DNA of 64,000 bases from Clostridiales bacterium (lineage in GTDB: Bacteria > Bacillota > Clostridia > Saccharofermentanales > Saccharofermentanaceae): assembly GCA_017961235.1 (NCBI GenBank), contig JAGCXQ010000032.1, forward strand, positions 1 to 64,000, read 5' to 3'. Every line of letters starts with the position of its first letter. Within the stretch, counting starts at the first letter, position 1. This document shows positions 1 through 64,000 of this stretch, in pieces. The notes beneath the pieces are model-generated. The model searched no databases, had not been told where the DNA came from, and saw nothing but the letters and a program-made list of their open reading frames with translations. Both the position numbers and the translations under genes were made by a program.

Positions 1-112
1 ATCCTAACCTGTTACACTACGAATAACAGGTTAGGATGCTCTTTTCAAGACCATCCTAACCTGTTACACTACGAATAACAGGTTAGGATGCTCTTTTCAA
101 GACCATCCTAAC
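1..112. repeat. Tandem 52-bp hairpin repeats (two full units plus an 8-bp stub)
   Basis: Two identical 52-bp units lie at 1-52 and 53-104, followed by the first 8 bases of a third. Each unit holds a perfect inverted repeat with 14-bp arms (ATCCTAACCTGTTA and its complement) around a 9-nt loop, then a 15-bp linker. The window begins exactly at a unit boundary, so the array may continue to the left. The last stub ends about 20 bp before the ribosome site of the next gene. Palindromic units and identical linkers argue against CRISPR. The function is unknown: terminator, protein-binding array or mobile repeat are all possible. Confidence 0.9.
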
Positions 113-144
113 TCAGTTTGAAACCTATCAAGGAGGAACAGGAA

Positions 145-933
145 ATGCATAAGCTTAGAAGGATCGGTGCAGGGCTTCTGGCAGGTATCTGTCTGCTGGC
201 GTTTTCCGGATGTAGTAAAAAGAAGGAAGAGACAAAGAAGAATACAACGAAAGATGAAACAGTCGCTTCTGATTCTCAAGAAACGCAGAATGCAGTTGTT
301 TCAGAAGTATGGGAAAGAATGGGAACGGATGGAAGTGCGGAAACAGTGGAAAGCGGTACTTCGCAAAGTATCGATTGGGGTTCTGTCAAAGTCGGAGATA
401 CCATTCCTTTTGGTAAATATGAATGGATCATTCTGGAGAAAACAGATTCTTCAGTCTTTGTGATCAGCAAGGATATTGTTGAGTTCTTGTCGTACTCGCC
501 TAAGGGAGCATCTTTCCCGGAACAAGACCCGGAATTTCCGGTCACATGGGAGGAGAGTGCTGTGAGAAACTTCCTTAATGAGGATTTCTTCTATTCCTGC
601 TTTTCTGAACAAGAACAAGGCATGATCATGGAAACAAAGGTCGTAACAGCTGCGAATCCGAAATTCGGAATATCCGGCGGAAATGACACGACGGACAAGC
701 TGTATATCCTGGAGTATGATGAGACCATGAAGTATTTCGAGACCGATGAATCTCGAAAAGCACTTGCTCCGGCAAATCCGGAACAAAGCATGTATTGGCT
801 GAGAACTCCGGGTGAATCTCAAACTATGGTAATGAAAGTCAATCAAGATGGTTCCTTCGCCCACGGAGAAAGAGGCGACTTTGTTTGGTACAAGAGCGGC
901 ATCCGCCCTGTAATGTGGATCAAGATCGGATGA
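145..933 (+). CDS. Lipoprotein with a DUF6273-like domain
   Basis: The product has 262 residues. The N-terminus is a lipoprotein signal: basic start, hydrophobic core and lipobox LAFSGC with the lipidated Cys at residue 23. A Lys/Glu/Thr-rich linker follows to about residue 85. The C-terminal part matches the DUF6273 pattern: a start like IPFGKYEWIIL, a WEESAVRNFLN helix, and an end like SGIRPVMWIKI. This domain is common in secreted proteins of gut Clostridia and its function is not known. The ATG at 145 is chosen because AAGGAGG lies 8 nt upstream; an in-frame TTG at 118 lacks such a site. The tandem hairpin array lies directly upstream. Confidence 0.8.
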   Translation: MHKLRRIGAGLLAGICLLAFSGCSKKKEETKKNTTKDETVASDSQETQNAVVSEVWERMGTDGSAETVESGTSQSIDWGSVKVGDTIPFGKYEWIILEKTDSSVFVISKDIVEFLSYSPKGASFPEQDPEFPVTWEESAVRNFLNEDFFYSCFSEQEQGMIMETKVVTAANPKFGISGGNDTTDKLYILEYDETMKYFETDESRKALAPANPEQSMYWLRTPGESQTMVMKVNQDGSFAHGERGDFVWYKSGIRPVMWIKIG

Positions 934-938
934 TGTGA

Positions 939-1163
939 GAAATCCTTTTTGACGATGGAAAGATCGAGATGACGCTCAATGTCGATCCGCAGGCGGAAAC
1001 AGACGGCAAAACAGGAGCGAATAATGGATTGACCCTTCGTCCTAAAACAGGTGATGTTGCCGGGTCTGAGCATTCGTTGACGAAACTCTTCCTGATTCTC
1101 TCCGCTATATCAGCAGCTGGTGTTTTTGTACTGGAGAAGAGAAGACGCCATAGAATGGAATAA
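939..1163 (+). pseudogene. C-terminal remnant of a sortase-type surface protein
   Basis: An open frame begins just after a TGA at 936-938, right behind the lipoprotein gene. It encodes an acidic stretch (DGKIEMTLNVDPQAETDG), then RPKTGD, a hydrophobic segment of about 18 residues, and a basic tail (EKRRRHR). That order is the layout of an LPXTG cell-wall sorting signal, with Arg in place of the first Leu. There is no ribosome site before the first internal ATG (969) and no N-terminal domain. I read it as the tail of a larger, deleted surface protein; a tiny standalone gene starting at 969 is less likely. Confidence 0.4.
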
Positions 1164-1222
1164 GAAGAACATAGAATCCTATCATTACCGACCTTCTTAA
1201 AAGGAATGAGGAGAAGAAAAGA

Positions 1223-1262
1223 AACGGGGATGTCTTCAAAGAAGAAGACGTCCTCGTTTTTT
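1223..1262 (+). terminator. Rho-independent terminator
   Basis: A stem of about 15 bp, containing two G-U pairs, runs from AACGGGGATGTCTTC to GAAGACGTCCTCGTT around a short A-rich loop. It is followed by a run of T. It would end transcription of the lipoprotein region before the AraC-GGDEF gene. Confidence 0.8.
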
Positions 1263-1370
1263 CGCCATGTTTTACGATTATTTCCGTAAAAAGTCAAGAA
1301 AGTGCTTTTCGAATATGCTATAAGTAGATTATCGGACCGATAAGTGACACATGAAGCAGAGGGCTTATGC

Positions 1371-2180
1371 ATGGCAAATAGTGTGGAAGTACTCATGGAT
1401 GTTCTTGAGTATATTGAGAAGAATATAGCGGGAGAAATCTCTGTCGAAGAGATCGCAAAGGAATGTGGGATTTCTGTATCGAGTATGCAGAAGCGTTTTA
1501 AGTATATATTCCACATGCCGGTGAAAGAGTATATCCTCAGAAGAAGATTTACTTGTGCGGCGAAAGACCTGATCAATACAGAGGACAGCATCCTGACGAT
1601 TGCACTCAAATACGGATACTCCAATCATGAAAGCTTCACCCGCGGTTTTCGCCAGGTGTGGATGATAACGCCGAACGAATACCGGAAGAAAAGACACTTT
1701 ACCGGTCATACTCCTAAGCTCTCAAAAGAAATGATCAGCGATCCGGAGGGCGATTTTATGAGTAGAACGAAATACGACATTACGGAATTATACGATGTTT
1801 TGCGCCAGCGAAAAGATAACGTTTATGTTTGTGCGGATATCAAGCACCTGATGTGGGTGAATGATAACCTCGGAAGAAAAGCCGGAGATGCGGTGATCCT
1901 GGAGACCATGAGGAGGATCGAAGAAGCCTGCAGCGAGGACGATATTTTTCTTCGGATCGGTGGCGATGAATTTGTAGTGTTTACCAATAGCAGCGATCGG
2001 ACGCATGCGGATGAGATGGTCAATGCAATCAGAAACGATCATGGGAAAATCACTGTGGATGGAAAGGAAATCACCGTTGAGACACATGTAGGTGCATTTG
2101 TGGGATTTCCTGACAGGATCTCTGCAAAGAATGTGTTCAACATGATCGCCGGCAATATCGATGAGATCCATAGAACATGA
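1371..2180 (+). CDS. AraC-type HTH fused to a GGDEF domain
   Basis: Residues 1-105 form an AraC-family DNA-binding domain with two HTH motifs; the second is marked by ALKYGYSNHESFTRGFRQ and ends in TPNEYRK. Residues 135-269 form a GGDEF domain with an intact IGGDEF at about 197-201, so cyclic-di-GMP synthesis is plausible. There is no recognisable sensor or receiver domain. Putting the DNA-binding part first and the GGDEF part last is uncommon and would couple transcription to nucleotide signalling in one chain. The ATG at 1371 follows an AGAGGG site; a GTG at 1344 is an alternative without one. The gene stands alone between a terminator and a promoter. Confidence 0.82.
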   Translation: MANSVEVLMDVLEYIEKNIAGEISVEEIAKECGISVSSMQKRFKYIFHMPVKEYILRRRFTCAAKDLINTEDSILTIALKYGYSNHESFTRGFRQVWMITPNEYRKKRHFTGHTPKLSKEMISDPEGDFMSRTKYDITELYDVLRQRKDNVYVCADIKHLMWVNDNLGRKAGDAVILETMRRIEEACSEDDIFLRIGGDEFVVFTNSSDRTHADEMVNAIRNDHGKITVDGKEITVETHVGAFVGFPDRISAKNVFNMIAGNIDEIHRT

Positions 2181-2256
2181 TTCTGCGGATCCGAATCGAT
2201 TGTTAAGATTCGGTGAATGAACGGATGCTTTTCGAGCACCATTATGCGGAGTTTGA

Positions 2257-2262
2257 TATAAT
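2257..2262 (+). promoter_or_regulatory. Extended -10 promoter for the HELTH lipoprotein
   Basis: A perfect TATAAT is preceded by TG and one base (extended -10), 61 bp before the ATG at 2324. No good -35 hexamer is visible at 17 bp, which is tolerated by extended -10 promoters. Confidence 0.55.
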
Positions 2263-2323
2263 GTCTCTATTACAGGGTGGTGCGGTGTCTATCCTTCCTG
2301 CCGCGTCATGAAAGGGACTTATC

Positions 2324-3520
2324 ATGAAAAGAAGATCTTCAGGTGTTTTATCGTGTTTGACTGCCACGGTCCTGCTTTTAAGCCAGGTACTTATGTGCGG
2401 ATGTTCTTCTAAAAAAACAGAAGAAGCGACATCTTCCAGTGAGACGACAACATCAGCTGAGGTCACATCTTCTTCAGAAGAAGTGACCACGACTACAGAA
2501 CCGGAAACTACTGCCTCGTCTTCGGAAGAAACGACTACGGAAACATGGGAGAGCGAACTTCCCGAAACAACCGTGAACGGTCGTGATATCACGCCGTATA
2601 AGGAGATCACACTCGACGGCATCAAGGAGCATCACTTTATCGCGGATGATTACTGCTATATTGAGTCGGATAAGTTCGTGCTCTTTCTGGAGAAAGATAT
2701 CGAGATCCCCGGTGATTTTGTGGTAAATGTGGATGCCATTATTGATGAGCTCGAAAAGGAACTGGGTGTATCTTATGCGCCGGATTCCTATTACTACTTG
2801 CCGGTTCCGGACGAGTCTTATCATTATGGTACGAATCCGTGGAAGGATTGGAACATCGGATCGAAGATACCGATCTTCCTTAACGTGGACAGAAACGATG
2901 AAGCCCTGATCTCTTGTGCAACTGCCGATTTTGCGATATTTGTCATGTATGAACTGTTTTCGGAAGAGTTCTGGAATTCTGTTCCGAGTTTTCGGGATAA
3001 TTCCTGGAGACGGCATGACTATGTTGACTATTCTACGATCGCGCATGAGCTCACACATACGATCACGAGCAGACATCATGATATGTCGATGATCATGACG
3101 GAAGGTATTGCCGATTATATGGGCAGGACGGTCCTCGATGCACTGGCGGATTCATATCCGTCTATCGCAGAAGCCAGAGCGAATGTGAATTTGTACGATG
3201 AGAGGATCCCGGAAGCGGTGAATGCGGAAAATGCGGAGAGGATCTTTATCGAAGACTATAGTGATATCGACCATGCCCACCGAGGTGCGGAATATACATT
3301 CGGGCGCTATCTGTGCCAGTTCCTGGATGAGAACTATGGGAATGACTATTACAAAAAGTTTAATGATGCGATCATCGGGCAAAAAATAAACTACCAATAT
3401 GGAATATATGACAAAATCGCCATGACGAAGTTTGCTGATGTGATGAAAGAACTTTTCGGTGAGGATGTGTTCACGAAGTTCGGAAAATGGTGTGAGTCGA
3501 ACAATTACCTTCAGAAATGA
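2324..3520 (+). CDS. Lipoprotein zinc metallopeptidase (HExxH, gluzincin-like)
   Basis: The product has 398 residues. A lipoprotein signal ends in LMCGC (Cys 27), followed by a Ser/Thr/Glu-rich stalk to about residue 80. The globular part contains HELTH at 241-245 and EGIADY about 15 residues further on. This matches HExxH plus a downstream Glu, the zinc site of gluzincin peptidases. I infer an extracellular, membrane-tethered metallopeptidase; the substrate is unknown. AAGGG precedes the ATG. It has its own extended -10 promoter, and the papain-like peptidase gene follows 16 bp later, so the two probably share a transcript. Confidence 0.8.
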   Translation: MKRRSSGVLSCLTATVLLLSQVLMCGCSSKKTEEATSSSETTTSAEVTSSSEEVTTTTEPETTASSSEETTTETWESELPETTVNGRDITPYKEITLDGIKEHHFIADDYCYIESDKFVLFLEKDIEIPGDFVVNVDAIIDELEKELGVSYAPDSYYYLPVPDESYHYGTNPWKDWNIGSKIPIFLNVDRNDEALISCATADFAIFVMYELFSEEFWNSVPSFRDNSWRRHDYVDYSTIAHELTHTITSRHHDMSMIMTEGIADYMGRTVLDALADSYPSIAEARANVNLYDERIPEAVNAENAERIFIEDYSDIDHAHRGAEYTFGRYLCQFLDENYGNDYYKKFNDAIIGQKINYQYGIYDKIAMTKFADVMKELFGEDVFTKFGKWCESNNYLQK

Positions 3521-3536
3521 TACGATCGGGGTGAAC

Positions 3537-4193
3537 ATGAAAGCAGGCGGCGGAAATGCTTATTATATCCTTGAAACGATCACTGTACTGGCAGCGGTTT
3601 CTTTTCTCGTGATCCGAAAAGTGCAGGAGGACAGAAGGAGCCGCTCGACCAGAAAGGCAGCGCTGAAGACAATGACAAACGGAAACATAAGTAGCAGATT
3701 CGAACCGCATCTTCAGAGCGGTAACTGCATCGTCGCTGCGACATGCAATATCCTTTGGTATCACGGAAAGAACGGTTTCCCGGAACTGATCGAGGGGATC
3801 GATTTTGTCGAGCTGGAAGGCAGGATCGATACGATCATCAACAGCAAGGGCGGATATGCCAATAATAATGTTCCGGAAACAGTTGAAGAATATGTTCATA
3901 CCTATACTTCCTATCAGGTGGAAGTGAAGAATAAATGGTATCCGAAGTTTTCCGATGTGAAGAAAGCATCAGCTAAGAATCCATGCCTTTTAGGATTTGC
4001 CGCGGGATCGGAGGGCGCGGGCCCTAAGGTCGGCCATATGACAGCCTGTGTTTATGCAGCAGAGTCGGAGGGAAAGAAACTGGTCGGTGTAATGAACGGA
4101 CATAAGACCGAGATCGTGTATTTCGAGTGGAGCAAGTTCAATGACTTTATGTCGGAGTTCATCTTTTCCAGGGATACCGATGAAGAACCCTGA
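3537..4193 (+). CDS. Membrane-anchored papain-like (C39-type) cysteine peptidase
   Basis: The product has 218 residues. A single membrane segment at about 8-26 is followed by a basic stretch. The domain has QSGNCIVAATC with a candidate nucleophile Cys 64 preceded by Gln-Ser-Gly-Asn, GHMTACVY with a candidate His 167, and NGH after it. This fits the Cys-His-Asn/Asp order of papain-like C39 families. The ATG at 3537 is preceded by CGGGGTG; longer in-frame versions would overlap the upstream gene and lack a ribosome site. It is likely secreted-side and co-transcribed with the HELTH lipoprotein. The substrate is unknown. Confidence is good for the fold and moderate for activity. Confidence 0.65.
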   Translation: MKAGGGNAYYILETITVLAAVSFLVIRKVQEDRRSRSTRKAALKTMTNGNISSRFEPHLQSGNCIVAATCNILWYHGKNGFPELIEGIDFVELEGRIDTIINSKGGYANNNVPETVEEYVHTYTSYQVEVKNKWYPKFSDVKKASAKNPCLLGFAAGSEGAGPKVGHMTACVYAAESEGKKLVGVMNGHKTEIVYFEWSKFNDFMSEFIFSRDTDEEP

Positions 4194-4233
4194 GAGGCAT
4201 TTTATTCTGCTTAAAGCATTCCCGTGAAAAAAA

Positions 4234-4288
4234 CATCGCGTTCATGCGTCTAATAGATGAAGTACTCTAAACGAGGTGAAACGCGATG
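4234..4288 (+). promoter_or_regulatory. Inverted repeat that pairs with the start codon
   Basis: CATCGCGTT at 4234-4242 is the exact complement of AACGCGATG at 4280-4288, which contains the ATG at 4286. If it forms in the mRNA, the 9-bp stem would hide the start codon and flank the GAGGTGA ribosome site in its roughly 37-nt loop. This suggests a translation switch, but chance pairing cannot be excluded. Confidence 0.4.
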
Positions 4289-6001
4289 AGAAAAACGATA
4301 TCTATTATGCTGATCATTACGATCCTTTTCGGATCCGGCCTGTTTGGGAAAAAGAACCGGGCGGATGAGGATCATTCTTATGTGGAGATGGATGAACTCT
4401 TGCAGATCGCAGATGATCCTGCGGAACTGGCAAAGGTCCGTCAAGTGGCGATCATCGCCTATGAATACGATGAAAAGACAGAAAAAGCAGTCGAAGCGAT
4501 TAAGCACTGTCCGAATGTTAATTACATATATATCTGTGCGGAAGACATCCATCTGGATAAAGATTTCTTCAATTCGATCTCGACTTCGGCGTATGATCTT
4601 TCGCTGTCTTTGCAGTGGGTCTCGATCGACTTCAAGGGAGTGAATAATCCGAAGATAAAGGGAATGATTCTTTCTGAGAATGTAGTGGAGCACTATGAAG
4701 AGATCGTACATCTCGAAAACCTGGATATGCTCATGATCGATACAGTCGATGGTTTTTGTCAGGCCGACTATTCAAAGCTTTCTCACCTTGACTGCCTCAT
4801 CCTTACAGGACAGAGAATCGAGGATTATCAAGAGTTTTTCCAAAGCGTACAGCATATACCTGAGATTGGCCTTCAATACTGCAATATGCAAAATAGCGAT
4901 GCCCGTTATCTGACAGAGTATATGAAAGAGCTCGAGATACTTTCTTTGGCTGGTACCTATGTCGATGATATATCTTTCCTGCCGGATCTTCCCAAACTTC
5001 GGATGATCGATCTTCCGCTGGGGGTCAGCGATCTTTCTGTCCTTTATGATATGCCGAATCTGGAATGTGTTTCTTTTGAAGCATATACGGAGCTTTTCGT
5101 GGATAAAGAACTGACCGCTTTCTTTGATGAGCATGAGATCGCGTACACGGACTTTGACAGAGATGTCCGGGAAAAAGTGGATAAGATCGTAGCATCGCTG
5201 GACATTTCCGATCAGGATACCGATGAGGAGAAGATCAGGAAAGTCACGGAATTTGTACTTCTCAATATGAGATCTGAATCCGTCGATAACAGTGATTTTG
5301 TCGGAACGACACTGGATGCCTGTCTTCTGAAAAAGGGAGGCCTGTGTCACGACTATGCTATGATCGAGTATTCTCTTCTGAAGTGTGTCGGAATCGATGC
5401 CTATCTGATCCGCGGATATGCGACAGACTGGAGCGGTTCTGCGCCGGGAGCGCATGCCTGGAATGAGATCCGGATCGGGGATTCCTGGTATGGTCTGGAC
5501 CCGATGTGGCTCGATAGTGATGTTGAAGATCCCACCACGGAAAAATATAAAGAGGAGATGTGGACATATTGGTACCTGCAGCTTACAACGATCGATGATC
5601 CGGAAGACTATCCGAGGGACGGAAACTTCTCAGACTGTATCGAAAAGGCATTTCCGGTCTATCACAAAACGATGAATGATCCTATATATACGCTCGGAAA
5701 AGTTGAGAATAATGAAAAGACCGCGCCGAAAGGTCATGATGAAGAGAAAGCCGAACCTTCTGAGGTTCCTGAAACGGAGCTCCCAACGGATACGGCGGAA
5801 GATCCTTCAGAGGAATCGACGCTCAGCATTTCCGTGACTCCGGAAGTAACCCCGACCATATCGCCTACTCCTGCGGCACAGCTCGATGGCGCGAACGCCG
5901 GGAAGGGCGGATTTCATGTATGGGGCATCGTGGTAGGTGTCGCGATCAGCCTGACCGCGGCAGTCGCTGTATTGTTAGCGGTTCGTTTCAGAAAGAAATA
6001 A
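4286..6001 (+). CDS. Cell-surface protein with LRR-like and transglutaminase-like domains
   Basis: The product has 571 residues. A signal sequence at 1-20 is followed by a region with leucine-rich-repeat-like periodicity (about 60-285), with phrases such as LEILSLAGTYVDDISFLPDLPKL. A transglutaminase-like core follows: GGLCHDY with Cys 354, GAHAWNE with His 390, and LDPMW carrying the Asp. All three triad positions are present. A Thr/Pro/Glu-rich stalk leads to a C-terminal membrane helix (about 545-566) and a basic tail, so it is a type I membrane protein facing outward. The bacterial family includes peptidases and crosslinking enzymes, so the reaction is not certain. GAGGTGA precedes the ATG. 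Confidence 0.72.
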   Translation: MRKTISIMLIITILFGSGLFGKKNRADEDHSYVEMDELLQIADDPAELAKVRQVAIIAYEYDEKTEKAVEAIKHCPNVNYIYICAEDIHLDKDFFNSISTSAYDLSLSLQWVSIDFKGVNNPKIKGMILSENVVEHYEEIVHLENLDMLMIDTVDGFCQADYSKLSHLDCLILTGQRIEDYQEFFQSVQHIPEIGLQYCNMQNSDARYLTEYMKELEILSLAGTYVDDISFLPDLPKLRMIDLPLGVSDLSVLYDMPNLECVSFEAYTELFVDKELTAFFDEHEIAYTDFDRDVREKVDKIVASLDISDQDTDEEKIRKVTEFVLLNMRSESVDNSDFVGTTLDACLLKKGGLCHDYAMIEYSLLKCVGIDAYLIRGYATDWSGSAPGAHAWNEIRIGDSWYGLDPMWLDSDVEDPTTEKYKEEMWTYWYLQLTTIDDPEDYPRDGNFSDCIEKAFPVYHKTMNDPIYTLGKVENNEKTAPKGHDEEKAEPSEVPETELPTDTAEDPSEESTLSISVTPEVTPTISPTPAAQLDGANAGKGGFHVWGIVVGVAISLTAAVAVLLAVRFRKK

Positions 6002-6003
6002 GA

Positions 6004-6981
6004 TCAGCGTAAGATCGCGAATACGACGTCAGCAGCATACACGAGTACCATGACTGCGCCCTCGAGCCGTCCGATTTTCTTGGAGGTTGAGGCGAAGATC
6101 AGGGTCATGACGCTAATGCCGATGAGGATAAACATATCGCACAGAGATGCCATATTGACACCGATCGGGTGGATCATGGAAGAGATGCCTAAGATAAACA
6201 TCAGGTTAAAGATGTTCGATCCAATCGCGTTTCCGATCGCAAGGTCGGTCTCGCCCTTCTTCGCGGCGACAAGGGAAGTCACAAGCTCCGGAAGCGATGT
6301 TCCGAGCGCGACGACCGTAAGTCCGATCAGGGTCTCGGTCATGCCGAAGAAACGGGCGATCTTCTTTGCGCTATATACGACTGCCTGACCGCCGCCGATG
6401 ATGAGTACCACACCGATCAGAAGAAGGAGCAGGCACTTTTTCATCGGTTCCTTTTTACGGTCCGGATCTTCGTCCGGGTTCTTCCTCGCGGTATGGATAA
6501 GATACAGGATATAACACAGGAAAAGCACTAGCAGGATGCCGCTGGTGAGCCGGTTTACGTCTCCGACATTGTCTGCCATGGCATGCGAGGTGAATTCTCC
6601 GCTAAATAGAACTCCGCTGCAGGTGAGAAGCAGAAGGAGGATAGTATTTGCGATCGAGATAGGAAAGTCTCTCTTCAGTGCGCTTTTATCGACAGGAAGA
6701 GGAGAGAGGATCGCGCAGAATCCCAGAACACCCAGAAGATTAAAGATGTTCGAGCCGACGACGTTACTCAGTGCGATCTCGTTTGAACCCTGAAGTGCCG
6801 CCGTCGTGCTTACGGCAAGCTCCGGGGCACTGGTGCCCAGCGCCACGATCGTAAGTCCGATGATCAGCCCCGATACGCCGAGGTTTCCGGCTATTTTTGC
6901 ACTCCCGTCCACGAACAGGTCCGCGCCTTTTACAAGACCCACGAATCCCACGATCAGGACAAGTATATAGAGAAATATCAT
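6004..6981 (-). CDS. Ca2+/cation antiporter (YrbG-like, CaCA family)
   Basis: This is a polytopic membrane protein of about 325 residues with the two inverted alpha-repeats of the CaCA superfamily: GLTIVALGTSAPELAVS in the first half and GLTVVALGTSLPELVTS in the second. Both contain the conserved acidic residue that binds the cation. It is expected to exchange Ca2+ for Na+ or H+ at the membrane. The ATG at 6981 opens directly into the first membrane helix. A GTG at 7017 is in frame, but its purine-rich site AAAGAG directly abuts it, which is too close. A small hairpin lies between the two candidates. Confidence 0.88.
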   Translation of the reverse strand: MIFLYILVLIVGFVGLVKGADLFVDGSAKIAGNLGVSGLIIGLTIVALGTSAPELAVSTTAALQGSNEIALSNVVGSNIFNLLGVLGFCAILSPLPVDKSALKRDFPISIANTILLLLLTCSGVLFSGEFTSHAMADNVGDVNRLTSGILLVLFLCYILYLIHTARKNPDEDPDRKKEPMKKCLLLLLIGVVLIIGGGQAVVYSAKKIARFFGMTETLIGLTVVALGTSLPELVTSLVAAKKGETDLAIGNAIGSNIFNLMFILGISSMIHPIGVNMASLCDMFILIGISVMTLIFASTSKKIGRLEGAVMVLVYAADVVFAILR

Positions 6982-6991
6982 AATCTTCTTC

Positions 6992-7012
6992 ACATAGACC
7001 GGAAGTCTATGT
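6992..7012 (-). promoter_or_regulatory. Leader hairpin before the antiporter start
   Basis: On the - strand ACATAGAC and GTCTATGT form a perfect 8-bp stem with the 5-nt loop TTCCG. It lies between a purine-rich AGAGGTGGG and the ATG at 6981. It may affect translation start choice; no known riboswitch class was recognised. Confidence 0.35.
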
Positions 7013-7154
7013 CCCACCTCTTTTTAAATCTTCAAGAATTATATAAATATAGGTGGGCGTTCGTCAATTGACAGATGCCCAAAGAAAGCACCATCCGTGT
7101 GTTACAATTTATCTGGGTGAACTAGATGAAATCATACGAAGCAGAGGAAGAAAC

Positions 7155-8006
7155 TTGAACATCATTAACACATCGGCAGAACTCTTGACTGCCTTCGAAG
7201 ATAATACATTTGATCTGAAGCGCTGGGAAGCATACATGGACGCGTATGTTCCCGGTGCAAAAGAACTGTGCCTACAGGACATGAGAGACTGTATTTCTGC
7301 AGGATATTCGTGGGAAAGTGCTTTTCAGCCGGTATTAGATGCGGTTGTGTGCGATGCGAAGAAGCGGGAAGAAGCGGTGCGGTCCTTCGTAGCGGTGACG
7401 GAGGGTCTGGAGAAGAAGATCCGTGATCGTTTCGGAAAAGAACTCGACGCCGATGTGATCCTCTACCTGGGACTCTGTAACGGTGCCGGCTGGGTCACCG
7501 AGGTCAATGGAAGAACGACCGTCCTTCTCGGGATCGAGAAGATCATGGAACTGGATTTCTGCGATATCGATGCGATGAACGGCCTGATCGTACACGAACT
7601 GGGACACGTCTATCAGGCGCAGTACGGGGTTTTCAGAATAACGACCGAAACGCCGGGGGAGAGATTTCTCTGGCAGCTGTTCACCGAAGGGATCGCGATG
7701 GTATTTGAACAGGAGATCATCGGAGATCCAGAGTATTTTCATCAGGATAAAGATGGCTGGAAAGACTGGTGCGACGAAAACGCGGCGCGGATACGGGATT
7801 CGTTTTCTTCCGACCTGAAGAGCATGACACGCGAGAACCAGCGCTATTTCGGTGACTGGGTACGGTTCGATGGACATGGCGATACAGGGTACTATCTGGG
7901 TGCGCGCTTCGTCCGATTCCTTCTTCAGACAGATGATCTGAACAGTCTCATCTCATACGACATCAGCGAAGTAAAAGCAGGATTTTCCGACTTTATACAT
8001 TCGTGA
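7155..8006 (+). CDS. Predicted zinc-dependent protease (HELGH), DUF2268-like
   Basis: The product has about 283 residues and contains VHELGHVYQ, followed some 30 residues later by FTEGIAMVFE. This is an HExxH motif plus a downstream Glu, as in predicted zinc proteases. No signal peptide or membrane helix is seen, so it is probably cytoplasmic. The TTG at 7155 is preferred because AGAGGAAG lies about 7 nt before it. An in-frame ATG at 7053 adds 34 residues but has a weaker site. It is divergent from the antiporter gene and alone on its strand until the next promoter. The substrate is unknown. Confidence 0.65.
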   Translation: MNIINTSAELLTAFEDNTFDLKRWEAYMDAYVPGAKELCLQDMRDCISAGYSWESAFQPVLDAVVCDAKKREEAVRSFVAVTEGLEKKIRDRFGKELDADVILYLGLCNGAGWVTEVNGRTTVLLGIEKIMELDFCDIDAMNGLIVHELGHVYQAQYGVFRITTETPGERFLWQLFTEGIAMVFEQEIIGDPEYFHQDKDGWKDWCDENAARIRDSFSSDLKSMTRENQRYFGDWVRFDGHGDTGYYLGARFVRFLLQTDDLNSLISYDISEVKAGFSDFIHS

Positions 8007-8118
8007 GATACTCTTTAGATTATCTTTATAATTCGTTGACGATGTCTTTAATTCCGATCTGTACAATGGGAGCATAAGATAAAGCGTAAGCGGCTATACG
8101 GGAAACGAGGGAATTATA

Positions 8119-8775
8119 ATGGAACAGCAGCTTAGAAATCTTTTTATTGATACGCCTTTTTCGACAGAGGGACTGAATGTACAGGGATTCTCGATCATCG
8201 AGGTCAGTAAGGGAAAAGTGAAGAAAGGAAAACTTCTTGCTACCGCGGATTTTACCGTGGATGCGGAGCACCTTCTGAAAGTTCTTGAAAACAGCGGCAA
8301 AGTCTATGGATATACCCGTAAAGGCGCGCTAAAAGCACTGTATGTGGTTACTGCGGATGGTCATCTTTATTCCTGTGATGAAGTATACTTCTCTTCGGAA
8401 ATCGAAGGGGAGCCGGTCACGGATCTGATGAATCAGCAGGTAGTGTTCCTGATGGCCCAGAGAGCTTCCTACCATCAGGATGGAAGCGCAATCTTCCAGG
8501 GAACGAGGGTTCCGAAGCTTAATTCGAAGCAGGGACCGTACAGCTGGTACTGGGCGATAACTTTCGCTATTTTGTATGGTACGGCTTTCACGATATCACT
8601 TAAGAGCCCGGCCGGCATATTTGTCGGGTTCATGATGGGCCTTGCGATGGGATTCTGCTTCCGCTCTTCAAAGTATGAGTATGTGAAAGAGGAAATATCT
8701 GAAGGAAAAGAAGATTCGGAGACGGAAGCAGAGAGCGCTTCTAAGCATTCCGGGAAAGCATCGGAAGAGGTATAA
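8119..8775 (+). CDS. Unknown protein with a C-terminal membrane pair
   Basis: I do not recognise this 218-residue protein. Residues 1-135 are soluble and mixed alpha/beta in appearance. Two adjacent hydrophobic segments lie at about 143-160 and 164-180, with a very short turn between them, followed by a highly charged Glu/Ser/Lys tail. Both ends would therefore face the cytoplasm. AGGGAATTATA precedes the ATG. A TACAAT element lies about 50 bp upstream, but its TTGACG partner is 20 bp away, which is longer than usual. Neighbours give no functional hint. Confidence 0.55.
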   Translation: MEQQLRNLFIDTPFSTEGLNVQGFSIIEVSKGKVKKGKLLATADFTVDAEHLLKVLENSGKVYGYTRKGALKALYVVTADGHLYSCDEVYFSSEIEGEPVTDLMNQQVVFLMAQRASYHQDGSAIFQGTRVPKLNSKQGPYSWYWAITFAILYGTAFTISLKSPAGIFVGFMMGLAMGFCFRSSKYEYVKEEISEGKEDSETEAESASKHSGKASEEV

Positions 8776-8797
8776 GCAAAATCAATAGCAAGTCGCG

Positions 8798-8826
8798 TTG
8801 ACAGAATATATTTTGTGCAATATAAT
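8798..8826 (+). promoter_or_regulatory. Consensus sigma-A-type promoter
   Basis: TTGACA (8798-8803) and TATAAT (8821-8826) match the consensus exactly and are separated by 17 bp. It would drive the nitroreductase / ATP-grasp / DUF2156 group strongly. Confidence 0.88.
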
Positions 8827-8861
8827 TGTATAAAACTTGATTCAAAACAGGAGGAATCGGG

Positions 8862-9548
8862 ATGAACACAGTTAGCATGACAGATCTGGAAGCAATCCGC
8901 GAGAGACACTCTGTTCGCCATTATAAAGAGGAGAAGATCGGATCTGAGAAGATCTCTATTCTGAATGAACTGATCGATTCCCTGAATAAAGAAGGCGATC
9001 TCCATCTTCAGCTGATCGAAGATGCGGGAAATACCTATAATAAACTTCTCAATAAAGCGATGGGTCTGGGCTCGGCCCCGAGTGTGATCGCATGTGTCGG
9101 AAAAGACGATGCGACACTTGAGGAAAGAGTCGGCTACTATGGCCAGAAGCTCGTCCTGATGGCGCAGAAGCTGGGACTGAATACCTGTTGGGCAGGAACC
9201 TTCAATAAAAAGAATATCGGCGCCGAGGTAAAAGACGGAGAACGTCTCGTGATCTCTATAGCGATCGGCTATGGAAAAGATTTTGGAAAGCCCCATAAGT
9301 CAAAGAGTGCAGAACAGGTTAGTGAAGCATCAGGAACTGCGCCCGAGTGGTTCTCGAAAGGGATCGAGATGGCGCTTCTTGCACCGACAGCGATCAACCA
9401 GCAAAAGTTCCTGATCCGTCTGGGACAGGACGAAAAAGTAGAATATATCGACAAGGGCGGACCTTTCAGCAAAGTGGATATCGGTATCGTCAGATGTCAT
9501 TTCGAGATCGGTTCCGGCAGACCGCAGGCACCGGCAAAGTGTGATTAA
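8862..9548 (+). CDS. Nitroreductase-family flavoprotein
   Basis: The product has 228 residues. It begins with the family hallmark IRERHSVRHYK, which contributes to the FMN phosphate site. It continues with GQKLVLMAQKLGLNTCW, the helix typical of this fold, and IAIGYGKDFG. A second half (about 150-228), with APEWFSKGIEMALLAPTAINQQKF, resembles the repeated core of the single-chain TM1586 type of nitroreductase. These enzymes reduce nitro groups, quinones or other electron acceptors with NAD(P)H; the natural substrate here is unknown. AGGAGGAA precedes the ATG and a consensus promoter lies 36 bp upstream. It is the first gene of a three-gene group. Confidence 0.78.
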   Translation: MNTVSMTDLEAIRERHSVRHYKEEKIGSEKISILNELIDSLNKEGDLHLQLIEDAGNTYNKLLNKAMGLGSAPSVIACVGKDDATLEERVGYYGQKLVLMAQKLGLNTCWAGTFNKKNIGAEVKDGERLVISIAIGYGKDFGKPHKSKSAEQVSEASGTAPEWFSKGIEMALLAPTAINQQKFLIRLGQDEKVEYIDKGGPFSKVDIGIVRCHFEIGSGRPQAPAKCD

Positions 9549-9566
9549 GTAAGAAGGAGAGAACGC

Positions 9567-10598
9567 ATGGTCACGATCCTTCTGACAGATGGTGAATTTA
9601 CGGGGATGATCCGATCTTTGCGCGAGAGGCCGGAGGTTCGGATCATCGGCTTTCTTTTCTCGGAGAATGCGGCGCACCGGACGATGCTGGACCAGTGGTA
9701 CATCGCGCCCTCGTGGGACGATCCGGAATATATCCCGTTCCTGCTTGATGTCGCCGAAAAAGAAAAGGTGGACTTCATCTTCCCGGTAGTGACGAAGAGT
9801 CTGGAGCTGATGGTGGAAAAAGCGCAGGAGATCCGGGAGAAGACCGGCGCTATTGTGGTGACTTCTTCCGCCTCTGCGATCCATACCGCGAATAATAAAG
9901 CGGAGCTTTTTCAGAAACTGAAAGACGATCCATCCACTTCCGGTTATATCACGGAATTTGATGTAGCTGAAACCGCGGGCGAACTCCATGAAAAAGCGGC
10001 GGTTCCGTGCATCGTGAAGCCCGTTATCGGCGAGAATAAAGAAGGATTCTTCCGGGTGGTCACCGATGACGCCTGGAAAAGTGCTTTTCTGGAAGGAAAA
10101 AGCGGAGGACTACTATGCCCGTCCCTTCTGAACCTGTTGGACGGATCATCGCGCATGGATGAGCCCCGGCTGGTCATGCCGTATCTTCCCGGACAGGAAT
10201 GGGATGCGGACCTTCTGGTGATCGACGGTCGGATCGTATCCGCAACGGTCAGAAAAAACCTCGATATGTTCGGCGGACTTTCCGCCTGCACGGAAACCGC
10301 GGAGGATACCCGTATCCTTACGGCCTGCGAGAGAATCGTCCGAGTTCTGGGCCTTCAGTATCTCTGCTGCATCAGCTTCAAAGAAGATGCGGACGGGAAT
10401 ATCAAGCTTCTGGAGATCAACCCGAGAGCGATGGGGAGCATTCATGTATCGGCACTGGGCGGAAATAACCTCGCTACGCGGCTTATTTCGGTCCTTCTAT
10501 CGGAAAGCGCGGATCTTGATTTCCGCCTGACCCGAAGCGGGATCCGCACCTCACTTTATTACGACATAACTCCACTTCCGTTAGGAGATAAAGAATGA
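9567..10598 (+). CDS. ATP-grasp ligase, carbamoyl-phosphate-synthase-like
   Basis: The product has 343 residues. An N-terminal Rossmann-like pre-ATP-grasp domain (1-100) is followed by an ATP-grasp fold. Marks include CIVKPVIGENKEG (ATP-binding Lys and loop), a long acidic region, and LLEINPRAMGSIH, where Glu and Asn bind Mg2+. Such enzymes join a carboxylate to an amine or thiol through an acyl phosphate. The next gene overlaps by 4 bp and encodes a GNAT-fold DUF2156 protein, so the two may act in one modification route. AAGAAGGAGAG lies just upstream of the ATG. The specific product is not identifiable. Confidence 0.78.
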   Translation: MVTILLTDGEFTGMIRSLRERPEVRIIGFLFSENAAHRTMLDQWYIAPSWDDPEYIPFLLDVAEKEKVDFIFPVVTKSLELMVEKAQEIREKTGAIVVTSSASAIHTANNKAELFQKLKDDPSTSGYITEFDVAETAGELHEKAAVPCIVKPVIGENKEGFFRVVTDDAWKSAFLEGKSGGLLCPSLLNLLDGSSRMDEPRLVMPYLPGQEWDADLLVIDGRIVSATVRKNLDMFGGLSACTETAEDTRILTACERIVRVLGLQYLCCISFKEDADGNIKLLEINPRAMGSIHVSALGGNNLATRLISVLLSESADLDFRLTRSGIRTSLYYDITPLPLGDKE

Positions 10599-11500
10599 AC
10601 CTGACATGGTATCCATTAACTGCGGCAGATCTACCGACATATAACAAGTATTACTCGATGACCGATTCGAAAATGACCGACCTTACATTTCACTGCAGGT
10701 ATGCCTGGGATAACGTCTTTCATGTAAAGTGGACCATTCTCGAGGACTGTCTTGTACAGATCTCTGACGGAGGCGGCTATTCATCGCCTTTTATGCTCAT
10801 GCCCCTCGGCAAACTGTCGCCCGCGAAAATCGAGAAGATCGTCAGCGCCGTGCGGCCGATTTTTGATGAGAAGGGGTGGAGGTTCCGGATCATGGGGATC
10901 GAAGAGTCGCAAAAGCATATATTTGAGGAGACCGGGATCCCGGCAAAACTCGACTACGATGAGGATTCTTCGGATTACTTCTACGATGCGGAGCTTCTGC
11001 GTACGCTTGCCGGCAAGAAGTATGCGAAGAAGAGAAATCACTGGAGCAAATTCCTGAGAATGTATCCGGATTACCAGTATGAGACGCTCTCCCCGGAGAT
11101 CTTTGACGAGTGCCTGAAGCTGGTGCGCCTCTGGGCATCGGATAAGGGAATCGATATCGCAGATACATCCGATAGTGATTATTACATGATCAAGCGTATC
11201 TTTGACCGGTGGGATGACCTATCCGCAAGAGGCGGTGCCATCCGGATCGACGGCAGGATCGTTGCTTTTTCCATAGGAAGCGTCGGGAAAAAAGACGTGG
11301 GATTCATCCACTTCGAGAAGGCGGATATCCAGTACGACGGGCTTTACGCTGCCATCAACAAGCTGGTCCTCGAGAATGAATTCCCGGAGATCCGCTATGT
11401 GAACAGGGAAGAGGACTTAGGTCTTCCCGGCCTTCGCAAGTCAAAGGAATCGTATTTTCCGATCTGCAAGATCCGCAAGTGGAGATTCGTTCCGGCATAA
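10595..11500 (+). CDS. DUF2156 protein (phosphatidylglycerol lysyltransferase-like C-terminal domain)
   Basis: The product has 301 residues and no membrane segments. It resembles the soluble C-terminal domain of MprF-type aminoacyl-lipid synthases: AKKRNHWSKFLR in the middle, GFIHFEKADIQYDGLYAAIN, and an ending with NREEDLGLPGLRKSKESYFP. These proteins fold as tandem GNAT domains and transfer an amino acid from aminoacyl-tRNA in the characterised members. The ATGA overlap with the ATP-grasp gene implies translational coupling. The acceptor may be a lipid or small molecule; that is inference. Confidence 0.78.
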   Translation: MNLTWYPLTAADLPTYNKYYSMTDSKMTDLTFHCRYAWDNVFHVKWTILEDCLVQISDGGGYSSPFMLMPLGKLSPAKIEKIVSAVRPIFDEKGWRFRIMGIEESQKHIFEETGIPAKLDYDEDSSDYFYDAELLRTLAGKKYAKKRNHWSKFLRMYPDYQYETLSPEIFDECLKLVRLWASDKGIDIADTSDSDYYMIKRIFDRWDDLSARGGAIRIDGRIVAFSIGSVGKKDVGFIHFEKADIQYDGLYAAINKLVLENEFPEIRYVNREEDLGLPGLRKSKESYFPICKIRKWRFVPA

Positions 11501-11612
11501 GGAGCCTTCCCCTCGGGACCGTCCACCCCAAGATACACCTATAACAAATCTGTCATTCTGCTTTCCCCTCTTTTGTGTTAAAGTATAGGACGTTGAAAAA
11601 CAAAGGGGATGA

Positions 11613-12770
11613 ATGAGGATGAGAAGGAAACGTCTGATAGCTGTTTTACTCTGCGCGGAGATCGTTCTGTCTTTCGCCGGATGTTCGAAGAAGAAAGAAC
11701 CTGTTTCAGAAGCAAAACTCAGTAAGAATACACAAACCTCCGTATCGGAGGAATCTTCAGATCGGAAAGATCCGTCCGATACCTCGGCAAAAGCACCATC
11801 AGACTCTGCTGCTGAGAGTACTGCTGCTCCGACAGCAACGCCGCTTCCGTCTGCGACACCGATCCCTTCGGTCACGCCGAGAGCTGCTTCCTACTTCGGA
11901 GAGTTCCAGCCATATGTGATCTCGGATGTGATGAAGGACTATCTGGGCGAAGAGAAGGTCCAGGATTACTATAATTTCTGTGAAGCAGTGCTCGCTGAAA
12001 AAGACTCTTTCCCGTGCCATAGCTTTGAAGGATATTCAGATACCTACTACCTGCTTTCCAGAAGCTTTTTTCCATATGGATATGATGCGGTATGCTGTCC
12101 GGAGGAGAGTGATTTTAAAGACGGTGTGGCTAAGATCCGCTATGAGGAGACGAAGGAATGGCGCCAGCAGCACTATAACGAGCTGAAAGAAGCCACAGAG
12201 AAGATCGTTTCTGAAGTATTCCGTCAAGAGTATAGTGATTTTGAAAAAATGATCGCGCTGTATCAGTATTTCGCGAACAACTATGTGTATGACTATGATA
12301 TGAATCATGTGATCGACGGGTACAGAGAGGTCTATCTTCCGCTGATGAAGAAGACCGGCGTCTGTAATGAGTTTTCCGGCGCCTATGCATTCCTGCTTCA
12401 TCAGGTCGGCGTGGAAGTGGACTTTGCCTGCGGAAATATAAACGACGGGAGCATCGGGCACCGGTGGAATATCGTACGACTGGACGGGGAATACTACTTC
12501 GTGGATACGACCTGGGCACTTAGCGACAAGAGCCTCCGCTATTTCCTGATGGATACAGATCAGAGAACGCAAAACGGTACCGAATTCAGTGAAGGTATCG
12601 ATTACACTGACGCGCCGGTATATGATGAGAACAGTTTACAGATCACGAGCAGAAAATACAGTGAACTGTGGGAAGCTTCCTCCTTCGAAGTGGATTATGA
12701 TCATGACCTGATCCGATACACGATTCTGAATGATGACGGAACGGAAGTTAAGAAAGAATTTCATTATTAA
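11613..12770 (+). CDS. Lipoprotein with a transglutaminase-like domain
   Basis: The product has 385 residues. A lipoprotein signal ends in SFAGC (Cys 23), then a Ser/Thr/Ala/Pro-rich stalk runs to about residue 90. The domain carries the full triad: TGVCNEFSGAYAF with Cys 251, IGHRWNIV with His 283, and VDTTWAL with Asp 298. It resembles secreted transglutaminase/protease-like proteins of Clostridia and shares architecture, though not close sequence, with the LRR-transglutaminase protein at 4286. Two in-frame ATGs (11613 and 11619) follow AAAGGGG; either could be used. A strong terminator follows. Confidence 0.75.
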   Translation: MRMRRKRLIAVLLCAEIVLSFAGCSKKKEPVSEAKLSKNTQTSVSEESSDRKDPSDTSAKAPSDSAAESTAAPTATPLPSATPIPSVTPRAASYFGEFQPYVISDVMKDYLGEEKVQDYYNFCEAVLAEKDSFPCHSFEGYSDTYYLLSRSFFPYGYDAVCCPEESDFKDGVAKIRYEETKEWRQQHYNELKEATEKIVSEVFRQEYSDFEKMIALYQYFANNYVYDYDMNHVIDGYREVYLPLMKKTGVCNEFSGAYAFLLHQVGVEVDFACGNINDGSIGHRWNIVRLDGEYYFVDTTWALSDKSLRYFLMDTDQRTQNGTEFSEGIDYTDAPVYDENSLQITSRKYSELWEASSFEVDYDHDLIRYTILNDDGTEVKKEFHY

Positions 12771-12860
12771 TTTAAACTTCACTTAAAGTTCGGGGTACAT
12801 AATGAAATCGTGAAGCATATAGATTTCATAACAACTCCCACCTTATTACCCGTAGAAATG

Positions 12861-12889
12861 GCTGTCTCCCGGAGACAGCTTTTTCTTTT
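12861..12889 (+). terminator. Rho-independent terminator
   Basis: GCTGTCTCC and GGAGACAGC form a perfect stem around a minimal loop, followed by TTTTTCTTTT. It ends the transglutaminase lipoprotein transcript and isolates the phosphosignalling island downstream. Confidence 0.9.
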
Positions 12890-12947
12890 GTCCGAAAAGA
12901 TGGGAACGAGAGTTTCTTGATCGGCCGGATCCGGCAAAGTTTTCTAT

Positions 12948-12975
12948 TTGTTAATGAATAGACTACGCATATAAG
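12948..12975 (+). promoter_or_regulatory. Promoter of the phosphatase/kinase island
   Basis: TTGTTA (12948-12953) and TATAAG (12970-12975) are separated by 16 bp, about 90 bp before the first PP2C gene. It is the best promoter-like pair in the gap after the terminator. Confidence 0.5.
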
Positions 12976-13064
12976 AGTAAAATGTTTTTGTGGTATAAAT
13001 CTTCTCGTGGGTCGCAAAATGTGACTTGAAAGATAAAATGGAGACAAAAAGAGACTAAGGGCAT

Positions 13065-13796
13065 ATGTTAAAGTACGCAACAATTACAAATAACGGTTCG
13101 AGAGATGTGAATGAGGATTCTCTGGGCGCTTATGAAAAAGACGGAAACTTCGGCTTTATCGTCTGTGACGGTCTGGGCGGTCATGGTATGGGGGACCTTG
13201 CTTCGCAGTGCGTGAGGGATACTTTTGATGACCAGTTCCATAAAGCGGATGACATGGTCAATTTCCTGGGCCAGACTTTTATTACGGCGCAGCAGATCCT
13301 TATGGAAGAACAGGAGAAGAGACGCGCCGGAAACAAGATGAAGACCACGGCAGTGGCGCTTGTAACGGATGAAAAACATGCCTATATCTGTCATGTAGGT
13401 GATTCCAGACTATATGTATTCTCGAAAAATAAGGTCAAGACCAGAACGATCGACCACAGTATCCCCCAAATGCTAGTGCTTTCCAAGCAGATAAAGGAAA
13501 AAGAGATTCGTTTTCACAAAGATAGGAATATCCTTCTGCGGGTAATGGGAGTAGAATGGGAAGAGCCGATGTATGAACTGATGGCTCCGATGGATCTTAA
13601 GAAGTGCCAGGCTTTTCTGCTCTGCTCGGACGGGTTCTGGGAACTGATCGAAGAAGACGAGATGTGCTCGCTTCTGAAGAAGGCAACAACTCCGGAGGAG
13701 TGGCTCGCGGAGATGGAGTGCGTCGTGAAAGCGAATGGACTCGGGAAAAACATGGATAACTACTCAGCAATTGCTGTATGGAATGAGAAGGAATAA
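13065..13796 (+). CDS. PP2C-family Ser/Thr protein phosphatase
   Basis: The product has 243 residues and shows the PP2C metal-site motifs: NGSRDVNEDSLGAY near the N-terminus, VCDGLGGHGMGDLAS, HVGDSRLYV, and LLCSDGFWELI. The Asp residues that hold the two Mn2+/Mg2+ ions are all present. It would remove phosphate from Ser/Thr, most plausibly on the kinases and FHA protein encoded just downstream. It has no membrane segment. AGGG precedes the ATG. Only 6 bp separate it from the second PP2C gene. Confidence 0.9.
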   Translation: MLKYATITNNGSRDVNEDSLGAYEKDGNFGFIVCDGLGGHGMGDLASQCVRDTFDDQFHKADDMVNFLGQTFITAQQILMEEQEKRRAGNKMKTTAVALVTDEKHAYICHVGDSRLYVFSKNKVKTRTIDHSIPQMLVLSKQIKEKEIRFHKDRNILLRVMGVEWEEPMYELMAPMDLKKCQAFLLCSDGFWELIEEDEMCSLLKKATTPEEWLAEMECVVKANGLGKNMDNYSAIAVWNEKE

Positions 13797-13802
13797 GCAC
13801 AA

Positions 13803-14594
13803 GTGATCGATCATAGAGACAATTACAGCCTATATGATGAAAATGAGATCATGGAGATCGCTGCGATATCCGTGATCGGAAACCGAAATGACCAGCAGGA
13901 TAGTTTCGGATATGAACTGAAAGAAAATGAAGGGATCGTGGTCCTTTGTGATGGCATGGGCGGACACGAAGGCGGGAAGCTGGCAAGTACGACAGCAATC
14001 GAGCACATCCTGAATGAATATAATGACGCGTACCCTTGTGAAGATCCACATGCACTGCTTGTGGATCTTGCTCACGAAAGTGATACGGAGATCAGGGCCT
14101 TGAAAACATCGGAAGGAGAGCCGATGAAGGCCGGATCTACGATCGTAAGTGTCTTTGTCCGTAAGAATATCCTTTACTGGCTGTCCGTCGGAGATAGCAG
14201 AGTATATATCCTTCGGGGAGACGAGCTGGTCAAGATCACGGAGGATCATACGTATAAATATATGCTGGATGAGCAAATGAGAAATGGAAGAATCAGCGAA
14301 ATGGAGTATAATGAAAGAGTGACGAACGGGGAGGCACTGGTTAGTTTTCTTGGAAGAGGTGAATTACCTTATATCGATGCCAATGATTTTCCGTTCGAAC
14401 TGGAGTCGGGAGATAAGCTGCTTCTCATGTCTGATGGGCTCTATAAACTGGTATCGGATGAGAGCATCCGCGCGGTCCTGCTGAGCTTCAGCAATATCCG
14501 CGACACGGTTTCGGCCCTGGAGACGATGGCGCAAACAAATGGAAGATATACGAACAGAGATAATACAACGATAGCTATGGTGAGAATCAAATAA
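13803..14594 (+). CDS. Second PP2C-family phosphatase
   Basis: The product has 263 residues and carries the same family motifs: GNRNDQQDSFGYEL, LCDGMGGHEGGKLAS, SVGDSRVYILRG and LMSDGLYKLV. It is clearly diverged from its neighbour, so this is not a recent duplication. Two phosphatases beside two kinases suggest separate partners or separate substrates. The GTG at 13803 follows AAGGA by 10 nt. An in-frame ATG at 13851 would give a shorter product beginning just before the conserved start of the domain. Confidence 0.88.
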   Translation: MIDHRDNYSLYDENEIMEIAAISVIGNRNDQQDSFGYELKENEGIVVLCDGMGGHEGGKLASTTAIEHILNEYNDAYPCEDPHALLVDLAHESDTEIRALKTSEGEPMKAGSTIVSVFVRKNILYWLSVGDSRVYILRGDELVKITEDHTYKYMLDEQMRNGRISEMEYNERVTNGEALVSFLGRGELPYIDANDFPFELESGDKLLLMSDGLYKLVSDESIRAVLLSFSNIRDTVSALETMAQTNGRYTNRDNTTIAMVRIK

Positions 14595-14611
14595 CGTAGG
14601 AGGATTTTGAA

Positions 14612-15607
14612 ATGAACGTACAAAAATGTGAGAATGGCCACTTTTACGATGCAGACAAGTATATGTCCTGCCCGCATTGTGGAGCTTCGCTGCCGAACAA
14701 TCAGCATTCGGAGCCTGAAGAAAAGCCTATGGCGGCTCCTCAGGAGATGAGAGCCCCGCAGCCTTCACCGGCGATGGCTGCTCCTGTACCCGGTTTCAAT
14801 AATCCTGCTCCGGCTCCTGCACAGGCACCTGCAAATGCTTGTCCTTCTTGTGGTAAACCGCTTGTTGCGGGCGCAAGATTCTGCCGATTCTGCGGAACAC
14901 CGGTTTCCAATATGGCACCGGTACCTGCACCAGTACCGGCACCTGCTCCTGCTCCGGCTCCGATGCCTATGCCGGTAGTTGTACCGATGCCTATGCCTGC
15001 TCCGGCTCCAATGCCGGCACCCGCTCCTGCCCCAGTTCCGGCTCCGGCGCCAGCACCTGCACCGGCCCCTGCTCAGGATGTTTCTTCTTTTAATGAGACT
15101 GTAGAGCTTCCGGATTCCAACGAAGTGGAACTTCCGGATGACCCGGGAACGGACGACGGAAAAGAGTCTCTCCAGGATCAGGTCAAGAAGGCCTTGGCTG
15201 GAACAGATGGAAAGACAGTCGGATTCTTCAGCGCCGGAACGGACAAAGAAGATTCTGCAGATCCTGTCGTTGGCTGGCTCGTATGTATCGGTGGTAAACA
15301 TGTAGGTGATGCCTTCAATATCTTTGCAGGCAAGAACTCCATCGGAAGAGGTTCCTCCAACCGTATCGTGATCTCCAAGGATAAGACTGTTTCCAGAGAG
15401 AAGCATCTGTGGATGATCTATGAGCCGAAGAAGAGAGAGTTTTTCGTCCAGCCGGGAGAAGGCAGCGGTCTTTCCTATCTGAATGAGGATATCATCACAG
15501 AGACCAAGAAAGTAGCTGCAAGAGATACCCTTGAACTTGGCGAAGGAAAGTATATTCTTGTGCCGCTCTGCGGAGACGACTTTACATGGGAGACATACAT
15601 TAAATAA
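14612..15607 (+). CDS. Zinc-ribbon, Pro/Ala-rich, FHA-domain protein
   Basis: The product has 331 residues. Two zinc-ribbon knuckle pairs occur: CENGH with CPHCG near the start, and CPSCG with CRFCG around residues 75-95. A long low-complexity stretch of alternating Ala-Pro with some Met and Val (about 100-165) acts as a flexible arm, followed by an acidic segment. The C-terminal FHA domain shows SIGRGSSNRIVIS and VSREKHLWMIY, the phosphothreonine-binding loops. It probably docks onto phosphorylated kinases or their targets. AGGAGG precedes the ATG. It lies between the phosphatases and the kinases. Confidence 0.88.
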   Translation: MNVQKCENGHFYDADKYMSCPHCGASLPNNQHSEPEEKPMAAPQEMRAPQPSPAMAAPVPGFNNPAPAPAQAPANACPSCGKPLVAGARFCRFCGTPVSNMAPVPAPVPAPAPAPAPMPMPVVVPMPMPAPAPMPAPAPAPVPAPAPAPAPAPAQDVSSFNETVELPDSNEVELPDDPGTDDGKESLQDQVKKALAGTDGKTVGFFSAGTDKEDSADPVVGWLVCIGGKHVGDAFNIFAGKNSIGRGSSNRIVISKDKTVSREKHLWMIYEPKKREFFVQPGEGSGLSYLNEDIITETKKVAARDTLELGEGKYILVPLCGDDFTWETYIK

Positions 15608-15628
15608 TCATTTTTTAGGAGTCCGAAA

Positions 15629-17587
15629 ATGCGTAGGTGTTTCTCCTGTTTCAAAGAATTCACGGATGAATTTGAAGTGTGTCCGCATTGCGGAACAGTA
15701 GTCGATTATACCCCGGTAGAACCTATCCACCTTCTGCCGGGTTCTATTCTTGCCAACAGATATTACATCGGAAAAGCAGTCGGCTCCGGCGGATTCGGTA
15801 TCATTTACAGGGCATGGGACTATAAGCTTGAGACGATCGTGGCGGTGAAGGAGTTCTTCGTCAGCCGTATCATGACCCGTGCGCAAGGGCAGAAGGAAGT
15901 CATCGTTAACAGGAAGTCCCACCAGGAATATGAATATAGAAAAGAGAGATTTCTGGCAGAAGCGAGAACGATGGCCAAGTTCGGCACGCACAGGAATATC
16001 CCGAATGTTTTCGAGTTTTTCGAGGAAAATTCCACGGCATATATCGTCATGGAGCTTCTGGAAGGCCAGACGCTCAAAGAGTATATGATCGAAAAGGGCG
16101 GTGTTGTCGATAAAGAGTTTGCCATCATGGTTACCCGTGAAGTCGGAAAAGCACTTACCTCTCTTCATCAGGCAGGAATCATCCATCGAGATGTTGCTCC
16201 GGACAATATTTATCTTTGTTCCGGAAATGAACTGAAGATCAAGCTTCTTGACCTCGGTGCTGCAAAACTTGCCGACAGTACAGATAAAGTGGTCGATATC
16301 ATTCTTAAACCGGGTTATTCTCCTGCTGAGCAGTATGAGAATACGAATAATATCGGGCCGTGGACAGATATTTATGCGCTTGGTGCGACTCTTTATGTCA
16401 TGCTTACCGGTACAAAACCGGAAGAATCGACGAACCGAAAGATCAGTGATACGGTTCCTTATCCCAGAGAACTTGATCCTACCATCAGTGAGAATCTGAG
16501 CAATGCCGTGATGAAAGCGATGGCTGTAGAGAAGCATATGCGTTTTTCCTCAGTCAATGATTTTATTTCGGCTATCGATAAGAACCGGAAGGTCATTCCG
16601 ATCAAAAAAGAGAAGAAAAGACGGTTCAGAAGAAGGCTCATCGGTATCGTGGCAGCGATTCTCATACTGGCTGCCGGTGGATTTCTGATCTATAAGTATT
16701 ATCAGGATAAGCGTTCGGTCCAGTATCTCGACGATGCGGACATCACGATCTGGTACTGCGCAGAGAGCGGTTCGGATGAAGAAGTCGCGATGCAGGCGGT
16801 CATCGATGATTTTACGGAAGTGTATCCCAATGTGAAGATCGATGCCGAATGCTATCCCGAATCGGAGTATTACAAGAAATTGGAAGACGCCGCGGAAAAC
16901 GGTGAGCTTCCGACTCTTTTTGAAAGTACGGGAGTCTCGGAATCTGTTTTGGAGGAGGCAGAAGATATTTCGTCTATCCTGAAATCCGATCAGGCGAAGG
17001 ACTGCCATTTCCTGGAGTATTACGAAGAGTATTACCAGGACAAAAAATGTGTGCCGCTGGGTATAGAAGTTCCTGTCGCTTACGTGATCACAAGCGGATA
17101 TACGAGTATGGATTATAGTGAAAGAACTTTTACCGGTCTGAATGATTTTGGCGATGCGAAGATAGCTTATGATGATGATTATATTGATCTTGTGAAAAAG
17201 AATTTCGATAAAGAGGCATCTGCAGCCAAGGCACAATTTATGAACGATACGTCCAATGAGTGCGCAGTCATGATTTCCTCATCGATGGCACTGAATAAGA
17301 TCAAGAGCGAACTGACAAATTATGAGAAGGAGTATGTTTATTTTTCCGGCAAGGATGCTGTTGCAATGTTTACCTACGAGTGGAGCATCGGCGACGGGAA
17401 CAAGAGTGAGATGGCAGCGGCGAAGCGTCTTCTGTCCTGGATGCTTGGAAATAAATACCAGGATATACTGATGATCTCGAGATGTTCGGATGGCCAGATT
17501 CCGGTTAATAGCGAGTGCTTTAACAGTAAGACGGAGACAAAAGATTACGAGCCTTTGCGAGAGATTTATAAAGACTATTCGTTTTAA
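15629..17587 (+). CDS. Receptor Ser/Thr kinase with extracellular solute-binding-protein-like domain
   Basis: The product has 652 residues. A zinc ribbon (CFSCF, CPHCG) lies at 1-25 and a kinase domain at about 43-305, with GSGGFG in the P-loop, AVKEFF, HRDVAPDN and DLGAAK. The catalytic Asp and Asn are present, but the usual Lys of HRDxKxxN is Ala and DFG is DLG. A basic segment and one membrane helix (about 336-355) follow. The outside part (370-652) resembles a family 1 solute-binding protein: ADITIWYCAESGSDEE, then FTEVYPNVKID. I infer a receptor that senses a small ligand, perhaps a sugar. The frame is continuous. Confidence 0.85.
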   Translation: MRRCFSCFKEFTDEFEVCPHCGTVVDYTPVEPIHLLPGSILANRYYIGKAVGSGGFGIIYRAWDYKLETIVAVKEFFVSRIMTRAQGQKEVIVNRKSHQEYEYRKERFLAEARTMAKFGTHRNIPNVFEFFEENSTAYIVMELLEGQTLKEYMIEKGGVVDKEFAIMVTREVGKALTSLHQAGIIHRDVAPDNIYLCSGNELKIKLLDLGAAKLADSTDKVVDIILKPGYSPAEQYENTNNIGPWTDIYALGATLYVMLTGTKPEESTNRKISDTVPYPRELDPTISENLSNAVMKAMAVEKHMRFSSVNDFISAIDKNRKVIPIKKEKKRRFRRRLIGIVAAILILAAGGFLIYKYYQDKRSVQYLDDADITIWYCAESGSDEEVAMQAVIDDFTEVYPNVKIDAECYPESEYYKKLEDAAENGELPTLFESTGVSESVLEEAEDISSILKSDQAKDCHFLEYYEEYYQDKKCVPLGIEVPVAYVITSGYTSMDYSERTFTGLNDFGDAKIAYDDDYIDLVKKNFDKEASAAKAQFMNDTSNECAVMISSSMALNKIKSELTNYEKEYVYFSGKDAVAMFTYEWSIGDGNKSEMAAAKRLLSWMLGNKYQDILMISRCSDGQIPVNSECFNSKTETKDYEPLREIYKDYSF

Positions 17588-17605
17588 ATTATTGGGGGGA
17601 ACGAT

Positions 17606-20600
17606 ATGATTAGAAGATGTTTGGGGTGCATGGAGATCCTTGAGAATGGAATCTCGGTATGTCCGAAGTGCGGATATCAGGAAGGTACACCTGCGGAAGA
17701 AGCGGTGCATCTTATTCCGGGGACTATTCTTCATGATAGATATATCATCGGAAAAGTACTTGGTTTCGGTGGCTTTGGTGTGACGTACATTGCCTGGGAT
17801 CAGACTCTTGAGCAGAAAGTAGCGATCAAGGAATATCTGCCGAATGAGTTTTCTACGAGAATGCCCGGACAGTCTATCGTGACTATCTTCAGCGGCGATA
17901 AGCAAGAGCAGTTTAATGACGGACTTCTGAAGTTTATCGATGAGGCAAAAAGACTTGCCAAATTCCAGAATGAGCCCGGTATCGTAAAGATCTTCGACAG
18001 TTTCGGAGAAAACAGAACTGCGTATATCATTATGGAATATCTTGAGGGTGAGACGTTATCCGCAAGGTTAAAGAGAGAGGGAAAGATCCCGGAAGACGAG
18101 GCAGTTAAGCTGATCTGGCCGCTTCTGGAGTCTTTGAAAGTCGTGCATGCGGAAGGAATTATCCACAGAGATATTGCACCGGACAATATTTTCCTTACAT
18201 CTGACGGTCAGATCAAACTGATCGATTTCGGTGCTTCGAGATTTGCGACGACATCGCATAGCCGAAGTCTTACAGTCATTATTAAGCCCGGTTATTCTCC
18301 GGAAGAACAGTATAGAAGCCGTGGCGATCAGGGACCGCATACAGACGTCTATGCGATGGGCGCTGTTCTTTATAAGATGATCACCGGCAAGACTCCGCCG
18401 GATGCGATGGAGCGCCGTGCGAAGGTCGAATCCCAGAAAAAGGAGATCCTTGAAGAGCCGCACAAGCTGGTGAAAGATCTTTCCCGTAATAGGGAAAATG
18501 CTATTTTAAATGCAATGAATGTCCGTATCGAAGACCGTACGGAAGACGTAGCAGCTTTTATGAAAGAGCTGAATGCGGATCCGCCGGCCAAGAGAAGATA
18601 TGGAACGATCAAGAAGGTTGATCTTTTCAAGTGGCCTTTGTGGCTGAAGGTCTCGCTGGCAAGTGTTCTACTTGCGCTGATCACTTTCGGCGTACTACTG
18701 GCAACCGGCGTGATTAATTTCCGCTCCTTGTTCTCCTCAAAGGTATCTGTTCCTGACGACATGGTGGTTGTTCCGGATATCGAATCTATGGATAAAGATA
18801 CAGCGATAGAAACGCTGAGATCACTGAAAATTATGGCATCGACTGCCGGTAATGTGGAATCGGAATATGTCGAACCGGGAAAAGTCGTGCTTCAGAAACC
18901 GAATGCCCAGTCTTATGTGTATGAGTATGGCACGGTATATCTGACGATCAGTTCCGGAAAAGGTGTAGAAGAGGCAAAGGACGGCATCTCTACTGTTCCA
19001 TATGTTGTGTGGGATACGAAAGAAGATGCAATCGAGAAACTGAAAAAAGCAGGGCTTGGAGAGCCTGAGATCATTGAGGTCCATGATCCGAATGTCGAAT
19101 CCGGAAGAATCATCTCCCAGGATGTGGAATATGGAACCAAACTGGAAGAAGGCACAAAGATAAGAATAACCGTCTCTCTCGGACCGGAAACGTTTGTCAT
19201 GCCCAGTGTTATCGACACGGAAAAAGACGGCGCAGTCACGCTGTTACAGAATCTGGGCCTGAACGTATCTTTAGAGGAAAGCGAGAGTTCTGATATCGTC
19301 GCGGGAAATGTCATATCGCAGAGCATTGCACCGGGAACAACTTCAAGACCTGGTGAAAGTGTCGTGCTGACGATTTCTACCGGTGTTCCGGAGAATACTC
19401 CGCCGACATCGAAAGAAACCTCTACGAACTCCAGAGAGACGACCCCGGCGCCAAAGGCGACGACACCGGCACCGAAGGAAACAACGCCTGCGCCGAAGGC
19501 GACGACACCGGCACCGAAGGAAACAACACCTGCGCCAAAGGAGACGACACCTGAACCGAGCAAACAGCAGGATACTCCTAAAATAGTATTAGTTTCATAC
19601 GATGGAAATGGCGGATCCGTATCCGCAGAACCTGTTGAACTTCAGCAAGGTTCAACATATGGTACGATGCCGTCTGCGTCAAGGACAGGCTACGCGTTCG
19701 TTGGCTGGTTTACTGAACCAACGGGTGGAACTCAGATTACGGGTTCTACAGCGGTAACGATGACTGTGGATCACACGCTCTATGCGCAATGGACGGCGAA
19801 CAACTATACAGTTACGTTTAACGCAAACTCCGGCTCGGTATCCACTGCGTCCAAGGGTGTTACCTACGATGCAACATATGGTGATCTTCCTACTCCGACT
19901 CGAAACTACTATAGTTTCGCTGGTTGGTATACTTCAGCAAGTGGTGGTACGAAGATAACATCGGGCACAAAGGTTGAGATCACATCAGACACGACACTGT
20001 ATGCACGTTGGTCACAAAAGCCGGTTAAGGGACCGGTTCTTGCGAGCAGTGTTCCTTCTGGTGCACAGGTTGTAAGTGAAGAGTGGCACTATACTCGTAC
20101 GCAAAGAACTGAGAGCGAAAGCTCCAGTTTGAGCGGCTGGACATCTGATGGTTCTTACTGGAAACAAACCGGAAGTGGATCATGCGAATATGCAAGTGTT
20201 CCGAGTGGATTTAATACTGGGTATATGAGTTTTAACAGCTCCGGCTATTCGAGCTACGACAATGGAAGCACTAAGCGAGAGGTAACAAACTCGTGGGCCG
20301 GATATGTATATTGGCACTGGATGTATAATTGTGTTTACCGTAATACTATGGAGAGAGCAATATGCGATAAAAAGGGCAATTATGGATCTGCAGGATACTG
20401 GTATGGATACTTTTATGCATTCAAATCTTCCACAGATTATCCTAGAGGATCACAGGGCTATGTTGCTTCTTATCCGGCAGCAAGTGCACCTCCCACATAC
20501 AATTGTTCCGGATATATGGGAACAGGTGTTGGAGATAGTAATACAGATGGTAGGGGCACTCCGCGTATGCTGAGATTCGATTATTATGTTAGCAGATATA

Positions 20601-20719
20601 CAGACTATAAGAAGATGTACAAGTACGTGAAGGTAACTAACGAGGTTTCCACTACTGCTGTAACTGCGGGCGGTGAGATCTCGAATGTACAGAAGTATGT
20701 AACGTATCGAGAGAAATAA
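17606..20719 (+). CDS. PASTA Ser/Thr kinase with InlB-type repeats and a novel C-terminal domain
   Basis: The product has 1037 residues. In order it has a zinc ribbon (CLGC, CPKCG), a kinase domain (about 46-310; GFGGFG, AIKEYL, HRDIAPDN, DFGASR), a membrane helix (343-368), three PASTA domains (about 381-600), a TTPAPK-repeat stalk (612-650), two InlB/Listeria-Bacteroides repeats (660-733 and 733-805, with GYAFVGW and LYAQW), and an unrecognised domain (806-1037) rich in Tyr, Trp, Ser and Gly. PASTA kinases sense muropeptides or lipid II. The added repeats extend the receptor far from the membrane. Codon use in the last third looks more AT-rich than in the kinase part. Confidence 0.88.
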   Translation: MIRRCLGCMEILENGISVCPKCGYQEGTPAEEAVHLIPGTILHDRYIIGKVLGFGGFGVTYIAWDQTLEQKVAIKEYLPNEFSTRMPGQSIVTIFSGDKQEQFNDGLLKFIDEAKRLAKFQNEPGIVKIFDSFGENRTAYIIMEYLEGETLSARLKREGKIPEDEAVKLIWPLLESLKVVHAEGIIHRDIAPDNIFLTSDGQIKLIDFGASRFATTSHSRSLTVIIKPGYSPEEQYRSRGDQGPHTDVYAMGAVLYKMITGKTPPDAMERRAKVESQKKEILEEPHKLVKDLSRNRENAILNAMNVRIEDRTEDVAAFMKELNADPPAKRRYGTIKKVDLFKWPLWLKVSLASVLLALITFGVLLATGVINFRSLFSSKVSVPDDMVVVPDIESMDKDTAIETLRSLKIMASTAGNVESEYVEPGKVVLQKPNAQSYVYEYGTVYLTISSGKGVEEAKDGISTVPYVVWDTKEDAIEKLKKAGLGEPEIIEVHDPNVESGRIISQDVEYGTKLEEGTKIRITVSLGPETFVMPSVIDTEKDGAVTLLQNLGLNVSLEESESSDIVAGNVISQSIAPGTTSRPGESVVLTISTGVPENTPPTSKETSTNSRETTPAPKATTPAPKETTPAPKATTPAPKETTPAPKETTPEPSKQQDTPKIVLVSYDGNGGSVSAEPVELQQGSTYGTMPSASRTGYAFVGWFTEPTGGTQITGSTAVTMTVDHTLYAQWTANNYTVTFNANSGSVSTASKGVTYDATYGDLPTPTRNYYSFAGWYTSASGGTKITSGTKVEITSDTTLYARWSQKPVKGPVLASSVPSGAQVVSEEWHYTRTQRTESESSSLSGWTSDGSYWKQTGSGSCEYASVPSGFNTGYMSFNSSGYSSYDNGSTKREVTNSWAGYVYWHWMYNCVYRNTMERAICDKKGNYGSAGYWYGYFYAFKSSTDYPRGSQGYVASYPAASAPPTYNCSGYMGTGVGDSNTDGRGTPRMLRFDYYVSRYTDYKKMYKYVKVTNEVSTTAVTAGGEISNVQKYVTYREK
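19439..19564 (+). repeat. In-frame 21-bp repeats encoding TTPAPK[A/E]
   Basis: About six tandem 21-bp copies encode a Thr/Pro/Ala/Lys stalk between the PASTA and InlB-type domains. Alternate copies end in Ala or Glu. Such repeats change copy number easily and would alter stalk length. Confidence 0.85.
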
Positions 20720-20745
20720 TCCGGTGCGGGAATAAGAAGAAATGA

Positions 20746-20784
20746 TATACTGATTATATAGTGAAGGACCGAGACTTACTCGGT
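20746..20784 (+). promoter_or_regulatory. Extended -10 element and leader hairpin
   Basis: TGATATACT (TATACT at 20746-20751) is an extended -10 without a clear -35. ACCGAG and CTCGGT (20768-20784) form a perfect 6-bp hairpin with a 5-nt loop in the leader, 10 bp before TAGGAGGGTGA. It suggests that the next small gene has its own promoter. Confidence 0.45.
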
Positions 20785-20801
20785 GTAGGAGGGTGATATA
20801 G

Positions 20802-21257
20802 ATGTCGTATAATCAAATGCCGCAACAGGGATTTTTCCAGTGTGCACGCTGTGGTGCTCCTTTGCAGCAGAATAATCCGTACTGCAGCAGTTGCGGATTT
20901 ATGAATCAGCAGCAGCCCTATTATCCGCAGCAACAGTCTTACTATCCGCAACAGCCGTATTACCCGGGATATCCACCGCAAGGCTTTGTCGATAACCGTC
21001 AGTATAGCGGAACAGCAATAGCCGGTTTTGTTATCTCATTGGTTTGCTTGTTTTTCCCTATAATAGCTCTTTTCTATATTGGAGAACTCTTGGCACTTGT
21101 TCTGTCCGCTGTCGGTATGAACGATTGTGCTAAAAACAATAAAAGGGGGCGCGGACTTGGTATAGCAGGTCTTGTAATCAGCATTACTTTCATGGTGCTG
21201 GTTTTGATTGCTTTATTAGCTGCGGATTCTATTGTTAGACGAAGCTATTACTGGTAA
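20802..21257 (+). CDS. Zinc-ribbon DUF4190-type membrane protein
   Basis: The product has 151 residues. An N-terminal zinc ribbon (CARCG, CSSCG) is followed by a Gln/Tyr/Pro-rich segment and two membrane helices (about 67-97 and 122-147). The helices are separated by CAKNNKRGRGLGIAG, the signature of DUF4190. Proteins of this kind often accompany bacterial kinases and zinc-ribbon signalling genes, but their biochemical role is unknown. GGAGGGTGA precedes the ATG. It closes the phosphosignalling island. Confidence 0.75.
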   Translation: MSYNQMPQQGFFQCARCGAPLQQNNPYCSSCGFMNQQQPYYPQQQSYYPQQPYYPGYPPQGFVDNRQYSGTAIAGFVISLVCLFFPIIALFYIGELLALVLSAVGMNDCAKNNKRGRGLGIAGLVISITFMVLVLIALLAADSIVRRSYYW

Positions 21258-21279
21258 TAAATTAATAGGAGATAGTTCG

Positions 21280-22746
21280 ATGGATAAGTTTTTTCAGCTT
21301 AAGAAGAATGGTACGACCGTTCGTACTGAGATCGTCGCCGGATTAACGACCTTTATGACGATGGCGTACATTATCGCGCTGAATCCGAACATCCTTGTCG
21401 GATTCGATAAGCAGAGTGATCCGCTTTGGAAAGGTGTTTTCTTAGCCACCTGTATCGCTTCCGCAATCGGTACGATCTGTATGGCTTTCCTTGCGAATAA
21501 GCCGTTTGTGATGGCACCTGGCATGGGCCTGAACAGTTTCTTTAATGCGGTCGTTCTTAATATTGCGGCAATTACCGGAATGACGTTTACGCAGTCTTTT
21601 CAGAGTGCACTTGTCATCGTATTTATCGAGGGTATTATCTTCATCGTTCTTTCGATATTGAATATCCGGGAAAAGATCGTTCATGCGATCCCTCTGGGTG
21701 TGCGTCTCGGCATCGGCCCGGCGATCGGTCTTATGCTGATGAATATCGGTTTTGGTTCCAATGCGCCTCTTAATGGAACAACAATAGCAAGGCTTCCGGA
21801 TGAGAAACAAACTGAAGTAACGGTAACAACATCATTTCAGGCCATGCGTGACTTCTTCAGTTCTCTCACTGCATCGTCGGCAAGAGATAAACTCGGTGAT
21901 AACTATAATATGATGATCCTTACGGTCGTGACGATTTTTATCGGTCTGTTCGCGATCATTGCGCTGAATCATAAGAAGGTAAAGGGCGCTGTACTTTACG
22001 GAATGATGATCGCCTCCGCGATCTTCTGGGCTGGAGAAGCGATCTTCTTTGATACGAATCCTTTCGAGCCCCTGAAAAAAGCAACTTTTATTCCGCCTTT
22101 TAGGGAGATGGCAGATACCACGCTTTTCCGCCTCAACTTCAAGGGCTTTATGGAGATAGGGTGGTTCACGATTATTACCCTGATCATCACCTTCTGCCTG
22201 ATCGATATGTTTGATACCATCGGAACTCTCGTTGGTACAGCCTCCCGTGCGAAGATGCTCGATGATAAAGGTAACATGCCGAAGATGAAGGAAGCACTCC
22301 TTTCCGACGCAATCGGTACCGTTGCCGGATCTGTCACGGGTACTTCCACGGTAACAACATTTGTCGAGTCTGCATCCGGTGTGGAAGCGGGCGGACGTAC
22401 CGGTCTTTCCGCGCTGGTAGCCGGTATGATGTTCCTGCTGTGCATGTTCCTCGCACCCCTTGCAGCAATCATTCCTACCGCCGCAACTTCTTCGGCGCTG
22501 ATCTATGTTGGTATCCTGATGCTCGGGAACCTCAAGGAGATCAAGTTTGATGATATCTCCCAGCTGGCACCGGTTGCAGTCATGCTCCTGGCGATGCCGA
22601 TCTCCGGCTCGATCGGACATGGTATCGGTCTTGCACTGATCACTTATACAGTGATCAAGCTCACCACTGGTAAGGCAAAGGACGTTACTTGGCTGACCTA
22701 TTTACTGTCTGTGATCTTTATCCTGAAGTTCTTCGTGGCAGTCTGA
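21280..22746 (+). CDS. NCS2 family purine permease (AzgA-like)
   Basis: The product has 488 residues and many membrane helices. It begins with the AzgA-branch signature RTEIVAGLTTFMTMAYI and contains GLNSFFN, DMFDTIGTLVG and GTSTVTTFVESASGVEAGGR. Members import adenine, guanine or hypoxanthine with H+. The ATG at 21280 is chosen because AGGAGATAG lies just upstream; an upstream in-frame start would overlap the previous gene. The gap to the previous gene is only 22 bp, so no purine riboswitch fits there. Confidence 0.9.
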   Translation: MDKFFQLKKNGTTVRTEIVAGLTTFMTMAYIIALNPNILVGFDKQSDPLWKGVFLATCIASAIGTICMAFLANKPFVMAPGMGLNSFFNAVVLNIAAITGMTFTQSFQSALVIVFIEGIIFIVLSILNIREKIVHAIPLGVRLGIGPAIGLMLMNIGFGSNAPLNGTTIARLPDEKQTEVTVTTSFQAMRDFFSSLTASSARDKLGDNYNMMILTVVTIFIGLFAIIALNHKKVKGAVLYGMMIASAIFWAGEAIFFDTNPFEPLKKATFIPPFREMADTTLFRLNFKGFMEIGWFTIITLIITFCLIDMFDTIGTLVGTASRAKMLDDKGNMPKMKEALLSDAIGTVAGSVTGTSTVTTFVESASGVEAGGRTGLSALVAGMMFLLCMFLAPLAAIIPTAATSSALIYVGILMLGNLKEIKFDDISQLAPVAVMLLAMPISGSIGHGIGLALITYTVIKLTTGKAKDVTWLTYLLSVIFILKFFVAV

Positions 22747-22805
22747 TAAGATCAGCACGGCCGGTCAGGTGCTTTTCGACCGGGATAAAATGAATGAAAC
22801 TGAAT

Positions 22806-22849
22806 ATGACCGTGGTCATGTTGAAAGATATGACCGCGGTCACTTTTTT
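22806..22849 (+). terminator. Terminator built from two palindromic arms
   Basis: ATGACCGTGGTCAT and ATGACCGCGGTCAC pair as a stem of 13 bp with one wobble around a 10-nt loop, followed by TTTTTT. Each arm is itself nearly palindromic, and TGACCGCGGTCA is a perfect one, so the DNA could also bind a dimeric protein. Confidence 0.85.
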
Positions 22850-22899
22850 GCCCGGGGAAGGTTTAGTAAAGTGGGTGTAGTTGCAAATGCGCCTGACGC

Positions 22900-24072
22900 A
22901 TGAAATCAAAAGGAGAAATGAAAAAAGAAATGAACAAGGCAAGATCAAAGCTTTCGCCATGGCCGTACATCCGTAATAACCGGGTGCGTACGACGGTGCT
23001 CATCATCAGCTTATCTGTCTTCATGCTGATGATCTATACGGTGAATTATGTGATCGGCGGCATCGGTGAGCCGTTCTATCAGAGTGATGTGGCGCCCTTC
23101 GACCGGCAGCTGATCATCTCTTCGCAGTTGGGAATGGTCGGATCTGATTACGCGACGGATGAAGAATATCTGATGGAGGCATGGAAACGGGCGAGAAGTG
23201 CCTGTGCGAATGTTCCCCGGGAGGACGGAGTCGTCGATGCGAAAGCATTTGCATGGCAGTATGTGCCCCTGAATTCAGTAATCGGATCGACTTCTGTTGA
23301 TTGTTATCTGTTCGAGGGTGCCAAGGATTGCGAAGATTATCTTGCTCACATGGATGCGAAACTTGTATCCGGAAGAATGCCGGAAAAAGCGGGCGAGATC
23401 GTCCTGGAGAAAAGACTGATCAATAACCATAAAAATGATAATGATCTCATGAAGTATATGGGAGTCAGTTATGAGGTCGTCGGCACGGTGAAGTCAGATT
23501 ATTATCTGGCCTTTGGTATTGCCCAGCCCGGCGAGAATGATATTAATGAGCTTTTGCTGATCGAAGACGGCAAAACTGTGGACGCCTGGGAAACCTTTAA
23601 AAAGACAGGCTATGAAGCATCGTGGGTCCGGAACAAGACGAGTGCGGTGAAAAATCACGAAGAGAGCATCGGTGCTATGGATACCGTACAGACTCTCCTG
23701 ACAACGGTCTCCGGCGCACTTCTTCTGATCTGTGTTTCCGTGGTGCTGTCGCTTCACATCATGGATAGACATAATGAGTGGTGCCTCCTGCATTCGATCG
23801 GTTTTTCCACGGGAGAGATCTATGTCATGGCATTAAAAGAAATACTGATCTGTGTCGCCATATCAGTGGTGGCCGGATCGATCCTCTCGGCAGCTGCTGT
23901 TTTCGGACTTCATTCATTCTTATATGAGCCGATCGGCGTCGCGATCAAGCTGTGGAGAGGGGATGCGATCCCGAGGATCCTGGCAGTGTTCCTGGTCCTG
24001 ATTGGGGTCGCCCAGATACCGATCTTCACCGGAATGAGAAAGATAAAGACGATCGATGCGATCGAGTCCTGA
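22900..24072 (+). CDS. FtsX-like ABC exporter permease
   Basis: The product has up to 390 residues. One membrane helix near the N-terminus (about 27-49) is followed by a large outside domain (50-255) and three helices near the C-terminus, the MacB/FtsX layout. It starts like its partner at 24776: SPWPYIRNNRVRT here and SAWTYIRNNKSRS there. The two permeases flank an ATPase gene and should form one transporter. Start choice is uncertain: ATGs at 22900, 22918 and 22930 are in frame, and AGGAG at 22911 fits 22918 poorly (2 nt) and 22930 loosely (14 nt). Confidence 0.82.
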   Translation: MKSKGEMKKEMNKARSKLSPWPYIRNNRVRTTVLIISLSVFMLMIYTVNYVIGGIGEPFYQSDVAPFDRQLIISSQLGMVGSDYATDEEYLMEAWKRARSACANVPREDGVVDAKAFAWQYVPLNSVIGSTSVDCYLFEGAKDCEDYLAHMDAKLVSGRMPEKAGEIVLEKRLINNHKNDNDLMKYMGVSYEVVGTVKSDYYLAFGIAQPGENDINELLLIEDGKTVDAWETFKKTGYEASWVRNKTSAVKNHEESIGAMDTVQTLLTTVSGALLLICVSVVLSLHIMDRHNEWCLLHSIGFSTGEIYVMALKEILICVAISVVAGSILSAAAVFGLHSFLYEPIGVAIKLWRGDAIPRILAVFLVLIGVAQIPIFTGMRKIKTIDAIES

Positions 24073-24104
24073 TGATATTTGGCAAGAGATAAAGGAGAAA
24101 CAAG

Positions 24105-24779
24105 ATGTTTGAATTAAAAGATGCCACCATGATCTACGATATGGATAAAGAAGAGAAGGTCTATGCCATGAAGAGCATGAACATTACCTTCCCGGATAAA
24201 GGCCTGGTAGGCATTATCGGACCTTCCGGCTCCGGTAAATCCACGCTGATGTACACCATGTCCACGCTGAAGAAACTGACATCCGGTGACGTGATCTATA
24301 ACGGGAAATCCCTGTCGAACATCAGTGAGGGAGATAAGCAGCACTTAAGAAGATATGAGTTCGGATTTGTATTCCAAAGACATTATCTTATCAACTACAT
24401 GACCGCACTGGATAACGCGACGATCGCATCGACGATCCCGGTAGCTGAAGCCCGTACGAAAGCAGAGAAGCTTCTTCTGGAGATCGGACTGAAGAAGAGT
24501 GAACTGAACCACCGCCCGACGAAGCTCTCCGGCGGACAGCGCCAGAGAGTGGCCATCGCCAGAGCGATGATGAATGACCCGAAAGTGCTTTTCGCGGATG
24601 AGCCGACGGCATCGCTTGACCATGAGAATGCGTTCCTTGTCATGGATAGACTGAAAGAATATGCGAAGGACAGACTGGTCATTGTGATCACACATGATAC
24701 GAGTATCATCTCCGATGCGGACATGATCGTGAAGATCTGGGACGGAAGCGTCTCGGAAGTTTCGGTGAAGGGAGCATGA
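24105..24779 (+). CDS. ABC transporter ATP-binding protein (MacB/LolD type)
   Basis: The product has 224 residues. All ABC motifs are intact: Walker A GPSGSGKST, Q-loop FVFQRHYLINYMTALDN, signature LSGGQRQRVAIARA, Walker B VLFADEPTASLD and the switch His in VIVITHD. The type belongs with FtsX-like permeases that export lipids or peptides or drive cell-wall enzymes. AAAGGAGAAACA precedes the ATG. The stop overlaps the start of the second permease by 4 bp. Confidence 0.93.
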   Translation: MFELKDATMIYDMDKEEKVYAMKSMNITFPDKGLVGIIGPSGSGKSTLMYTMSTLKKLTSGDVIYNGKSLSNISEGDKQHLRRYEFGFVFQRHYLINYMTALDNATIASTIPVAEARTKAEKLLLEIGLKKSELNHRPTKLSGGQRQRVAIARAMMNDPKVLFADEPTASLDHENAFLVMDRLKEYAKDRLVIVITHDTSIISDADMIVKIWDGSVSEVSVKGA

Positions 24780-25888
24780 AGGACATGAGTATCAGACCTT
24801 TTTCTGCCTGGACATATATCCGGAATAACAAAAGCAGATCACTGGTGCTTCTTCTGATGATGTCATTTATCACGATCTGCTTCATCGGTGGTATGTATGT
24901 GGATAATCCGATCGATACCTTTCGCGTATCAAAGTCTGAATCCGACAGGTACATGCATATCTATGTAAACGGAACCAGTAATGATTCGATAGAAGAATAC
25001 CATCAGATGCAGGAGGAGCTGGCGGATCAGCTTCCGGAAGAAGCAAGAGAGATCTTATATATCAACACAAGATATTTCAGTTTTGAGACCATCATGCTCT
25101 TTGACTGCCAGATCGACGGGTTTATTTTCCAGACGCCTGAGGACTTCGAGATCTTTAAACAGAGAACACATCTCGTGCCTGATGATATCGTTCTGAATGA
25201 CTTTGAGGTAGTAACGAGCGAGCAGCTGGCGGAAAGTGAAGATCTTAAGATCGGTGATCCGCTCGGCTCCGCCAAGAAACTTAAGATTGCGAAGACTTTC
25301 AAGGGTGAGGGCATGCGCGCGTATGGTGTGGCCAATGTAGGCGCGACCGACGAAATGCTCGTAGTGAGTAACGATGGTGTCTGTGATCAGAAACTTCATG
25401 ATGATCTTCGCCGTTGCGCAGCGGAGCTCTCCAGAAAATACCCGCATGTGAAGTTCGAGACAGCCAGCACCTATGTCCAGGAAGTAGAAGAGCAGATGGG
25501 ATTTATGTTCTACGTTTTTGCGGTAGTTGTCATACTTGTAGCCATCGTTCTTCTGGTAACGATCAACGCAGTATTCACCGCAGCATATGACAAGAGAAAG
25601 CATGAGTTTGCGATCTACAAGGCAATGGGATTCACAAAAAGACAGATCTTCCGAAAAGTGGCATCTGAAGTACTGATCCTGAACTTAGGCGCATTCATCT
25701 TCGGTATGCTCGTGAACGTGGGACTGATCCTTGTCCTCAATCAGTGCATGTGGTCCAGCGGCTATCACTTCTACCGCGTGACGAAGTCTGCCGTGCTTGG
25801 CACCTTGATCACGGAAGTCGCGGTTGTTGTGACGATCATTCTGCTGAACTGGCGCAAGGTCAGAAAGTGCGAAGTGACGGAGGAATAA
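24776..25888 (+). CDS. Second FtsX-like permease of the exporter
   Basis: The product has 370 residues with the same layout as the first permease: an N-terminal helix, an outside domain of about 200 residues and three C-terminal helices. The phrase KHEFAIYKAMGFTKRQIFRKV between the first two of these helices is the typical FtsX coupling loop that touches the ATPase. It is translationally coupled to the ATPase gene. No peptide substrate gene or sensor kinase lies adjacent, so the cargo is unknown. It converges with the nuclease-like gene across a repeat pair. Confidence 0.85.
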   Translation: MKDMSIRPFSAWTYIRNNKSRSLVLLLMMSFITICFIGGMYVDNPIDTFRVSKSESDRYMHIYVNGTSNDSIEEYHQMQEELADQLPEEAREILYINTRYFSFETIMLFDCQIDGFIFQTPEDFEIFKQRTHLVPDDIVLNDFEVVTSEQLAESEDLKIGDPLGSAKKLKIAKTFKGEGMRAYGVANVGATDEMLVVSNDGVCDQKLHDDLRRCAAELSRKYPHVKFETASTYVQEVEEQMGFMFYVFAVVVILVAIVLLVTINAVFTAAYDKRKHEFAIYKAMGFTKRQIFRKVASEVLILNLGAFIFGMLVNVGLILVLNQCMWSSGYHFYRVTKSAVLGTLITEVAVVVTIILLNWRKVRKCEVTEE

Positions 25889-25920
25889 GGGCGGAAGAGA
25901 CTTTGTAAGTGCTTTGGGAA

Positions 25921-26044
25921 AAAGTCTATGAAGCAGTCACTGTAGAAGGTATTTACAGTGACCATAACAGTGAATAATGGAAAAAGTCTATGAAGTGGTC
26001 ACTGTAGAAGGTGTTTACAGTGACCATAACAGTGACCACTACTT
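25921..26044. repeat. Two tandem 62-bp hairpin units
   Basis: The units start at 25921 and 25983 with the same AAAGTCTATGAAG. Each holds a stem of 9-10 bp, (G)GTCACTGTA against TACAGTGAC(C), around a 9-nt loop; an alternative 11-bp stem AGTGGTCACTG/CAGTGACCACT also exists. The pair sits between convergent genes, and the stop codon of the - strand gene lies inside the second unit. The same family recurs at 62299-62422 with the same 62-bp period. It may act as a bidirectional terminator or as a mobile REP-like element. Confidence 0.88.
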
Positions 26045-26800
26045 GGTATGGTATTGAGCGTGGGCAGCGATTATAGAGAGTAACTTGCATTCATAAACAT
26101 TCAGATCAAAGTCATTTTCATTGTTTTCATATGTGTACAGGATATCTGAACCCTCAACTAATCCGTGCTCTGTGTAAACGGTTATTTTGTGAAATGTACG
26201 CAGACGATAGCGTTCAGAACCCATGTCACCAAAGTGCTCCATGAAGAAAAAACGCCCGGTCTCATGACAATAGATCGCGAAATCTATGTAGAAGACCTCA
26301 TTGTCAAAAGATACAACGACATCATACTTGTATTCCAGACCAAGTGACTTTAGAAGCTGTGCGATTAGCATTTCAGATTTGGAGCGGAAACGATGTCCGT
26401 CAAAGACATGTTCTTTTTTGATGTCCGGATCGTTTCGCTCGATGAGAGTATCAAATACTTTTCTGGAATAGGAAGTCTCTTTTGAGATAACTGGCATTTT
26501 GCATGGAGAGTCTATCTTTTCCAGTTCTGAACGGAATTCCAAGTGATTCTCAATGTCAGAGCGGCGGACCTGCTCTTCAAGAAGGCTTTTCCACTTCTCA
26601 GCTTTGGGTGAAGTCAGCAAGTATTCATTACGAGTGTTTTTGGTTTCGTCTACATAGACACGGATCACCGGTGCTGGATTATTGCGCCGTCCATGCTTCC
26701 CAATTTTGATGGTAGGGGAGCAGACCTTGGGATCGTGTATATAACTCAGATTTAGCATCCTTATAAGTACTGCGAGTTTGTATAATTTGGCTGCGATCAT
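26039..26800 (-). CDS. PD-(D/E)XK-nuclease-like orphan protein
   Basis: The product has 253 residues. The C-terminal half has RSKSEMLIAQLL, a hydrophobic strand, FYIDFAIYCHETGRFFFMEHFG and then MGSERYRLR. The spaced Glu, Asp-Phe and Glu-His-Phe resemble the active site of a PD-(D/E)XK fold, and EHFG followed by an acidic patch recurs in uncharacterised Clostridia proteins. The classical Lys is not obvious. Codon use is more AT-rich than its neighbours and it is flanked by hairpin repeats, which hints at transfer. GGGAGGA precedes the ATG. It is a possible defence or repair nuclease; low certainty. Confidence 0.5.
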   Translation of the reverse strand: MIAAKLYKLAVLIRMLNLSYIHDPKVCSPTIKIGKHGRRNNPAPVIRVYVDETKNTRNEYLLTSPKAEKWKSLLEEQVRRSDIENHLEFRSELEKIDSPCKMPVISKETSYSRKVFDTLIERNDPDIKKEHVFDGHRFRSKSEMLIAQLLKSLGLEYKYDVVVSFDNEVFYIDFAIYCHETGRFFFMEHFGDMGSERYRLRTFHKITVYTEHGLVEGSDILYTYENNENDFDLNVYECKLLSIIAAHAQYHTK

Positions 26801-26888
26801 GGATCTTGTCCTCCCATCAGAAAGTAGATTGATAGGATTTTACAGGAGATCGCGTTTTAATTGGTCGGTATATTTTCGACAAATACTG

Positions 26889-26924
26889 ACAAAAGTGACA
26901 CGATTCGTCGAAATCGTGCCACTT
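26889..26924 (-). terminator. Terminator for the pyrophosphatase gene
   Basis: Read on the - strand, AGTGGCACGATT and AATCGTGTCACT form a 12-bp stem with one mismatch around a short loop, followed by TTTTGTC. It lies about 90 bp after the stop codon at 27012. Confidence 0.7.
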
Positions 26925-27011
26925 CTGTAAAAAACGAATTGGGTTTCTTATGTTTTTCCTCTTGCAGTTTCTCTTGTTGTCTTTTTTCTCGCGCGAAAAG
27001 CACCTGCCGGA

Positions 27012-28622
27012 TCAGCCCCACAATGCGGTGAGCATCGGGATGATCTGTTTCTTTCTGGACATGACGCCCGGAAGGAATACGTGATTGTCTTTCGGCTCGA
27101 CGTTGAAGGCGAAGCGGATGGTATCATCGTCGCCGACATAGAGGAGCTCGGTGCCTTCCTGCAGGACATCGGTGAGCATCAGGATCACGAAGTTATAGCC
27201 GTGCTCGGAGCGGAGCGTATTCATGTGAGCGATGAACTCGTCTTTCCGGTCGAGCATCTTGAAAGAATCGATGCAGACAATCTGTGCGACACCGAGGGTG
27301 TGCTCGGCGATGTGGAATTCCTTGAAGTCGGACTTCATCAGATCTTCGACAGACTTGGTGTCGAAGGAAGCATTAAAGAGGTCGTGTCCGAGTTCGTCAA
27401 TACTTACACCGGCGATACGGGCGAGACGCTCTGCCATCGCGATATCCCTCTGTGTGCAGGTCGGAGACTTGAACATAACGGTATCGGAAAGGATCGCGGC
27501 GCACATCAGGCCGGCCATCTTCGGGGACGGCATGACACCGTTTTCCTGATACAGCTCCGTGATGATCGTATTGGTGCTGCCGACGGGCTCATTGCGCATC
27601 GCAATCGGCTGTGTGGTCTGGATATCCGCAAGACGATGGTGGTCGATGATGCCCAGGATCTCTGCCTGTTCAAGACCCGGCACGGACTGTGCGAGTTCAT
27701 TGTGGTCCACGAGAACTACCTTTTTCCTTCTCGGACGGAGGAGGTGGAATCTTGCGAGAGTACCGATGACCTTGTTGTTTTCATCGAGTACCGGGTAGCT
27801 TCTGAAACGGCTCTTTAAGACGACTTCTTTAACATCGTCGATGTAGTTATCGAGGTGGAAACACTGGATCTCGCCGGTGTAGCATGCACGGGAGATCGGG
27901 AGCGCCTGGTAGATGAGCTTGGCGGCCTTGCTGGCGTCAAGCGGCGTGGAGATCACGCAGGTATTTGTCTTTTCGGAAAACCATGCAGGATCGACATCGG
28001 TCTGACAGAGGATCAGGCAGTTGACGCCGATCTCAAGAGCGCGCCTGACCATGTCCGGCTGGTTGCCGCAGAAGACGATACTGTCTTTGGAAGAGAACAG
28101 GAGGTTCTCATTGTTCTGCGGAAGCGCGATGCAGATATCACCGGAGATGGAATCCGTCGTGGTGTCGCATTCGTTGACGATCCGTCCTTCCAGAACGCTT
28201 AAGAGGTTGAAGAGCGGCAAGTTATCGATATGCGGGTTGTTGATCGTCTCCATGTTGTAAGAGGCGATGTCGCCGGAAGAAAGTGTGCCGTACAGAGTTC
28301 CGTCTTCGTTTATGACGGGGATAACGGAGATCTTGCCCTCGGACATGGTTCTCCAGGCTTTGTCCAGCGTGACCTGGGCATTCAGCGCCGGCGGTGTATC
28401 GAAGTCAAGATCCTGCACCTGCGTTCTTACATCGCGGATGCGAAGCGGCGTCTCAAAACCGAATCGTGCGAGCATTCTTTTGGTCTCGTCGCTTAAGTGA
28501 TCAAGCCGTGCGGCGATGTAGTCCTTCTCGCCAAGCGCGTGCTTCAGCGCCGCATATGCCATCGCAGATACCACGGTATCGGTATCCGGATTCTTGTGAC
28601 CTACTACATAGATCTCACTCAT
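27012..28622 (-). CDS. ppaC: Manganese-dependent inorganic pyrophosphatase with CBS and DRTGG domains
   Basis: The product has 536 residues. The N-terminal DHH motif GHKNPDTDTV gives the metal-binding His and Asp residues. Regulatory CBS halves (about 70-125 and 255-300) flank a DRTGG-type region. LVDHNEL and GIIDHHRL complete the DHH active site, and the DHHA2 domain ends with RKKQIIPML. This is the CBS-PPase form of family II, which hydrolyses pyrophosphate and is tuned by adenine nucleotides and Ap4A. The length is normal for this form. AAGGT lies before the ATG. A terminator follows. Confidence 0.93.
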   Translation of the reverse strand: MSEIYVVGHKNPDTDTVVSAMAYAALKHALGEKDYIAARLDHLSDETKRMLARFGFETPLRIRDVRTQVQDLDFDTPPALNAQVTLDKAWRTMSEGKISVIPVINEDGTLYGTLSSGDIASYNMETINNPHIDNLPLFNLLSVLEGRIVNECDTTTDSISGDICIALPQNNENLLFSSKDSIVFCGNQPDMVRRALEIGVNCLILCQTDVDPAWFSEKTNTCVISTPLDASKAAKLIYQALPISRACYTGEIQCFHLDNYIDDVKEVVLKSRFRSYPVLDENNKVIGTLARFHLLRPRRKKVVLVDHNELAQSVPGLEQAEILGIIDHHRLADIQTTQPIAMRNEPVGSTNTIITELYQENGVMPSPKMAGLMCAAILSDTVMFKSPTCTQRDIAMAERLARIAGVSIDELGHDLFNASFDTKSVEDLMKSDFKEFHIAEHTLGVAQIVCIDSFKMLDRKDEFIAHMNTLRSEHGYNFVILMLTDVLQEGTELLYVGDDDTIRFAFNVEPKDNHVFLPGVMSRKKQIIPMLTALWG

Positions 28623-28728
28623 TTTTCATACCTTCATTCCTGTTATGTTTCTTTGGCAGTCGTGCCTGCCCGGTGTGCTTCTCTGGCAAAAGCACTTGTA
28701 CGCAGCTTTCCTGCGTGTAGGCGCTGTA

Positions 28729-30213
28729 TCAGACCTGGAATACGAATCCGTAGAAATCCAGGAGATTTCTGCCGTCCATATAATGTCCGCCCCAGCCCTT
28801 GTAGCGGCCTTCGAAGAGAAAATAGATCGCGTGCTTGCCGGTAAGTCCTTCCACGGTCGCGCTTACCACGCTTGCATTGGAAGAGAACTCGACGCATCCG
28901 ATCTCGCGTCCTTCACGGGAAAGACCGAACTTACCTGTATATTCAGGGGTACAGAACTGCTCGAGGACTTTACCGCTAAAGCCATATACCTTAGAAGAAG
29001 AGTCCGATCTCTTGGCTTTTTTCTCTTCGGCGGAAGGCTCGTCATCGAAGATCGGACGGGCGTACTTCTCGATGGCTTCCTGCGGAACGCCGTCCGCGAA
29101 GATATGGATCTTTCCGCTCATATAGCAGTTATCGAGCTTGATCGTGCACTTCATCTCGGATCCGGAGTGCGTTCCGAAGTCATAGTACTTAAAGCCGATG
29201 ACGGATCCGTCCGTGATTTTCGTGATGCACTGGTCAAAAGGTGTTCTCTCGGTGATCGTGGCGCCGTTAGTCAGGACGCATGCCATCTGCGGGTTCGTCA
29301 CACGGTACGGATTGAGGATATCCTCGAATCCCTGGGAGGTCATCTCTGCTTGTGTGAAGGTGCCGTCTTCCTTAAGTTCAAGCTTATCCACGCAGCCGAC
29401 GCGGCTCATGATGGAGCCGTTGGTCATCTTGTGATAGAAGATGTACCACTGGTCGCCGACCTTTGCGACAGAACCGTGGTCATTTCCGCCCGGATAGTCA
29501 CAGCCGGAATCCACGAGCGTGCCCTTGTATTCAAAAGGACCCGTCGGGGAGTCGGATACTGCATAGACCAGCTGGCTGGTCGGCTCAGCGGAAGAATAGA
29601 TCATATAGTACTTGCCGTTGATCTTACGGGGAGAGCAAGCCTCGAAGAAGTTAAACGGTGCGGTATTCGGGATGATGTCCATCTTGAAACTGCCGTCGAT
29701 GACCTCATACATGTTGTCCGGATTCACCTCGAACATGTAGGAGCGCAGGAAGCCGCAGTAAACATATACACGTCCGTCGTCATCGACAAGCGTGCCCGGA
29801 TCGATGAAGATGCCGCCGTCCGGGTGGTTCTCGATATTGTGCTTATAGCGGGATACGAGCTTGAAAGGTCCTTCCGGCTTGTCGGAGACAGCCACACAGC
29901 CGAGGGCGTTCTGGATGTACGCGTAAAGATAGTATTTGCCGTCCTTTTCAACGACATCCGGTGCGAAGAGGCGTCCGTCTGTCCAGTCGGTATCGGAAGG
30001 ATGTCCCGGGAAATCACGGGTTGCAAAGGCGATGCCGTGAGAGGTCCAGTTCGTCGGATCACTGACAGGTGCGGACCATACTTTCAGACAGAAATCGCAG
30101 AATTCGTCAGTGTCTGCGTTGTCGTGTGATCCGTAGATGTAGATGCGGTCGCCGAAAACTCTGGGTTCGCCGTCCGGAATGTGTTCCCACATGGGTAAGT
30201 ATGGATTGGCCAT
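28729..30213 (-). CDS. Cytoplasmic glycoside hydrolase, GH43-like
   Basis: The product has 494 residues. The N-terminal five-bladed propeller (about 1-320) shows NPYLPMWEHIPDGEPRVFGD, WTDGRLFAPDVVEKDGKYYL and FFEACSPRKINGKYYMIYSS, which hold the Asp and Glu expected in GH43 enzymes, and NDHGSVAKVGDQWYIFYH. The rest resembles a CBM6-like or accessory beta-sandwich. Family members cleave arabinose or xylose residues. There is no signal peptide, so it should act on imported oligosaccharides. AAGGAAG precedes the ATG. It is divergent from the next gene and probably unlinked to the pyrophosphatase. Confidence 0.82.
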   Translation of the reverse strand: MANPYLPMWEHIPDGEPRVFGDRIYIYGSHDNADTDEFCDFCLKVWSAPVSDPTNWTSHGIAFATRDFPGHPSDTDWTDGRLFAPDVVEKDGKYYLYAYIQNALGCVAVSDKPEGPFKLVSRYKHNIENHPDGGIFIDPGTLVDDDGRVYVYCGFLRSYMFEVNPDNMYEVIDGSFKMDIIPNTAPFNFFEACSPRKINGKYYMIYSSAEPTSQLVYAVSDSPTGPFEYKGTLVDSGCDYPGGNDHGSVAKVGDQWYIFYHKMTNGSIMSRVGCVDKLELKEDGTFTQAEMTSQGFEDILNPYRVTNPQMACVLTNGATITERTPFDQCITKITDGSVIGFKYYDFGTHSGSEMKCTIKLDNCYMSGKIHIFADGVPQEAIEKYARPIFDDEPSAEEKKAKRSDSSSKVYGFSGKVLEQFCTPEYTGKFGLSREGREIGCVEFSSNASVVSATVEGLTGKHAIYFLFEGRYKGWGGHYMDGRNLLDFYGFVFQV

Positions 30214-30299
30214 GAGATACTTCCTTTCATGATCGGGAAAAGCACTGAAAGACTGCGGAAATCCCCGATTCTCGTACTAGATGGATTGATAACGAAACT

Positions 30300-30332
30300 A
30301 TTATAGCAAATCTTTAGAAAGAAATGTATAAT
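30300..30332. promoter_or_regulatory. Overlapping divergent -10 elements
   Basis: TATAAT lies on the - strand at 30305-30300 (toward the GH43 gene) and on the + strand at 30327-30332 (toward the CmpB-like gene). The -35 elements are weak on both sides. Confidence 0.45.
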
Positions 30333-30360
30333 CGATATATCTGCAAGAAGGGAAATTCGT

Positions 30361-31461
30361 ATGCACTTTTATCCGTTTTTGGATTCGTACTGTATGTTCT
30401 TCATCTACGCGATCACCGGCTGGGTCCTGGAGGTCGTGTATTACGGATATGATGAAGGCCGCTTTATCAACAGAGGATTCCTGAACGGTCCCTTATGTCC
30501 GGTCTATGGTATCGGCTTTTACGGCGTTGTCCTTCTTCTGAAACCTTTGTCTTACAATTTCTTCCTTCTGTTTTTCGGATCGGCGTTCATCTGTACATTT
30601 GTCGAGTTCTGGGCCGGATTTATCCTCTACCAGATATTCGAGATGCGCTGGTGGGACTACAGAAACGAGAAGTATAACTTCATGGGATTCATCTGCCCGA
30701 AGTTCTCGATGTACTGGGGCATCGCGTGCTCGTTTGGTATTTACGTGCTTCACCCGACTGTGCTGTGGGCACTGCATCACACCTATGACACCGCGAAGGT
30801 CGTGATCCTTTCTATCCTCACGGTGGTGCTGATCTGCGACCTGATCGTGACCGTAACGACGATCTTCGGCGTGAAGCGGCGTCTGGGTATCCTCTCCGGC
30901 ATCTCCGGCGAGATGAAAGTGATCTCGGATAAGGTCGGCGGAAGCATCTACGGCCGAGTGGATGCCGTGATGACGAAGAGCGAGCCGACGAGAAAGAAGT
31001 ACAGCGCCTGGCGTGAGCTGCGCATCATCAACCGCAAGGAGGAAAAGGAGCTCATCCGCCGTCACCGTGCCGAGGAAAAAGCACTTTTCAGCACCCTTAT
31101 GCCGAGGATCCGTCCTTCGCAGATCAAACCGAAGGAAGCGATCGTGTCACGTGTCTCCGCTGTCGTGAAGACTTTTAAAGCACCGGAACTCCGAGTGCTC
31201 CGCAATGTCTATCTGAACGTCGGTGAGACCGGTAAATCGGCCTTCGATAATATCGTGAAACTGATCCCGTTCCAGAAAAAAGCATCGGGTACAGCCTCTT
31301 CCGGCGAGGTTTTGGAAGAGCAGGAAGAGAGTGTGGCGGTCATCGTCGATCCGACGGATCCTTCCATGACGCCGATCGTAAATGCCGACGCCGGTTGTGC
31401 TTCTCTTGTAAGCACTGACGCTGAGATGGCAGCGATCTCCGAAGTGAACTCCGAAAAGTAA
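30361..31461 (+). CDS. ABC_trans_CmpB-type membrane protein
   Basis: The product has 366 residues. The first 165 contain five or so membrane helices with the family phrases AITGWVLEVVYYG, NRGFLNGPLCPVYGIG, FVEFWAGF and WWDYRNEKYNFMGFICPKFS. This matches the putative ABC-transporter-permease family CmpB (PF06541), which is widespread in Firmicutes and has no proven role. The long cytoplasmic tail (about 185-366) is basic, then acidic and low in complexity. AAGGGAAA precedes the ATG. No ATPase gene is adjacent, so transport is doubtful. Confidence 0.8.
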   Translation: MHFYPFLDSYCMFFIYAITGWVLEVVYYGYDEGRFINRGFLNGPLCPVYGIGFYGVVLLLKPLSYNFFLLFFGSAFICTFVEFWAGFILYQIFEMRWWDYRNEKYNFMGFICPKFSMYWGIACSFGIYVLHPTVLWALHHTYDTAKVVILSILTVVLICDLIVTVTTIFGVKRRLGILSGISGEMKVISDKVGGSIYGRVDAVMTKSEPTRKKYSAWRELRIINRKEEKELIRRHRAEEKALFSTLMPRIRPSQIKPKEAIVSRVSAVVKTFKAPELRVLRNVYLNVGETGKSAFDNIVKLIPFQKKASGTASSGEVLEEQEESVAVIVDPTDPSMTPIVNADAGCASLVSTDAEMAAISEVNSEK

Positions 31462-31559
31462 GTTTATCTTTATTTATATAGATATCTGTGGTATCCTATT
31501 CATAGTTTTTCGGGGAGAATGCGTGGCCTTTTCCGGCTTCGTCAGGTTCAAAGGGATTC

Positions 31560-32510
31560 ATGAAACACATCTTTATCATCAATCCGCGAGCGGGCAAAGA
31601 AAAAGAGAATATCTCTGTGCGTGTGCGTGAGTATATCTCGGCGCATCCGGAGATGGGCGCACTTGTCTTTAATACCGAGTATGTCGGTCATGAGACCGTC
31701 CTTGTCGGAAGACTCTGCCACATCTTTGAAGATGAGACGGTCCGCCTCTATATCTGCGGCGGTTCCGGCACGCTGTGCCGTGCGATCAGCGGCATCCCGA
31801 ATTTCTCTATGGTCGAGGTCGCATTTTATCCGTGCGGCATTACTAACGACATCCTGAAGGTCTTCGAAGGGGAAGCAGAGCCGTTCTTTAATCTCAATAA
31901 TCTGGTCTCCGGAACACCGATGTATCTTGATCTTTTGGATTTCGGTTTTGGAAAAGCACTCAACTTCTGCTCCGTCGGCTTCGAGGCCCGTGTGGCGGAA
32001 GAGGTCAACAATCTGGGACGTGTTTCTATCGTTGGAACGAAGCTCCCGTATAAGTTCTCCGTGCTGAAGAACTCTATTTTCTTCGTCAATTCACAGTATT
32101 CCGTGGTGGCCGACGGTCAGGAGCTCACAGGGAAAAGAGCATCGATCACGGCGTTTAACGGCATTGTATATGGCGGATCGTACTCGCCGGTGGGAAATGC
32201 CAGTCCGGTGAACGGAAGGATGAAGCTTCTCCTTCGGGATACATCTTCACTTTTTACGGTCATTCCGAATATGAAAGAGTATAAGCACGGCCAGCTTGAT
32301 AAGCTCGGCAAGTCCGTACGTGTGATGGATATTTCCGAGCTCTCGATCAAGTATTCAGAGAAAAGAAAAATGTATTTTACTGCAGATGGCGAGACCTATA
32401 ACATGGATGAGCAGAATAATTCGCTCTCCGTCCGTGTTCTACCGACGACGCTGAAATTCGTCGTTCCTTCAGGGGTCGCTCTGAAAGAACAGTGCAGAGA
32501 AGGAGAATAA
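31560..32510 (+). CDS. Diacylglycerol-kinase-like protein with altered active site
   Basis: The product has 316 residues with the DAGK/NAD-kinase-like layout: IFIINPRAGK at the start, a nucleotide loop, and a C-terminal beta domain ending in VPSGV. The usual GGDGT is GGSGT, so the catalytic-loop Asp is replaced by Ser, and the LGTGND loop reads PCGITNDIL. It may be a weak or inactive lipid kinase, or a binding protein. The hybrid histidine kinase starts 2 bp after its stop, which suggests a shared transcript and a possible role with that sensor. Confidence 0.7.
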   Translation: MKHIFIINPRAGKEKENISVRVREYISAHPEMGALVFNTEYVGHETVLVGRLCHIFEDETVRLYICGGSGTLCRAISGIPNFSMVEVAFYPCGITNDILKVFEGEAEPFFNLNNLVSGTPMYLDLLDFGFGKALNFCSVGFEARVAEEVNNLGRVSIVGTKLPYKFSVLKNSIFFVNSQYSVVADGQELTGKRASITAFNGIVYGGSYSPVGNASPVNGRMKLLLRDTSSLFTVIPNMKEYKHGQLDKLGKSVRVMDISELSIKYSEKRKMYFTADGETYNMDEQNNSLSVRVLPTTLKFVVPSGVALKEQCREGE

Positions 32511-32512
32511 CC

Positions 32513-35239
32513 ATGCTGCTTGAGAAAAAAGATGCACAGAGGATCCTCCTTCTCATATATTTTGTCACATGTGTGTTCTTCATGCTCCTGTCGGCCAATG
32601 CGGAAGAATATCCGGAATTCTTCAATATCTTCTGTATCACGACACCGATCGTCGCGATCCTTCTTACCAGGATCTCCAAGGATAACTACAAATTCCAGAT
32701 GTATATGATGACGACGCTATATCTGTCGATCGTCGTTTTGTACGGAATATACTATAAGAACCCGGGATCTCTTCAGGACGGCTTTATCACGGTCGCCTGC
32801 GTTATCTCTTTGTACTTTGATTTCTCGGCGAACCTGTACTGTCTGATCTTTACCGCGTTCTATTATTCCTTCTGGATGGTCTATGACTATCCGCTTCTGA
32901 TCTTCTTAAAGACACCGCAGGAACTGATGGTACGTATCATCCTTCTTATCATCGCGCAGGTATTCCTCATGGCGCTGGTATCCTTTATCAACCGCTCGAA
33001 GCAGACCCTGATCCAGAAGTCCCAGAGTACCGAGGATCTTCTGCAGATCGTTGAGATCAAGAAGAAAGAGGCAGTTGCCGCTTCCCAGACGAAGGCAGAC
33101 TTCCTGGCGAGCATGTCCCATGAGATCAGAACGCCGATGAATGCGATCGTTGGTATGACCGAGATGATCCTCCGTGATGATATCAATCCGGCCGTCCGTG
33201 AAAATGCCAGAAATATCAAGAGCGCAGGTAATGCACTCCTTTCGATCGTTAACGATATCCTCGACTTCAGTAAGATCGAGTCCGGTAAGATGGAGATCAT
33301 CAATGTCCGCTATCAGCTGACCTCCGTTATCAACGACATTATCAATATCATCACCGTGCGTATGCAGGATAAGAATCTTGATCTGGTCGTCAACATCGAT
33401 CCGAAGATTCCGTCAGAGCTCGTCGGCGATGAGATCCGTATCCGTCAGGTACTTCTGAATCTTCTGAACAATGCGGTGAAGTTTACGTCCAATGGACATA
33501 TCACGCTGAAGGTCGCCTACCAGCCGGTATCGAGTGACATGTGCCTGCTGCACTTCGATGTTTCCGATACAGGTATGGGTATCCGCCCGGAGGATAAGCA
33601 GAGACTGTTCGGCTCTTTCCAGCGTCTTGATACCCGCCAGAACCGTTCGGTCGAGGGAACCGGCCTCGGTCTTTCGATCTGTAAGCGCCTCATGGACCTC
33701 ATGGGCGGCACGATCTCTGTTGAGAGTGAATACGGAAGAGGAAGTACATTCTCCTTTGAACTGCATCAGTATATTGCGAAGCAGAAGCCGATGGCGAGCG
33801 TAATGGCAAATAAGAAAGAGCACGTTCTCTACCTCGATGAGAAGGCGATCTTCAGAGATCAGGCGAGAAACGACCTCCAGCGTCTCGGCGTTTCCGGCAG
33901 ATTTGCCGCATCTCCGAGTGAACTGGATCCCGCATCCAATGCGAACTACTCCTATTTCTTTGTCAGTAAGACAGCATTTGACGAGTATTCACATGAGATC
34001 CGCGAATTCTGCAGCTCTCATGGCAATCCGAAGATCGTGCTGATGTTTGATAAAAATGAACTGTCCACGGGATATAAAGATGTCCTTGTGATCCGCCGTC
34101 CGGTATATTCGGCCGTATTCGCGTCCGTTCTTACGGAAAAACCGATCGAGTCGCTCGAGTCCGATGAGTTCCAGGAGAGCTTCATCGCGCCGGAGGCAAA
34201 GATCCTCGTTGTCGATGATAATGCCGTTAACCTCAAGGTCGTAAAAGGACTTCTCGAACCGTACCAGATGCATGTATTTACGGCAAGCTCCGGTAAGCAG
34301 TGTATCGAGATATTAAGAGAAGGCCAGCAGTTTGATATCATCTATATGGACCACATGATGCCGGATCTCGACGGTATCGATACGCTCCGTATCATCCGGA
34401 AGATGGAAGGCGAGTACTTCCAGAAGGTCCCGGTCGTTGCGCTTACGGCGAATGCGGTCAGCGGTGTCCGTGAGATGTTCTATAAAGAAGGCTTCCAGGA
34501 CTATGTAAGTAAGCCGATCGAGCTTGCCCAGCTGGAAAAATCCTTAAAGAGCAACCTGCCGGCGGAGCTGATCATCCGCAAACAGCATGCCGTTGCCAGT
34601 GCACCGCACTTCGGAGAAGGTGAAGTACAGCTTCGTGGCGTGGACTGTGCCCGTGGTCTTCTGAACTGCGGAAACAGCATGGATAACTACATCAGCCTCC
34701 TCAAGGTCGTCTATGAGGATGGTATCATCAAGATCGACCGTCTGCGTGAACTGGCAGAGGCAAAAGACTATGCCGGTTACGGCATCGAGGCGCACGCACT
34801 GAAGAGTGTCGCGGCTTCCATCGGTGCGATGGAGCTCTCGGAAATGGCGAAGAAACATGAATTTGCCAACTATGACGGCCGTTATGAGTTTATCGATGCG
34901 AACTATAGTGACCTTCTGTCATTCTATCAGTCCCTGCTCGACGATATCGGCCTCGAGCTCCGTGCCCGCGGCGTGCTGCAATCGTCGGAAGAAGTTATGG
35001 GTACAGATGAAGAGCCGAAGCTCCCGATCACGGAGGCGGAACTCAAGCAGGCGGTCATCAATATCAGAAACAGTATCGAGGACTTCGATCAGGATTCCGC
35101 ACTTCAGAAGCTGGAGTGGCTCCTTAACTTTGAAGTCGGAGCAGATACGGTACTGGCATTAAAGAGAACCAGAAATTACCTCAACGACTTCCAGTATGAC
35201 GAAGCGACTGAAAACTTGAATAATCTGTTAGGAGAATGA
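32513..35239 (+). CDS. Hybrid sensor histidine kinase with receiver and HPt domains
   Basis: The product has 908 residues. About five or six membrane helices (10-165) are followed by a short coil and HisKA with MSHEIRTPMNAIVGM (His 203). The ATPase domain has NLLNNAVKFTSNG, DTGMGI and GTGLGLSICKRLM. A degenerate receiver-like stretch (about 440-545) and a true receiver (563-680) with VVDDN and phosphoacceptor Asp 613 follow. The chain ends in an HPt domain with AHALKSVAAS (His 761) and a helical tail. The ATG at 32513 follows AAGGAGAA. The partner REC-GGDEF gene begins 5 bp after the stop. Confidence 0.92.
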   Translation: MLLEKKDAQRILLLIYFVTCVFFMLLSANAEEYPEFFNIFCITTPIVAILLTRISKDNYKFQMYMMTTLYLSIVVLYGIYYKNPGSLQDGFITVACVISLYFDFSANLYCLIFTAFYYSFWMVYDYPLLIFLKTPQELMVRIILLIIAQVFLMALVSFINRSKQTLIQKSQSTEDLLQIVEIKKKEAVAASQTKADFLASMSHEIRTPMNAIVGMTEMILRDDINPAVRENARNIKSAGNALLSIVNDILDFSKIESGKMEIINVRYQLTSVINDIINIITVRMQDKNLDLVVNIDPKIPSELVGDEIRIRQVLLNLLNNAVKFTSNGHITLKVAYQPVSSDMCLLHFDVSDTGMGIRPEDKQRLFGSFQRLDTRQNRSVEGTGLGLSICKRLMDLMGGTISVESEYGRGSTFSFELHQYIAKQKPMASVMANKKEHVLYLDEKAIFRDQARNDLQRLGVSGRFAASPSELDPASNANYSYFFVSKTAFDEYSHEIREFCSSHGNPKIVLMFDKNELSTGYKDVLVIRRPVYSAVFASVLTEKPIESLESDEFQESFIAPEAKILVVDDNAVNLKVVKGLLEPYQMHVFTASSGKQCIEILREGQQFDIIYMDHMMPDLDGIDTLRIIRKMEGEYFQKVPVVALTANAVSGVREMFYKEGFQDYVSKPIELAQLEKSLKSNLPAELIIRKQHAVASAPHFGEGEVQLRGVDCARGLLNCGNSMDNYISLLKVVYEDGIIKIDRLRELAEAKDYAGYGIEAHALKSVAASIGAMELSEMAKKHEFANYDGRYEFIDANYSDLLSFYQSLLDDIGLELRARGVLQSSEEVMGTDEEPKLPITEAELKQAVINIRNSIEDFDQDSALQKLEWLLNFEVGADTVLALKRTRNYLNDFQYDEATENLNNLLGE

Positions 35240-35243
35240 CATC

Positions 35244-36614
35244 GTGGAGAATACAAAGACGATCCTCGTCGTGGATGATAGCAAAGCAAATCTGACACTC
35301 GCGAAGCAGGCGCTTGACGAGTATTATCAGGTCAGTCTGGTCACATCCGGACAGATGGCGCTCCGATTCCTCGAGAAAAGAGTGCCGGATCTGATCCTTC
35401 TCGACATTAATATGCCTGAGATGGATGGTCTGGAGACACTCCGTCAGATCCGCGCCAACCATGATTATAAAGATGTGCCGGTCATCTTCCTTACTGCGAA
35501 AACAGATCCGGAAACAGAGGTCGAGTGCCTGAAGCTCGGTGCCGCCGACTTTATCGGAAAGCCATTCGTTCCGCAGGTCATGCGTTCACGTATCGCAAGA
35601 ACACTGGAGCTCGAAGAATTCCGAAGACTTGCCGAGAAGAGAGCGAAGAGATTTGAGAGCATCGCTTCCAAGGACCCGATGACCGGACTTTGGAACAGAT
35701 CCTATCTTACCCAGAAGATCGAGGTAAGCCTTGCGCAGGGCACAAGCGCTGCCTATATGATCGTCGATGTGGACCACTTCAAGAGCGTCAACGATAAGCT
35801 CGGCCATATTGTCGGTGACCAGGTGCTGAACCGCCTGGCACATATGATGATGGAATACTTCCCGGATGACAGCGTCGGCCGTCTCGGCGGAGACGAATTC
35901 GTTATCTTCATGGAAAACCCGCCGTCAAATGACAGACTGTCGGAGCGGCTCAGTGCTTTTCAAGCGGCGGTAAATGCCGATCTTAAGGAAGCGACGAATG
36001 GTATCGCTTCGCTGTCCATCGGTATCGCCCTCGCACCGCAGGACGGCAACAACATGGATACGCTCTACGATAAGGCGGACCGCGCCCTCTACGTAGTTAA
36101 GAAAGAAGGAAGAAACAACTTCCGCTTCTACGACTCGACACTGCCGTCCAAGCAGGCGAAGGTCGATCGTCCCGAAGCGATCGAGATGAATATCCGTACT
36201 CTTATGCAGCAGCTCAAAGAACCGGGCACGATCCGCGGCGCCTACTGGCAGGACTATGAGCCTTTCCTTGCGATCTTCCGCTTTATCGAGCGAATGATGG
36301 CCAGATCCGAGCAGACCTTCTGCGTGATGCTTGCCACGCTTCTGGACGGGGAGGGGAATATGCTCGACCCGAATATCTTGGAGCCCTCGATGGACGTGCT
36401 CTTTACCGCGATCCAGGACACGCTTCGAAAAGGCGATGTATTTACGAAGTTCAGCGGCGCCCAGTACATCATCATGCTGCCGTCCGCCAAGGCCGAAAGC
36501 GGCGCCAAGATCGCCTGCGAACGTCTTCAGAAGCGCTTCGACTCGATCAATTTCAATCCGAATGTGGTCTTAAAACTCGATCTGACCATGATGGATATGG
36601 TTGAGCGCGCGTAA
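35244..36614 (+). CDS. Response regulator: receiver, GGDEF and degenerate GGDEF
   Basis: The product has 456 residues. The receiver (1-125) has VVDDSKANL and LLDINMPEMDG with phosphoacceptor Asp 54. A GGDEF domain follows with an intact RLGGDEF (215-219), so it should make cyclic-di-GMP. No RxxD inhibitory site is seen just before it. The last part (about 315-456) looks like a second cyclase fold in which the motif has decayed to KFSGAQYIIML. It starts with GTG after TTAGGAGAA and is coupled to the hybrid kinase. I infer a phosphorelay that ends in cyclic-di-GMP output. Confidence 0.88.
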   Translation: MENTKTILVVDDSKANLTLAKQALDEYYQVSLVTSGQMALRFLEKRVPDLILLDINMPEMDGLETLRQIRANHDYKDVPVIFLTAKTDPETEVECLKLGAADFIGKPFVPQVMRSRIARTLELEEFRRLAEKRAKRFESIASKDPMTGLWNRSYLTQKIEVSLAQGTSAAYMIVDVDHFKSVNDKLGHIVGDQVLNRLAHMMMEYFPDDSVGRLGGDEFVIFMENPPSNDRLSERLSAFQAAVNADLKEATNGIASLSIGIALAPQDGNNMDTLYDKADRALYVVKKEGRNNFRFYDSTLPSKQAKVDRPEAIEMNIRTLMQQLKEPGTIRGAYWQDYEPFLAIFRFIERMMARSEQTFCVMLATLLDGEGNMLDPNILEPSMDVLFTAIQDTLRKGDVFTKFSGAQYIIMLPSAKAESGAKIACERLQKRFDSINFNPNVVLKLDLTMMDMVERA

Positions 36615-36660
36615 TTGTGATAAAATCATAAAGTTATATGTTTCATTTGGAGGCAGAAAA

Positions 36661-37950
36661 ATGCTGGATATTAAATTCGTCCGTGCCAATCCGGACATCG
36701 TCAAAGAGAACATCAAGAAGAAGTTTCAGGATGACAAGCTCCCGCTGGTAGATGAAGTCATCGAATATGATAAGGAGCTCCGCGAGGCCAAGACCCGCGT
36801 CGAGTATCTGCGATCTCAGAGAAACACTATCAGTAAGCAGATCGGTGTGCTCATGGGTCAGGGCAAGAAGGAAGAGGCCGAGGAAGCGAAGAAGCAGGTC
36901 GCTGCTATGGCAGACGAGATGGCTGCGCTGGATGTCAAGGAGCAGGAGCTGACGGAAAAGGTCAGAAAGATCATGCTCGTCATCCCGAACATCATCGATC
37001 CTTCCGTTCCGGTCGGAAAAGACGACAGCGAGAATGTCGAGAACGAGAAATTCGGCGAGCCGGTCGTTCCGGACTATGAGATCCCGTACCATGTGGATAT
37101 TATGGAGAGCTTTGATGGTATCGACCTCGATGCTGCAAGAAAGACCAGTGGTAACGGTTTCTACTACCTGAAGGGCGATATCGCGAGACTTCACTCCGCG
37201 ATCCTTTCCTATGCAAGAGACTTCATGATCGACCGTGGCTTCACTTACTACGTGCCGCCGTTCATGATCCGTTCTTCCGTCGTAACCGGTGTTATGAGCT
37301 TCGCCGAGATGGAGAACATGATGTATAAGATAGAGGGCGAAGACCTCTACCTGATCGGCACTTCCGAGCACTCCATGATCGGTAAGTTCATCGACTCGAT
37401 CCTCGACGAAGAGTCTCTGCCGCAGACCCTGACCTCTTACTCTCCGTGCTTCCGTAAGGAAGTCGGTGCACACGGCATCGAGGAGAGAGGCGTTTACCGT
37501 ATCCACCAGTTCGAGAAGCAGGAGATGATCGTCGTCTGCAAGCCGGAAGACAGCATGGACTGGTATAACAAGCTGTGGAAGAACTCTGTTGACTTCTTCA
37601 GAAGCCTGGATATCCCGGTCAGAACGCTCGAGTGCTGCAGTGGTGACCTTGCCGATCTGAAGGTCAAGTCCTGCGATGTCGAGGCATGGTCCCCGCGTCA
37701 GAAGAAGTATTTCGAGGTAGGTTCCTGCAGTAATCTGGGCGACGCACAGGCAAGACGTCTGGGCATCCGCATCAGAAACAAAGAGAAGGGCAATTATCTC
37801 GCACACACTCTGAACAACACTGTCGTTGCTCCGCCGCGTATGCTGATCGCTTTCCTGGAGAACAATCTCAATGCCGACGGTACGGTAAGCATTCCGGAGC
37901 CGCTGCGCATGTACATGGGCGGTAAGGACAAGCTGGTACCGAAGAAGTAA
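36661..37950 (+). CDS. serS: Seryl-tRNA synthetase
   Basis: The product has 429 residues, the normal length. The start MLDIKFVRANPD and the N-terminal coiled-coil arm (about 25-110) that binds the tRNA long arm are typical. Class II motifs are present: motif 2 in CFRKEVGAHGIEERGVYRIHQFEKQE and motif 3 near the end with NTVVAPPRMLIAFLEN. It charges tRNA-Ser and tRNA-Sec. The ATG follows TTTGGAGGCAGA. The gap upstream is 46 bp, too short for a T-box leader. It may have a weak own promoter (TAAAAT in the gap). Confidence 0.97.
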   Translation: MLDIKFVRANPDIVKENIKKKFQDDKLPLVDEVIEYDKELREAKTRVEYLRSQRNTISKQIGVLMGQGKKEEAEEAKKQVAAMADEMAALDVKEQELTEKVRKIMLVIPNIIDPSVPVGKDDSENVENEKFGEPVVPDYEIPYHVDIMESFDGIDLDAARKTSGNGFYYLKGDIARLHSAILSYARDFMIDRGFTYYVPPFMIRSSVVTGVMSFAEMENMMYKIEGEDLYLIGTSEHSMIGKFIDSILDEESLPQTLTSYSPCFRKEVGAHGIEERGVYRIHQFEKQEMIVVCKPEDSMDWYNKLWKNSVDFFRSLDIPVRTLECCSGDLADLKVKSCDVEAWSPRQKKYFEVGSCSNLGDAQARRLGIRIRNKEKGNYLAHTLNNTVVAPPRMLIAFLENNLNADGTVSIPEPLRMYMGGKDKLVPKK

Positions 37951-37973
37951 CAGATAATACGGGAAAAGAACTC

Positions 37974-38999
37974 ATGCGGAATAAGAAATTTATCATCGGT
38001 TTTCTGATCTTTGATGCGGTGGCTGTACTGATCATCCTGTTTGTGCTGATCATACACAATCCGTTTAAGACGAAGGTGGCTCCGGATACGGATCCGACGA
38101 CAGCCTCTGTGACGACTCGGGATGAGAATAATCCGATCTCAAGCATCAATGATCTCGACTTCGATAAGATGAAGCTGGTCCATACGACACCGTCTCTTAT
38201 CGGTATGCGTGAAGAATCGGCGCTGACATCGGACGGGAAGTACTATACGGCTTACCGTTCGGAACTGGATCTCGATCTGGACGGTGACGGGGAGCTCGAG
38301 TCTGTCAGCATCTCACTCGATGACCATAGTGAGTCTTTCTATGTGCTCGTCAACGATCAGGGTGTTCTTACTGATTATGTTATTCCGGGAACGGAGTTCG
38401 CTTTCCGCGAAGAGTATCAGGCGAAAGCCTGCAAAGGCGCTATCCGCGGCTGTTCTGTCGATCTGGACAGTAACGATCCTTATACGGAAGTATTTATCGA
38501 GCTTACCCGTGACTCTTGGGAAGATTATAAGACGATCATGGTCCGCTACGACGGATCGAAAATCCACGCTTCGGTCATTCCGGGAGTGCTCAGCGCAGTT
38601 TCTAATGCCGGCACGGCGCAGTTCTCATTCTTTGATGAGATCTACGGAGTACATAAGCTCTACAGAACCTATGACATCACTTCCGACGAGGATTTCCTGA
38701 AGCCGCAGACCGACTATTTCTTCGCCGACACCAACGTGGAGAAAACTTCTTATACATACATTCTGGATTTTGATATCCAGTGCAAGAACTTACAAGGACA
38801 GAACTGCACACTTCGGAAGACTACTTCCTTCTACTGGTGCAGAACAGATAATGAGACATATGTCGATGTGATCACTACGGGAAACTACGTGTACCGTCTC
38901 CCGATCACGAAGGACGAAGTCGAGTATGAATCCGGATCACATGCGGTATTCCATCTGGGCGATCATGAGGCGTCTGAGATCGTGACCCGCGGATCCTGA
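37974..38999 (+). CDS. Unknown membrane-anchored protein with a DxDGDG loop
   Basis: I do not recognise this 341-residue protein. One membrane helix at about 6-27 is followed by a Thr/Asp-rich stalk and a mostly beta outside domain. LDLDLDGDGELESVSIS resembles the calcium-binding loops of FG-GAP or EF-hand-like repeats, and a second shorter echo is SVDLDSNDPYTEVF. It has a handful of cysteines (for example CKGAIRGC) that could bond outside the cell. It lies 23 bp after serS and 21 bp before coaW, so it is probably part of a run-through transcript. Confidence 0.6.
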   Translation: MRNKKFIIGFLIFDAVAVLIILFVLIIHNPFKTKVAPDTDPTTASVTTRDENNPISSINDLDFDKMKLVHTTPSLIGMREESALTSDGKYYTAYRSELDLDLDGDGELESVSISLDDHSESFYVLVNDQGVLTDYVIPGTEFAFREEYQAKACKGAIRGCSVDLDSNDPYTEVFIELTRDSWEDYKTIMVRYDGSKIHASVIPGVLSAVSNAGTAQFSFFDEIYGVHKLYRTYDITSDEDFLKPQTDYFFADTNVEKTSYTYILDFDIQCKNLQGQNCTLRKTTSFYWCRTDNETYVDVITTGNYVYRLPITKDEVEYESGSHAVFHLGDHEASEIVTRGS

Positions 39000-39020
39000 C
39001 GCATAAAGAGGAGAATAGTA

Positions 39021-39839
39021 ATGAGTATAATCGTAGGACTGGATGTCGGTGGCAGCACCACCAAAGTCGTCGGAATGGACGGCGAAAAGATCATCGGAAA
39101 CAAGATCGTCAAAGCGGACGATCCGGTCACATCTGCCTTCGGTGCTCTGGGAAAATTCATGGATTCCTATGACCTTAAGATCTCCGATATCGAGCAGCTG
39201 AAGATCACCGGTGTCGGTGCTTCTTTCCCGAATGGAAATCTCCTGGGGATCCCGACAGTACGTATCTCCGAATTCTTCGCAACCGGTCAGGGAGGACTGT
39301 TCCTTTCCGGACTGGAGCACGCGATCGTAGTCAGCATGGGAACAGGTACCGCATTTGTAGAGGCGACGAAAAAGGAAGTCCGTCACATCATCGGTTCCGG
39401 TGTCGGCGGCGGTGCGCTTGTCGGACTGGCGAACTGTGCGCTGAATATCCGTGATTTTGATATGATCGCCGATCTTGCCAAGGATGGTAACCTGAACCAC
39501 GTTGATCTGACGATTGGAGACATCTCCCATGCGGCGATCCCCGGTCTTACCATGGATACGACTGCTTCGAACTTCGGTAAGATGCAGGACGATGCGACGA
39601 AGTCCGATATCGCATACGGCCTTTTCAATATGGTATTCCAGTCGATCGGAACCATGGCGGTCTTAGCCGCGAGAAATGCCGGTATCAAGGATGTTGTTAT
39701 TACCGGACAGGCGACCAAGGCGCAGATGTGTAATACGATCTACGGGAAGTTCTCGGAGCTTTATAATATCAATTTCGTCGTACCGCAGATGTCGGAGTTT
39801 GCTACAGCCATCGGAGCGTGTATCGCCGAGAACGTGTGA
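39021..39839 (+). CDS. coaW: Type II pantothenate kinase
   Basis: The product has 272 residues with the ASKHA fold: GLDVGGSTTKVV for the phosphate-1 loop, MGTGTAFVE for phosphate-2 and GSGVGGGALVGL after it. This matches the staphylococcal CoaW type of pantothenate kinase, which starts coenzyme A synthesis and is not inhibited by CoA. AGAGGAGAATA precedes the ATG. The following gene encodes an acetyl-CoA-dependent transferase family member, but that link may be accidental. Confidence 0.92.
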   Translation: MSIIVGLDVGGSTTKVVGMDGEKIIGNKIVKADDPVTSAFGALGKFMDSYDLKISDIEQLKITGVGASFPNGNLLGIPTVRISEFFATGQGGLFLSGLEHAIVVSMGTGTAFVEATKKEVRHIIGSGVGGGALVGLANCALNIRDFDMIADLAKDGNLNHVDLTIGDISHAAIPGLTMDTTASNFGKMQDDATKSDIAYGLFNMVFQSIGTMAVLAARNAGIKDVVITGQATKAQMCNTIYGKFSELYNINFVVPQMSEFATAIGACIAENV

Positions 39840-39847
39840 GGCACACC

Positions 39848-40651
39848 ATGGAGAATACGGAAAAGACCGTGAAAATGCGTCATACCCGAGCATTTGAACT
39901 GGATCTTCTTCGCGGATTCGCGATCTTCATGATGATCCTACATCATTTCGCCTATGATCTCCGGCATATCTTCGAGCATAATGTCTTCGCATTCATCGAT
40001 TCCGACTGGTTCTGGGCATTTCTGCATCCGTTCTTTCTATGCATATTCGTCGGGATCTCCGGTATCTGCTGCCAGTTCTCGAGAAACAACTTCAAGCGCG
40101 GGTTGAAACTGCTGATCGTGTCGGTTGCTTTTTCCGCAGTGACGATCGCGGCGGACCGCTGTTTCGACCTTGACTGTGAGATCTACTTTAATGTCCTTCA
40201 CGTCCTTACCGTATCGACATTTCTTTTCGCGATCTTCGATCACTTCGAGCAGAAGAAGACAGGTGGAAGAGAGAGCCGCGGCGGCGATATGATCCTCTTT
40301 TCCATCGTGCTGCTGTTTATCTTCCTTCTTCAGGCGCTGCCGTATTATAACTACAAGATCAAGAGCGGATGGGTATCCATCCTCGGCATCGAGCCGCACC
40401 CGGAGTATTACTGGGATCCCGGCGATGAGATGGGCCTGATCCCGTGGGTCGGCGTATTCTTCCTGGGCGTTCTGATCGGTCGGTTTATCTATAAGAAAAA
40501 AGAGACGCTTTTTCCAAAAGCACCGGAAGCCGTCAAGTCCATATCCAAGCCATTTGAGTGGATCGGCAGAAACTCGCTTCTGGTATATATCCTCCATCAG
40601 CCGATCATTCTTGCGATCCTGTACGGACTGCATTACCTGGGGGTAGTCTGA
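39848..40651 (+). CDS. HGSNAT/DUF1624-type membrane acyltransferase
   Basis: The product has 267 residues and about seven membrane helices. RAFELDLLRGFAIFMMILHHFAYD at the start carries the conserved Glu, Asp, Arg and His residues of this family, and the end has RNSLLVYILHQPI. The human relative transfers acetyl groups from acetyl-CoA to glucosamine ends across a membrane; bacterial members are not characterised in detail but may acylate surface glycans. The ATG at 39848 follows GTGAGG. Its stop overlaps the next start by one base. Confidence 0.83.
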   Translation: MENTEKTVKMRHTRAFELDLLRGFAIFMMILHHFAYDLRHIFEHNVFAFIDSDWFWAFLHPFFLCIFVGISGICCQFSRNNFKRGLKLLIVSVAFSAVTIAADRCFDLDCEIYFNVLHVLTVSTFLFAIFDHFEQKKTGGRESRGGDMILFSIVLLFIFLLQALPYYNYKIKSGWVSILGIEPHPEYYWDPGDEMGLIPWVGVFFLGVLIGRFIYKKKETLFPKAPEAVKSISKPFEWIGRNSLLVYILHQPIILAILYGLHYLGVV

Positions 40652-41817
40652 TGAAGCGGTTCAGTAAAGAGACGGGCAAACCTACCTGGAGACGCTGGTT
40701 TTTCCGGATCGTGCTGCCTCTTTGCCTGGTGCTTCTCCTATATGTGCTCCAGAGGATACTGATTCATTTCCCGAGCGTTGGCGAGACCTACGCCAAGACA
40801 GGCTTTGTATTCTTTTCGTATCTTCCCGCGAAGATCTCCTCGCTCGTTCCGATCTCGCTCTCGGAGGTCTTTGTCATCACATTCATTCTATCTTTGCCGC
40901 TCCTGATCGCCTGGCTGGTCATCCGCATCCGCCGGGCCGTCAAGCAGAAGCGCGGGAAAAAGTGCTTTTTCAATATCGGAAGCGCCGCGGCATGGATCCT
41001 GTTCTCGATCTATTTTCTGTTCATGCTGCTGCATGGCCTGAACTTTACGCGTTATTCACTCGATGAGAAGCTCGGTTTCGGAAGAAGAAAATACACTGTA
41101 GAAGAGCTTCAGGAAGTCTTTGCCTGGGTCATCTCGGGGCTGAACGAGTCGAGAGAGGCGTGCACGGAAGACGAAAGAGGCGTCGTCGCCTATCCCGGCG
41201 GAAAATATGCCTTCTTATCCGACCTCCCGGATCTATATGAGGAATCGGCGAAGAAATTCCCGATGATCAAGGGGAATTCCGCCAGACCGAAACCGGTCAT
41301 GGTCTCGCATTACTGGTCATATACGTATATCGTCGGAATGTTTTTCCCGTTCTTTGCCGAGCCGAATATCAACACAGATGTACCGTTTGTGGAAATGATG
41401 TACAATGCCTGCCATGAGATGTCGCACCTTCACGGGTATGCTGTCGAAAACGATGCGAACCTCGCAGCTCTTCTGATCGCACTGTCCAGTGACTGCCCGG
41501 AGCTCCGCTACTGCGGATACTACGAGTCGGTCAAGCTGATCGTCAAGGATCTGGTGATCGCATATAACAAGGACAATAAGAATCTTCAGAAGTTCATGTC
41601 CCAGTATCCGGCTGTGGGCGGGTATTTCCGCGACTTTCAGGATGTCGAAGCGTACTGGCTCTCGATCGATCCGCCGGAGATCGTCGAAAAGGTATCCAAT
41701 GCCGCCAACGACGCCTACCTCAAGGCCAATCAGCAGAAAGAAGGCGTCAAGAGCTACAATATGCCGACATCGATCGTGGCGGATTACTATTTTATCTTCG
41801 TGAAGGGAGAAGTGTGA
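40651..41817 (+). CDS. DUF3810 membrane protein with an HExxH motif
   Basis: The product has 388 residues. Three hydrophobic segments in the first 140 are followed by a soluble part with HGLNFTRYSLDEKLGF and ACHEMSHLHGYAVENDAN. HEMSH fits HExxH and a downstream acidic residue (Glu-Asn-Asp) could complete a zinc site, so membrane-peptidase activity is plausible but unproven for DUF3810. It starts on the last base of the preceding stop codon and its own stop overlaps hemZ, so translation of the three genes is coupled. Confidence 0.8.
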   Translation: MKRFSKETGKPTWRRWFFRIVLPLCLVLLLYVLQRILIHFPSVGETYAKTGFVFFSYLPAKISSLVPISLSEVFVITFILSLPLLIAWLVIRIRRAVKQKRGKKCFFNIGSAAAWILFSIYFLFMLLHGLNFTRYSLDEKLGFGRRKYTVEELQEVFAWVISGLNESREACTEDERGVVAYPGGKYAFLSDLPDLYEESAKKFPMIKGNSARPKPVMVSHYWSYTYIVGMFFPFFAEPNINTDVPFVEMMYNACHEMSHLHGYAVENDANLAALLIALSSDCPELRYCGYYESVKLIVKDLVIAYNKDNKNLQKFMSQYPAVGGYFRDFQDVEAYWLSIDPPEIVEKVSNAANDAYLKANQQKEGVKSYNMPTSIVADYYFIFVKGEV

Positions 41818-43442
41818 TGCGCGATAAGGAAAGTGCAAAAGAGAAGAACGCAGAGCTTTCCTCAGGACAGGAACCCTTAGCGCGCATCGTCGTCCGGCTC
41901 GAAGGTCATGCCTTCTATTATCCGGTAAGTGATGTCCTGCGGCTCTTTACCGGCGCGATCCCGAAGGAAGAAGATGGGAAAGTGGTATGTGATGCGACCG
42001 CGATCTTTCCGGGAAGAGAAGAACTCTTTTCGGATGAAAAAGCACTTACCATCCGAAGCCGGGTCACGGAGGAATGGGTCGAGACAGTGGTCGAAAAAGA
42101 TGACGATTCAGAAAGTGATGTAAGCGGAGATGCTTCTGCTATTGTCGTTCAGAGTGCCCCACAGATCTTTATCGATCGAGAAGATCTGGATCTTCCGATC
42201 AATAGAGAAGTCAAAAGACAGCTGTATTTCCTGCTTTCGAGGATCCTGAAAATAAGCTTCCCGTGGGGATCGCTTACGGGGATCCGTCCGACGCAGGTCG
42301 CCAGAGAACTTGATTCCGAAGAAGATATGCAGGAGATCTACGCAGTAAGATCAGACAAGGCACATCTGGCATTTCTGACCAGAGACCGTGAAAATGCCGT
42401 ACTCTCGGGATCTTCTCCCGATGTGCTGCATGTCTATATCGGTATTCCGTTCTGCCCGAGCCGCTGCTCGTACTGTTCGTTTATTTCCCAGGAAGCCCCG
42501 AGAAAGACGGAAATCCTTCCGGGATATGTCGATGCGGTTCTTACGGAACTGGATCTGGTCCTTCCGAAGATCACCTCGAAGATCGAGACGCTCTATGTCG
42601 GAGGAGGAACACCGACGGTACTGCCGGAAGTGCTTTTCGAGAAGTTTATAAGAGGCGTGCTGTCGCACCCGGAATTTAGAAGTGTCAGGGAAGTCTGCGT
42701 CGAGGCGGGGCGCCCGGATACGATCACCAAGCGGAAACTGGAGGTTCTCGCGGAGCTCGGGGTAAACCGGATATGCATCAACCCGCAGACGCTGTGCGAT
42801 GCGACGCTTCAGAGAGTCGGAAGAAAGCACAGTGCCAAGGACTTTACGGATGCCTTTGAAATGGCGAGGGAAATGGGCTTTTCGGTGATCAATACCGACC
42901 TGATCGCAGGGCTTCCCGGTGAAACAACGGAAGAATTCTGTGAATCGCTCATGAGGATCATCGCACTGCGGCCGGAAAATGTCACGGTGCATGCGCTGTC
43001 AAAGAAGCGCCGATCATCACTTCGGCGGGAAGAGGTCGTCCAAGCAGAGGATAACGGCACAAAGCGGGTCGAGAACATGCTCTCCTTCGCTTCGCAGAAG
43101 CTTCTTGCGGCGGGATATTCTCCATATTATATGTATAAACAGAAGGATACGATCGGCGGGCACGAGAATATCGGATACTGCCTGGATGGCACCGAATGCA
43201 TCTACAATGTCGCCATGATGAGCGATCTTCGGTCGGTGCTGTCATTTGGGGCCGGCGGTATGAGCAAGAGGGTATTTCTGAATCCCGCGGAGAATGACGG
43301 ATCTCAAGGAGCGAATGTGAGGATCGAGAGATGCCCGTGTATCAAGGAGCCGACACAGTACATTACGGATGTCACGGCGATGGCGGAAAGAAAGATCCGG
43401 TTCTTCGAAGGGGAATCCACTTGTAATTCGGAAAATTCATGA
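41817..43442 (+). CDS. hemZ: Coproporphyrinogen dehydrogenase HemZ-like radical SAM enzyme
   Basis: The product has 541 residues. An N-terminal extension of about 190, typical of HemZ, precedes the radical SAM core. GIPFCPSRCSYCSF carries the CxxxCxxC cluster ligands (Cys 213, 217, 220), then YVGGGTPTVL, and NRICINPQTL later. HemZ-type proteins belong to the oxygen-independent coproporphyrinogen oxidase group, though some relatives act as heme chaperones. No other heme gene is nearby. The ATG at 41817 overlaps the preceding stop. A tRNA promoter is embedded in its 3' end. Confidence 0.88.
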   Translation: MRDKESAKEKNAELSSGQEPLARIVVRLEGHAFYYPVSDVLRLFTGAIPKEEDGKVVCDATAIFPGREELFSDEKALTIRSRVTEEWVETVVEKDDDSESDVSGDASAIVVQSAPQIFIDREDLDLPINREVKRQLYFLLSRILKISFPWGSLTGIRPTQVARELDSEEDMQEIYAVRSDKAHLAFLTRDRENAVLSGSSPDVLHVYIGIPFCPSRCSYCSFISQEAPRKTEILPGYVDAVLTELDLVLPKITSKIETLYVGGGTPTVLPEVLFEKFIRGVLSHPEFRSVREVCVEAGRPDTITKRKLEVLAELGVNRICINPQTLCDATLQRVGRKHSAKDFTDAFEMAREMGFSVINTDLIAGLPGETTEEFCESLMRIIALRPENVTVHALSKKRRSSLRREEVVQAEDNGTKRVENMLSFASQKLLAAGYSPYYMYKQKDTIGGHENIGYCLDGTECIYNVAMMSDLRSVLSFGAGGMSKRVFLNPAENDGSQGANVRIERCPCIKEPTQYITDVTAMAERKIRFFEGESTCNSENS

Positions 43443-43448
43443 TATAAT
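43421..43448 (+). promoter_or_regulatory. Promoter of tRNA-Pro inside the end of hemZ
   Basis: TTGTAA (43421-43426) and TATAAT (43443-43448) are 16 bp apart and end 17 bp before the tRNA. The -35 lies within the last codons of hemZ. Confidence 0.75.
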
Positions 43449-43465
43449 TGTCAAGTATGCAAAAT

Positions 43466-43541
43466 CGAGGTGTAGCGCAGTTGGTAGCGTACGTGCTTTG
43501 GGAGCATGGGGTCGCAGGTTCGAACCCTGTCACCTCGACCA
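43466..43541 (+). tRNA. tRNA-Pro (anticodon TGG), CCA encoded
   Basis: Acceptor arms CGAGGTG (43466-43472) and CACCTCG (43531-43537) pair fully. The anticodon stem CGTGC/GCATG encloses the loop TTTGGGA, giving anticodon TGG for proline. The T arm has GGTTCGAACC. The 3' end ACCA is encoded. The length is 76 bases. Confidence 0.95.
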
Positions 43542-43545
43542 GAAG

Positions 43546-43588
43546 ACCGGTTTGAGATGATCTTTTAGATCTAATCAAGCCGGTTTTC
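43546..43588 (+). terminator. Terminator after tRNA-Pro
   Basis: ACCGGTTTGA and TCAAGCCGGT form a 10-bp stem with one G-U pair, followed by TTTT. It lies 5 bp behind the tRNA. Confidence 0.85.
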
Positions 43589-43651
43589 ATGTTTAATCGT
43601 CGTATTGCCCGAAAAATGGAAAAATATGTGTCTATTGTTCGGAATATGGTC

Positions 43652-43681
43652 TTGTTGTAATTTACTGTTTTTCATTATAAA
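43652..43681 (+). promoter_or_regulatory. Promoter for the Pro-rich lipoprotein
   Basis: TTGTTG (43652-43657) is 18 bp from TATAAA (43676-43681); TTGTAA at 43655 with 15 bp is an alternative. The ATG lies about 55 bp downstream behind TTTGGAGGT. Confidence 0.5.
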
Positions 43682-43736
43682 ATCATAATGTATTTAGAAC
43701 TTGGAAAATGCGTTTTACGCAATTTGGAGGTAAAAA

Positions 43737-44765
43737 ATGGAGAAGAGAAAAGTTCAAAGATTTAAGAAATTATCGGCAGTGATGCTGGTTTTCGCTATTA
43801 TCTTCTGTCTTACCGGATGTCTTCGTTATGAAGCAAAAGCATCTGTAAAGACAGATGGAACATGCGATTTCAGCTTTACCTATGCTATTGATACAAGTAT
43901 GACCGGTGACACTGGTTCCGGTACCGGAACTGAAGAGGCTCAGAAGGCTTTCGATGAAAGTGAAAGTGCCTGGGATGTTGAAGAGTATTCCGATGGCAAA
44001 TTTAAGGGCTTTACAGCTACTCTGAGTGATGTTGCTCTTGAGGATCTCGCAGATGAGCTCGATGCAACCGGCAACTTTAAGAAATTCTCCCTCGAATATG
44101 ATGAGGATTCCGAGACTTACACACTTGACTGGGAAACTTCTTCTGTAACAAGCGAGGCTAAGTCTCAAAATATTTCTAAAGATACGCTCGAGCAGTACGA
44201 TGGTTACATGAAGTTCGTACTCGAACTTCCGGGTAAGGTTATCGAGTCTAATGGTACAGAGTCCAAGGGCGGTAAGGTCGTTGAATGGAATCTGATGGAA
44301 GTTGATGAGGATGGCATCCATGCTGAATTTAACCTCAAGTCTTCCGGCAGCGGCGCTCCGATCGGTCTGATCCTCGCTATCGTCGGTGGTGTTGTAGCTG
44401 TTGCTATCATCGCAGTAGTTATCGTTCTTGTTATGAAGAAAAAGAAGAACACTCCTCCGACAGCTCCGGAAAATGATTATTCCGGTGTTATCCCGCAGGC
44501 TCCAGTAGCTCCGCAGGCTCCGGTAAATCAGGCTTATGCACCTGTAGCACCTCAGGCTCCGGTTGCTCCGGTAGCACCTCAGGCTCCTGTAGCTCCAGTA
44601 GCTCCTCAGGCTCCTGTAGCTCCGGTAGCTCCTCAGGCTCCGGTTGCACCTGTAGCACCGCAGGCACCAGTAGCTCCGCAGGCTCCGGCTGCACCAGTTG
44701 CACCTCAGGCTCCGGCTGCTCCGCAGGCTCCGTCGAATGACATTCCGCAGAACCCGACACTTTAA
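43737..44765 (+). CDS. LppM-like lipoprotein with membrane helix and Pro/Ala/Gln tail
   Basis: The product has 342 residues. The signal ends in CLTGC (Cys about 28). A beta-rich outside domain (30-200) with an acidic mid-part resembles the LppM family. A membrane helix (about 206-231), a Lys-rich stop (MKKKKN) and a long cytoplasmic tail of PQAPVAP repeats follow. A lipid anchor and a helix in one chain would hold the domain to the membrane at both ends. TTTGGAGGT precedes the ATG. Codon use is more AT-rich than neighbours. A terminator follows, so it is monocistronic. Function unknown. Confidence 0.7.
   Translation: MEKRKVQRFKKLSAVMLVFAIIFCLTGCLRYEAKASVKTDGTCDFSFTYAIDTSMTGDTGSGTGTEEAQKAFDESESAWDVEEYSDGKFKGFTATLSDVALEDLADELDATGNFKKFSLEYDEDSETYTLDWETSSVTSEAKSQNISKDTLEQYDGYMKFVLELPGKVIESNGTESKGGKVVEWNLMEVDEDGIHAEFNLKSSGSGAPIGLILAIVGGVVAVAIIAVVIVLVMKKKKNTPPTAPENDYSGVIPQAPVAPQAPVNQAYAPVAPQAPVAPVAPQAPVAPVAPQAPVAPVAPQAPVAPVAPQAPVAPQAPAAPVAPQAPAAPQAPSNDIPQNPTL
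44493..44740 (+). repeat. In-frame repeats encoding Pro-Gln-Ala-Pro-Val units
   Basis: About 250 bp of degenerate repeats encode PQAPVAP units at the C-terminus of the lipoprotein. Synonymous changes between copies argue for an old expansion kept at the protein level. Confidence 0.8.
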
Positions 44766-44797
44766 TGGATTCCTAGGATCAATAATCAGATTATTTC

Positions 44798-44830
44798 AAG
44801 GAGGCTGTCCACCGGGCAGCCTCCTTTTTT
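44798..44830 (+). terminator. Rho-independent terminator
   Basis: GGAGGCTG and CAGCCTCC form a perfect 8-bp stem with a 9-nt loop, followed by TTTTTT. It separates the lipoprotein from the phosphonate gene cluster. Confidence 0.92.
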
Positions 44831-44906
44831 GTATCTATATTCTTTTTTCGTCTATAGCCTTCATTTTTTGCTGACTTATCTAGAGTTGGAAGGATGTAAA
44901 TTTATC

Positions 44907-44955
44907 TTGCACGTTGCGGTAAATAGAGTATAATGAATTTGTTCAATATTTGAAC
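44907..44955 (+). promoter_or_regulatory. Promoter plus operator-like palindrome of the phosphonate cluster
   Basis: TTGCAC (44907-44912) and TATAAT (44929-44934) are 16 bp apart. At the expected start point lies GTTCAA-3 nt-TTGAAC (44941-44955). A palindrome at +1 is a typical repressor site. The first protein has a winged-helix domain, so self-regulation is possible. Confidence 0.65.
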
Positions 44956-44987
44956 GAATAAACGAAAAAATGAACGGATGTGTGACT

Positions 44988-45878
44988 ATGAGCCTTCAAA
45001 GAAAACATTTCGATATTCTGGTTGCTCTGGCCGAGTCAAAGGAAGCGCTGACGCAGCGCGATCTGGAGAAGATTACTGAGTATTCTCTAGGGACGATCAA
45101 CAAAGTCTATCGTGAACTCGTGACGGATGGACTGGTCGATGCAGGCAGAATCACCGACAAAGGAATCGAGGCGCTGGAACCGTATCGGGCGAAGCGGGCA
45201 GTGTTCATTGCGGCGGGTTTCGGATCCAGAATGGTACCGATCACGCTCAATACGCCGAAGCCGCTGGTGCGTGTGAAGGGCAAGAGGATCATCGATACGC
45301 TTCTGGATGCATGTCTTGAGGCGGGGATCGAGGAGATCTATATCGTCAGAGGGTATCTCGGCGAGCAGTTCGACCAGCTCCTGTATAAGTATCCGATGAT
45401 TCATCTTCTGGATAATCCTGTGTATAACGAAGCCAATAACATCAGTAGCGCGATGGTGGCAAGGAATCTGTTCTCAAGCTCTTATGTTTTCGAGGCGGAT
45501 CTGGTGCTCTCTAATCCGAAGATCATCACCAGGTACCACTATACTTCCGACTTCCTTGCGATCCCGAAGGACAGAACGGATGACTGGTGCTTCGTTGTCA
45601 AAGACGGCGTGATCAAGGAAGAAAAAGTCGGCGGTGAAAACTGCTGGCAGATGGTCGGCATCTCTTTCTGGAACAAAGAAGACGGTGAGAAACTGGCAGA
45701 AGATGTTCCGGCTGTATTCTCCGGTCCGGGCGGAAAAGAACGCTACTGGGAGCAGGTGCCGCTCGTATATAAGAAAGAGAACTATAAAGTCGAGGTCCGC
45801 GAGTGCAAGGAAGATGACATCATCGAGATCGATACTTTCCGTGAGCTAAAAGAACTCGACCCGGCCTATGATGTATAA
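44988..45878 (+). CDS. Winged-helix / LicC-like nucleotidyltransferase (candidate CMP-AEP synthetase)
   Basis: The product has 296 residues. Residues 1-60 form a winged helix (QRKHFDILVALAESKE, then LGTINKVYRELVTDGLV). From about 68 it is a sugar-phosphate-type nucleotidyltransferase with FIAAGFGSRMVPITLNTPKP, the NTP-binding loop, and an EADLVLS metal site. LicC makes CDP-choline and PntC makes CMP-AEP with the same fold. Because genes for AEP synthesis follow directly, CMP-AEP is the best guess. The start at 44988 has GGATGTG upstream; ATG 44970 is an alternative. The symbol pntC is not assigned because the activity is inferred. Confidence 0.8.
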   Translation: MSLQRKHFDILVALAESKEALTQRDLEKITEYSLGTINKVYRELVTDGLVDAGRITDKGIEALEPYRAKRAVFIAAGFGSRMVPITLNTPKPLVRVKGKRIIDTLLDACLEAGIEEIYIVRGYLGEQFDQLLYKYPMIHLLDNPVYNEANNISSAMVARNLFSSSYVFEADLVLSNPKIITRYHYTSDFLAIPKDRTDDWCFVVKDGVIKEEKVGGENCWQMVGISFWNKEDGEKLAEDVPAVFSGPGGKERYWEQVPLVYKKENYKVEVRECKEDDIIEIDTFRELKELDPAYDV

Positions 45879-45953
45879 GCCGACTGGGTGCTGAATCACT
45901 ACGAACAAAATAATAATCAATAAGATTAAATCCAATAAGAAAGAAGAAATACT

Positions 45954-47084
45954 ATGGAACCAGTAAAAAGAAATATCCTGTTAAATCCGGGTCCGTCCAC
46001 GACGACCGATACAGTAAAGTATGCGCAGGTCGTACCGGATATCTGCCCGCGTGAGAAAGAATTTGCCGGCCTGATGAAGAGCCTTCGTGAGGATCTCGTA
46101 AAAGTTGTTCACGGTGACCTTCAGGAATACACTTCCGTTTTGTTCTGCGGCTCGGGCACGATCAATATCGATGTCTGCATCAACTCGCTTCTTCCGGAAG
46201 GAAAGAAGGTCCTGGTGATCAATAACGGCGCATACTCTTCCCGTGCGGTCGAGATCTGCCAGTACTACGGACTTCCGCATATCGATCTGAAGTTCCCGGT
46301 AGATCAGCGTCCGGACCTCTCGGTGGTCGAGGAGACGATGAAGAACAACCCGGACATTGGACTTGTCCATACGACACATAACGAGACGGGAACAGGTATC
46401 CTGAATCCGATCCGTGAGATCGGTGCGCTGGTCCATAAATACGGCGCGATCTTCACAGTCGATACGACAAGCACCTATGCGATGCGCCCGATCAATATCA
46501 AGGAAGATAACGTCGATTTCCTGATGGCTTCCGCGCAAAAAGGACTCATGGCGATGACCGGTCTTTCTTTCGTGATCGGTAACCGCGCGATCCTGGAAGC
46601 TTCTGCGAATAACCCGAAGAGAAGCTACTACTGTAATCTCTTCCTGCAGTATGACTGCTTCGAGAAGACAGGTGAGATGCACTTCACTCCGCCGGTCCAG
46701 ACGATCTATGCGACGATCCAGGCCTTGAAGGAATACTGGGCAGAAGGTGAAGAAGCGAAGTGGGCACGTCATACCCGTGTCTTTGATGCGATAAACGAAG
46801 GACTGGAAGAACTTGGTTTCCGTCAGGTCATCAAGCCGGAATGGAGGACAGGCCTAGTCTCTTCCGCAATCTATCCGGACGATCCGAACTGGAGCTTCGA
46901 GAAGGTGCATGACTACTGCTATGAGCGCGGTTTCACCATCTATCCCGGAAAGATCTCGACGACGAATACATTCCGCCTCTGCGCACTTGGTGCGATCGAT
47001 GCACCGGATATCAAGGATTTCTTTAAGGTGTTCCGCGAGGCACTTGAGACGACCGGCGTGAAGATCCCGGTACAGTACAAGTAA
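45954..47084 (+). CDS. 2-aminoethylphosphonate transaminase-like (PhnW family)
   Basis: The product has 376 residues and is a fold-type I PLP enzyme. It begins ILLNPGPSTTTDTVK, has FCGSGTINIDV, HNETGTG, and FTVDTTSTYA for the PLP Asp, and SAQKGLM with the Schiff-base Lys at about 195. This is the serine-glyoxylate/AEP aminotransferase group; the neighbours (PEP mutase and phosphonopyruvate decarboxylase) point to conversion of phosphonoacetaldehyde to AEP. Used in the synthetic direction, it completes AEP. It lies 75 bp after the nucleotidyltransferase and 48 bp before the mutase. Confidence 0.88.
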   Translation: MEPVKRNILLNPGPSTTTDTVKYAQVVPDICPREKEFAGLMKSLREDLVKVVHGDLQEYTSVLFCGSGTINIDVCINSLLPEGKKVLVINNGAYSSRAVEICQYYGLPHIDLKFPVDQRPDLSVVEETMKNNPDIGLVHTTHNETGTGILNPIREIGALVHKYGAIFTVDTTSTYAMRPINIKEDNVDFLMASAQKGLMAMTGLSFVIGNRAILEASANNPKRSYYCNLFLQYDCFEKTGEMHFTPPVQTIYATIQALKEYWAEGEEAKWARHTRVFDAINEGLEELGFRQVIKPEWRTGLVSSAIYPDDPNWSFEKVHDYCYERGFTIYPGKISTTNTFRLCALGAIDAPDIKDFFKVFREALETTGVKIPVQYK

Positions 47085-47132
47085 ACCCGCACGAGCAGTG
47101 CTTTTAGATAAGGTCAAGCAAGGAGAATCATA

Positions 47133-48428
47133 ATGAAAACAGCATATACATGTTTCTGTACAGACGTGATCCATGAAGGACACATGAACATCATCAACGA
47201 AGCAAAAAAACTCGGTAAAGTCATCATCGGATGCCTTTCCGATCAGGTCCTGATCCGCTATAACAAGTTCCCGACGATCTCGCAGGATGAGCGTATGCGT
47301 CTTTATAAGACGATCCCGGGCGTGGATCAGGTCGTTCTGCAGGAGCAGATGCAGTACGATGACGTGATCGAACTCATTCACCCGGATTATGTCGTTCATG
47401 GCGATAACTGGAAAGAGGGCCCGGAGAGCACGCTGCGCGCACATGTTCAGGAACTCCTTTCCGCATATGGCGGTGAGCTCGTCGATGTTCCTTATACCTT
47501 CAATGACAAGGTCAGAAAGATCGACCTGCAGCTCCGTGAGAAGCTGGCGATGCCGGAATATAGAAGAAAGAGATTAAGACAGCTCATCGAGATGACACCG
47601 ATCGTGAAGGCGATGGAGGCACACAGCGGCCTGACAGGCCTTATCGTTGAGAAGACAGTCGTTGAGCACGAAGGAAAGCTCGACCAGTTCGACGCGATGT
47701 GGGTCAGCTCCCTCTGCGACAGTACTGCGAAGGGTAAGCCGGACATCGAGCTCGTCGATATGACCTCCCGTTTCAGAACGATCGAAGATATCACGGAAGT
47801 TACCACGAAGCCGATCATCTTTGACGGTGATACCGGCGGACTGACCGAGCACTTCGTATATACAGTAAGATCTCTCGAGAGACTCGGCGTTTCTGCCGTT
47901 ATCATCGAGGATAAGAAGGGCCTTAAGAAGAACTCCCTCTTCGGAAATGAAGTCAAGCAGACACAGGCAACGATCGAGGAGTTCTCCGAGAAGATCGCTG
48001 CCGGTAAAAAAGCACAGCTTACCGACGACTTCATGATCATCGCCCGTATCGAGAGCCTTATCCTCGAGCAGGGCATGGAAGATGCACTTGAGCGTGCTTT
48101 TGCCTTTGTAAAAGCAGGCGCCGACGGCATCATGATCCACAGCAGAAAGAAAGATCCGGCTGAGATCTGCGAGTTCTGCGACAAGTTCCGTGCCGTGGAT
48201 CCGAAGACACCGATCGTCGTCGTTCCGACAAGCTTTAATACCATCACGGAAGATGAACTTGCTGCTCATGGCGTCAACATCGTCATCTACGCCAACCAGC
48301 TGACAAGATCCGCATTCCCGGCGATGCAGCAGACCGCGGAAGATATCCTGAAGTATCACCGTGCAAAAGAAGTCGATGACAGACTCATGTCCATCAAGAA
48401 CATCATCACGCTGATCGACGAGATCTGA
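47133..48428 (+). CDS. Cytidylyltransferase-PEP mutase fusion
   Basis: The product has 431 residues. Residues 1-130 are a TagD-like nucleotidyltransferase domain with IHEGHMNII (HxGH) and ISQDERMR. Residues 150-431 are phosphoenolpyruvate mutase with IFDGDTGG and EDKKGLKKNS (about 259-268), the loop that separates mutases from isocitrate-lyase relatives. It makes the C-P bond by turning PEP into phosphonopyruvate. Such N-terminal fusions are known in phosphonate clusters. Two nucleotidyltransferase domains in one cluster is notable. AAGGAGAATC precedes the ATG. Confidence 0.93.
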   Translation: MKTAYTCFCTDVIHEGHMNIINEAKKLGKVIIGCLSDQVLIRYNKFPTISQDERMRLYKTIPGVDQVVLQEQMQYDDVIELIHPDYVVHGDNWKEGPESTLRAHVQELLSAYGGELVDVPYTFNDKVRKIDLQLREKLAMPEYRRKRLRQLIEMTPIVKAMEAHSGLTGLIVEKTVVEHEGKLDQFDAMWVSSLCDSTAKGKPDIELVDMTSRFRTIEDITEVTTKPIIFDGDTGGLTEHFVYTVRSLERLGVSAVIIEDKKGLKKNSLFGNEVKQTQATIEEFSEKIAAGKKAQLTDDFMIIARIESLILEQGMEDALERAFAFVKAGADGIMIHSRKKDPAEICEFCDKFRAVDPKTPIVVVPTSFNTITEDELAAHGVNIVIYANQLTRSAFPAMQQTAEDILKYHRAKEVDDRLMSIKNIITLIDEI

Positions 48429-48502
48429 TCAGCGTTGCGCCTGTGACGGGCCTCTGAAAAACATAAGACAGGTGCGGCATGCCTGAAGAATAGGAGAAGA
48501 AT

Positions 48503-49624
48503 ATGAAAGTTGAAAAACTTGTTGATATCATTGGAGCAGATTTTTATACCGGTGTTCCGGATTCCCAGCTAAAAGCACTGTGCAATTACCTGATGCATAC
48601 CTATGGCATCGATGCGCATCACCATGTGATCGCGGCAAACGAGGGTAACTGCACGGCTCTGGCGGCAGGATACCACCTCGCCACAGGCAAGGTCCCGGTC
48701 GTCTATATGCAGAACAGCGGTGAGGGAAACATCATCAACCCGGTCGCCAGCCTTCTGAATGATAAGGTATATGCGATCCCGACTATCTTCATCATCGGCT
48801 GGCGCGGCGAGCCCGGCATCCACGATGAACCGCAGCATATCTATCAGGGTGAGGTTACGATCAAGCTTCTGGACGATATGGGTATCGCAAGCTTTGCGAT
48901 CGGAAAAGACACGACCGATGAGGAAGTGGAAGCGAAGATGGACGAGTTCAGAAAGATCCTTGCGGAAGGTAAGGATGTCGCATTTGTTATCCGAAAGGGC
49001 GCTCTCTCCTACGATGAGAAAGTCGTCTATGAGAACGATAACACCATGGTCAGAGAAGAGATCATCCAGCACATCGTGGCCGTCAGTGAAGAAGACCCGA
49101 TCATCTCCACCACAGGTAAGGCGTCACGAGAGCTTTTCGAGACGCGTGTAGCAAACGGCCAGAGCCATAAGTATGACTTCCTGACTGTCGGATCGATGGG
49201 CCACAGCTCCTCGATCGCACTGGGTGTCGCGATCAATAAGCCGAACCAGAAGATCTGGTGTGTCGATGGTGACGGCGCGGTGCTGATGCACATGGGTTCC
49301 ATGGCGCTCCTTGGTTCCAACCAGCCGAAGAATCTCGTACATATCGTGATCAATAACGGCGCACATGAGACCGTCGGCGGCATGCCTACAGTCATGGGTG
49401 ATGTCGATCTCGTCGGCGTGGCCAAGGCCTGCGGTTATCCGTATGCTGTCCGCGTCAATGATTTTGAGGAACTTGACCGCGAGCTGAATCTTGCCAAGGG
49501 ATTAAATGAACTCTGTCTGATCGAAGTCATGTGCAGTATCGGTGCACGTGACGACCTCGGCCGTCCGACCACGACAGCTCTTGAGAATAAGCAGAATTTC
49601 ATGGAGTATATCGCAACGCTGTAA
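48503..49624 (+). CDS. Phosphonopyruvate decarboxylase
   Basis: The product has 373 residues and is a TPP enzyme. DFYTGVPDSQLK opens the domain, ANEGNCTALAAGYHLATG carries the catalytic Glu, and GWRGEPGIHDEPQH marks the phosphonopyruvate decarboxylase family. The TPP/Mg site is GDGAVLMHMGS, ending at INNGAHETVGG. It pulls the unfavourable PEP mutase equilibrium forward by giving phosphonoacetaldehyde. AGGAGAAGA precedes the ATG, 74 bp after the mutase gene. Its stop codon is the first element of a repeat block. Confidence 0.95.
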   Translation: MKVEKLVDIIGADFYTGVPDSQLKALCNYLMHTYGIDAHHHVIAANEGNCTALAAGYHLATGKVPVVYMQNSGEGNIINPVASLLNDKVYAIPTIFIIGWRGEPGIHDEPQHIYQGEVTIKLLDDMGIASFAIGKDTTDEEVEAKMDEFRKILAEGKDVAFVIRKGALSYDEKVVYENDNTMVREEIIQHIVAVSEEDPIISTTGKASRELFETRVANGQSHKYDFLTVGSMGHSSSIALGVAINKPNQKIWCVDGDGAVLMHMGSMALLGSNQPKNLVHIVINNGAHETVGGMPTVMGDVDLVGVAKACGYPYAVRVNDFEELDRELNLAKGLNELCLIEVMCSIGARDDLGRPTTTALENKQNFMEYIATL

Positions 49625-49690
49625 GCTACAAAATGATATAAGCTTCGAAAACAAAGTAAGCTTCAAAAATGCTATAAGCTTCCAATGAAA
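49622..49690 (+). repeat. Four degenerate 17-18-bp repeats starting TAAGCT
   Basis: TAAGCT recurs at 49622, 49639, 49657 and 49674, the last three as TAAGCTTC followed by A-rich sequence. The first overlaps the decarboxylase stop codon and the last reaches the GGAGG of the next gene. Even spacing near two helical turns suggests an operator array or slippage-derived repeats. Confidence 0.6.
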
Positions 49691-49704
49691 AAGGAGGTTC
49701 GGGT

Positions 49705-51114
49705 ATGGCTCATCTGACGACGTATTCGTGCAGAAACTGCGGAGGCGTCCTGATCAAGGACCAGATGCAGGAGGTACTCGAATGTCCTTTTTGCGGAAAT
49801 GCATATGACCTTGTAAGAATGCACAGTGACGAATATCTGTCCCGTGCCCAGGTCAATATGCAGCAGATGGAATTTCATGCGGCAAAGGAAAAGTATGAAA
49901 CGGTCTTAAGTAAAGACCCGCAGAATTTTGACGCGCTCCAGGGACTTGTATTGTGTTCCGGTAAGGTCCAGTCCGAAAAAGAACTCCGTACGCCGGGAAA
50001 AATGAAAGACCGTGCATTTGATGAGATGATGGCGGCGGCAGATGATGCGAAGAAGAGAGCCGCCCCGGAGCATGCGGAATATTTCTCCGTGCTCCATCAG
50101 CTCACCGAACTTGCGAAGAATCACCAGCTTACTGATAAAAGGATAGATTCTCTTTCGGAAGCTTCCTCTGAAAAATTCCATAGATTCGCGCTCCAGGATG
50201 TTGTCAGGACCGCCTATTATACTCTGATCTGCACTCTGATCGGTGTTACTATTCGTGTATGGACACAAGTTCCTGAGGACGCGAAATTAATGCTCACGAT
50301 CGTCCTGATCCTGGTGGGATTATTGGTCGTTTCTTTTATCGTGGATAATCTGTTCTTAAAACCATTTCTGAAAAGAGACACGCATAAGGAGTTATCTAAG
50401 CTTCATAATGCCAAGGATACCAGTGTCCTGAATCAAAAAGCACTGGAAAAGGACTATGCGGAACTGTATCAGAAGCTCGAGAGCCTAAGACCTGAGAAGC
50501 AGGACGCCTCTGCTGCACCTGCCTACAATTCTTCGTTAGTAAAAGATCTTATTTCAGAAGATTCGGAAGGCGCCTTGAGCTGCTCGCAGTGCGGAGGGAA
50601 GCTTCTGCCGGATAAAACAAATCGAGCATACCGGTGTACGTCCTGCGGAGTCGCATTCGGAAATACGATCCTCTTTGACGAAAATGCTGTAGAGAACGCG
50701 AAAAAGTCGATCCTTGACGGAGAGTTTAATGAGGCGGATCTGTGGTGCCGCTGTGCACTGACGACGCAGCCGCATAATTTCTATGCGCTGCAAAGACGCG
50801 TCCTGTGTGCCGGGAAATGGAAAATGATGAGTGATCTTGTCGCCCAGAAGACGCTGACATCGATCCGGAAAAAGAGCGTGCTGGCGCGGCTTAATGAAGC
50901 GAAGGAGCATGCGGCTACTCCCTATGATGCGGAGTATTTCCAAAAGTGCGATGAAATGATCGATCTGCATGAACGGTACTGGGCAAAGACGAGAGAGTAC
51001 AGTAAAGATCCGCAGGCGATCAATTCCTTAAAACAGGAACTAGAGGCGAAAGGCCGCGAGATCTACGATATCGATAACATGCGTGAACAAAGCGCGATGT
51101 CAGGTGTTATCTGA
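49705..51114 (+). CDS. Duplicated zinc-ribbon/TPR-like membrane protein
   Basis: The product has 469 residues in two similar halves. Each has a zinc ribbon (CRNCG with CPFCG; CSQCG with CTSCG) followed by TPR-like helices with matching phrases: FDALQGLVLCSGKVQSEKEL in the first and FYALQRRVLCAGKWKMMSDL in the second. Two membrane helices (about 172-187 and 195-215) sit between them. It is not a known phosphonate enzyme, so it may be a bystander or a scaffold for the membrane proteins nearby. AAGGAGGTT precedes the ATG. It converges with the YidC-sulfatase operon. Confidence 0.72.
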   Translation: MAHLTTYSCRNCGGVLIKDQMQEVLECPFCGNAYDLVRMHSDEYLSRAQVNMQQMEFHAAKEKYETVLSKDPQNFDALQGLVLCSGKVQSEKELRTPGKMKDRAFDEMMAAADDAKKRAAPEHAEYFSVLHQLTELAKNHQLTDKRIDSLSEASSEKFHRFALQDVVRTAYYTLICTLIGVTIRVWTQVPEDAKLMLTIVLILVGLLVVSFIVDNLFLKPFLKRDTHKELSKLHNAKDTSVLNQKALEKDYAELYQKLESLRPEKQDASAAPAYNSSLVKDLISEDSEGALSCSQCGGKLLPDKTNRAYRCTSCGVAFGNTILFDENAVENAKKSILDGEFNEADLWCRCALTTQPHNFYALQRRVLCAGKWKMMSDLVAQKTLTSIRKKSVLARLNEAKEHAATPYDAEYFQKCDEMIDLHERYWAKTREYSKDPQAINSLKQELEAKGREIYDIDNMREQSAMSGVI

Positions 51115-51160
51115 TTAGGATCAGAGATCCCCTTTATAATTCAGGTATGGGAAAACAGGA

Positions 51161-53788
51161 TCACTTTTCTTCCTGTTTCCAGTTCTTCTTATCAAAGATA
51201 TCCGGACCGTTGAGAGAATACCAGATCGTGTCGGTAAAGACATTGCCGGCGTCCTTCTGGAGATCCCAGCGGTCTGTGTACATGATCAGGAGTTTGTCGG
51301 CATCCTTCGCTTCGGGCTGGAAGATCGGGCGGGAAGTGAAGGGATTGACCGGATCGTCGATCAGGCCGTTCATCGCAAGATACGGAGTATCGGCGTTTGT
51401 CATGAAGGTGTAGTCCGTCTTAAAGTCGCCCGTCGCACCGAAGTCCTTTACGAAAAGCACCGGGTTATACGCCATTGCGTCCTCGGGGTTATATTCCGCG
51501 CCGGCATTCGCACCATCGAGGAAGAGCATGTCCTCATAGTGCTCCAGCGGCCAGCCGTGGTCGGATACGATGATGATCCTGGTGTTGTCATAGACACCGA
51601 TCTCCTTGAGATGATCCATCCACCGGCCAAGCTGCAGCCATGCCGCCATATTGCACTGGTAGTGCGTGAGCTTATAGCGGGTGCGGGGCTCCATCGCAAG
51701 GGTCCTGCCATCGCAGGTGAAGCGGTCGGTGTGCGTCTTATCAAACTCCGTGTTATCGACTTCATACTGTGGCGCATATTCCGGCTCCTGGAGCGGCATC
51801 GTGTTATGTGCCGTGCCGTTCTGGATCAGGAAGAAATGGTTCTTGCCGGAGGTATCTGCCTTCGTCAGGGAAGGCAGCGCATGCAGAGATTCGTAGGAAT
51901 CACGGAAAAGATTCATATATGCCGGCGAGATGATGTAGTGTGCTTCATCGTCGCCGAAAGTCTGCATCGAGAGCTTACTGTTATCGGGCGCGAAGTAGGT
52001 GCCATCCGTATAGACGACCGGCTGGAAAATCAGCGGGGACGCCTTCATGAGGCTGTAGCAGAAGAAGTTTCTCTTCCAGGTGGACATGATCTGCTTATCC
52101 GACGCATCCGAATCACGGAAAAGTCCGAGCTCGGTGTTATAGGCCTTTATTCCCGGATACGGATCGTAGATCGACAGATCCGGGATCGCGCTATAGCCGG
52201 CAAACGGCGGGTCAAATACCGTGACATCATATCCGTTCTCAGAAAAAAGCACCGGCATCGTGAGCAGGGCTTCGTCGTGCTTCTGAACGAGGGAGACATC
52301 GGATCTGCTGTTGATCGCATCCGGCGTATAGTCATACCCTCCGAAAAGCGCCGGCGCCGCGATGACGGTGCGCATACCGAAGGAAAGAGTATTGGGATAC
52401 CAGGTAAATCCCGAGAACTGGGAAACCAGTTCCGGACGCTCCTGGAACATATATGGGATATAGGCGGAGATCGCGCGGTCCACCATGACGACGACTACGT
52501 TCTTGCCGTCTTTACTGAGTTCTACGGTAGGAAGATCCTTCGTGGTGCTCTCCATCACGCGGCGGATCTTCGGCATCTCAGAGCTGATCTGATAGATGTT
52601 ATAGCAGGAGATGGCGGTGGCTACGATCACGAGGATCGGCGCCAGGAAACGGACGATGGCAGTGCTTTTGACGAAGAGGAAAATAACGGCAGCGATAATG
52701 ACAGCTACAAGAAGCAGGTTCAGCATCGCTGATGCGGCATCGTGCACGAGTCCTGTGTCGAACTGAAGGTCGGATGAGAGGATACTCTCGCTTTTGCCGA
52801 AGAGAAGGAAGTTCGCTGTCCCGATGAAGGCGAGGCACCAGATGGCGCAGGCCGCGCGCTTACGGTTCTTCGGACCCGCGAGGTAGTAGAAAAGTCCGCC
52901 CCAGATCACAAATGCACCTGTTGCGGTGAGAAGCGAGTAGATGATGTATCGTACCGGTGAGTGGACGGAGGTCATCAGGACGAACTCGGAGGTCGAGGAC
53001 GAGATGACGAAGGACGGGATCAGTGCACCGAGGAAAACACTCAGGAAGATCGCGCCGAGAAGGAAAAGCCTGTTGGTCGAAGGATCTTTCTCGACGGAAG
53101 GCTTCTCCGCCTTTTTCGGCTTCCTGTTCACGATGTTCTTGATCAGTGAGAAGATGTTGTTCAGCGTCCAGTAGAGGACCAGTCCCGACGGGGAGTTATA
53201 AAGAAGCACGAGGAAGATCAGTGCCATACCGTGGAGCTGGATCTTGTCCTTGAACTTCAGGCCCTTCGTATAGATCTCCGAAGAGACGACATTGATCAGG
53301 GTCATCAGGACAGGAAGAACGTTGATCGTAAGGCCGCCGATCGTAAGAAGCTTGTCCGGCTGGCCGAGGTCCTTAATGATCCAGAAGCTCGTGCCGCGGA
53401 GGACCGGCAGGTCCGAAAGGAAATTATATGCCGCGATGAAGAACGGGATCTGCAGAAGAAGTGCGATCGAGGATCTCAGCGCGTAGATCGGCTTATAGTT
53501 GTTCTCTTTATAGAAGGCCTGGAGCATCATGTAACGCTCGTCGCCCTTAAAGGTCTTCTTGATGTGATCGACGAAGGGCTCCATGCGTGTCTGCCGGTCT
53601 TTCTCCTGCGCCTGGATCGCATCCGCCCGGTTATAGAAGGGGAGAAGCAGGAGATTCACGACGAGACTTAAGGGGAAGATCGCCGCGCCGTAGCTTCGCA
53701 GAAAATGGTACGCGGCCGCATAGACCGCCTCCAGGATCAGCGTTAGAGGTGAGAGTAATAGTTGATATAGGATACTCCCGAACGACAC
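51161..53788 (-). CDS. YidC/Oxa1-like membrane domain fused to a sulfatase/LTA-synthase-like domain (second copy)
   Basis: The product has 875 residues. Residues 1-225 match the YidC/Oxa1 core, with the amphipathic loop and helix order kept (FPLSLVVNLLLLPFYNRAD, NSPSGLVLYWTLNNIFSL). The Arg that follows the two valines in insertases is Asn. More membrane helices (about 240-400) follow. From about 415 there is an alkaline-phosphatase-superfamily domain: VVVVMVDRAIS, YPNTLSFGMRTVIAAPALFGG with a candidate nucleophile Thr, and IIIVSDHGWPLE. It may transfer a phosphorus-bearing group onto a surface polymer. GTG start after AAGGG, 3 bp behind the transferase gene. Confidence 0.85.
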   Translation of the reverse strand: MSFGSILYQLLLSPLTLILEAVYAAAYHFLRSYGAAIFPLSLVVNLLLLPFYNRADAIQAQEKDRQTRMEPFVDHIKKTFKGDERYMMLQAFYKENNYKPIYALRSSIALLLQIPFFIAAYNFLSDLPVLRGTSFWIIKDLGQPDKLLTIGGLTINVLPVLMTLINVVSSEIYTKGLKFKDKIQLHGMALIFLVLLYNSPSGLVLYWTLNNIFSLIKNIVNRKPKKAEKPSVEKDPSTNRLFLLGAIFLSVFLGALIPSFVISSSTSEFVLMTSVHSPVRYIIYSLLTATGAFVIWGGLFYYLAGPKNRKRAACAIWCLAFIGTANFLLFGKSESILSSDLQFDTGLVHDAASAMLNLLLVAVIIAAVIFLFVKSTAIVRFLAPILVIVATAISCYNIYQISSEMPKIRRVMESTTKDLPTVELSKDGKNVVVVMVDRAISAYIPYMFQERPELVSQFSGFTWYPNTLSFGMRTVIAAPALFGGYDYTPDAINSRSDVSLVQKHDEALLTMPVLFSENGYDVTVFDPPFAGYSAIPDLSIYDPYPGIKAYNTELGLFRDSDASDKQIMSTWKRNFFCYSLMKASPLIFQPVVYTDGTYFAPDNSKLSMQTFGDDEAHYIISPAYMNLFRDSYESLHALPSLTKADTSGKNHFFLIQNGTAHNTMPLQEPEYAPQYEVDNTEFDKTHTDRFTCDGRTLAMEPRTRYKLTHYQCNMAAWLQLGRWMDHLKEIGVYDNTRIIIVSDHGWPLEHYEDMLFLDGANAGAEYNPEDAMAYNPVLFVKDFGATGDFKTDYTFMTNADTPYLAMNGLIDDPVNPFTSRPIFQPEAKDADKLLIMYTDRWDLQKDAGNVFTDTIWYSLNGPDIFDKKNWKQEEK

Positions 53789-53791
53789 TTC

Positions 53792-55138
53792 TTACCCTTT
53801 CTTTTTCGATTTCTTCTTCGAATCCTTTTCGGATACTTCTTCGGTTTTCTTCGTCAGTTCCTCATACTTGGAGACGAGGTAGTCGCAGACACGGGTGGTG
53901 CCTTCGCCCTGATATGCCCAGGCTTCGTCTCTTACCTGATGACGGCTCTCGGCAAAAGAACTGTCCTCGAGGCAGTCATCGATCATCTTCTTTAAGTCGC
54001 CTCTGTTTTCCTTCGTGAGCTTGGCGCCCAGTCTCGGGATAACGCTTAAGCCCCACGGGAGACGCTTGAGCCACCATGCATCATAAGGAGATGCATCGAA
54101 CTCGGTGTCTGCGCAGATGACCGGCTTATCGAATACGAGCGAGAAGTCGAAGATAACACCACTGAAGTCGGAGATCAGGATATCGGAGCGGTTCAGGGCA
54201 TCGAAGTTATCGGTATCTCTGTTCCACTCGATCTGATCACCATCCGGGAACTCCGCCATCAGCTTATCCATCAGTTCTTTTTCCGAAGTAAAGGACTGCG
54301 GGTGCGGACGGACGATGATGTGATATCCGGTCGCGAGAAGATCGCGGATGAATTCTTCACCATAGCGGGAAAGGATCGCGCTCGCGCCCCAGGAAGGAGC
54401 GAGAAGCACAGTACGGGTCTTTCTGGAAGAATCAGCGGAGGGTGCTTTTTCCGAATCGGAATCAGAGGAAGAACTGTCAGAAGCAGCTGCTTTTCTCTCC
54501 TCGAATTTTCTCTTCTTTTCATCCATAAAAGGCGAGCCCGTCAGGACAAGTTCTTTTGCCTTCAGATGGCGGACCTCCTCGAGGTCACGCGTGTCATCGA
54601 TCTGGAACTGGCCGGAGCAGAGGACCGCATCGTAGAAGTCGATACCGAACATTCTGTAAGTCGTCATCTCGGCAGGGGAGTGCGGGATGTGGACGTAGTA
54701 CTTGGCGTCCTTGCTACGCTTCCACTGATAGACATCCACGCCCGGAGTAGTGGAGAGAACGATCGTTGCCTTGACGAAGTTGAGCTTCGCAAATGCCTTG
54801 TTACCGGGACCGATGCACTCGGTCTTGACGTGCTCCATCTCGGATTTCAGGCCCGGATCATCCTCGGAGGCGGTCATATAGACGCAGTCAAAACCTCTCT
54901 TATCCATCTCCTTCAGGATCGGCTCGAAGACCGACCAGTAACGCTTGTCATCGGAAAAGATCGCGAGCTTGATCGCCTTATCGGAATCATCCTTCGCTTT
55001 ACCGCCGCTCAAGAGAAAACGGATCTTGACCCACAGGCCTTTGAAAGCAAATCTCGCTACGCCGAGAAGACCGATCAGGATCGCAAAGAGCATGGAACCC
55101 GTACCCGGGTCGATATAAAGTCGTACGATATTCATCAT
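53792..55138 (-). CDS. CDP-glycerol glycerophosphotransferase-like protein (TagB/TagF family)
   Basis: The product has 448 residues. A membrane-associated N-terminus (about 9-45) precedes a GT-B-type fold with STTPGVDVYQWKRS, VHIPHSPAEMTTYRMFG, LAPSWGASAILSRYG, VRPHPQS and LISDFSGVIFDFSLVF. These are hallmarks of the Glyphos_transf family, which adds glycerol- or ribitol-phosphate to teichoic acids. A Ser/Asp-rich insert lies around residue 215-240, and the tail is Lys/Glu-rich. Its start overlaps the stop of the upstream YidC-sulfatase gene, with GAGGAG just before; TTG 55141 and ATG 55135 are nearby alternatives. Confidence 0.88.
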   Translation of the reverse strand: MMNIVRLYIDPGTGSMLFAILIGLLGVARFAFKGLWVKIRFLLSGGKAKDDSDKAIKLAIFSDDKRYWSVFEPILKEMDKRGFDCVYMTASEDDPGLKSEMEHVKTECIGPGNKAFAKLNFVKATIVLSTTPGVDVYQWKRSKDAKYYVHIPHSPAEMTTYRMFGIDFYDAVLCSGQFQIDDTRDLEEVRHLKAKELVLTGSPFMDEKKRKFEERKAAASDSSSSDSDSEKAPSADSSRKTRTVLLAPSWGASAILSRYGEEFIRDLLATGYHIIVRPHPQSFTSEKELMDKLMAEFPDGDQIEWNRDTDNFDALNRSDILISDFSGVIFDFSLVFDKPVICADTEFDASPYDAWWLKRLPWGLSVIPRLGAKLTKENRGDLKKMIDDCLEDSSFAESRHQVRDEAWAYQGEGTTRVCDYLVSKYEELTKKTEEVSEKDSKKKSKKKG

Positions 55139-57918
55139 CAATTCTCCTCTTTTTTCCAGTTCTTCTTATCCAGTACGTTCTGGTTCATAAGCTCGTACCA
55201 GATGGTGTTGGTGAATTTGTTGCCGGCATTGGACTCGGCAGACCAGTTGTCCGTGTAAAGGACATACATCGGGCCTTTCTTCGCATCCGGCTGATAGATC
55301 GGATTTCCGGTGAACGGGTTGAGCGGGTTATCCAGAAGACTGCTCATCGCAAGTGTCGGAGTATCCGCATTGGTCATGAAGGTGTAGTCTGTCTTAAACT
55401 CTCCGGAATCTCCGAAGTCCTTATAGAACAGAAGCGGGTTATAACCCATGGCATCTTCCGCATTATAGAGCGTATCCGGATCGCCGTCGCCGAAGAGCAG
55501 GTCGTCGAAGCTTCCGAGACCCCAGGCGTGGTCGGATACGATGATGATTCTGGTATTCTCATAAACGCCCAGTTCGCGCAGGTGATCCATCCACTCGCCG
55601 AGACGGTTCATGACGGCCATATCGCACTGGTAATGCGCCATCTGATAGGTAGTATCCATATGCATCGTGACACCGTTCAGAGAGAATCGGTCCGTATGCG
55701 TGCGGTCATATTCACCGTTCTTAACCACATCGGCCGGTTCGTAATCCGGCTCCTGCAGAGGGATGATGTTATGGGTGGCACTGTTCTGCATCATGAAGAA
55801 ATGGTTCTTGCCGGTGTCCTTCGCGACTGTGATGGACGGAAGCGCACGCATGACCTCGTAGGAATTCATGAAGGAATCCATCAGCGCCGGCGGTACAGAA
55901 TACTGCTCGATGGCGCCGCCCTGGATCAGGGCTGTGCTGGATGTACCCGGCTGGAAGTAGATACCCGTGGAATAGACGGCCGGCTGCATGAAGAGCGGCG
56001 CGACTTTCATTACCGAGTAGCAGAAGAAGTTACGCTTCCAGATCGATTTCATATTGCCGGCGATGTCCGAAGAATCACGGAACTGGCCGAACTCGGTGTT
56101 ATAAGCCTTGATCTGCGGATAATCCTCGAAGAGCGACAGATCCGGGATCAGGCTGTAGCCTGCATACGGCGGATCCATAACGGTAACGTCGTAACCTGCC
56201 TCCGAGAAGAGGATCGGCATCGTGAGGATCGCCTGATCGTGCTTCTCCTTGAGGGAGAACTCCGGCCGTTCGTTTGTTGCTCTCGGAGTAAAATCATACC
56301 CGCCGAAAAGCGCCGGTGCGCCGACGAGTGTTCTCGTTCCGTAGGAGAGAGTATTCGGGTAGTAGGTGAAGCCTCTGAACTGCTCGGCAAGCTTCGGGTT
56401 CTCATTGAACATATACGGAATGTAGGAAGAGACGGCACGGTCGATCATGAGAACGACGACGTTCTTTCCGTCTTTGCTGAAGGTCAGTGTCGGACGCTCG
56501 GAAGCGGAATTCTCTTCAATAACTCTGCGGATATTCGGCATCGCTTTCTGGATGTCATAGCAGTTATAGATGGTCATCGCGCCGATCGCCACAAGAAGGA
56601 TCGGAGAGATGAACTTGATGACCTGTGCTTTTTTCTTATAGACCACGATGATCAGGGCCGTAAGTGCGGCGATCATCAGAAGATCCAGAAAGACCTTATT
56701 CTTCGCGATATCCAGTGCGACATCGAAGCGAAGGTCGGTCGTCAGGGAGTTACTGTTCTGACCGAAGACCATATAGTTTGCCACGCCGGTGATCGCGCAG
56801 ACCCACATCGCGCCGGTAAAGATGCGCTTCGCTTTATTGCTTGCAAGATAGTAGAAAAGTCCGCTCCATACAAGGAAGAAACCGGCCGCTGTGAGGAAGG
56901 CGAAGAATACATAGCGGTTCGGAGAATGTACGTCCGAAGTGATGACGAACTCAAGCGGGGAGGACTTGATGATCGCAGAAGGGATCAGGCCGCCCAGAAG
57001 GATCGTCAGGAATGCAGCAGCGCCGAAGAAGAGACGGTGATCCGGCTTTTTCTCCTCGGCCGCGGAGACAAGTGCTTTTGCCTTACGGCGGGGAAGAAGA
57101 CCGATAAGGAGCGGGATCAGCATCAGTGCGCCAAAGGCGAGGACGCCGAGGCGGTAGTTCGGAAGACCGTGGAAGAATCCGAAGCCGTAAACCAGGACTG
57201 CCAGACCGCCGATACCGAAGAGGATACCAGCTGTGCGGACCTTGTTCTTCGTGCCGTTAACGACGTTCTTAAGAAGCGAGAAGATGTTGTTGAGCGTCCA
57301 GTACAGAACCAGTCCGGACGGGGAATCGTAGAGGAGTACGAGGAAGATCAGGGCCATGCCGTGGAGCATGATCTTGTCCTTGAACTTCAGACCCTTGGTG
57401 TAGATCTCCGAGGAAACGACATTGATCAGCGTCATCAGGATCGGCAGGACATTGATCGTGATGCCGCCGATGACGATAAGGCCGTCCGGCTTGGAAAGGT
57501 CACTGAAGCACAGGAACTTCGCACCCTGAAGGTCCGGAAGCTTCGACAGGAAGTTATACGCTGCGATGAAGAACGGAACTTCGAGGACAAGCGCGATCGA
57601 GGATCTTACCGCGTAGATCGGCTTGTAGTTGTGCTCTTTATAGAGGGCCTGGAGCATCATGAAGCGCTCATCGCCCTTAAAGGTTTTCTTGATATGCTCG
57701 ACAAATGGAGCCATTTTCTTTTCTCTTTCGCGCTCCTCTTCCTGGATCTTATCTGCACGGTTATAGAACGGCAGAAGCAGGAGATTGACCACGAGAGACA
57801 GCGGGAAGATCGCCGCGCCGCTCGATCTCAGAAGCTCGAACGCAGTACTGTACACCGCTTCAAAAATCAAGGTCAGCGGCGACAGAAAGAGTTGGTACAT
57901 GATTGATCCAAAAGACAT
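55138..57918 (-). CDS. YidC/Oxa1-like membrane domain fused to a sulfatase/LTA-synthase-like domain (first copy)
   Basis: The product has 926 residues and the same layout as the copy at 51161: a YidC-like domain (1-225, with LSLVVNLLLLPFYNRADKIQ and Asn again at the Arg position), a longer membrane middle (about 226-460), then the phosphatase-superfamily domain. The latter shows VVVLMIDRAVS, YPNTLSYGTRTLVGAPALFGG, and IIIVSDHAWGLG, where the Gly after DH is Ala. Both copies keep the Asp, Thr and Asp-His positions. This is the first gene of the three-gene operon; GAAGGAAG precedes the ATG. The family is known in sequence databases of Clostridia but lacks a proven role. Confidence 0.85.
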   Translation of the reverse strand: MSFGSIMYQLFLSPLTLIFEAVYSTAFELLRSSGAAIFPLSLVVNLLLLPFYNRADKIQEEEREREKKMAPFVEHIKKTFKGDERFMMLQALYKEHNYKPIYAVRSSIALVLEVPFFIAAYNFLSKLPDLQGAKFLCFSDLSKPDGLIVIGGITINVLPILMTLINVVSSEIYTKGLKFKDKIMLHGMALIFLVLLYDSPSGLVLYWTLNNIFSLLKNVVNGTKNKVRTAGILFGIGGLAVLVYGFGFFHGLPNYRLGVLAFGALMLIPLLIGLLPRRKAKALVSAAEEKKPDHRLFFGAAAFLTILLGGLIPSAIIKSSPLEFVITSDVHSPNRYVFFAFLTAAGFFLVWSGLFYYLASNKAKRIFTGAMWVCAITGVANYMVFGQNSNSLTTDLRFDVALDIAKNKVFLDLLMIAALTALIIVVYKKKAQVIKFISPILLVAIGAMTIYNCYDIQKAMPNIRRVIEENSASERPTLTFSKDGKNVVVLMIDRAVSSYIPYMFNENPKLAEQFRGFTYYPNTLSYGTRTLVGAPALFGGYDFTPRATNERPEFSLKEKHDQAILTMPILFSEAGYDVTVMDPPYAGYSLIPDLSLFEDYPQIKAYNTEFGQFRDSSDIAGNMKSIWKRNFFCYSVMKVAPLFMQPAVYSTGIYFQPGTSSTALIQGGAIEQYSVPPALMDSFMNSYEVMRALPSITVAKDTGKNHFFMMQNSATHNIIPLQEPDYEPADVVKNGEYDRTHTDRFSLNGVTMHMDTTYQMAHYQCDMAVMNRLGEWMDHLRELGVYENTRIIIVSDHAWGLGSFDDLLFGDGDPDTLYNAEDAMGYNPLLFYKDFGDSGEFKTDYTFMTNADTPTLAMSSLLDNPLNPFTGNPIYQPDAKKGPMYVLYTDNWSAESNAGNKFTNTIWYELMNQNVLDKKNWKKEEN

Positions 57919-58040
57919 AGAATCAGACTTCCTTCAATTTTCTTTTTCCTTTTTTTGTGTCCGTTTGCAGGTGGCCGGGATCCGGTCCGCGCATGTTAAA
58001 CGGTTTCCTGTCCGGGAGCTGCGCGGGCTTTTTCCATGGC

Positions 58041-58048
58041 AAAAGCAC
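58041..58048 (+). repeat. Representative copy of the dispersed AAAAGCAC octamer
   Basis: This intergenic copy reads GGCAAAAGCACTTGGACG. Closely matching intergenic copies occur at 28688 (GGCAAAAGCACTTGTACG) and 62252 (CGCGAAAAGCACTTGTGCG). In all, 37 exact copies of the octamer or its complement were found by eye; the full list is given among the findings. Confidence 0.8.
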
Positions 58049-58101
58049 TTGGACGAACAGAAAAGATTATAGCATGACATAGTAAGTATCTCAACTATTA
58101 A

Positions 58102-58221
58102 TGCGCGCGTGCGTATATATGTGTGCGCGAGTGCGGGCGCGCGTGGGCGTGTGTACATGCGTAGGCGCGGGAGCGTGGGTATGTGTGCGTGCATGCGTGC
58201 GGGCAGGTGTGCGCGCGTATA
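58102..58221. other. Alternating purine-pyrimidine (Z-DNA-prone) tract in the 390-bp gap
   Basis: The gap 57919-58308 holds no gene. About 120 bp of it is an irregular run of GTGCG, GCGCGC, GTGTG and TATATA pieces with near-continuous purine-pyrimidine alternation, G on the + strand being favoured over C. It lies between the divergently transcribed YidC-sulfatase operon and the GH95 gene. Such DNA can adopt the Z form and is prone to slippage. TATGAT at 58251-58256 just beyond it may be the -10 of the GH95 promoter, but no -35 is clear. Confidence 0.7.
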
Positions 58222-58308
58222 AAAAGGACGGGTATTAAACGAAGCGGGAATATGATAAAGTTAATCCATTAGATGATCTGTCATGAGGATTTGGCACGAG
58301 GTTAGAAA

Positions 58309-60525
58309 ATGATGAACGGAAAAATCGATGCGATGCATATTTCTTTTGACGCGCCGGCGAAGTGCTGGGAAGAGGCGCTGCCGGTCGGAAACGGAAGACT
58401 TGGCGGCATGGCGTTCGGACTTCCATATTCGGAGCGGATCCAGCTCAATGAGGACAGCGTCTGGTTCGGCGGACCGCAGAACAGAAATAACCCGTCCGCT
58501 CTGGAAAACCTTCCGAAGATCCGCTCGCTCATCATGGAGGGACGCATCCGCGAGGCGCAGGAACTCTGCACATTTGCGCTGTCCGGACTTCCGGAGGAAC
58601 AGCGCCACTACGAGCCTCTCGGGAATTTATATATTGAGTTTGACGGGACAGAGATGGATTTCTCGGATTATTCCCGTGAGCTTGATCTTGCAACGGCAAC
58701 CGTCACGACCTCCTTTACGATGAAGCGCACGATCGGTGGCGAGCTTTGTGATGTAAAGTACACCCGTGAAGTCATCGCGAGCTACCCGCAAAATGCGATG
58801 CTTATCCATCTGACGGCTGATCGTCCCGGGGCGCTGAACTTCCATGCGCAGCTCGGACGCGGTGCCGGAAAACCCTGGGAAGAGATCCCATATCAGAAGC
58901 AGACGATACGAAGACAGTGCTATAACGGTTTCTGCGACAGCATTGTCGGAAAAGCCGGCGGCATCCAGATCATGGAAGCAACATCCGGAGGAAACGGTGT
59001 GCATATGGCCTGCGGGATCAAGGTCATCGCCAAGGGCGGAAGTGCTGAACTGATCGGGAACACTACACGCATTCATAACGCGGATGAGGCACTGATCATC
59101 CTCTGCGCGGATACGTCTTTCCGCGAGGAGGACCCGGTAGGTGCGGTGCTGGCAAGACTTCAGAAGGTAAGTGCTTTTGCGGGTGAAGAGAAATCTCTGG
59201 GATGCGAAGAACTGAGCAAGGCATGGGAAGACCTCTATCAGGAACATGTCGCTGACTACAGATCGCTCTTTGACCGCGTGAAACTACATATCGACGGGCA
59301 GGAGGAAGTCGAGCGCTTCTTCCAGTTCGGACGCTACCTCATGATCGCCGGCTCGCGTCCGGGATCGCTGCCGCTGAACCTCCAGGGCATCTGGAATCAG
59401 GACTTCGCGCCGATCTGGGGCAGCCGGTTCACGATCAATATCAATGCTGAGATGAATTACTGGCCGGCGATGGTGACGAACCTTGCCGAGTGCCAGGAGC
59501 CTCTGATCGAGCTGATCAAGAGGGTGCGCAAGAACGGCCGCGTAACGGCGCGGGAGATGTATGGCTGCGGCGGCTTCATGGCGCACCATAACACGGACAT
59601 CTGGGGCGATACCGCGCCGCAGGACGTCTGCATCAGCTCGAGTTACTGGGTCATGGGCGGAGCGTGGCTGGCGCTGCATATCTGGGAGCAGTATCTCTTC
59701 ACGATGGATCTTGATTTCCTGCGGGAGCACTATGACATCATGCGCGAGGCGGCCGAGTTCGTGATGGACTACCTCATCGAAGATGGGGAGTACCTCGTGA
59801 CATGTCCGACGCTCTCACCAGAGAATACCTACATCCTTCCTAATGGCGAAAAAGGCGTGATCTGCAAGGGCGCGTCGATGGATAATCAGATCATCACTGA
59901 GCTTCTAAAGGCCTGCATTTCTGCGGAAGAAGTACTCGCCACTAATGACTCTGCGTCGATCGCCAAGCGTGCTGCGGAGGTGCTTACTCGCATCGCGCCG
60001 ATCCGCGTCGGCAAGCATGGTCAGATCATGGAATGGAACGAAGACTACGAAGAAGCCGAGACGGGACACCGGCATATCTCCCAGCTGTTCGCACTCTACC
60101 CCGGATCGCAGATCACACGATCGGAACAAGTGCTTTTCGAGGCGGCAAAGAAAACGATCGAACGACGTTTGTCATACGGCGGCGGGCATTCCGGATGGAG
60201 CCGGGCATGGATCATCAACATGTATGCGCGGCTCGGGGAAGGGGAGAAGGCCTGCGAGAACCTGATGCACCTGATCCGGGAGCAGACGCTGCCGAATCTT
60301 TTCGATAATCATCCGCCGTTTCAGATCGACGGGAACTTCGGCGCGACGGCCGGCATCGCGGAGATGCTGGTGCAGAGCCATGAGGAGGATGTGGCTTTCT
60401 TGCCGGCACTGCCGGAAGCGTGGGCGAAGCACGGTATCGTCGAGGGGCTCAGGCTGCGCGGCGGTAAGATCGTGGAGGTGCTTGAGTGGCGCGACGGGGA
60501 GGTCGTGCGGCTCGAGATTCGATGA
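58309..60525 (+). CDS. GH95 family glycoside hydrolase (alpha-L-fucosidase type)
   Basis: The product has 738 residues. The N-terminal beta domain has WEEALPVGNGRLGGMAFG and IQLNEDSVWFGGP, the GH95 opening. The (alpha/alpha)6 barrel shows NLQGIWN, FTININAEMNYWP with the two catalytic Asn, TLSPEN with the acid-side Glu, GHRHISQLFALYPG, and HPPFQIDGNFGATAGIAEM with the conserved Asp. GH95 inverts alpha-1,2-fucosides, and some members cleave alpha-galactosides. There is no signal peptide, so it works on imported sugars. The N-terminus MMNGK has no strong ribosome site; GAGGTTAGAA lies nearby. Confidence 0.92.
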   Translation: MMNGKIDAMHISFDAPAKCWEEALPVGNGRLGGMAFGLPYSERIQLNEDSVWFGGPQNRNNPSALENLPKIRSLIMEGRIREAQELCTFALSGLPEEQRHYEPLGNLYIEFDGTEMDFSDYSRELDLATATVTTSFTMKRTIGGELCDVKYTREVIASYPQNAMLIHLTADRPGALNFHAQLGRGAGKPWEEIPYQKQTIRRQCYNGFCDSIVGKAGGIQIMEATSGGNGVHMACGIKVIAKGGSAELIGNTTRIHNADEALIILCADTSFREEDPVGAVLARLQKVSAFAGEEKSLGCEELSKAWEDLYQEHVADYRSLFDRVKLHIDGQEEVERFFQFGRYLMIAGSRPGSLPLNLQGIWNQDFAPIWGSRFTININAEMNYWPAMVTNLAECQEPLIELIKRVRKNGRVTAREMYGCGGFMAHHNTDIWGDTAPQDVCISSSYWVMGGAWLALHIWEQYLFTMDLDFLREHYDIMREAAEFVMDYLIEDGEYLVTCPTLSPENTYILPNGEKGVICKGASMDNQIITELLKACISAEEVLATNDSASIAKRAAEVLTRIAPIRVGKHGQIMEWNEDYEEAETGHRHISQLFALYPGSQITRSEQVLFEAAKKTIERRLSYGGGHSGWSRAWIINMYARLGEGEKACENLMHLIREQTLPNLFDNHPPFQIDGNFGATAGIAEMLVQSHEEDVAFLPALPEAWAKHGIVEGLRLRGGKIVEVLEWRDGEVVRLEIR

Positions 60526-60668
60526 GTTGTTCGACAAATTGTTTGACATTCATAGGGCTAGTGTAAAACAAAACGTTGAATGATTCTCAGGATGGGGTTT
60601 GCAACCGCTAGAAAATCCCCCGTTTCTCTGCTACTATTAACTTGTTGAAAAGTAGAGGGGGGTAAGTT

Positions 60669-62243
60669 ATGTCTACGACTAATATCGTTATTCTGATTGC
60701 GATCGGCGCGTATCTTCTCATGATGATTGCGATCGGCGCTATCTTCAGCAGAAAGAACAAGAACACAGACGATTTCTACCTGGGCGGCAGAAAGCTCGGC
60801 CCGATCGTTACCGCGATGAGTGCAGAGGCTTCCGACATGAGCTCCTGGCTCCTGATGGGACTTCCGGCGGTTGCCCTGATGACGGGTATCCCGGAGGCAT
60901 TCTGGACGGCGCTCGGCCTGGCGATGGGTACATACCTGAACTGGCTCTTCGTTGCGAAAAGACTCCGTGTCTATACGCAGAAAGTCGATGCGGTCACGCT
61001 CCCTGATTTCTTTAGTAAGCGCTTCGGCGACAAGCATCACATCATCACATTTGTTGCCGCAGTCTTCATCGTCATTTTCTTCGTACCATACACCGCGTCG
61101 GGATTCGCCGCCTGCGGTAAGCTCTTTTCCTCGCTGTTCGATGTTTCCTACACCTACGCCATGATCGCCAGCGCGGTCGTCATCGTGCTCTACTGCACGC
61201 TCGGCGGATTCCTCGCGGCATCGACCACGGACTTCATCCAGTCCATCATCATGACGGTCGCACTTCTGGTCGTTCTCGGTGTCGGCGAAGCAGTGACAAA
61301 CGGCATGGGCAATGTTTTCAGCAATGTACAGAATATGGACGGCTACCTCGATGTCTTTAAGGGCTTTGACGTCGCGAAAAGCACTGTCGGAAGCTACGGC
61401 GCGCTGACGGTGGCTTCGACGCTCGCTTGGGGCCTCGGCTACTTCGGTATGCCGCACATCCTCCTTCGCTTCATGGCGATCGAAGATAAGAAGAAACTGA
61501 AGCTGTCCCGCCGTATCGCTTCCATCTGGGTAGTGATCTCCATGGGTATCGCAGTCCTGATCGGTATCGTCGGATATTCTCTGATGAAGAATGGTATCGT
61601 CCCGGCATATGCAGATGCATCTTCCGCGGAGACCGTCATCGTAGATGTCGCGAAGTGGATCGCATCGCACGGCTACATCCCGGCGTTTGTCGGTGGTGTT
61701 ATCCTCGCGGGTATCCTCGCATCCACGATGTCCACTGCGGACTCCCAGCTCCTGGCGGCAGCCTCTTCCGTCTCCCAGAACCTCGTTCAGGAGACATTTG
61801 GTAAGAAACTCTCTGAGAAAAAGGCCATGTGGCTCGCCCGTATCTGCGTTATCGTGATCTCTATCATCGCGGTATTCCTGGCGCTCGACCCGAGCAGCTC
61901 CGTATTCCGTATCGTATCCTTCGCATGGGCAGGATTCGGTGCTGTCTTCGGACCGATGGTTCTCTTCGGACTTTTCTGGAAGCGCACAAATAAGTGGGGC
62001 GCACTCGCCGGCATGCTTTCCGGCGGTATCACGATCTTCGTATGGAAGTTCGCTGTCCGTAAGGCTTGCGCAGGCACGATCCTGGATATCTATGAGCTCC
62101 TGCCGGCATTCATCATCGCCTGCATCCTCATCGTAGTGGTCAGCCTGATCACCAAGGCTCCGGAGAAAGAGATCGGAGAGACCTTCGAAGCTGTAAAAGC
62201 GGAGTGCAAAGCAGATCTGAAAGAAGAACTGACCAAGGCGTAA
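60669..62243 (+). CDS. putP: Sodium/solute symporter, PutP-like (proline)
   Basis: The product has 524 residues and about 13 membrane helices. DDFYLGGRKLGPIVTAMSAEASDMSSWLLMGLP is the SSS family start, with the Ala-Ser-Asp and Ser residues of the PutP sodium site; further on come TLPDFFSKRF and AGILASTMSTADSQLL. The AEASDMSSWLL wording is closest to Na+/proline symporters, so proline is the likely cargo, with other solutes possible. AGAGGGGGGTAAGTT precedes the ATG. A pair of 62-bp hairpin repeats follows. The gene symbol rests on similarity alone. Confidence 0.85.
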   Translation: MSTTNIVILIAIGAYLLMMIAIGAIFSRKNKNTDDFYLGGRKLGPIVTAMSAEASDMSSWLLMGLPAVALMTGIPEAFWTALGLAMGTYLNWLFVAKRLRVYTQKVDAVTLPDFFSKRFGDKHHIITFVAAVFIVIFFVPYTASGFAACGKLFSSLFDVSYTYAMIASAVVIVLYCTLGGFLAASTTDFIQSIIMTVALLVVLGVGEAVTNGMGNVFSNVQNMDGYLDVFKGFDVAKSTVGSYGALTVASTLAWGLGYFGMPHILLRFMAIEDKKKLKLSRRIASIWVVISMGIAVLIGIVGYSLMKNGIVPAYADASSAETVIVDVAKWIASHGYIPAFVGGVILAGILASTMSTADSQLLAAASSVSQNLVQETFGKKLSEKKAMWLARICVIVISIIAVFLALDPSSSVFRIVSFAWAGFGAVFGPMVLFGLFWKRTNKWGALAGMLSGGITIFVWKFAVRKACAGTILDIYELLPAFIIACILIVVVSLITKAPEKEIGETFEAVKAECKADLKEELTKA

Positions 62244-62298
62244 ACTTCGCGAAAAGCACTTGTGCGGCAGCAGTTGCTTACAAGCTCTAACTGATAAT

Positions 62299-62422
62299 GA
62301 AATTCTATGAAGTGGTCACTGTAAAGGGTATTTACAGTGACCACTTTGGTGACTTTTAGGGAAATTCTATGTAATGGTCACTGTAGAGGGTATTTACAGT
62401 GACCACTTTGGTGACTTTTAGG
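62299..62422. repeat. Two tandem 62-bp hairpin units (second locus)
   Basis: The units start at 62299 and 62361, both with GAAATTCTATG. The first has a perfect 13-bp stem, AGTGGTCACTGTA against its complement, with a 9-nt loop; the second has 11 bp. They match the pair at 25921-26044 in period, stem, loop size and position at a convergent gene junction, but their flanks (GACTTTTAGG) differ. The radical SAM stop codon lies 7 bp beyond. Confidence 0.9.
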
Positions 62423-62428
62423 TAAGAG

Positions 62429-64000
62429 TTATTCCACTAGACGGAAGTTCCCGGTGAGAGGATCGCGCACCGACGTGTCGATGCGGCCTTTTGCCGGGAC
62501 TTGTTTTACGAAGTCGGGGCGGCTCTTCGGTACCTCGCGCAGATAATAGTCCAGCGTCAGCGCTTCCCGGACTTCCTCCTCATAGAGCATCGTCTTTTCT
62601 TCGGCGAACTCCAGAAGGATCTCGTAGCGGCGGGATCTCGCAGGCGTCATCACGAAATAGTTCTTTTCCTTAAAGAAGTCGGCGAGCGCGCTATACATAT
62701 CAAATGCCGTCTCAAAGGCGGTGAGAAGAAGCGGCATGGTCACATCGAACTGATGACTGTTATAGAAAAGCTCGACCATCTCTTCCATGTTCTTTAGGTG
62801 GCAGAGCTCATCGAAGCGCAGCCATCTGGTAGATAGAACTTCATATGGCGAATCATCGGAGTGGACGATGCCGAACTTCTCGCAGTCTGCTTCGATCGGC
62901 GTACCCTTCAGTACTTTCAGAAATCCCAGCGCGAGCTGCGTCGGGGCGAGGGCATATACATCGTTAAAGGAGTTCCGGAAACTCCGGTAGCCCTCGTAGG
63001 GAAGGCCGGCGATCAGGTCCAGATGGATCGGGATCGTCTTCGTTTGCGTCAGTTCCTGCACGACTTTCTCGATCTTATGGATCTTCGACGGCCGGTTGAT
63101 CGCAAGAAGCGTATCCTGATTGGTGGTCTGCACACCGATCTCAAGCTGCACCGAGCCCGGCCGCATCTTCCGGAGAATATCGATCTCCTCTTTATCCATC
63201 AGCTCGGCAGCGATCTCGAAGTGGAAGTTCGTCGTGCCGTTATCGTGCTCGAGGATGTAGTTCCAGATGGCCTTCGTGCGGTCTTTGTCGCTGTTAAAAG
63301 TCCGGTCGATGAACTTGACCAGCGGGATGTCCTCGTCGAAGAAGAACTGCAGCTCCTTAAAGACGAACGGCAGGCTCCTGTAACGGACGGTCTTGTCGAT
63401 CGAGGAAAGACAGTAGCTGCAACGGAACGGGCATCCTCTGGAGGACTCGTAATAGACGATCCGGTGCTCGAAGTCAGACATGTCTTCTTCATAGATGAAG
63501 GGAAGAGAATCGAGACTAACCAGATCTGACTTAAGGACGCTCGGACGCTCGCGCAACGCGACGTTCGGGATCTCCGAGAAATCAGGTTCCCCGAGAGTGG
63601 GCTTCGAGATGTTTTTCGTGTCGTCCAGTTCGTCCTGCACGATCTGCATCGCGCGGCAGTATTGTCCGACGACTCTGGTAAAAGCACTCTCGCCTTCGCC
63701 GATGAATATCCCTCGGACATTTCTGTATTCTTCGAAGAATTTCTCGTAATGGTAGGAGACCTCGGGTCCGCCGAGCCAGATGTCGATGTCCGGCAGGACC
63801 TTCGGGAGATCCGACAGAAGTTTTCTGACAGCGTCGATATTCCAGATATAGGTGGAGATCCCGATAGCATCGGGCTTCAGGTCACAGATCGATGAGAGGA
63901 TAGTGTGGATCGGAGTATTGATCGTCGTCTCGTAAATCGAGGTCATCCCCGGATAGACGCGGTCCGCGTAAGCGCGGAGCGAATAGACCGCGGGATTGGA
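62429..64000 (-). CDS. B12-binding radical SAM protein (5' end beyond window)
   Basis: At least 523 residues are visible; the frame is open through the right edge, so the start is missing. The visible N-terminal part (NPAVYSLRAYADRVYPG, then PDAIGISTYIWN and IWLGGPEVSYH) is a cobalamin-binding-type Rossmann domain. GCPFRCSYC supplies the cluster cysteines of the radical SAM core, with VQLEIGVQTTN and HLDLIAGLPYEG downstream. A C-terminal DUF4080-like region of about 150 residues ends the chain. The reaction is unknown; relatives include methyltransferases and methylthiolases. It converges with the symporter gene. Confidence 0.9.
   Translation of the reverse strand, partial: SNPAVYSLRAYADRVYPGMTSIYETTINTPIHTILSSICDLKPDAIGISTYIWNIDAVRKLLSDLPKVLPDIDIWLGGPEVSYHYEKFFEEYRNVRGIFIGEGESAFTRVVGQYCRAMQIVQDELDDTKNISKPTLGEPDFSEIPNVALRERPSVLKSDLVSLDSLPFIYEEDMSDFEHRIVYYESSRGCPFRCSYCLSSIDKTVRYRSLPFVFKELQFFFDEDIPLVKFIDRTFNSDKDRTKAIWNYILEHDNGTTNFHFEIAAELMDKEEIDILRKMRPGSVQLEIGVQTTNQDTLLAINRPSKIHKIEKVVQELTQTKTIPIHLDLIAGLPYEGYRSFRNSFNDVYALAPTQLALGFLKVLKGTPIEADCEKFGIVHSDDSPYEVLSTRWLRFDELCHLKNMEEMVELFYNSHQFDVTMPLLLTAFETAFDMYSALADFFKEKNYFVMTPARSRRYEILLEFAEEKTMLYEEEVREALTLDYYLREVPKSRPDFVKQVPAKGRIDTSVRDPLTGNFRLVE

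Follow-up and report, generated by a model that had tools for sequence, protein, structure and literature searches.

The locus described here raises the question of what a YidC-like domain does once the arginine of its insertase groove has been exchanged and the domain has been joined to an enzyme. It lies in a stretch of 64,000 nt from a Clostridiales bacterium (GenBank assembly GCA_017961235.1, contig JAGCXQ010000032.1, positions 1 to 64,000), hereafter called the window, in which an initial annotation made from the letters alone had recognized two paralogous fusions of this kind on either side of a glycerophosphotransferase gene.

Organization of the locus and sampling of homologues

Three minus-strand ORFs were confirmed at positions 51161–57918, specifying fusion A, a TagF-like protein and fusion B (Table 1). 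As the end of fusion A overlaps the TagF-like gene by 4 bp, and only 3 bp separate the latter from fusion B, the three genes form a tight unit; the ORF layout and the PF04464 match of the middle gene agree with the arrangement initially proposed. Fusion A is made up of a YidC core (residues ∼1–222), a two-TM hairpin (226–274), a 5-TM segment (∼289–471) and an extracytoplasmic AP-superfamily domain (482–926). Fusion B carries DHG and has the same layout without the two-TM hairpin, which is thus an optional element; as it consists of two TMs, the catalytic domain would lie outside with or without it. The YidC core itself is genuine in both proteins, as had been claimed, with TIGR03592 over cut-off in each and the Pfam family 60KD_IMP matching the two fusions at E-values of 1.8e-23 and 2.8e-25, both over cut-off. 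The Pfam Sulfatase family was over cut-off in A (2.7e-9) and just under cut-off in B (2.7e-4). An AF2 model of fusion A (pLDDT 87.3) displayed the YidC core, the two-TM hairpin, five TMs and a C-terminal alpha/beta domain.

Table 1. Features of the fusion unit and of the head-group genes beside it (positions in the window)
Feature	Position	Strand	Evidence or remark
HTH + LicC/PntC-like nucleotidyltransferase (putative head-group cytidylyltransferase)	44970..45878	+	
PhnW-type 2-aminoethylphosphonate (AEP) aminotransferase	45954..47084	+	TIGR03301 over cut-off
PEP mutase with N-terminal cytidylyltransferase domain	47133..48428	+	TIGR02320 over cut-off; Ppm motif EDKxxxxxNS
Phosphonopyruvate decarboxylase	48503..49624	+	TIGR03297 over cut-off
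Fusion protein B, 875 aa	51161..53788	-	ORF, Pfam
YidC/Oxa1-like domain of B	53129..53695	-	TIGR03592 over cut-off
TagF-like GT-B transferase, 449 aa	53792..55141	-	ORF, Pfam, Foldseek
Fusion protein A, 926 aa	55138..57918	-	ORF, Pfam, AF2 model
YidC/Oxa1-like domain of A	57262..57819	-	TIGR03592 over cut-off; Asn45 in groove, without Arg

Additional genes surround these features. The AEP genes are separated from the fusion unit by the gene for a 469-aa protein of no clear family (49705–51114), which comprises two zinc-ribbon halves and a TM segment. A lipoprotein-like protein (43737–44765) bears a C-terminal (P)QAPVAP repeat, and the same family occurs near fusion genes in seven loci. A GH95-type glycosidase and a sodium:solute symporter-like gene (58309–62243) are conserved beside fusion A in most genus relatives.

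For comparative purposes, we assembled 110 fused homologues from the window, two other stretches of the same genome and loci on contigs of other genomes; the loci were retrieved with two peptide patterns from the YidC domain, and the best 80 were retained. Conservation in that domain is biased as a result, and key counts were redone without the pattern stretches. Most of the genomes are MAGs, and that of the window is 87 % complete. Among named records, the nearest were MAGs labelled Clostridiales or 'Mageeibacillus sp.', several of which came from the guts of ruminants. The fusion family as a whole was found across Clostridia and in one Negativicute, profile matches reaching 15 in a single genome. 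No plasmid match was found. The open-access literature searched yielded neither a description nor any biochemistry of such a fusion (YidC-sulfatase, YidC-EptA or YidC-LTA-synthase); these proteins apparently constitute a large, undescribed family of gut and rumen bacteria.

The groove of the YidC domain

Using an HMM alignment to solved YidC chains, we found Asn45 to align with R366 of E. coli YidC and the equivalent Arg of B. halodurans. Across the 110 fused homologues this position was occupied by N in 107, T in one and S in one, with a gap in the last, and never by Arg; a positive charge was present in 0 of the 109 readable sequences, and at <70 % identity Asn was retained in 86 of 88. By comparison, canonical YidCs of the same and related genomes (n = 30, retrieved with phmmer) had R in 29 cases and K in one, and the Arg-to-Asn exchange first read from the two proteins is therefore real. 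A charge in the groove has been called strictly conserved in all YidC homologues (PMC8920935), to which the fusion family is an exception.

The further claim that insertase function is doubtful on this account was overstated. E. coli YidC R366N is functional if residue 517 is hydrophilic or aromatic (PMC8920935), and Trp occupies the 517-equivalent site in 110/110 fused homologues; as such, loss of the Arg alone does not settle insertase function. This tolerance, along with a full YidC core that includes the cytoplasmic hairpin, speaks for a retained insertase, whereby the YidC domain would serve the TM helix of the TagF-like partner or a small client, and the fusion would only tie this activity to the enzyme. 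S. mutans YidC2 nevertheless argues the other way, since it natively has Trp at the 517 site, as the fusions do, and its R73 is essential unless that Trp is changed to Asn or Ser (PMC8920935). The near-absolute Asn, together with N166 and N210, points moreover to a changed substrate, and a separate canonical YidC was found in every genome checked, those examined keeping the charge. We therefore regard a retained insertase as unlikely.

The groove residues mapped from E. coli YidC are S41, N45, L49, L112, F116, N166, W207, N210 and S214, nearly all of which are close to invariant. Relative to E. coli YidC there are two polar exchanges, R366 to N and M475 to N, suggesting an uncharged, amide-rich groove. 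K/R105, which was present in 108/110 fusions, marks the cytoplasmic end of the following TM helix, a site at which Ser, Ala or Gly predominates in canonical YidCs; this residue may reach the groove and supply a positive charge from another helix. With the two stretches used as search patterns (F116 among them) left out, mean entropy was 1.14 for the YidC domain, 1.73 for the catalytic domain and 2.21 for the 5-TM part, and 0.20 for groove positions versus 0.94 across the remaining TM positions (fraction of random sets with a value as low, 0.0009). The idea of the YidC domain as a decaying leftover was dropped, given that it is the best conserved of the domains; the pattern of conservation indicates a groove that is kept polar but uncharged, retained rather than lost.

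YidC homologues and the two paralogues

Six YidC homologues were identified in the genome of the window, five of them fusions and one canonical. Two of the fusions lie in the window, two in a second A/TagF-like/B unit on contig C3 and one on its own on C22. The canonical yidC, which the initial annotation had suggested should be sought near rnpA, was indeed located there on contig C42 (rnpA upstream, jag and then mnmE downstream), and it carries the Arg within 'IIVRG'. Standalone YidCs of about 280–410 aa were present in 41/41 genomes checked, fusion-bearing ones included. The fusions are thus not the only YidC homologues of the genome, and the notion that they act as its insertase was dropped. 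They share with YidC/Oxa1/Alb3 insertases (E. coli YidC, B. halodurans YidC2) the five-TM core, the cytoplasmic hairpin and a polar groove, with TIGR03592 and PF02096 over cut-off, but differ in lacking the groove charge, in being fused to an enzyme, in lying outside the rnpA-yidC-jag locus and in having a canonical YidC alongside.

In a tree of the catalytic domain, A and B belonged to different clades with SH-aLRT support of 98 and 97, several species contributing orthologues to each, which marks the paralogues as old, retained lineages. Many loci have a single fusion with a single TagF-like gene, and an A/B pair is consequently not required. Of the two possibilities raised at the outset, a heterodimer is therefore not needed, whilst some division of labour is likely given the separate old lineages; A and B probably differ in the acceptor or head group that they serve. 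A class A penicillin-binding protein (L018, 8484–11027, on C3) is specified directly upstream of, and co-directionally with, the second fusion/TagF-like/fusion unit, and the same neighbour was seen in L038 and L047.

The fused catalytic domain

Asp493, Thr530, His716, Asp796 and His797 were each found in 110/110 fused homologues, in keeping with the phosphotransferase-type AP-superfamily domain, with Asp, Thr and Asp-His kept, that had been proposed. By analogy with the family, Thr530 would act as nucleophile, Asp493, Asp796 and His797 as metal ligands, and His716 in substrate binding. As all of these residues are invariant, the enzyme looks active, and the alternative of a dead enzyme was dropped. 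The residue following the DH pair, in contrast, was G in 97, A in nine and S in four homologues; the difference between DHG and DHA, on which the initial annotation had remarked, thus carries no weight.

Structural matches to the model of A included phosphonate monoester hydrolase (4uph; Z 20.9, rmsd 3.8, 315 aligned), choline sulfatase (6fny; Z 20.5), MCR-1 and EptA (5fgn; Z 18.3 for EptA), as well as LtaS and LtaP. PbgA (6xlp) matched the TM part and domain together (model residues 289–926; Z 19.8), with an rmsd of 13.4 over 403 residues as the two parts sit differently. With EptA/MCR-1, PbgA and LtaS the fusions share a 5-TM segment followed by an extracytoplasmic AP domain, and the invariant Asp, Thr, His and Asp-His. 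They fall, however, far below curated family cut-offs (19.4 bits versus 660 for the EptA NCBIfam model), possess the extra YidC domain and are tied to a TagF-like enzyme.

Since a phosphonate monoester hydrolase and a choline sulfatase are among the best structural matches, we considered whether the AP domain removes head groups or cleaves phosph(on)o-diesters, in recycling or remodelling, with no transfer. The formylglycine of those enzymes comes from a C/SxPxR motif. No C/S-x-P-x-R motif is present at the nucleophile position, which reads T530-L-V-G-A in A and is Thr in 110/110 homologues, as in Thr-dependent membrane transferases; this makes a Thr-dependent phosphotransferase more likely than a sulfatase, and a formylglycine sulfatase identity was rejected. 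As the repeated neighbours of the fusions are, in addition, biosynthetic, a purely hydrolytic role appears very improbable. Instead, the fused enzyme very likely decorates the cell surface with groups of the choline, ethanolamine or phosphonate type. This enzyme part of the system proposed below is well supported, with the reaction itself deduced from conserved residues and fold.

The TagF-like partner

The middle gene matched Glyphos_transf (PF04464) with an E-value of 9.1e-13 (48.3 bits versus a cut-off of 22.1), only the C-terminal half of the family aligning with the protein. Its AF2 model (pLDDT 88.6) has a GT-B fold and gave TagF (3l7k) as top Foldseek match (E 9.7e-12; Z 21.4). Fold and Pfam match are shared with the CDP-polyol phosphotransferases TagF, TarL and Cps3D, from which the partner differs in its length of 449 aa and its single N-terminal TM with an invariant YIDPGTG.ML motif. 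Its substrate is likely to be CMP-AEP or CDP-choline rather than CDP-glycerol.

The TagF-like gene adjoins a fusion on the same strand in 61/79 loci, and a fusion/TagF-like/fusion triad is present in 20 loci. Among 98 relatives, a strong TagF-like match was found in 45 of the 46 genomes with a fusion and in 0 of the 52 without, counts that are not independent as relatives share ancestry. Distant TagF-like relatives in longer frames of 650–930 aa were observed in G039, G052, G054, G079, G082, G085, G088, G094 and G096, eight of these nine genomes being without a fusion.

The almost obligatory association with a partner that has one TM and an invariant N-terminal motif might also be expected of a docking module, that is, a non-transporting YidC fold pairing with the TM helix of this protein and so bringing donor and transferase together, as Oxa1-superfamily proteins do with their partners in EMC or GET; a dimerization interface has been described for the Oxa1 superfamily (PMC8675477). 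This reading leaves unexplained why conservation is highest at the positions lining the groove, and we consider it quite improbable.

Neighbouring head-group genes

Head-group genes were found in about 29/79 loci, whilst ∼50/79 showed none in the flanking sequence retrieved, which was short in many cases. Choline kinase and EamA or BCCT transporters lie near the unit in L046, L060, L067, L073, L075 and L089, and a LicC-like gene with an APC permease in L051 and L058. CobD-like/cytidylyltransferase fusions are near the unit in L047, L054 and L072; a MobA-like nucleotidyltransferase fused to a CobD-like (threonine-phosphate decarboxylase) domain, which may make CDP-ethanolamine from phosphoserine, was located at 14092–15888 in L054, 6927–8732 in L072, 13035–14846 in L047 and 5340–7142 in L133. 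The head group would vary by locus, being 2-aminoethylphosphonate in the window, phosphocholine or, probably, phosphoethanolamine, where the AEP enzymes were assigned by family models and the products are those expected of them. PEP mutase was present in 42/46 genomes with a fusion versus 6/52 without, and lay ≤10 kb from the fusion in 25 of the 42 genomes having both. On the catalytic-domain tree, AEP neighbours occurred on at least four separate branches and choline on at least five; as the choline label was weakly clustered, head-group specificity is not readable from the sequence tree.

The clearest case, L133 (G053:C81), carries on one strand a TagF-like gene, a fusion, a CobD/cytidylyltransferase gene, three fusions, a triple-fused PEP mutase, an Fe-ADH and phosphonopyruvate decarboxylase. 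Its four fusion genes (2702–15204) share what looks like a single operon with activated head-group genes of two kinds; the PEP mutase is an NTP-transferase/cytidylyltransferase/PEP-mutase fusion, and the Fe-ADH replaces the AEP aminotransferase. The unit would seem to handle cytidylyl-activated amino-alkyl phosph(on)ates, and perhaps hydroxyethylphosphonate.

Head-group synthesis and a LicC/PntC-type cytidylyltransferase are features shared with the lic (phosphocholine) and pnt (phosphonate) pathways (PMC6697681). In contrast to these, no LicD-type transferase is present in the window unit, where we propose the TagF-like and YidC-fusion pair instead; one LicD-type gene lies elsewhere in the genome, on contig C24. 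That gene would suit a polymer route, in which a phospho-polymer or a decorated glycan is made or lengthened by the TagF-like enzyme on a lipid carrier inside, LicD or the TagF-like enzyme adds the head groups as decorations, the YidC fold helps the carrier-linked polymer across and the AP domain works outside in the manner of an LTA synthase, where it polymerizes or transfers units. The PF04464 and TagF fold matches, the presence of LtaS and LtaP among the AP matches, and LytR-CpsA-Psr, LicD or class A PBP genes near some loci are all consistent with this. Beside the unit, however, we saw no wall teichoic cassette or glycerol-phosphate supply gene, the recurring neighbours being amino-alkyl head-group genes, and the alignment to PF04464 is confined to its C-terminal half. 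Taken together, we view a polymer route as rather unlikely.

A proposed lipid-donor route

From the observed genes, conserved residues, folds and co-occurrence we infer a lipid donor, a crossing step and an acceptor, arranged in a membrane system that would attach zwitterionic phosph(on)o-head groups to a glycan or lipid of the cell surface, the lipid donor crossing via the YidC fold. Such a route is suggested by the combination, in one unit, of an enzyme for activated head groups inside, a polar groove facing the lipid and a phosphotransferase outside, and we would put its chances a little short of even. Neighbouring enzymes would make and cytidylyl-activate the head group, AEP here and phosphocholine or probably phosphoethanolamine elsewhere. 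The TagF-like GT-B enzyme, held by its one TM helix, would transfer the head group from CMP or CDP to a membrane lipid of the inner leaflet. This donor lipid would then pass to the outer leaflet by way of the polar, uncharged and strictly conserved groove of the YidC-fold domain, which is predicted to be open to both cytoplasm and lipid. Finally, the fused 5-TM and AP domain, kin of EptA/MCR, PbgA and LtaS, would use Thr530 and the metal ligands Asp493, Asp796 and His797 to move the head group from the lipid to an acceptor outside.

Lipid scrambling in vitro has been shown for purified E. coli YidC, and simulations place the path in the insertion groove (PMC10491306). The initial annotation had suggested that the groove might hold a lipid-linked polymer or substrate for the fused enzyme; its direction was right, and a lipid-linked substrate is the best reading, backed by gene context, with passage of the lipid as our extension. 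Counting against the lipid-donor model, the LicD-type transferase of the genome could use CMP-AEP directly, action of a TagF-like enzyme on a lipid instead of a growing polymer is not an established activity, and most loci have no head-group genes in their fetched, often short, flanks. More tentatively still, the family may form a flippase-transferase class, in which a YidC/Oxa1 fold that once inserted proteins would now serve solely to flip or scramble the lipid-linked donor of a phosph(on)o-head group, and would be fused to the enzyme acting on this donor outside.

Significance

Although Oxa1-superfamily insertases have recently proved able to scramble lipids in vitro, we know of no natural case in which lipid scrambling is the main job of such a protein. 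In the fusions, whose groove carries one near-absolute exchange and whose enzyme part would require a lipid of this kind, the insertase fold may have been redeployed from the movement of proteins to that of lipids. Were this true, it would provide a genetically separable system in which to test the Oxa1 fold as a lipid transporter. It would also supply, for gut and rumen Clostridia, where activation of the head group is known and its transfer is not, the late steps so far missing from the tailoring of the surface with phosphonate and phosphocholine.
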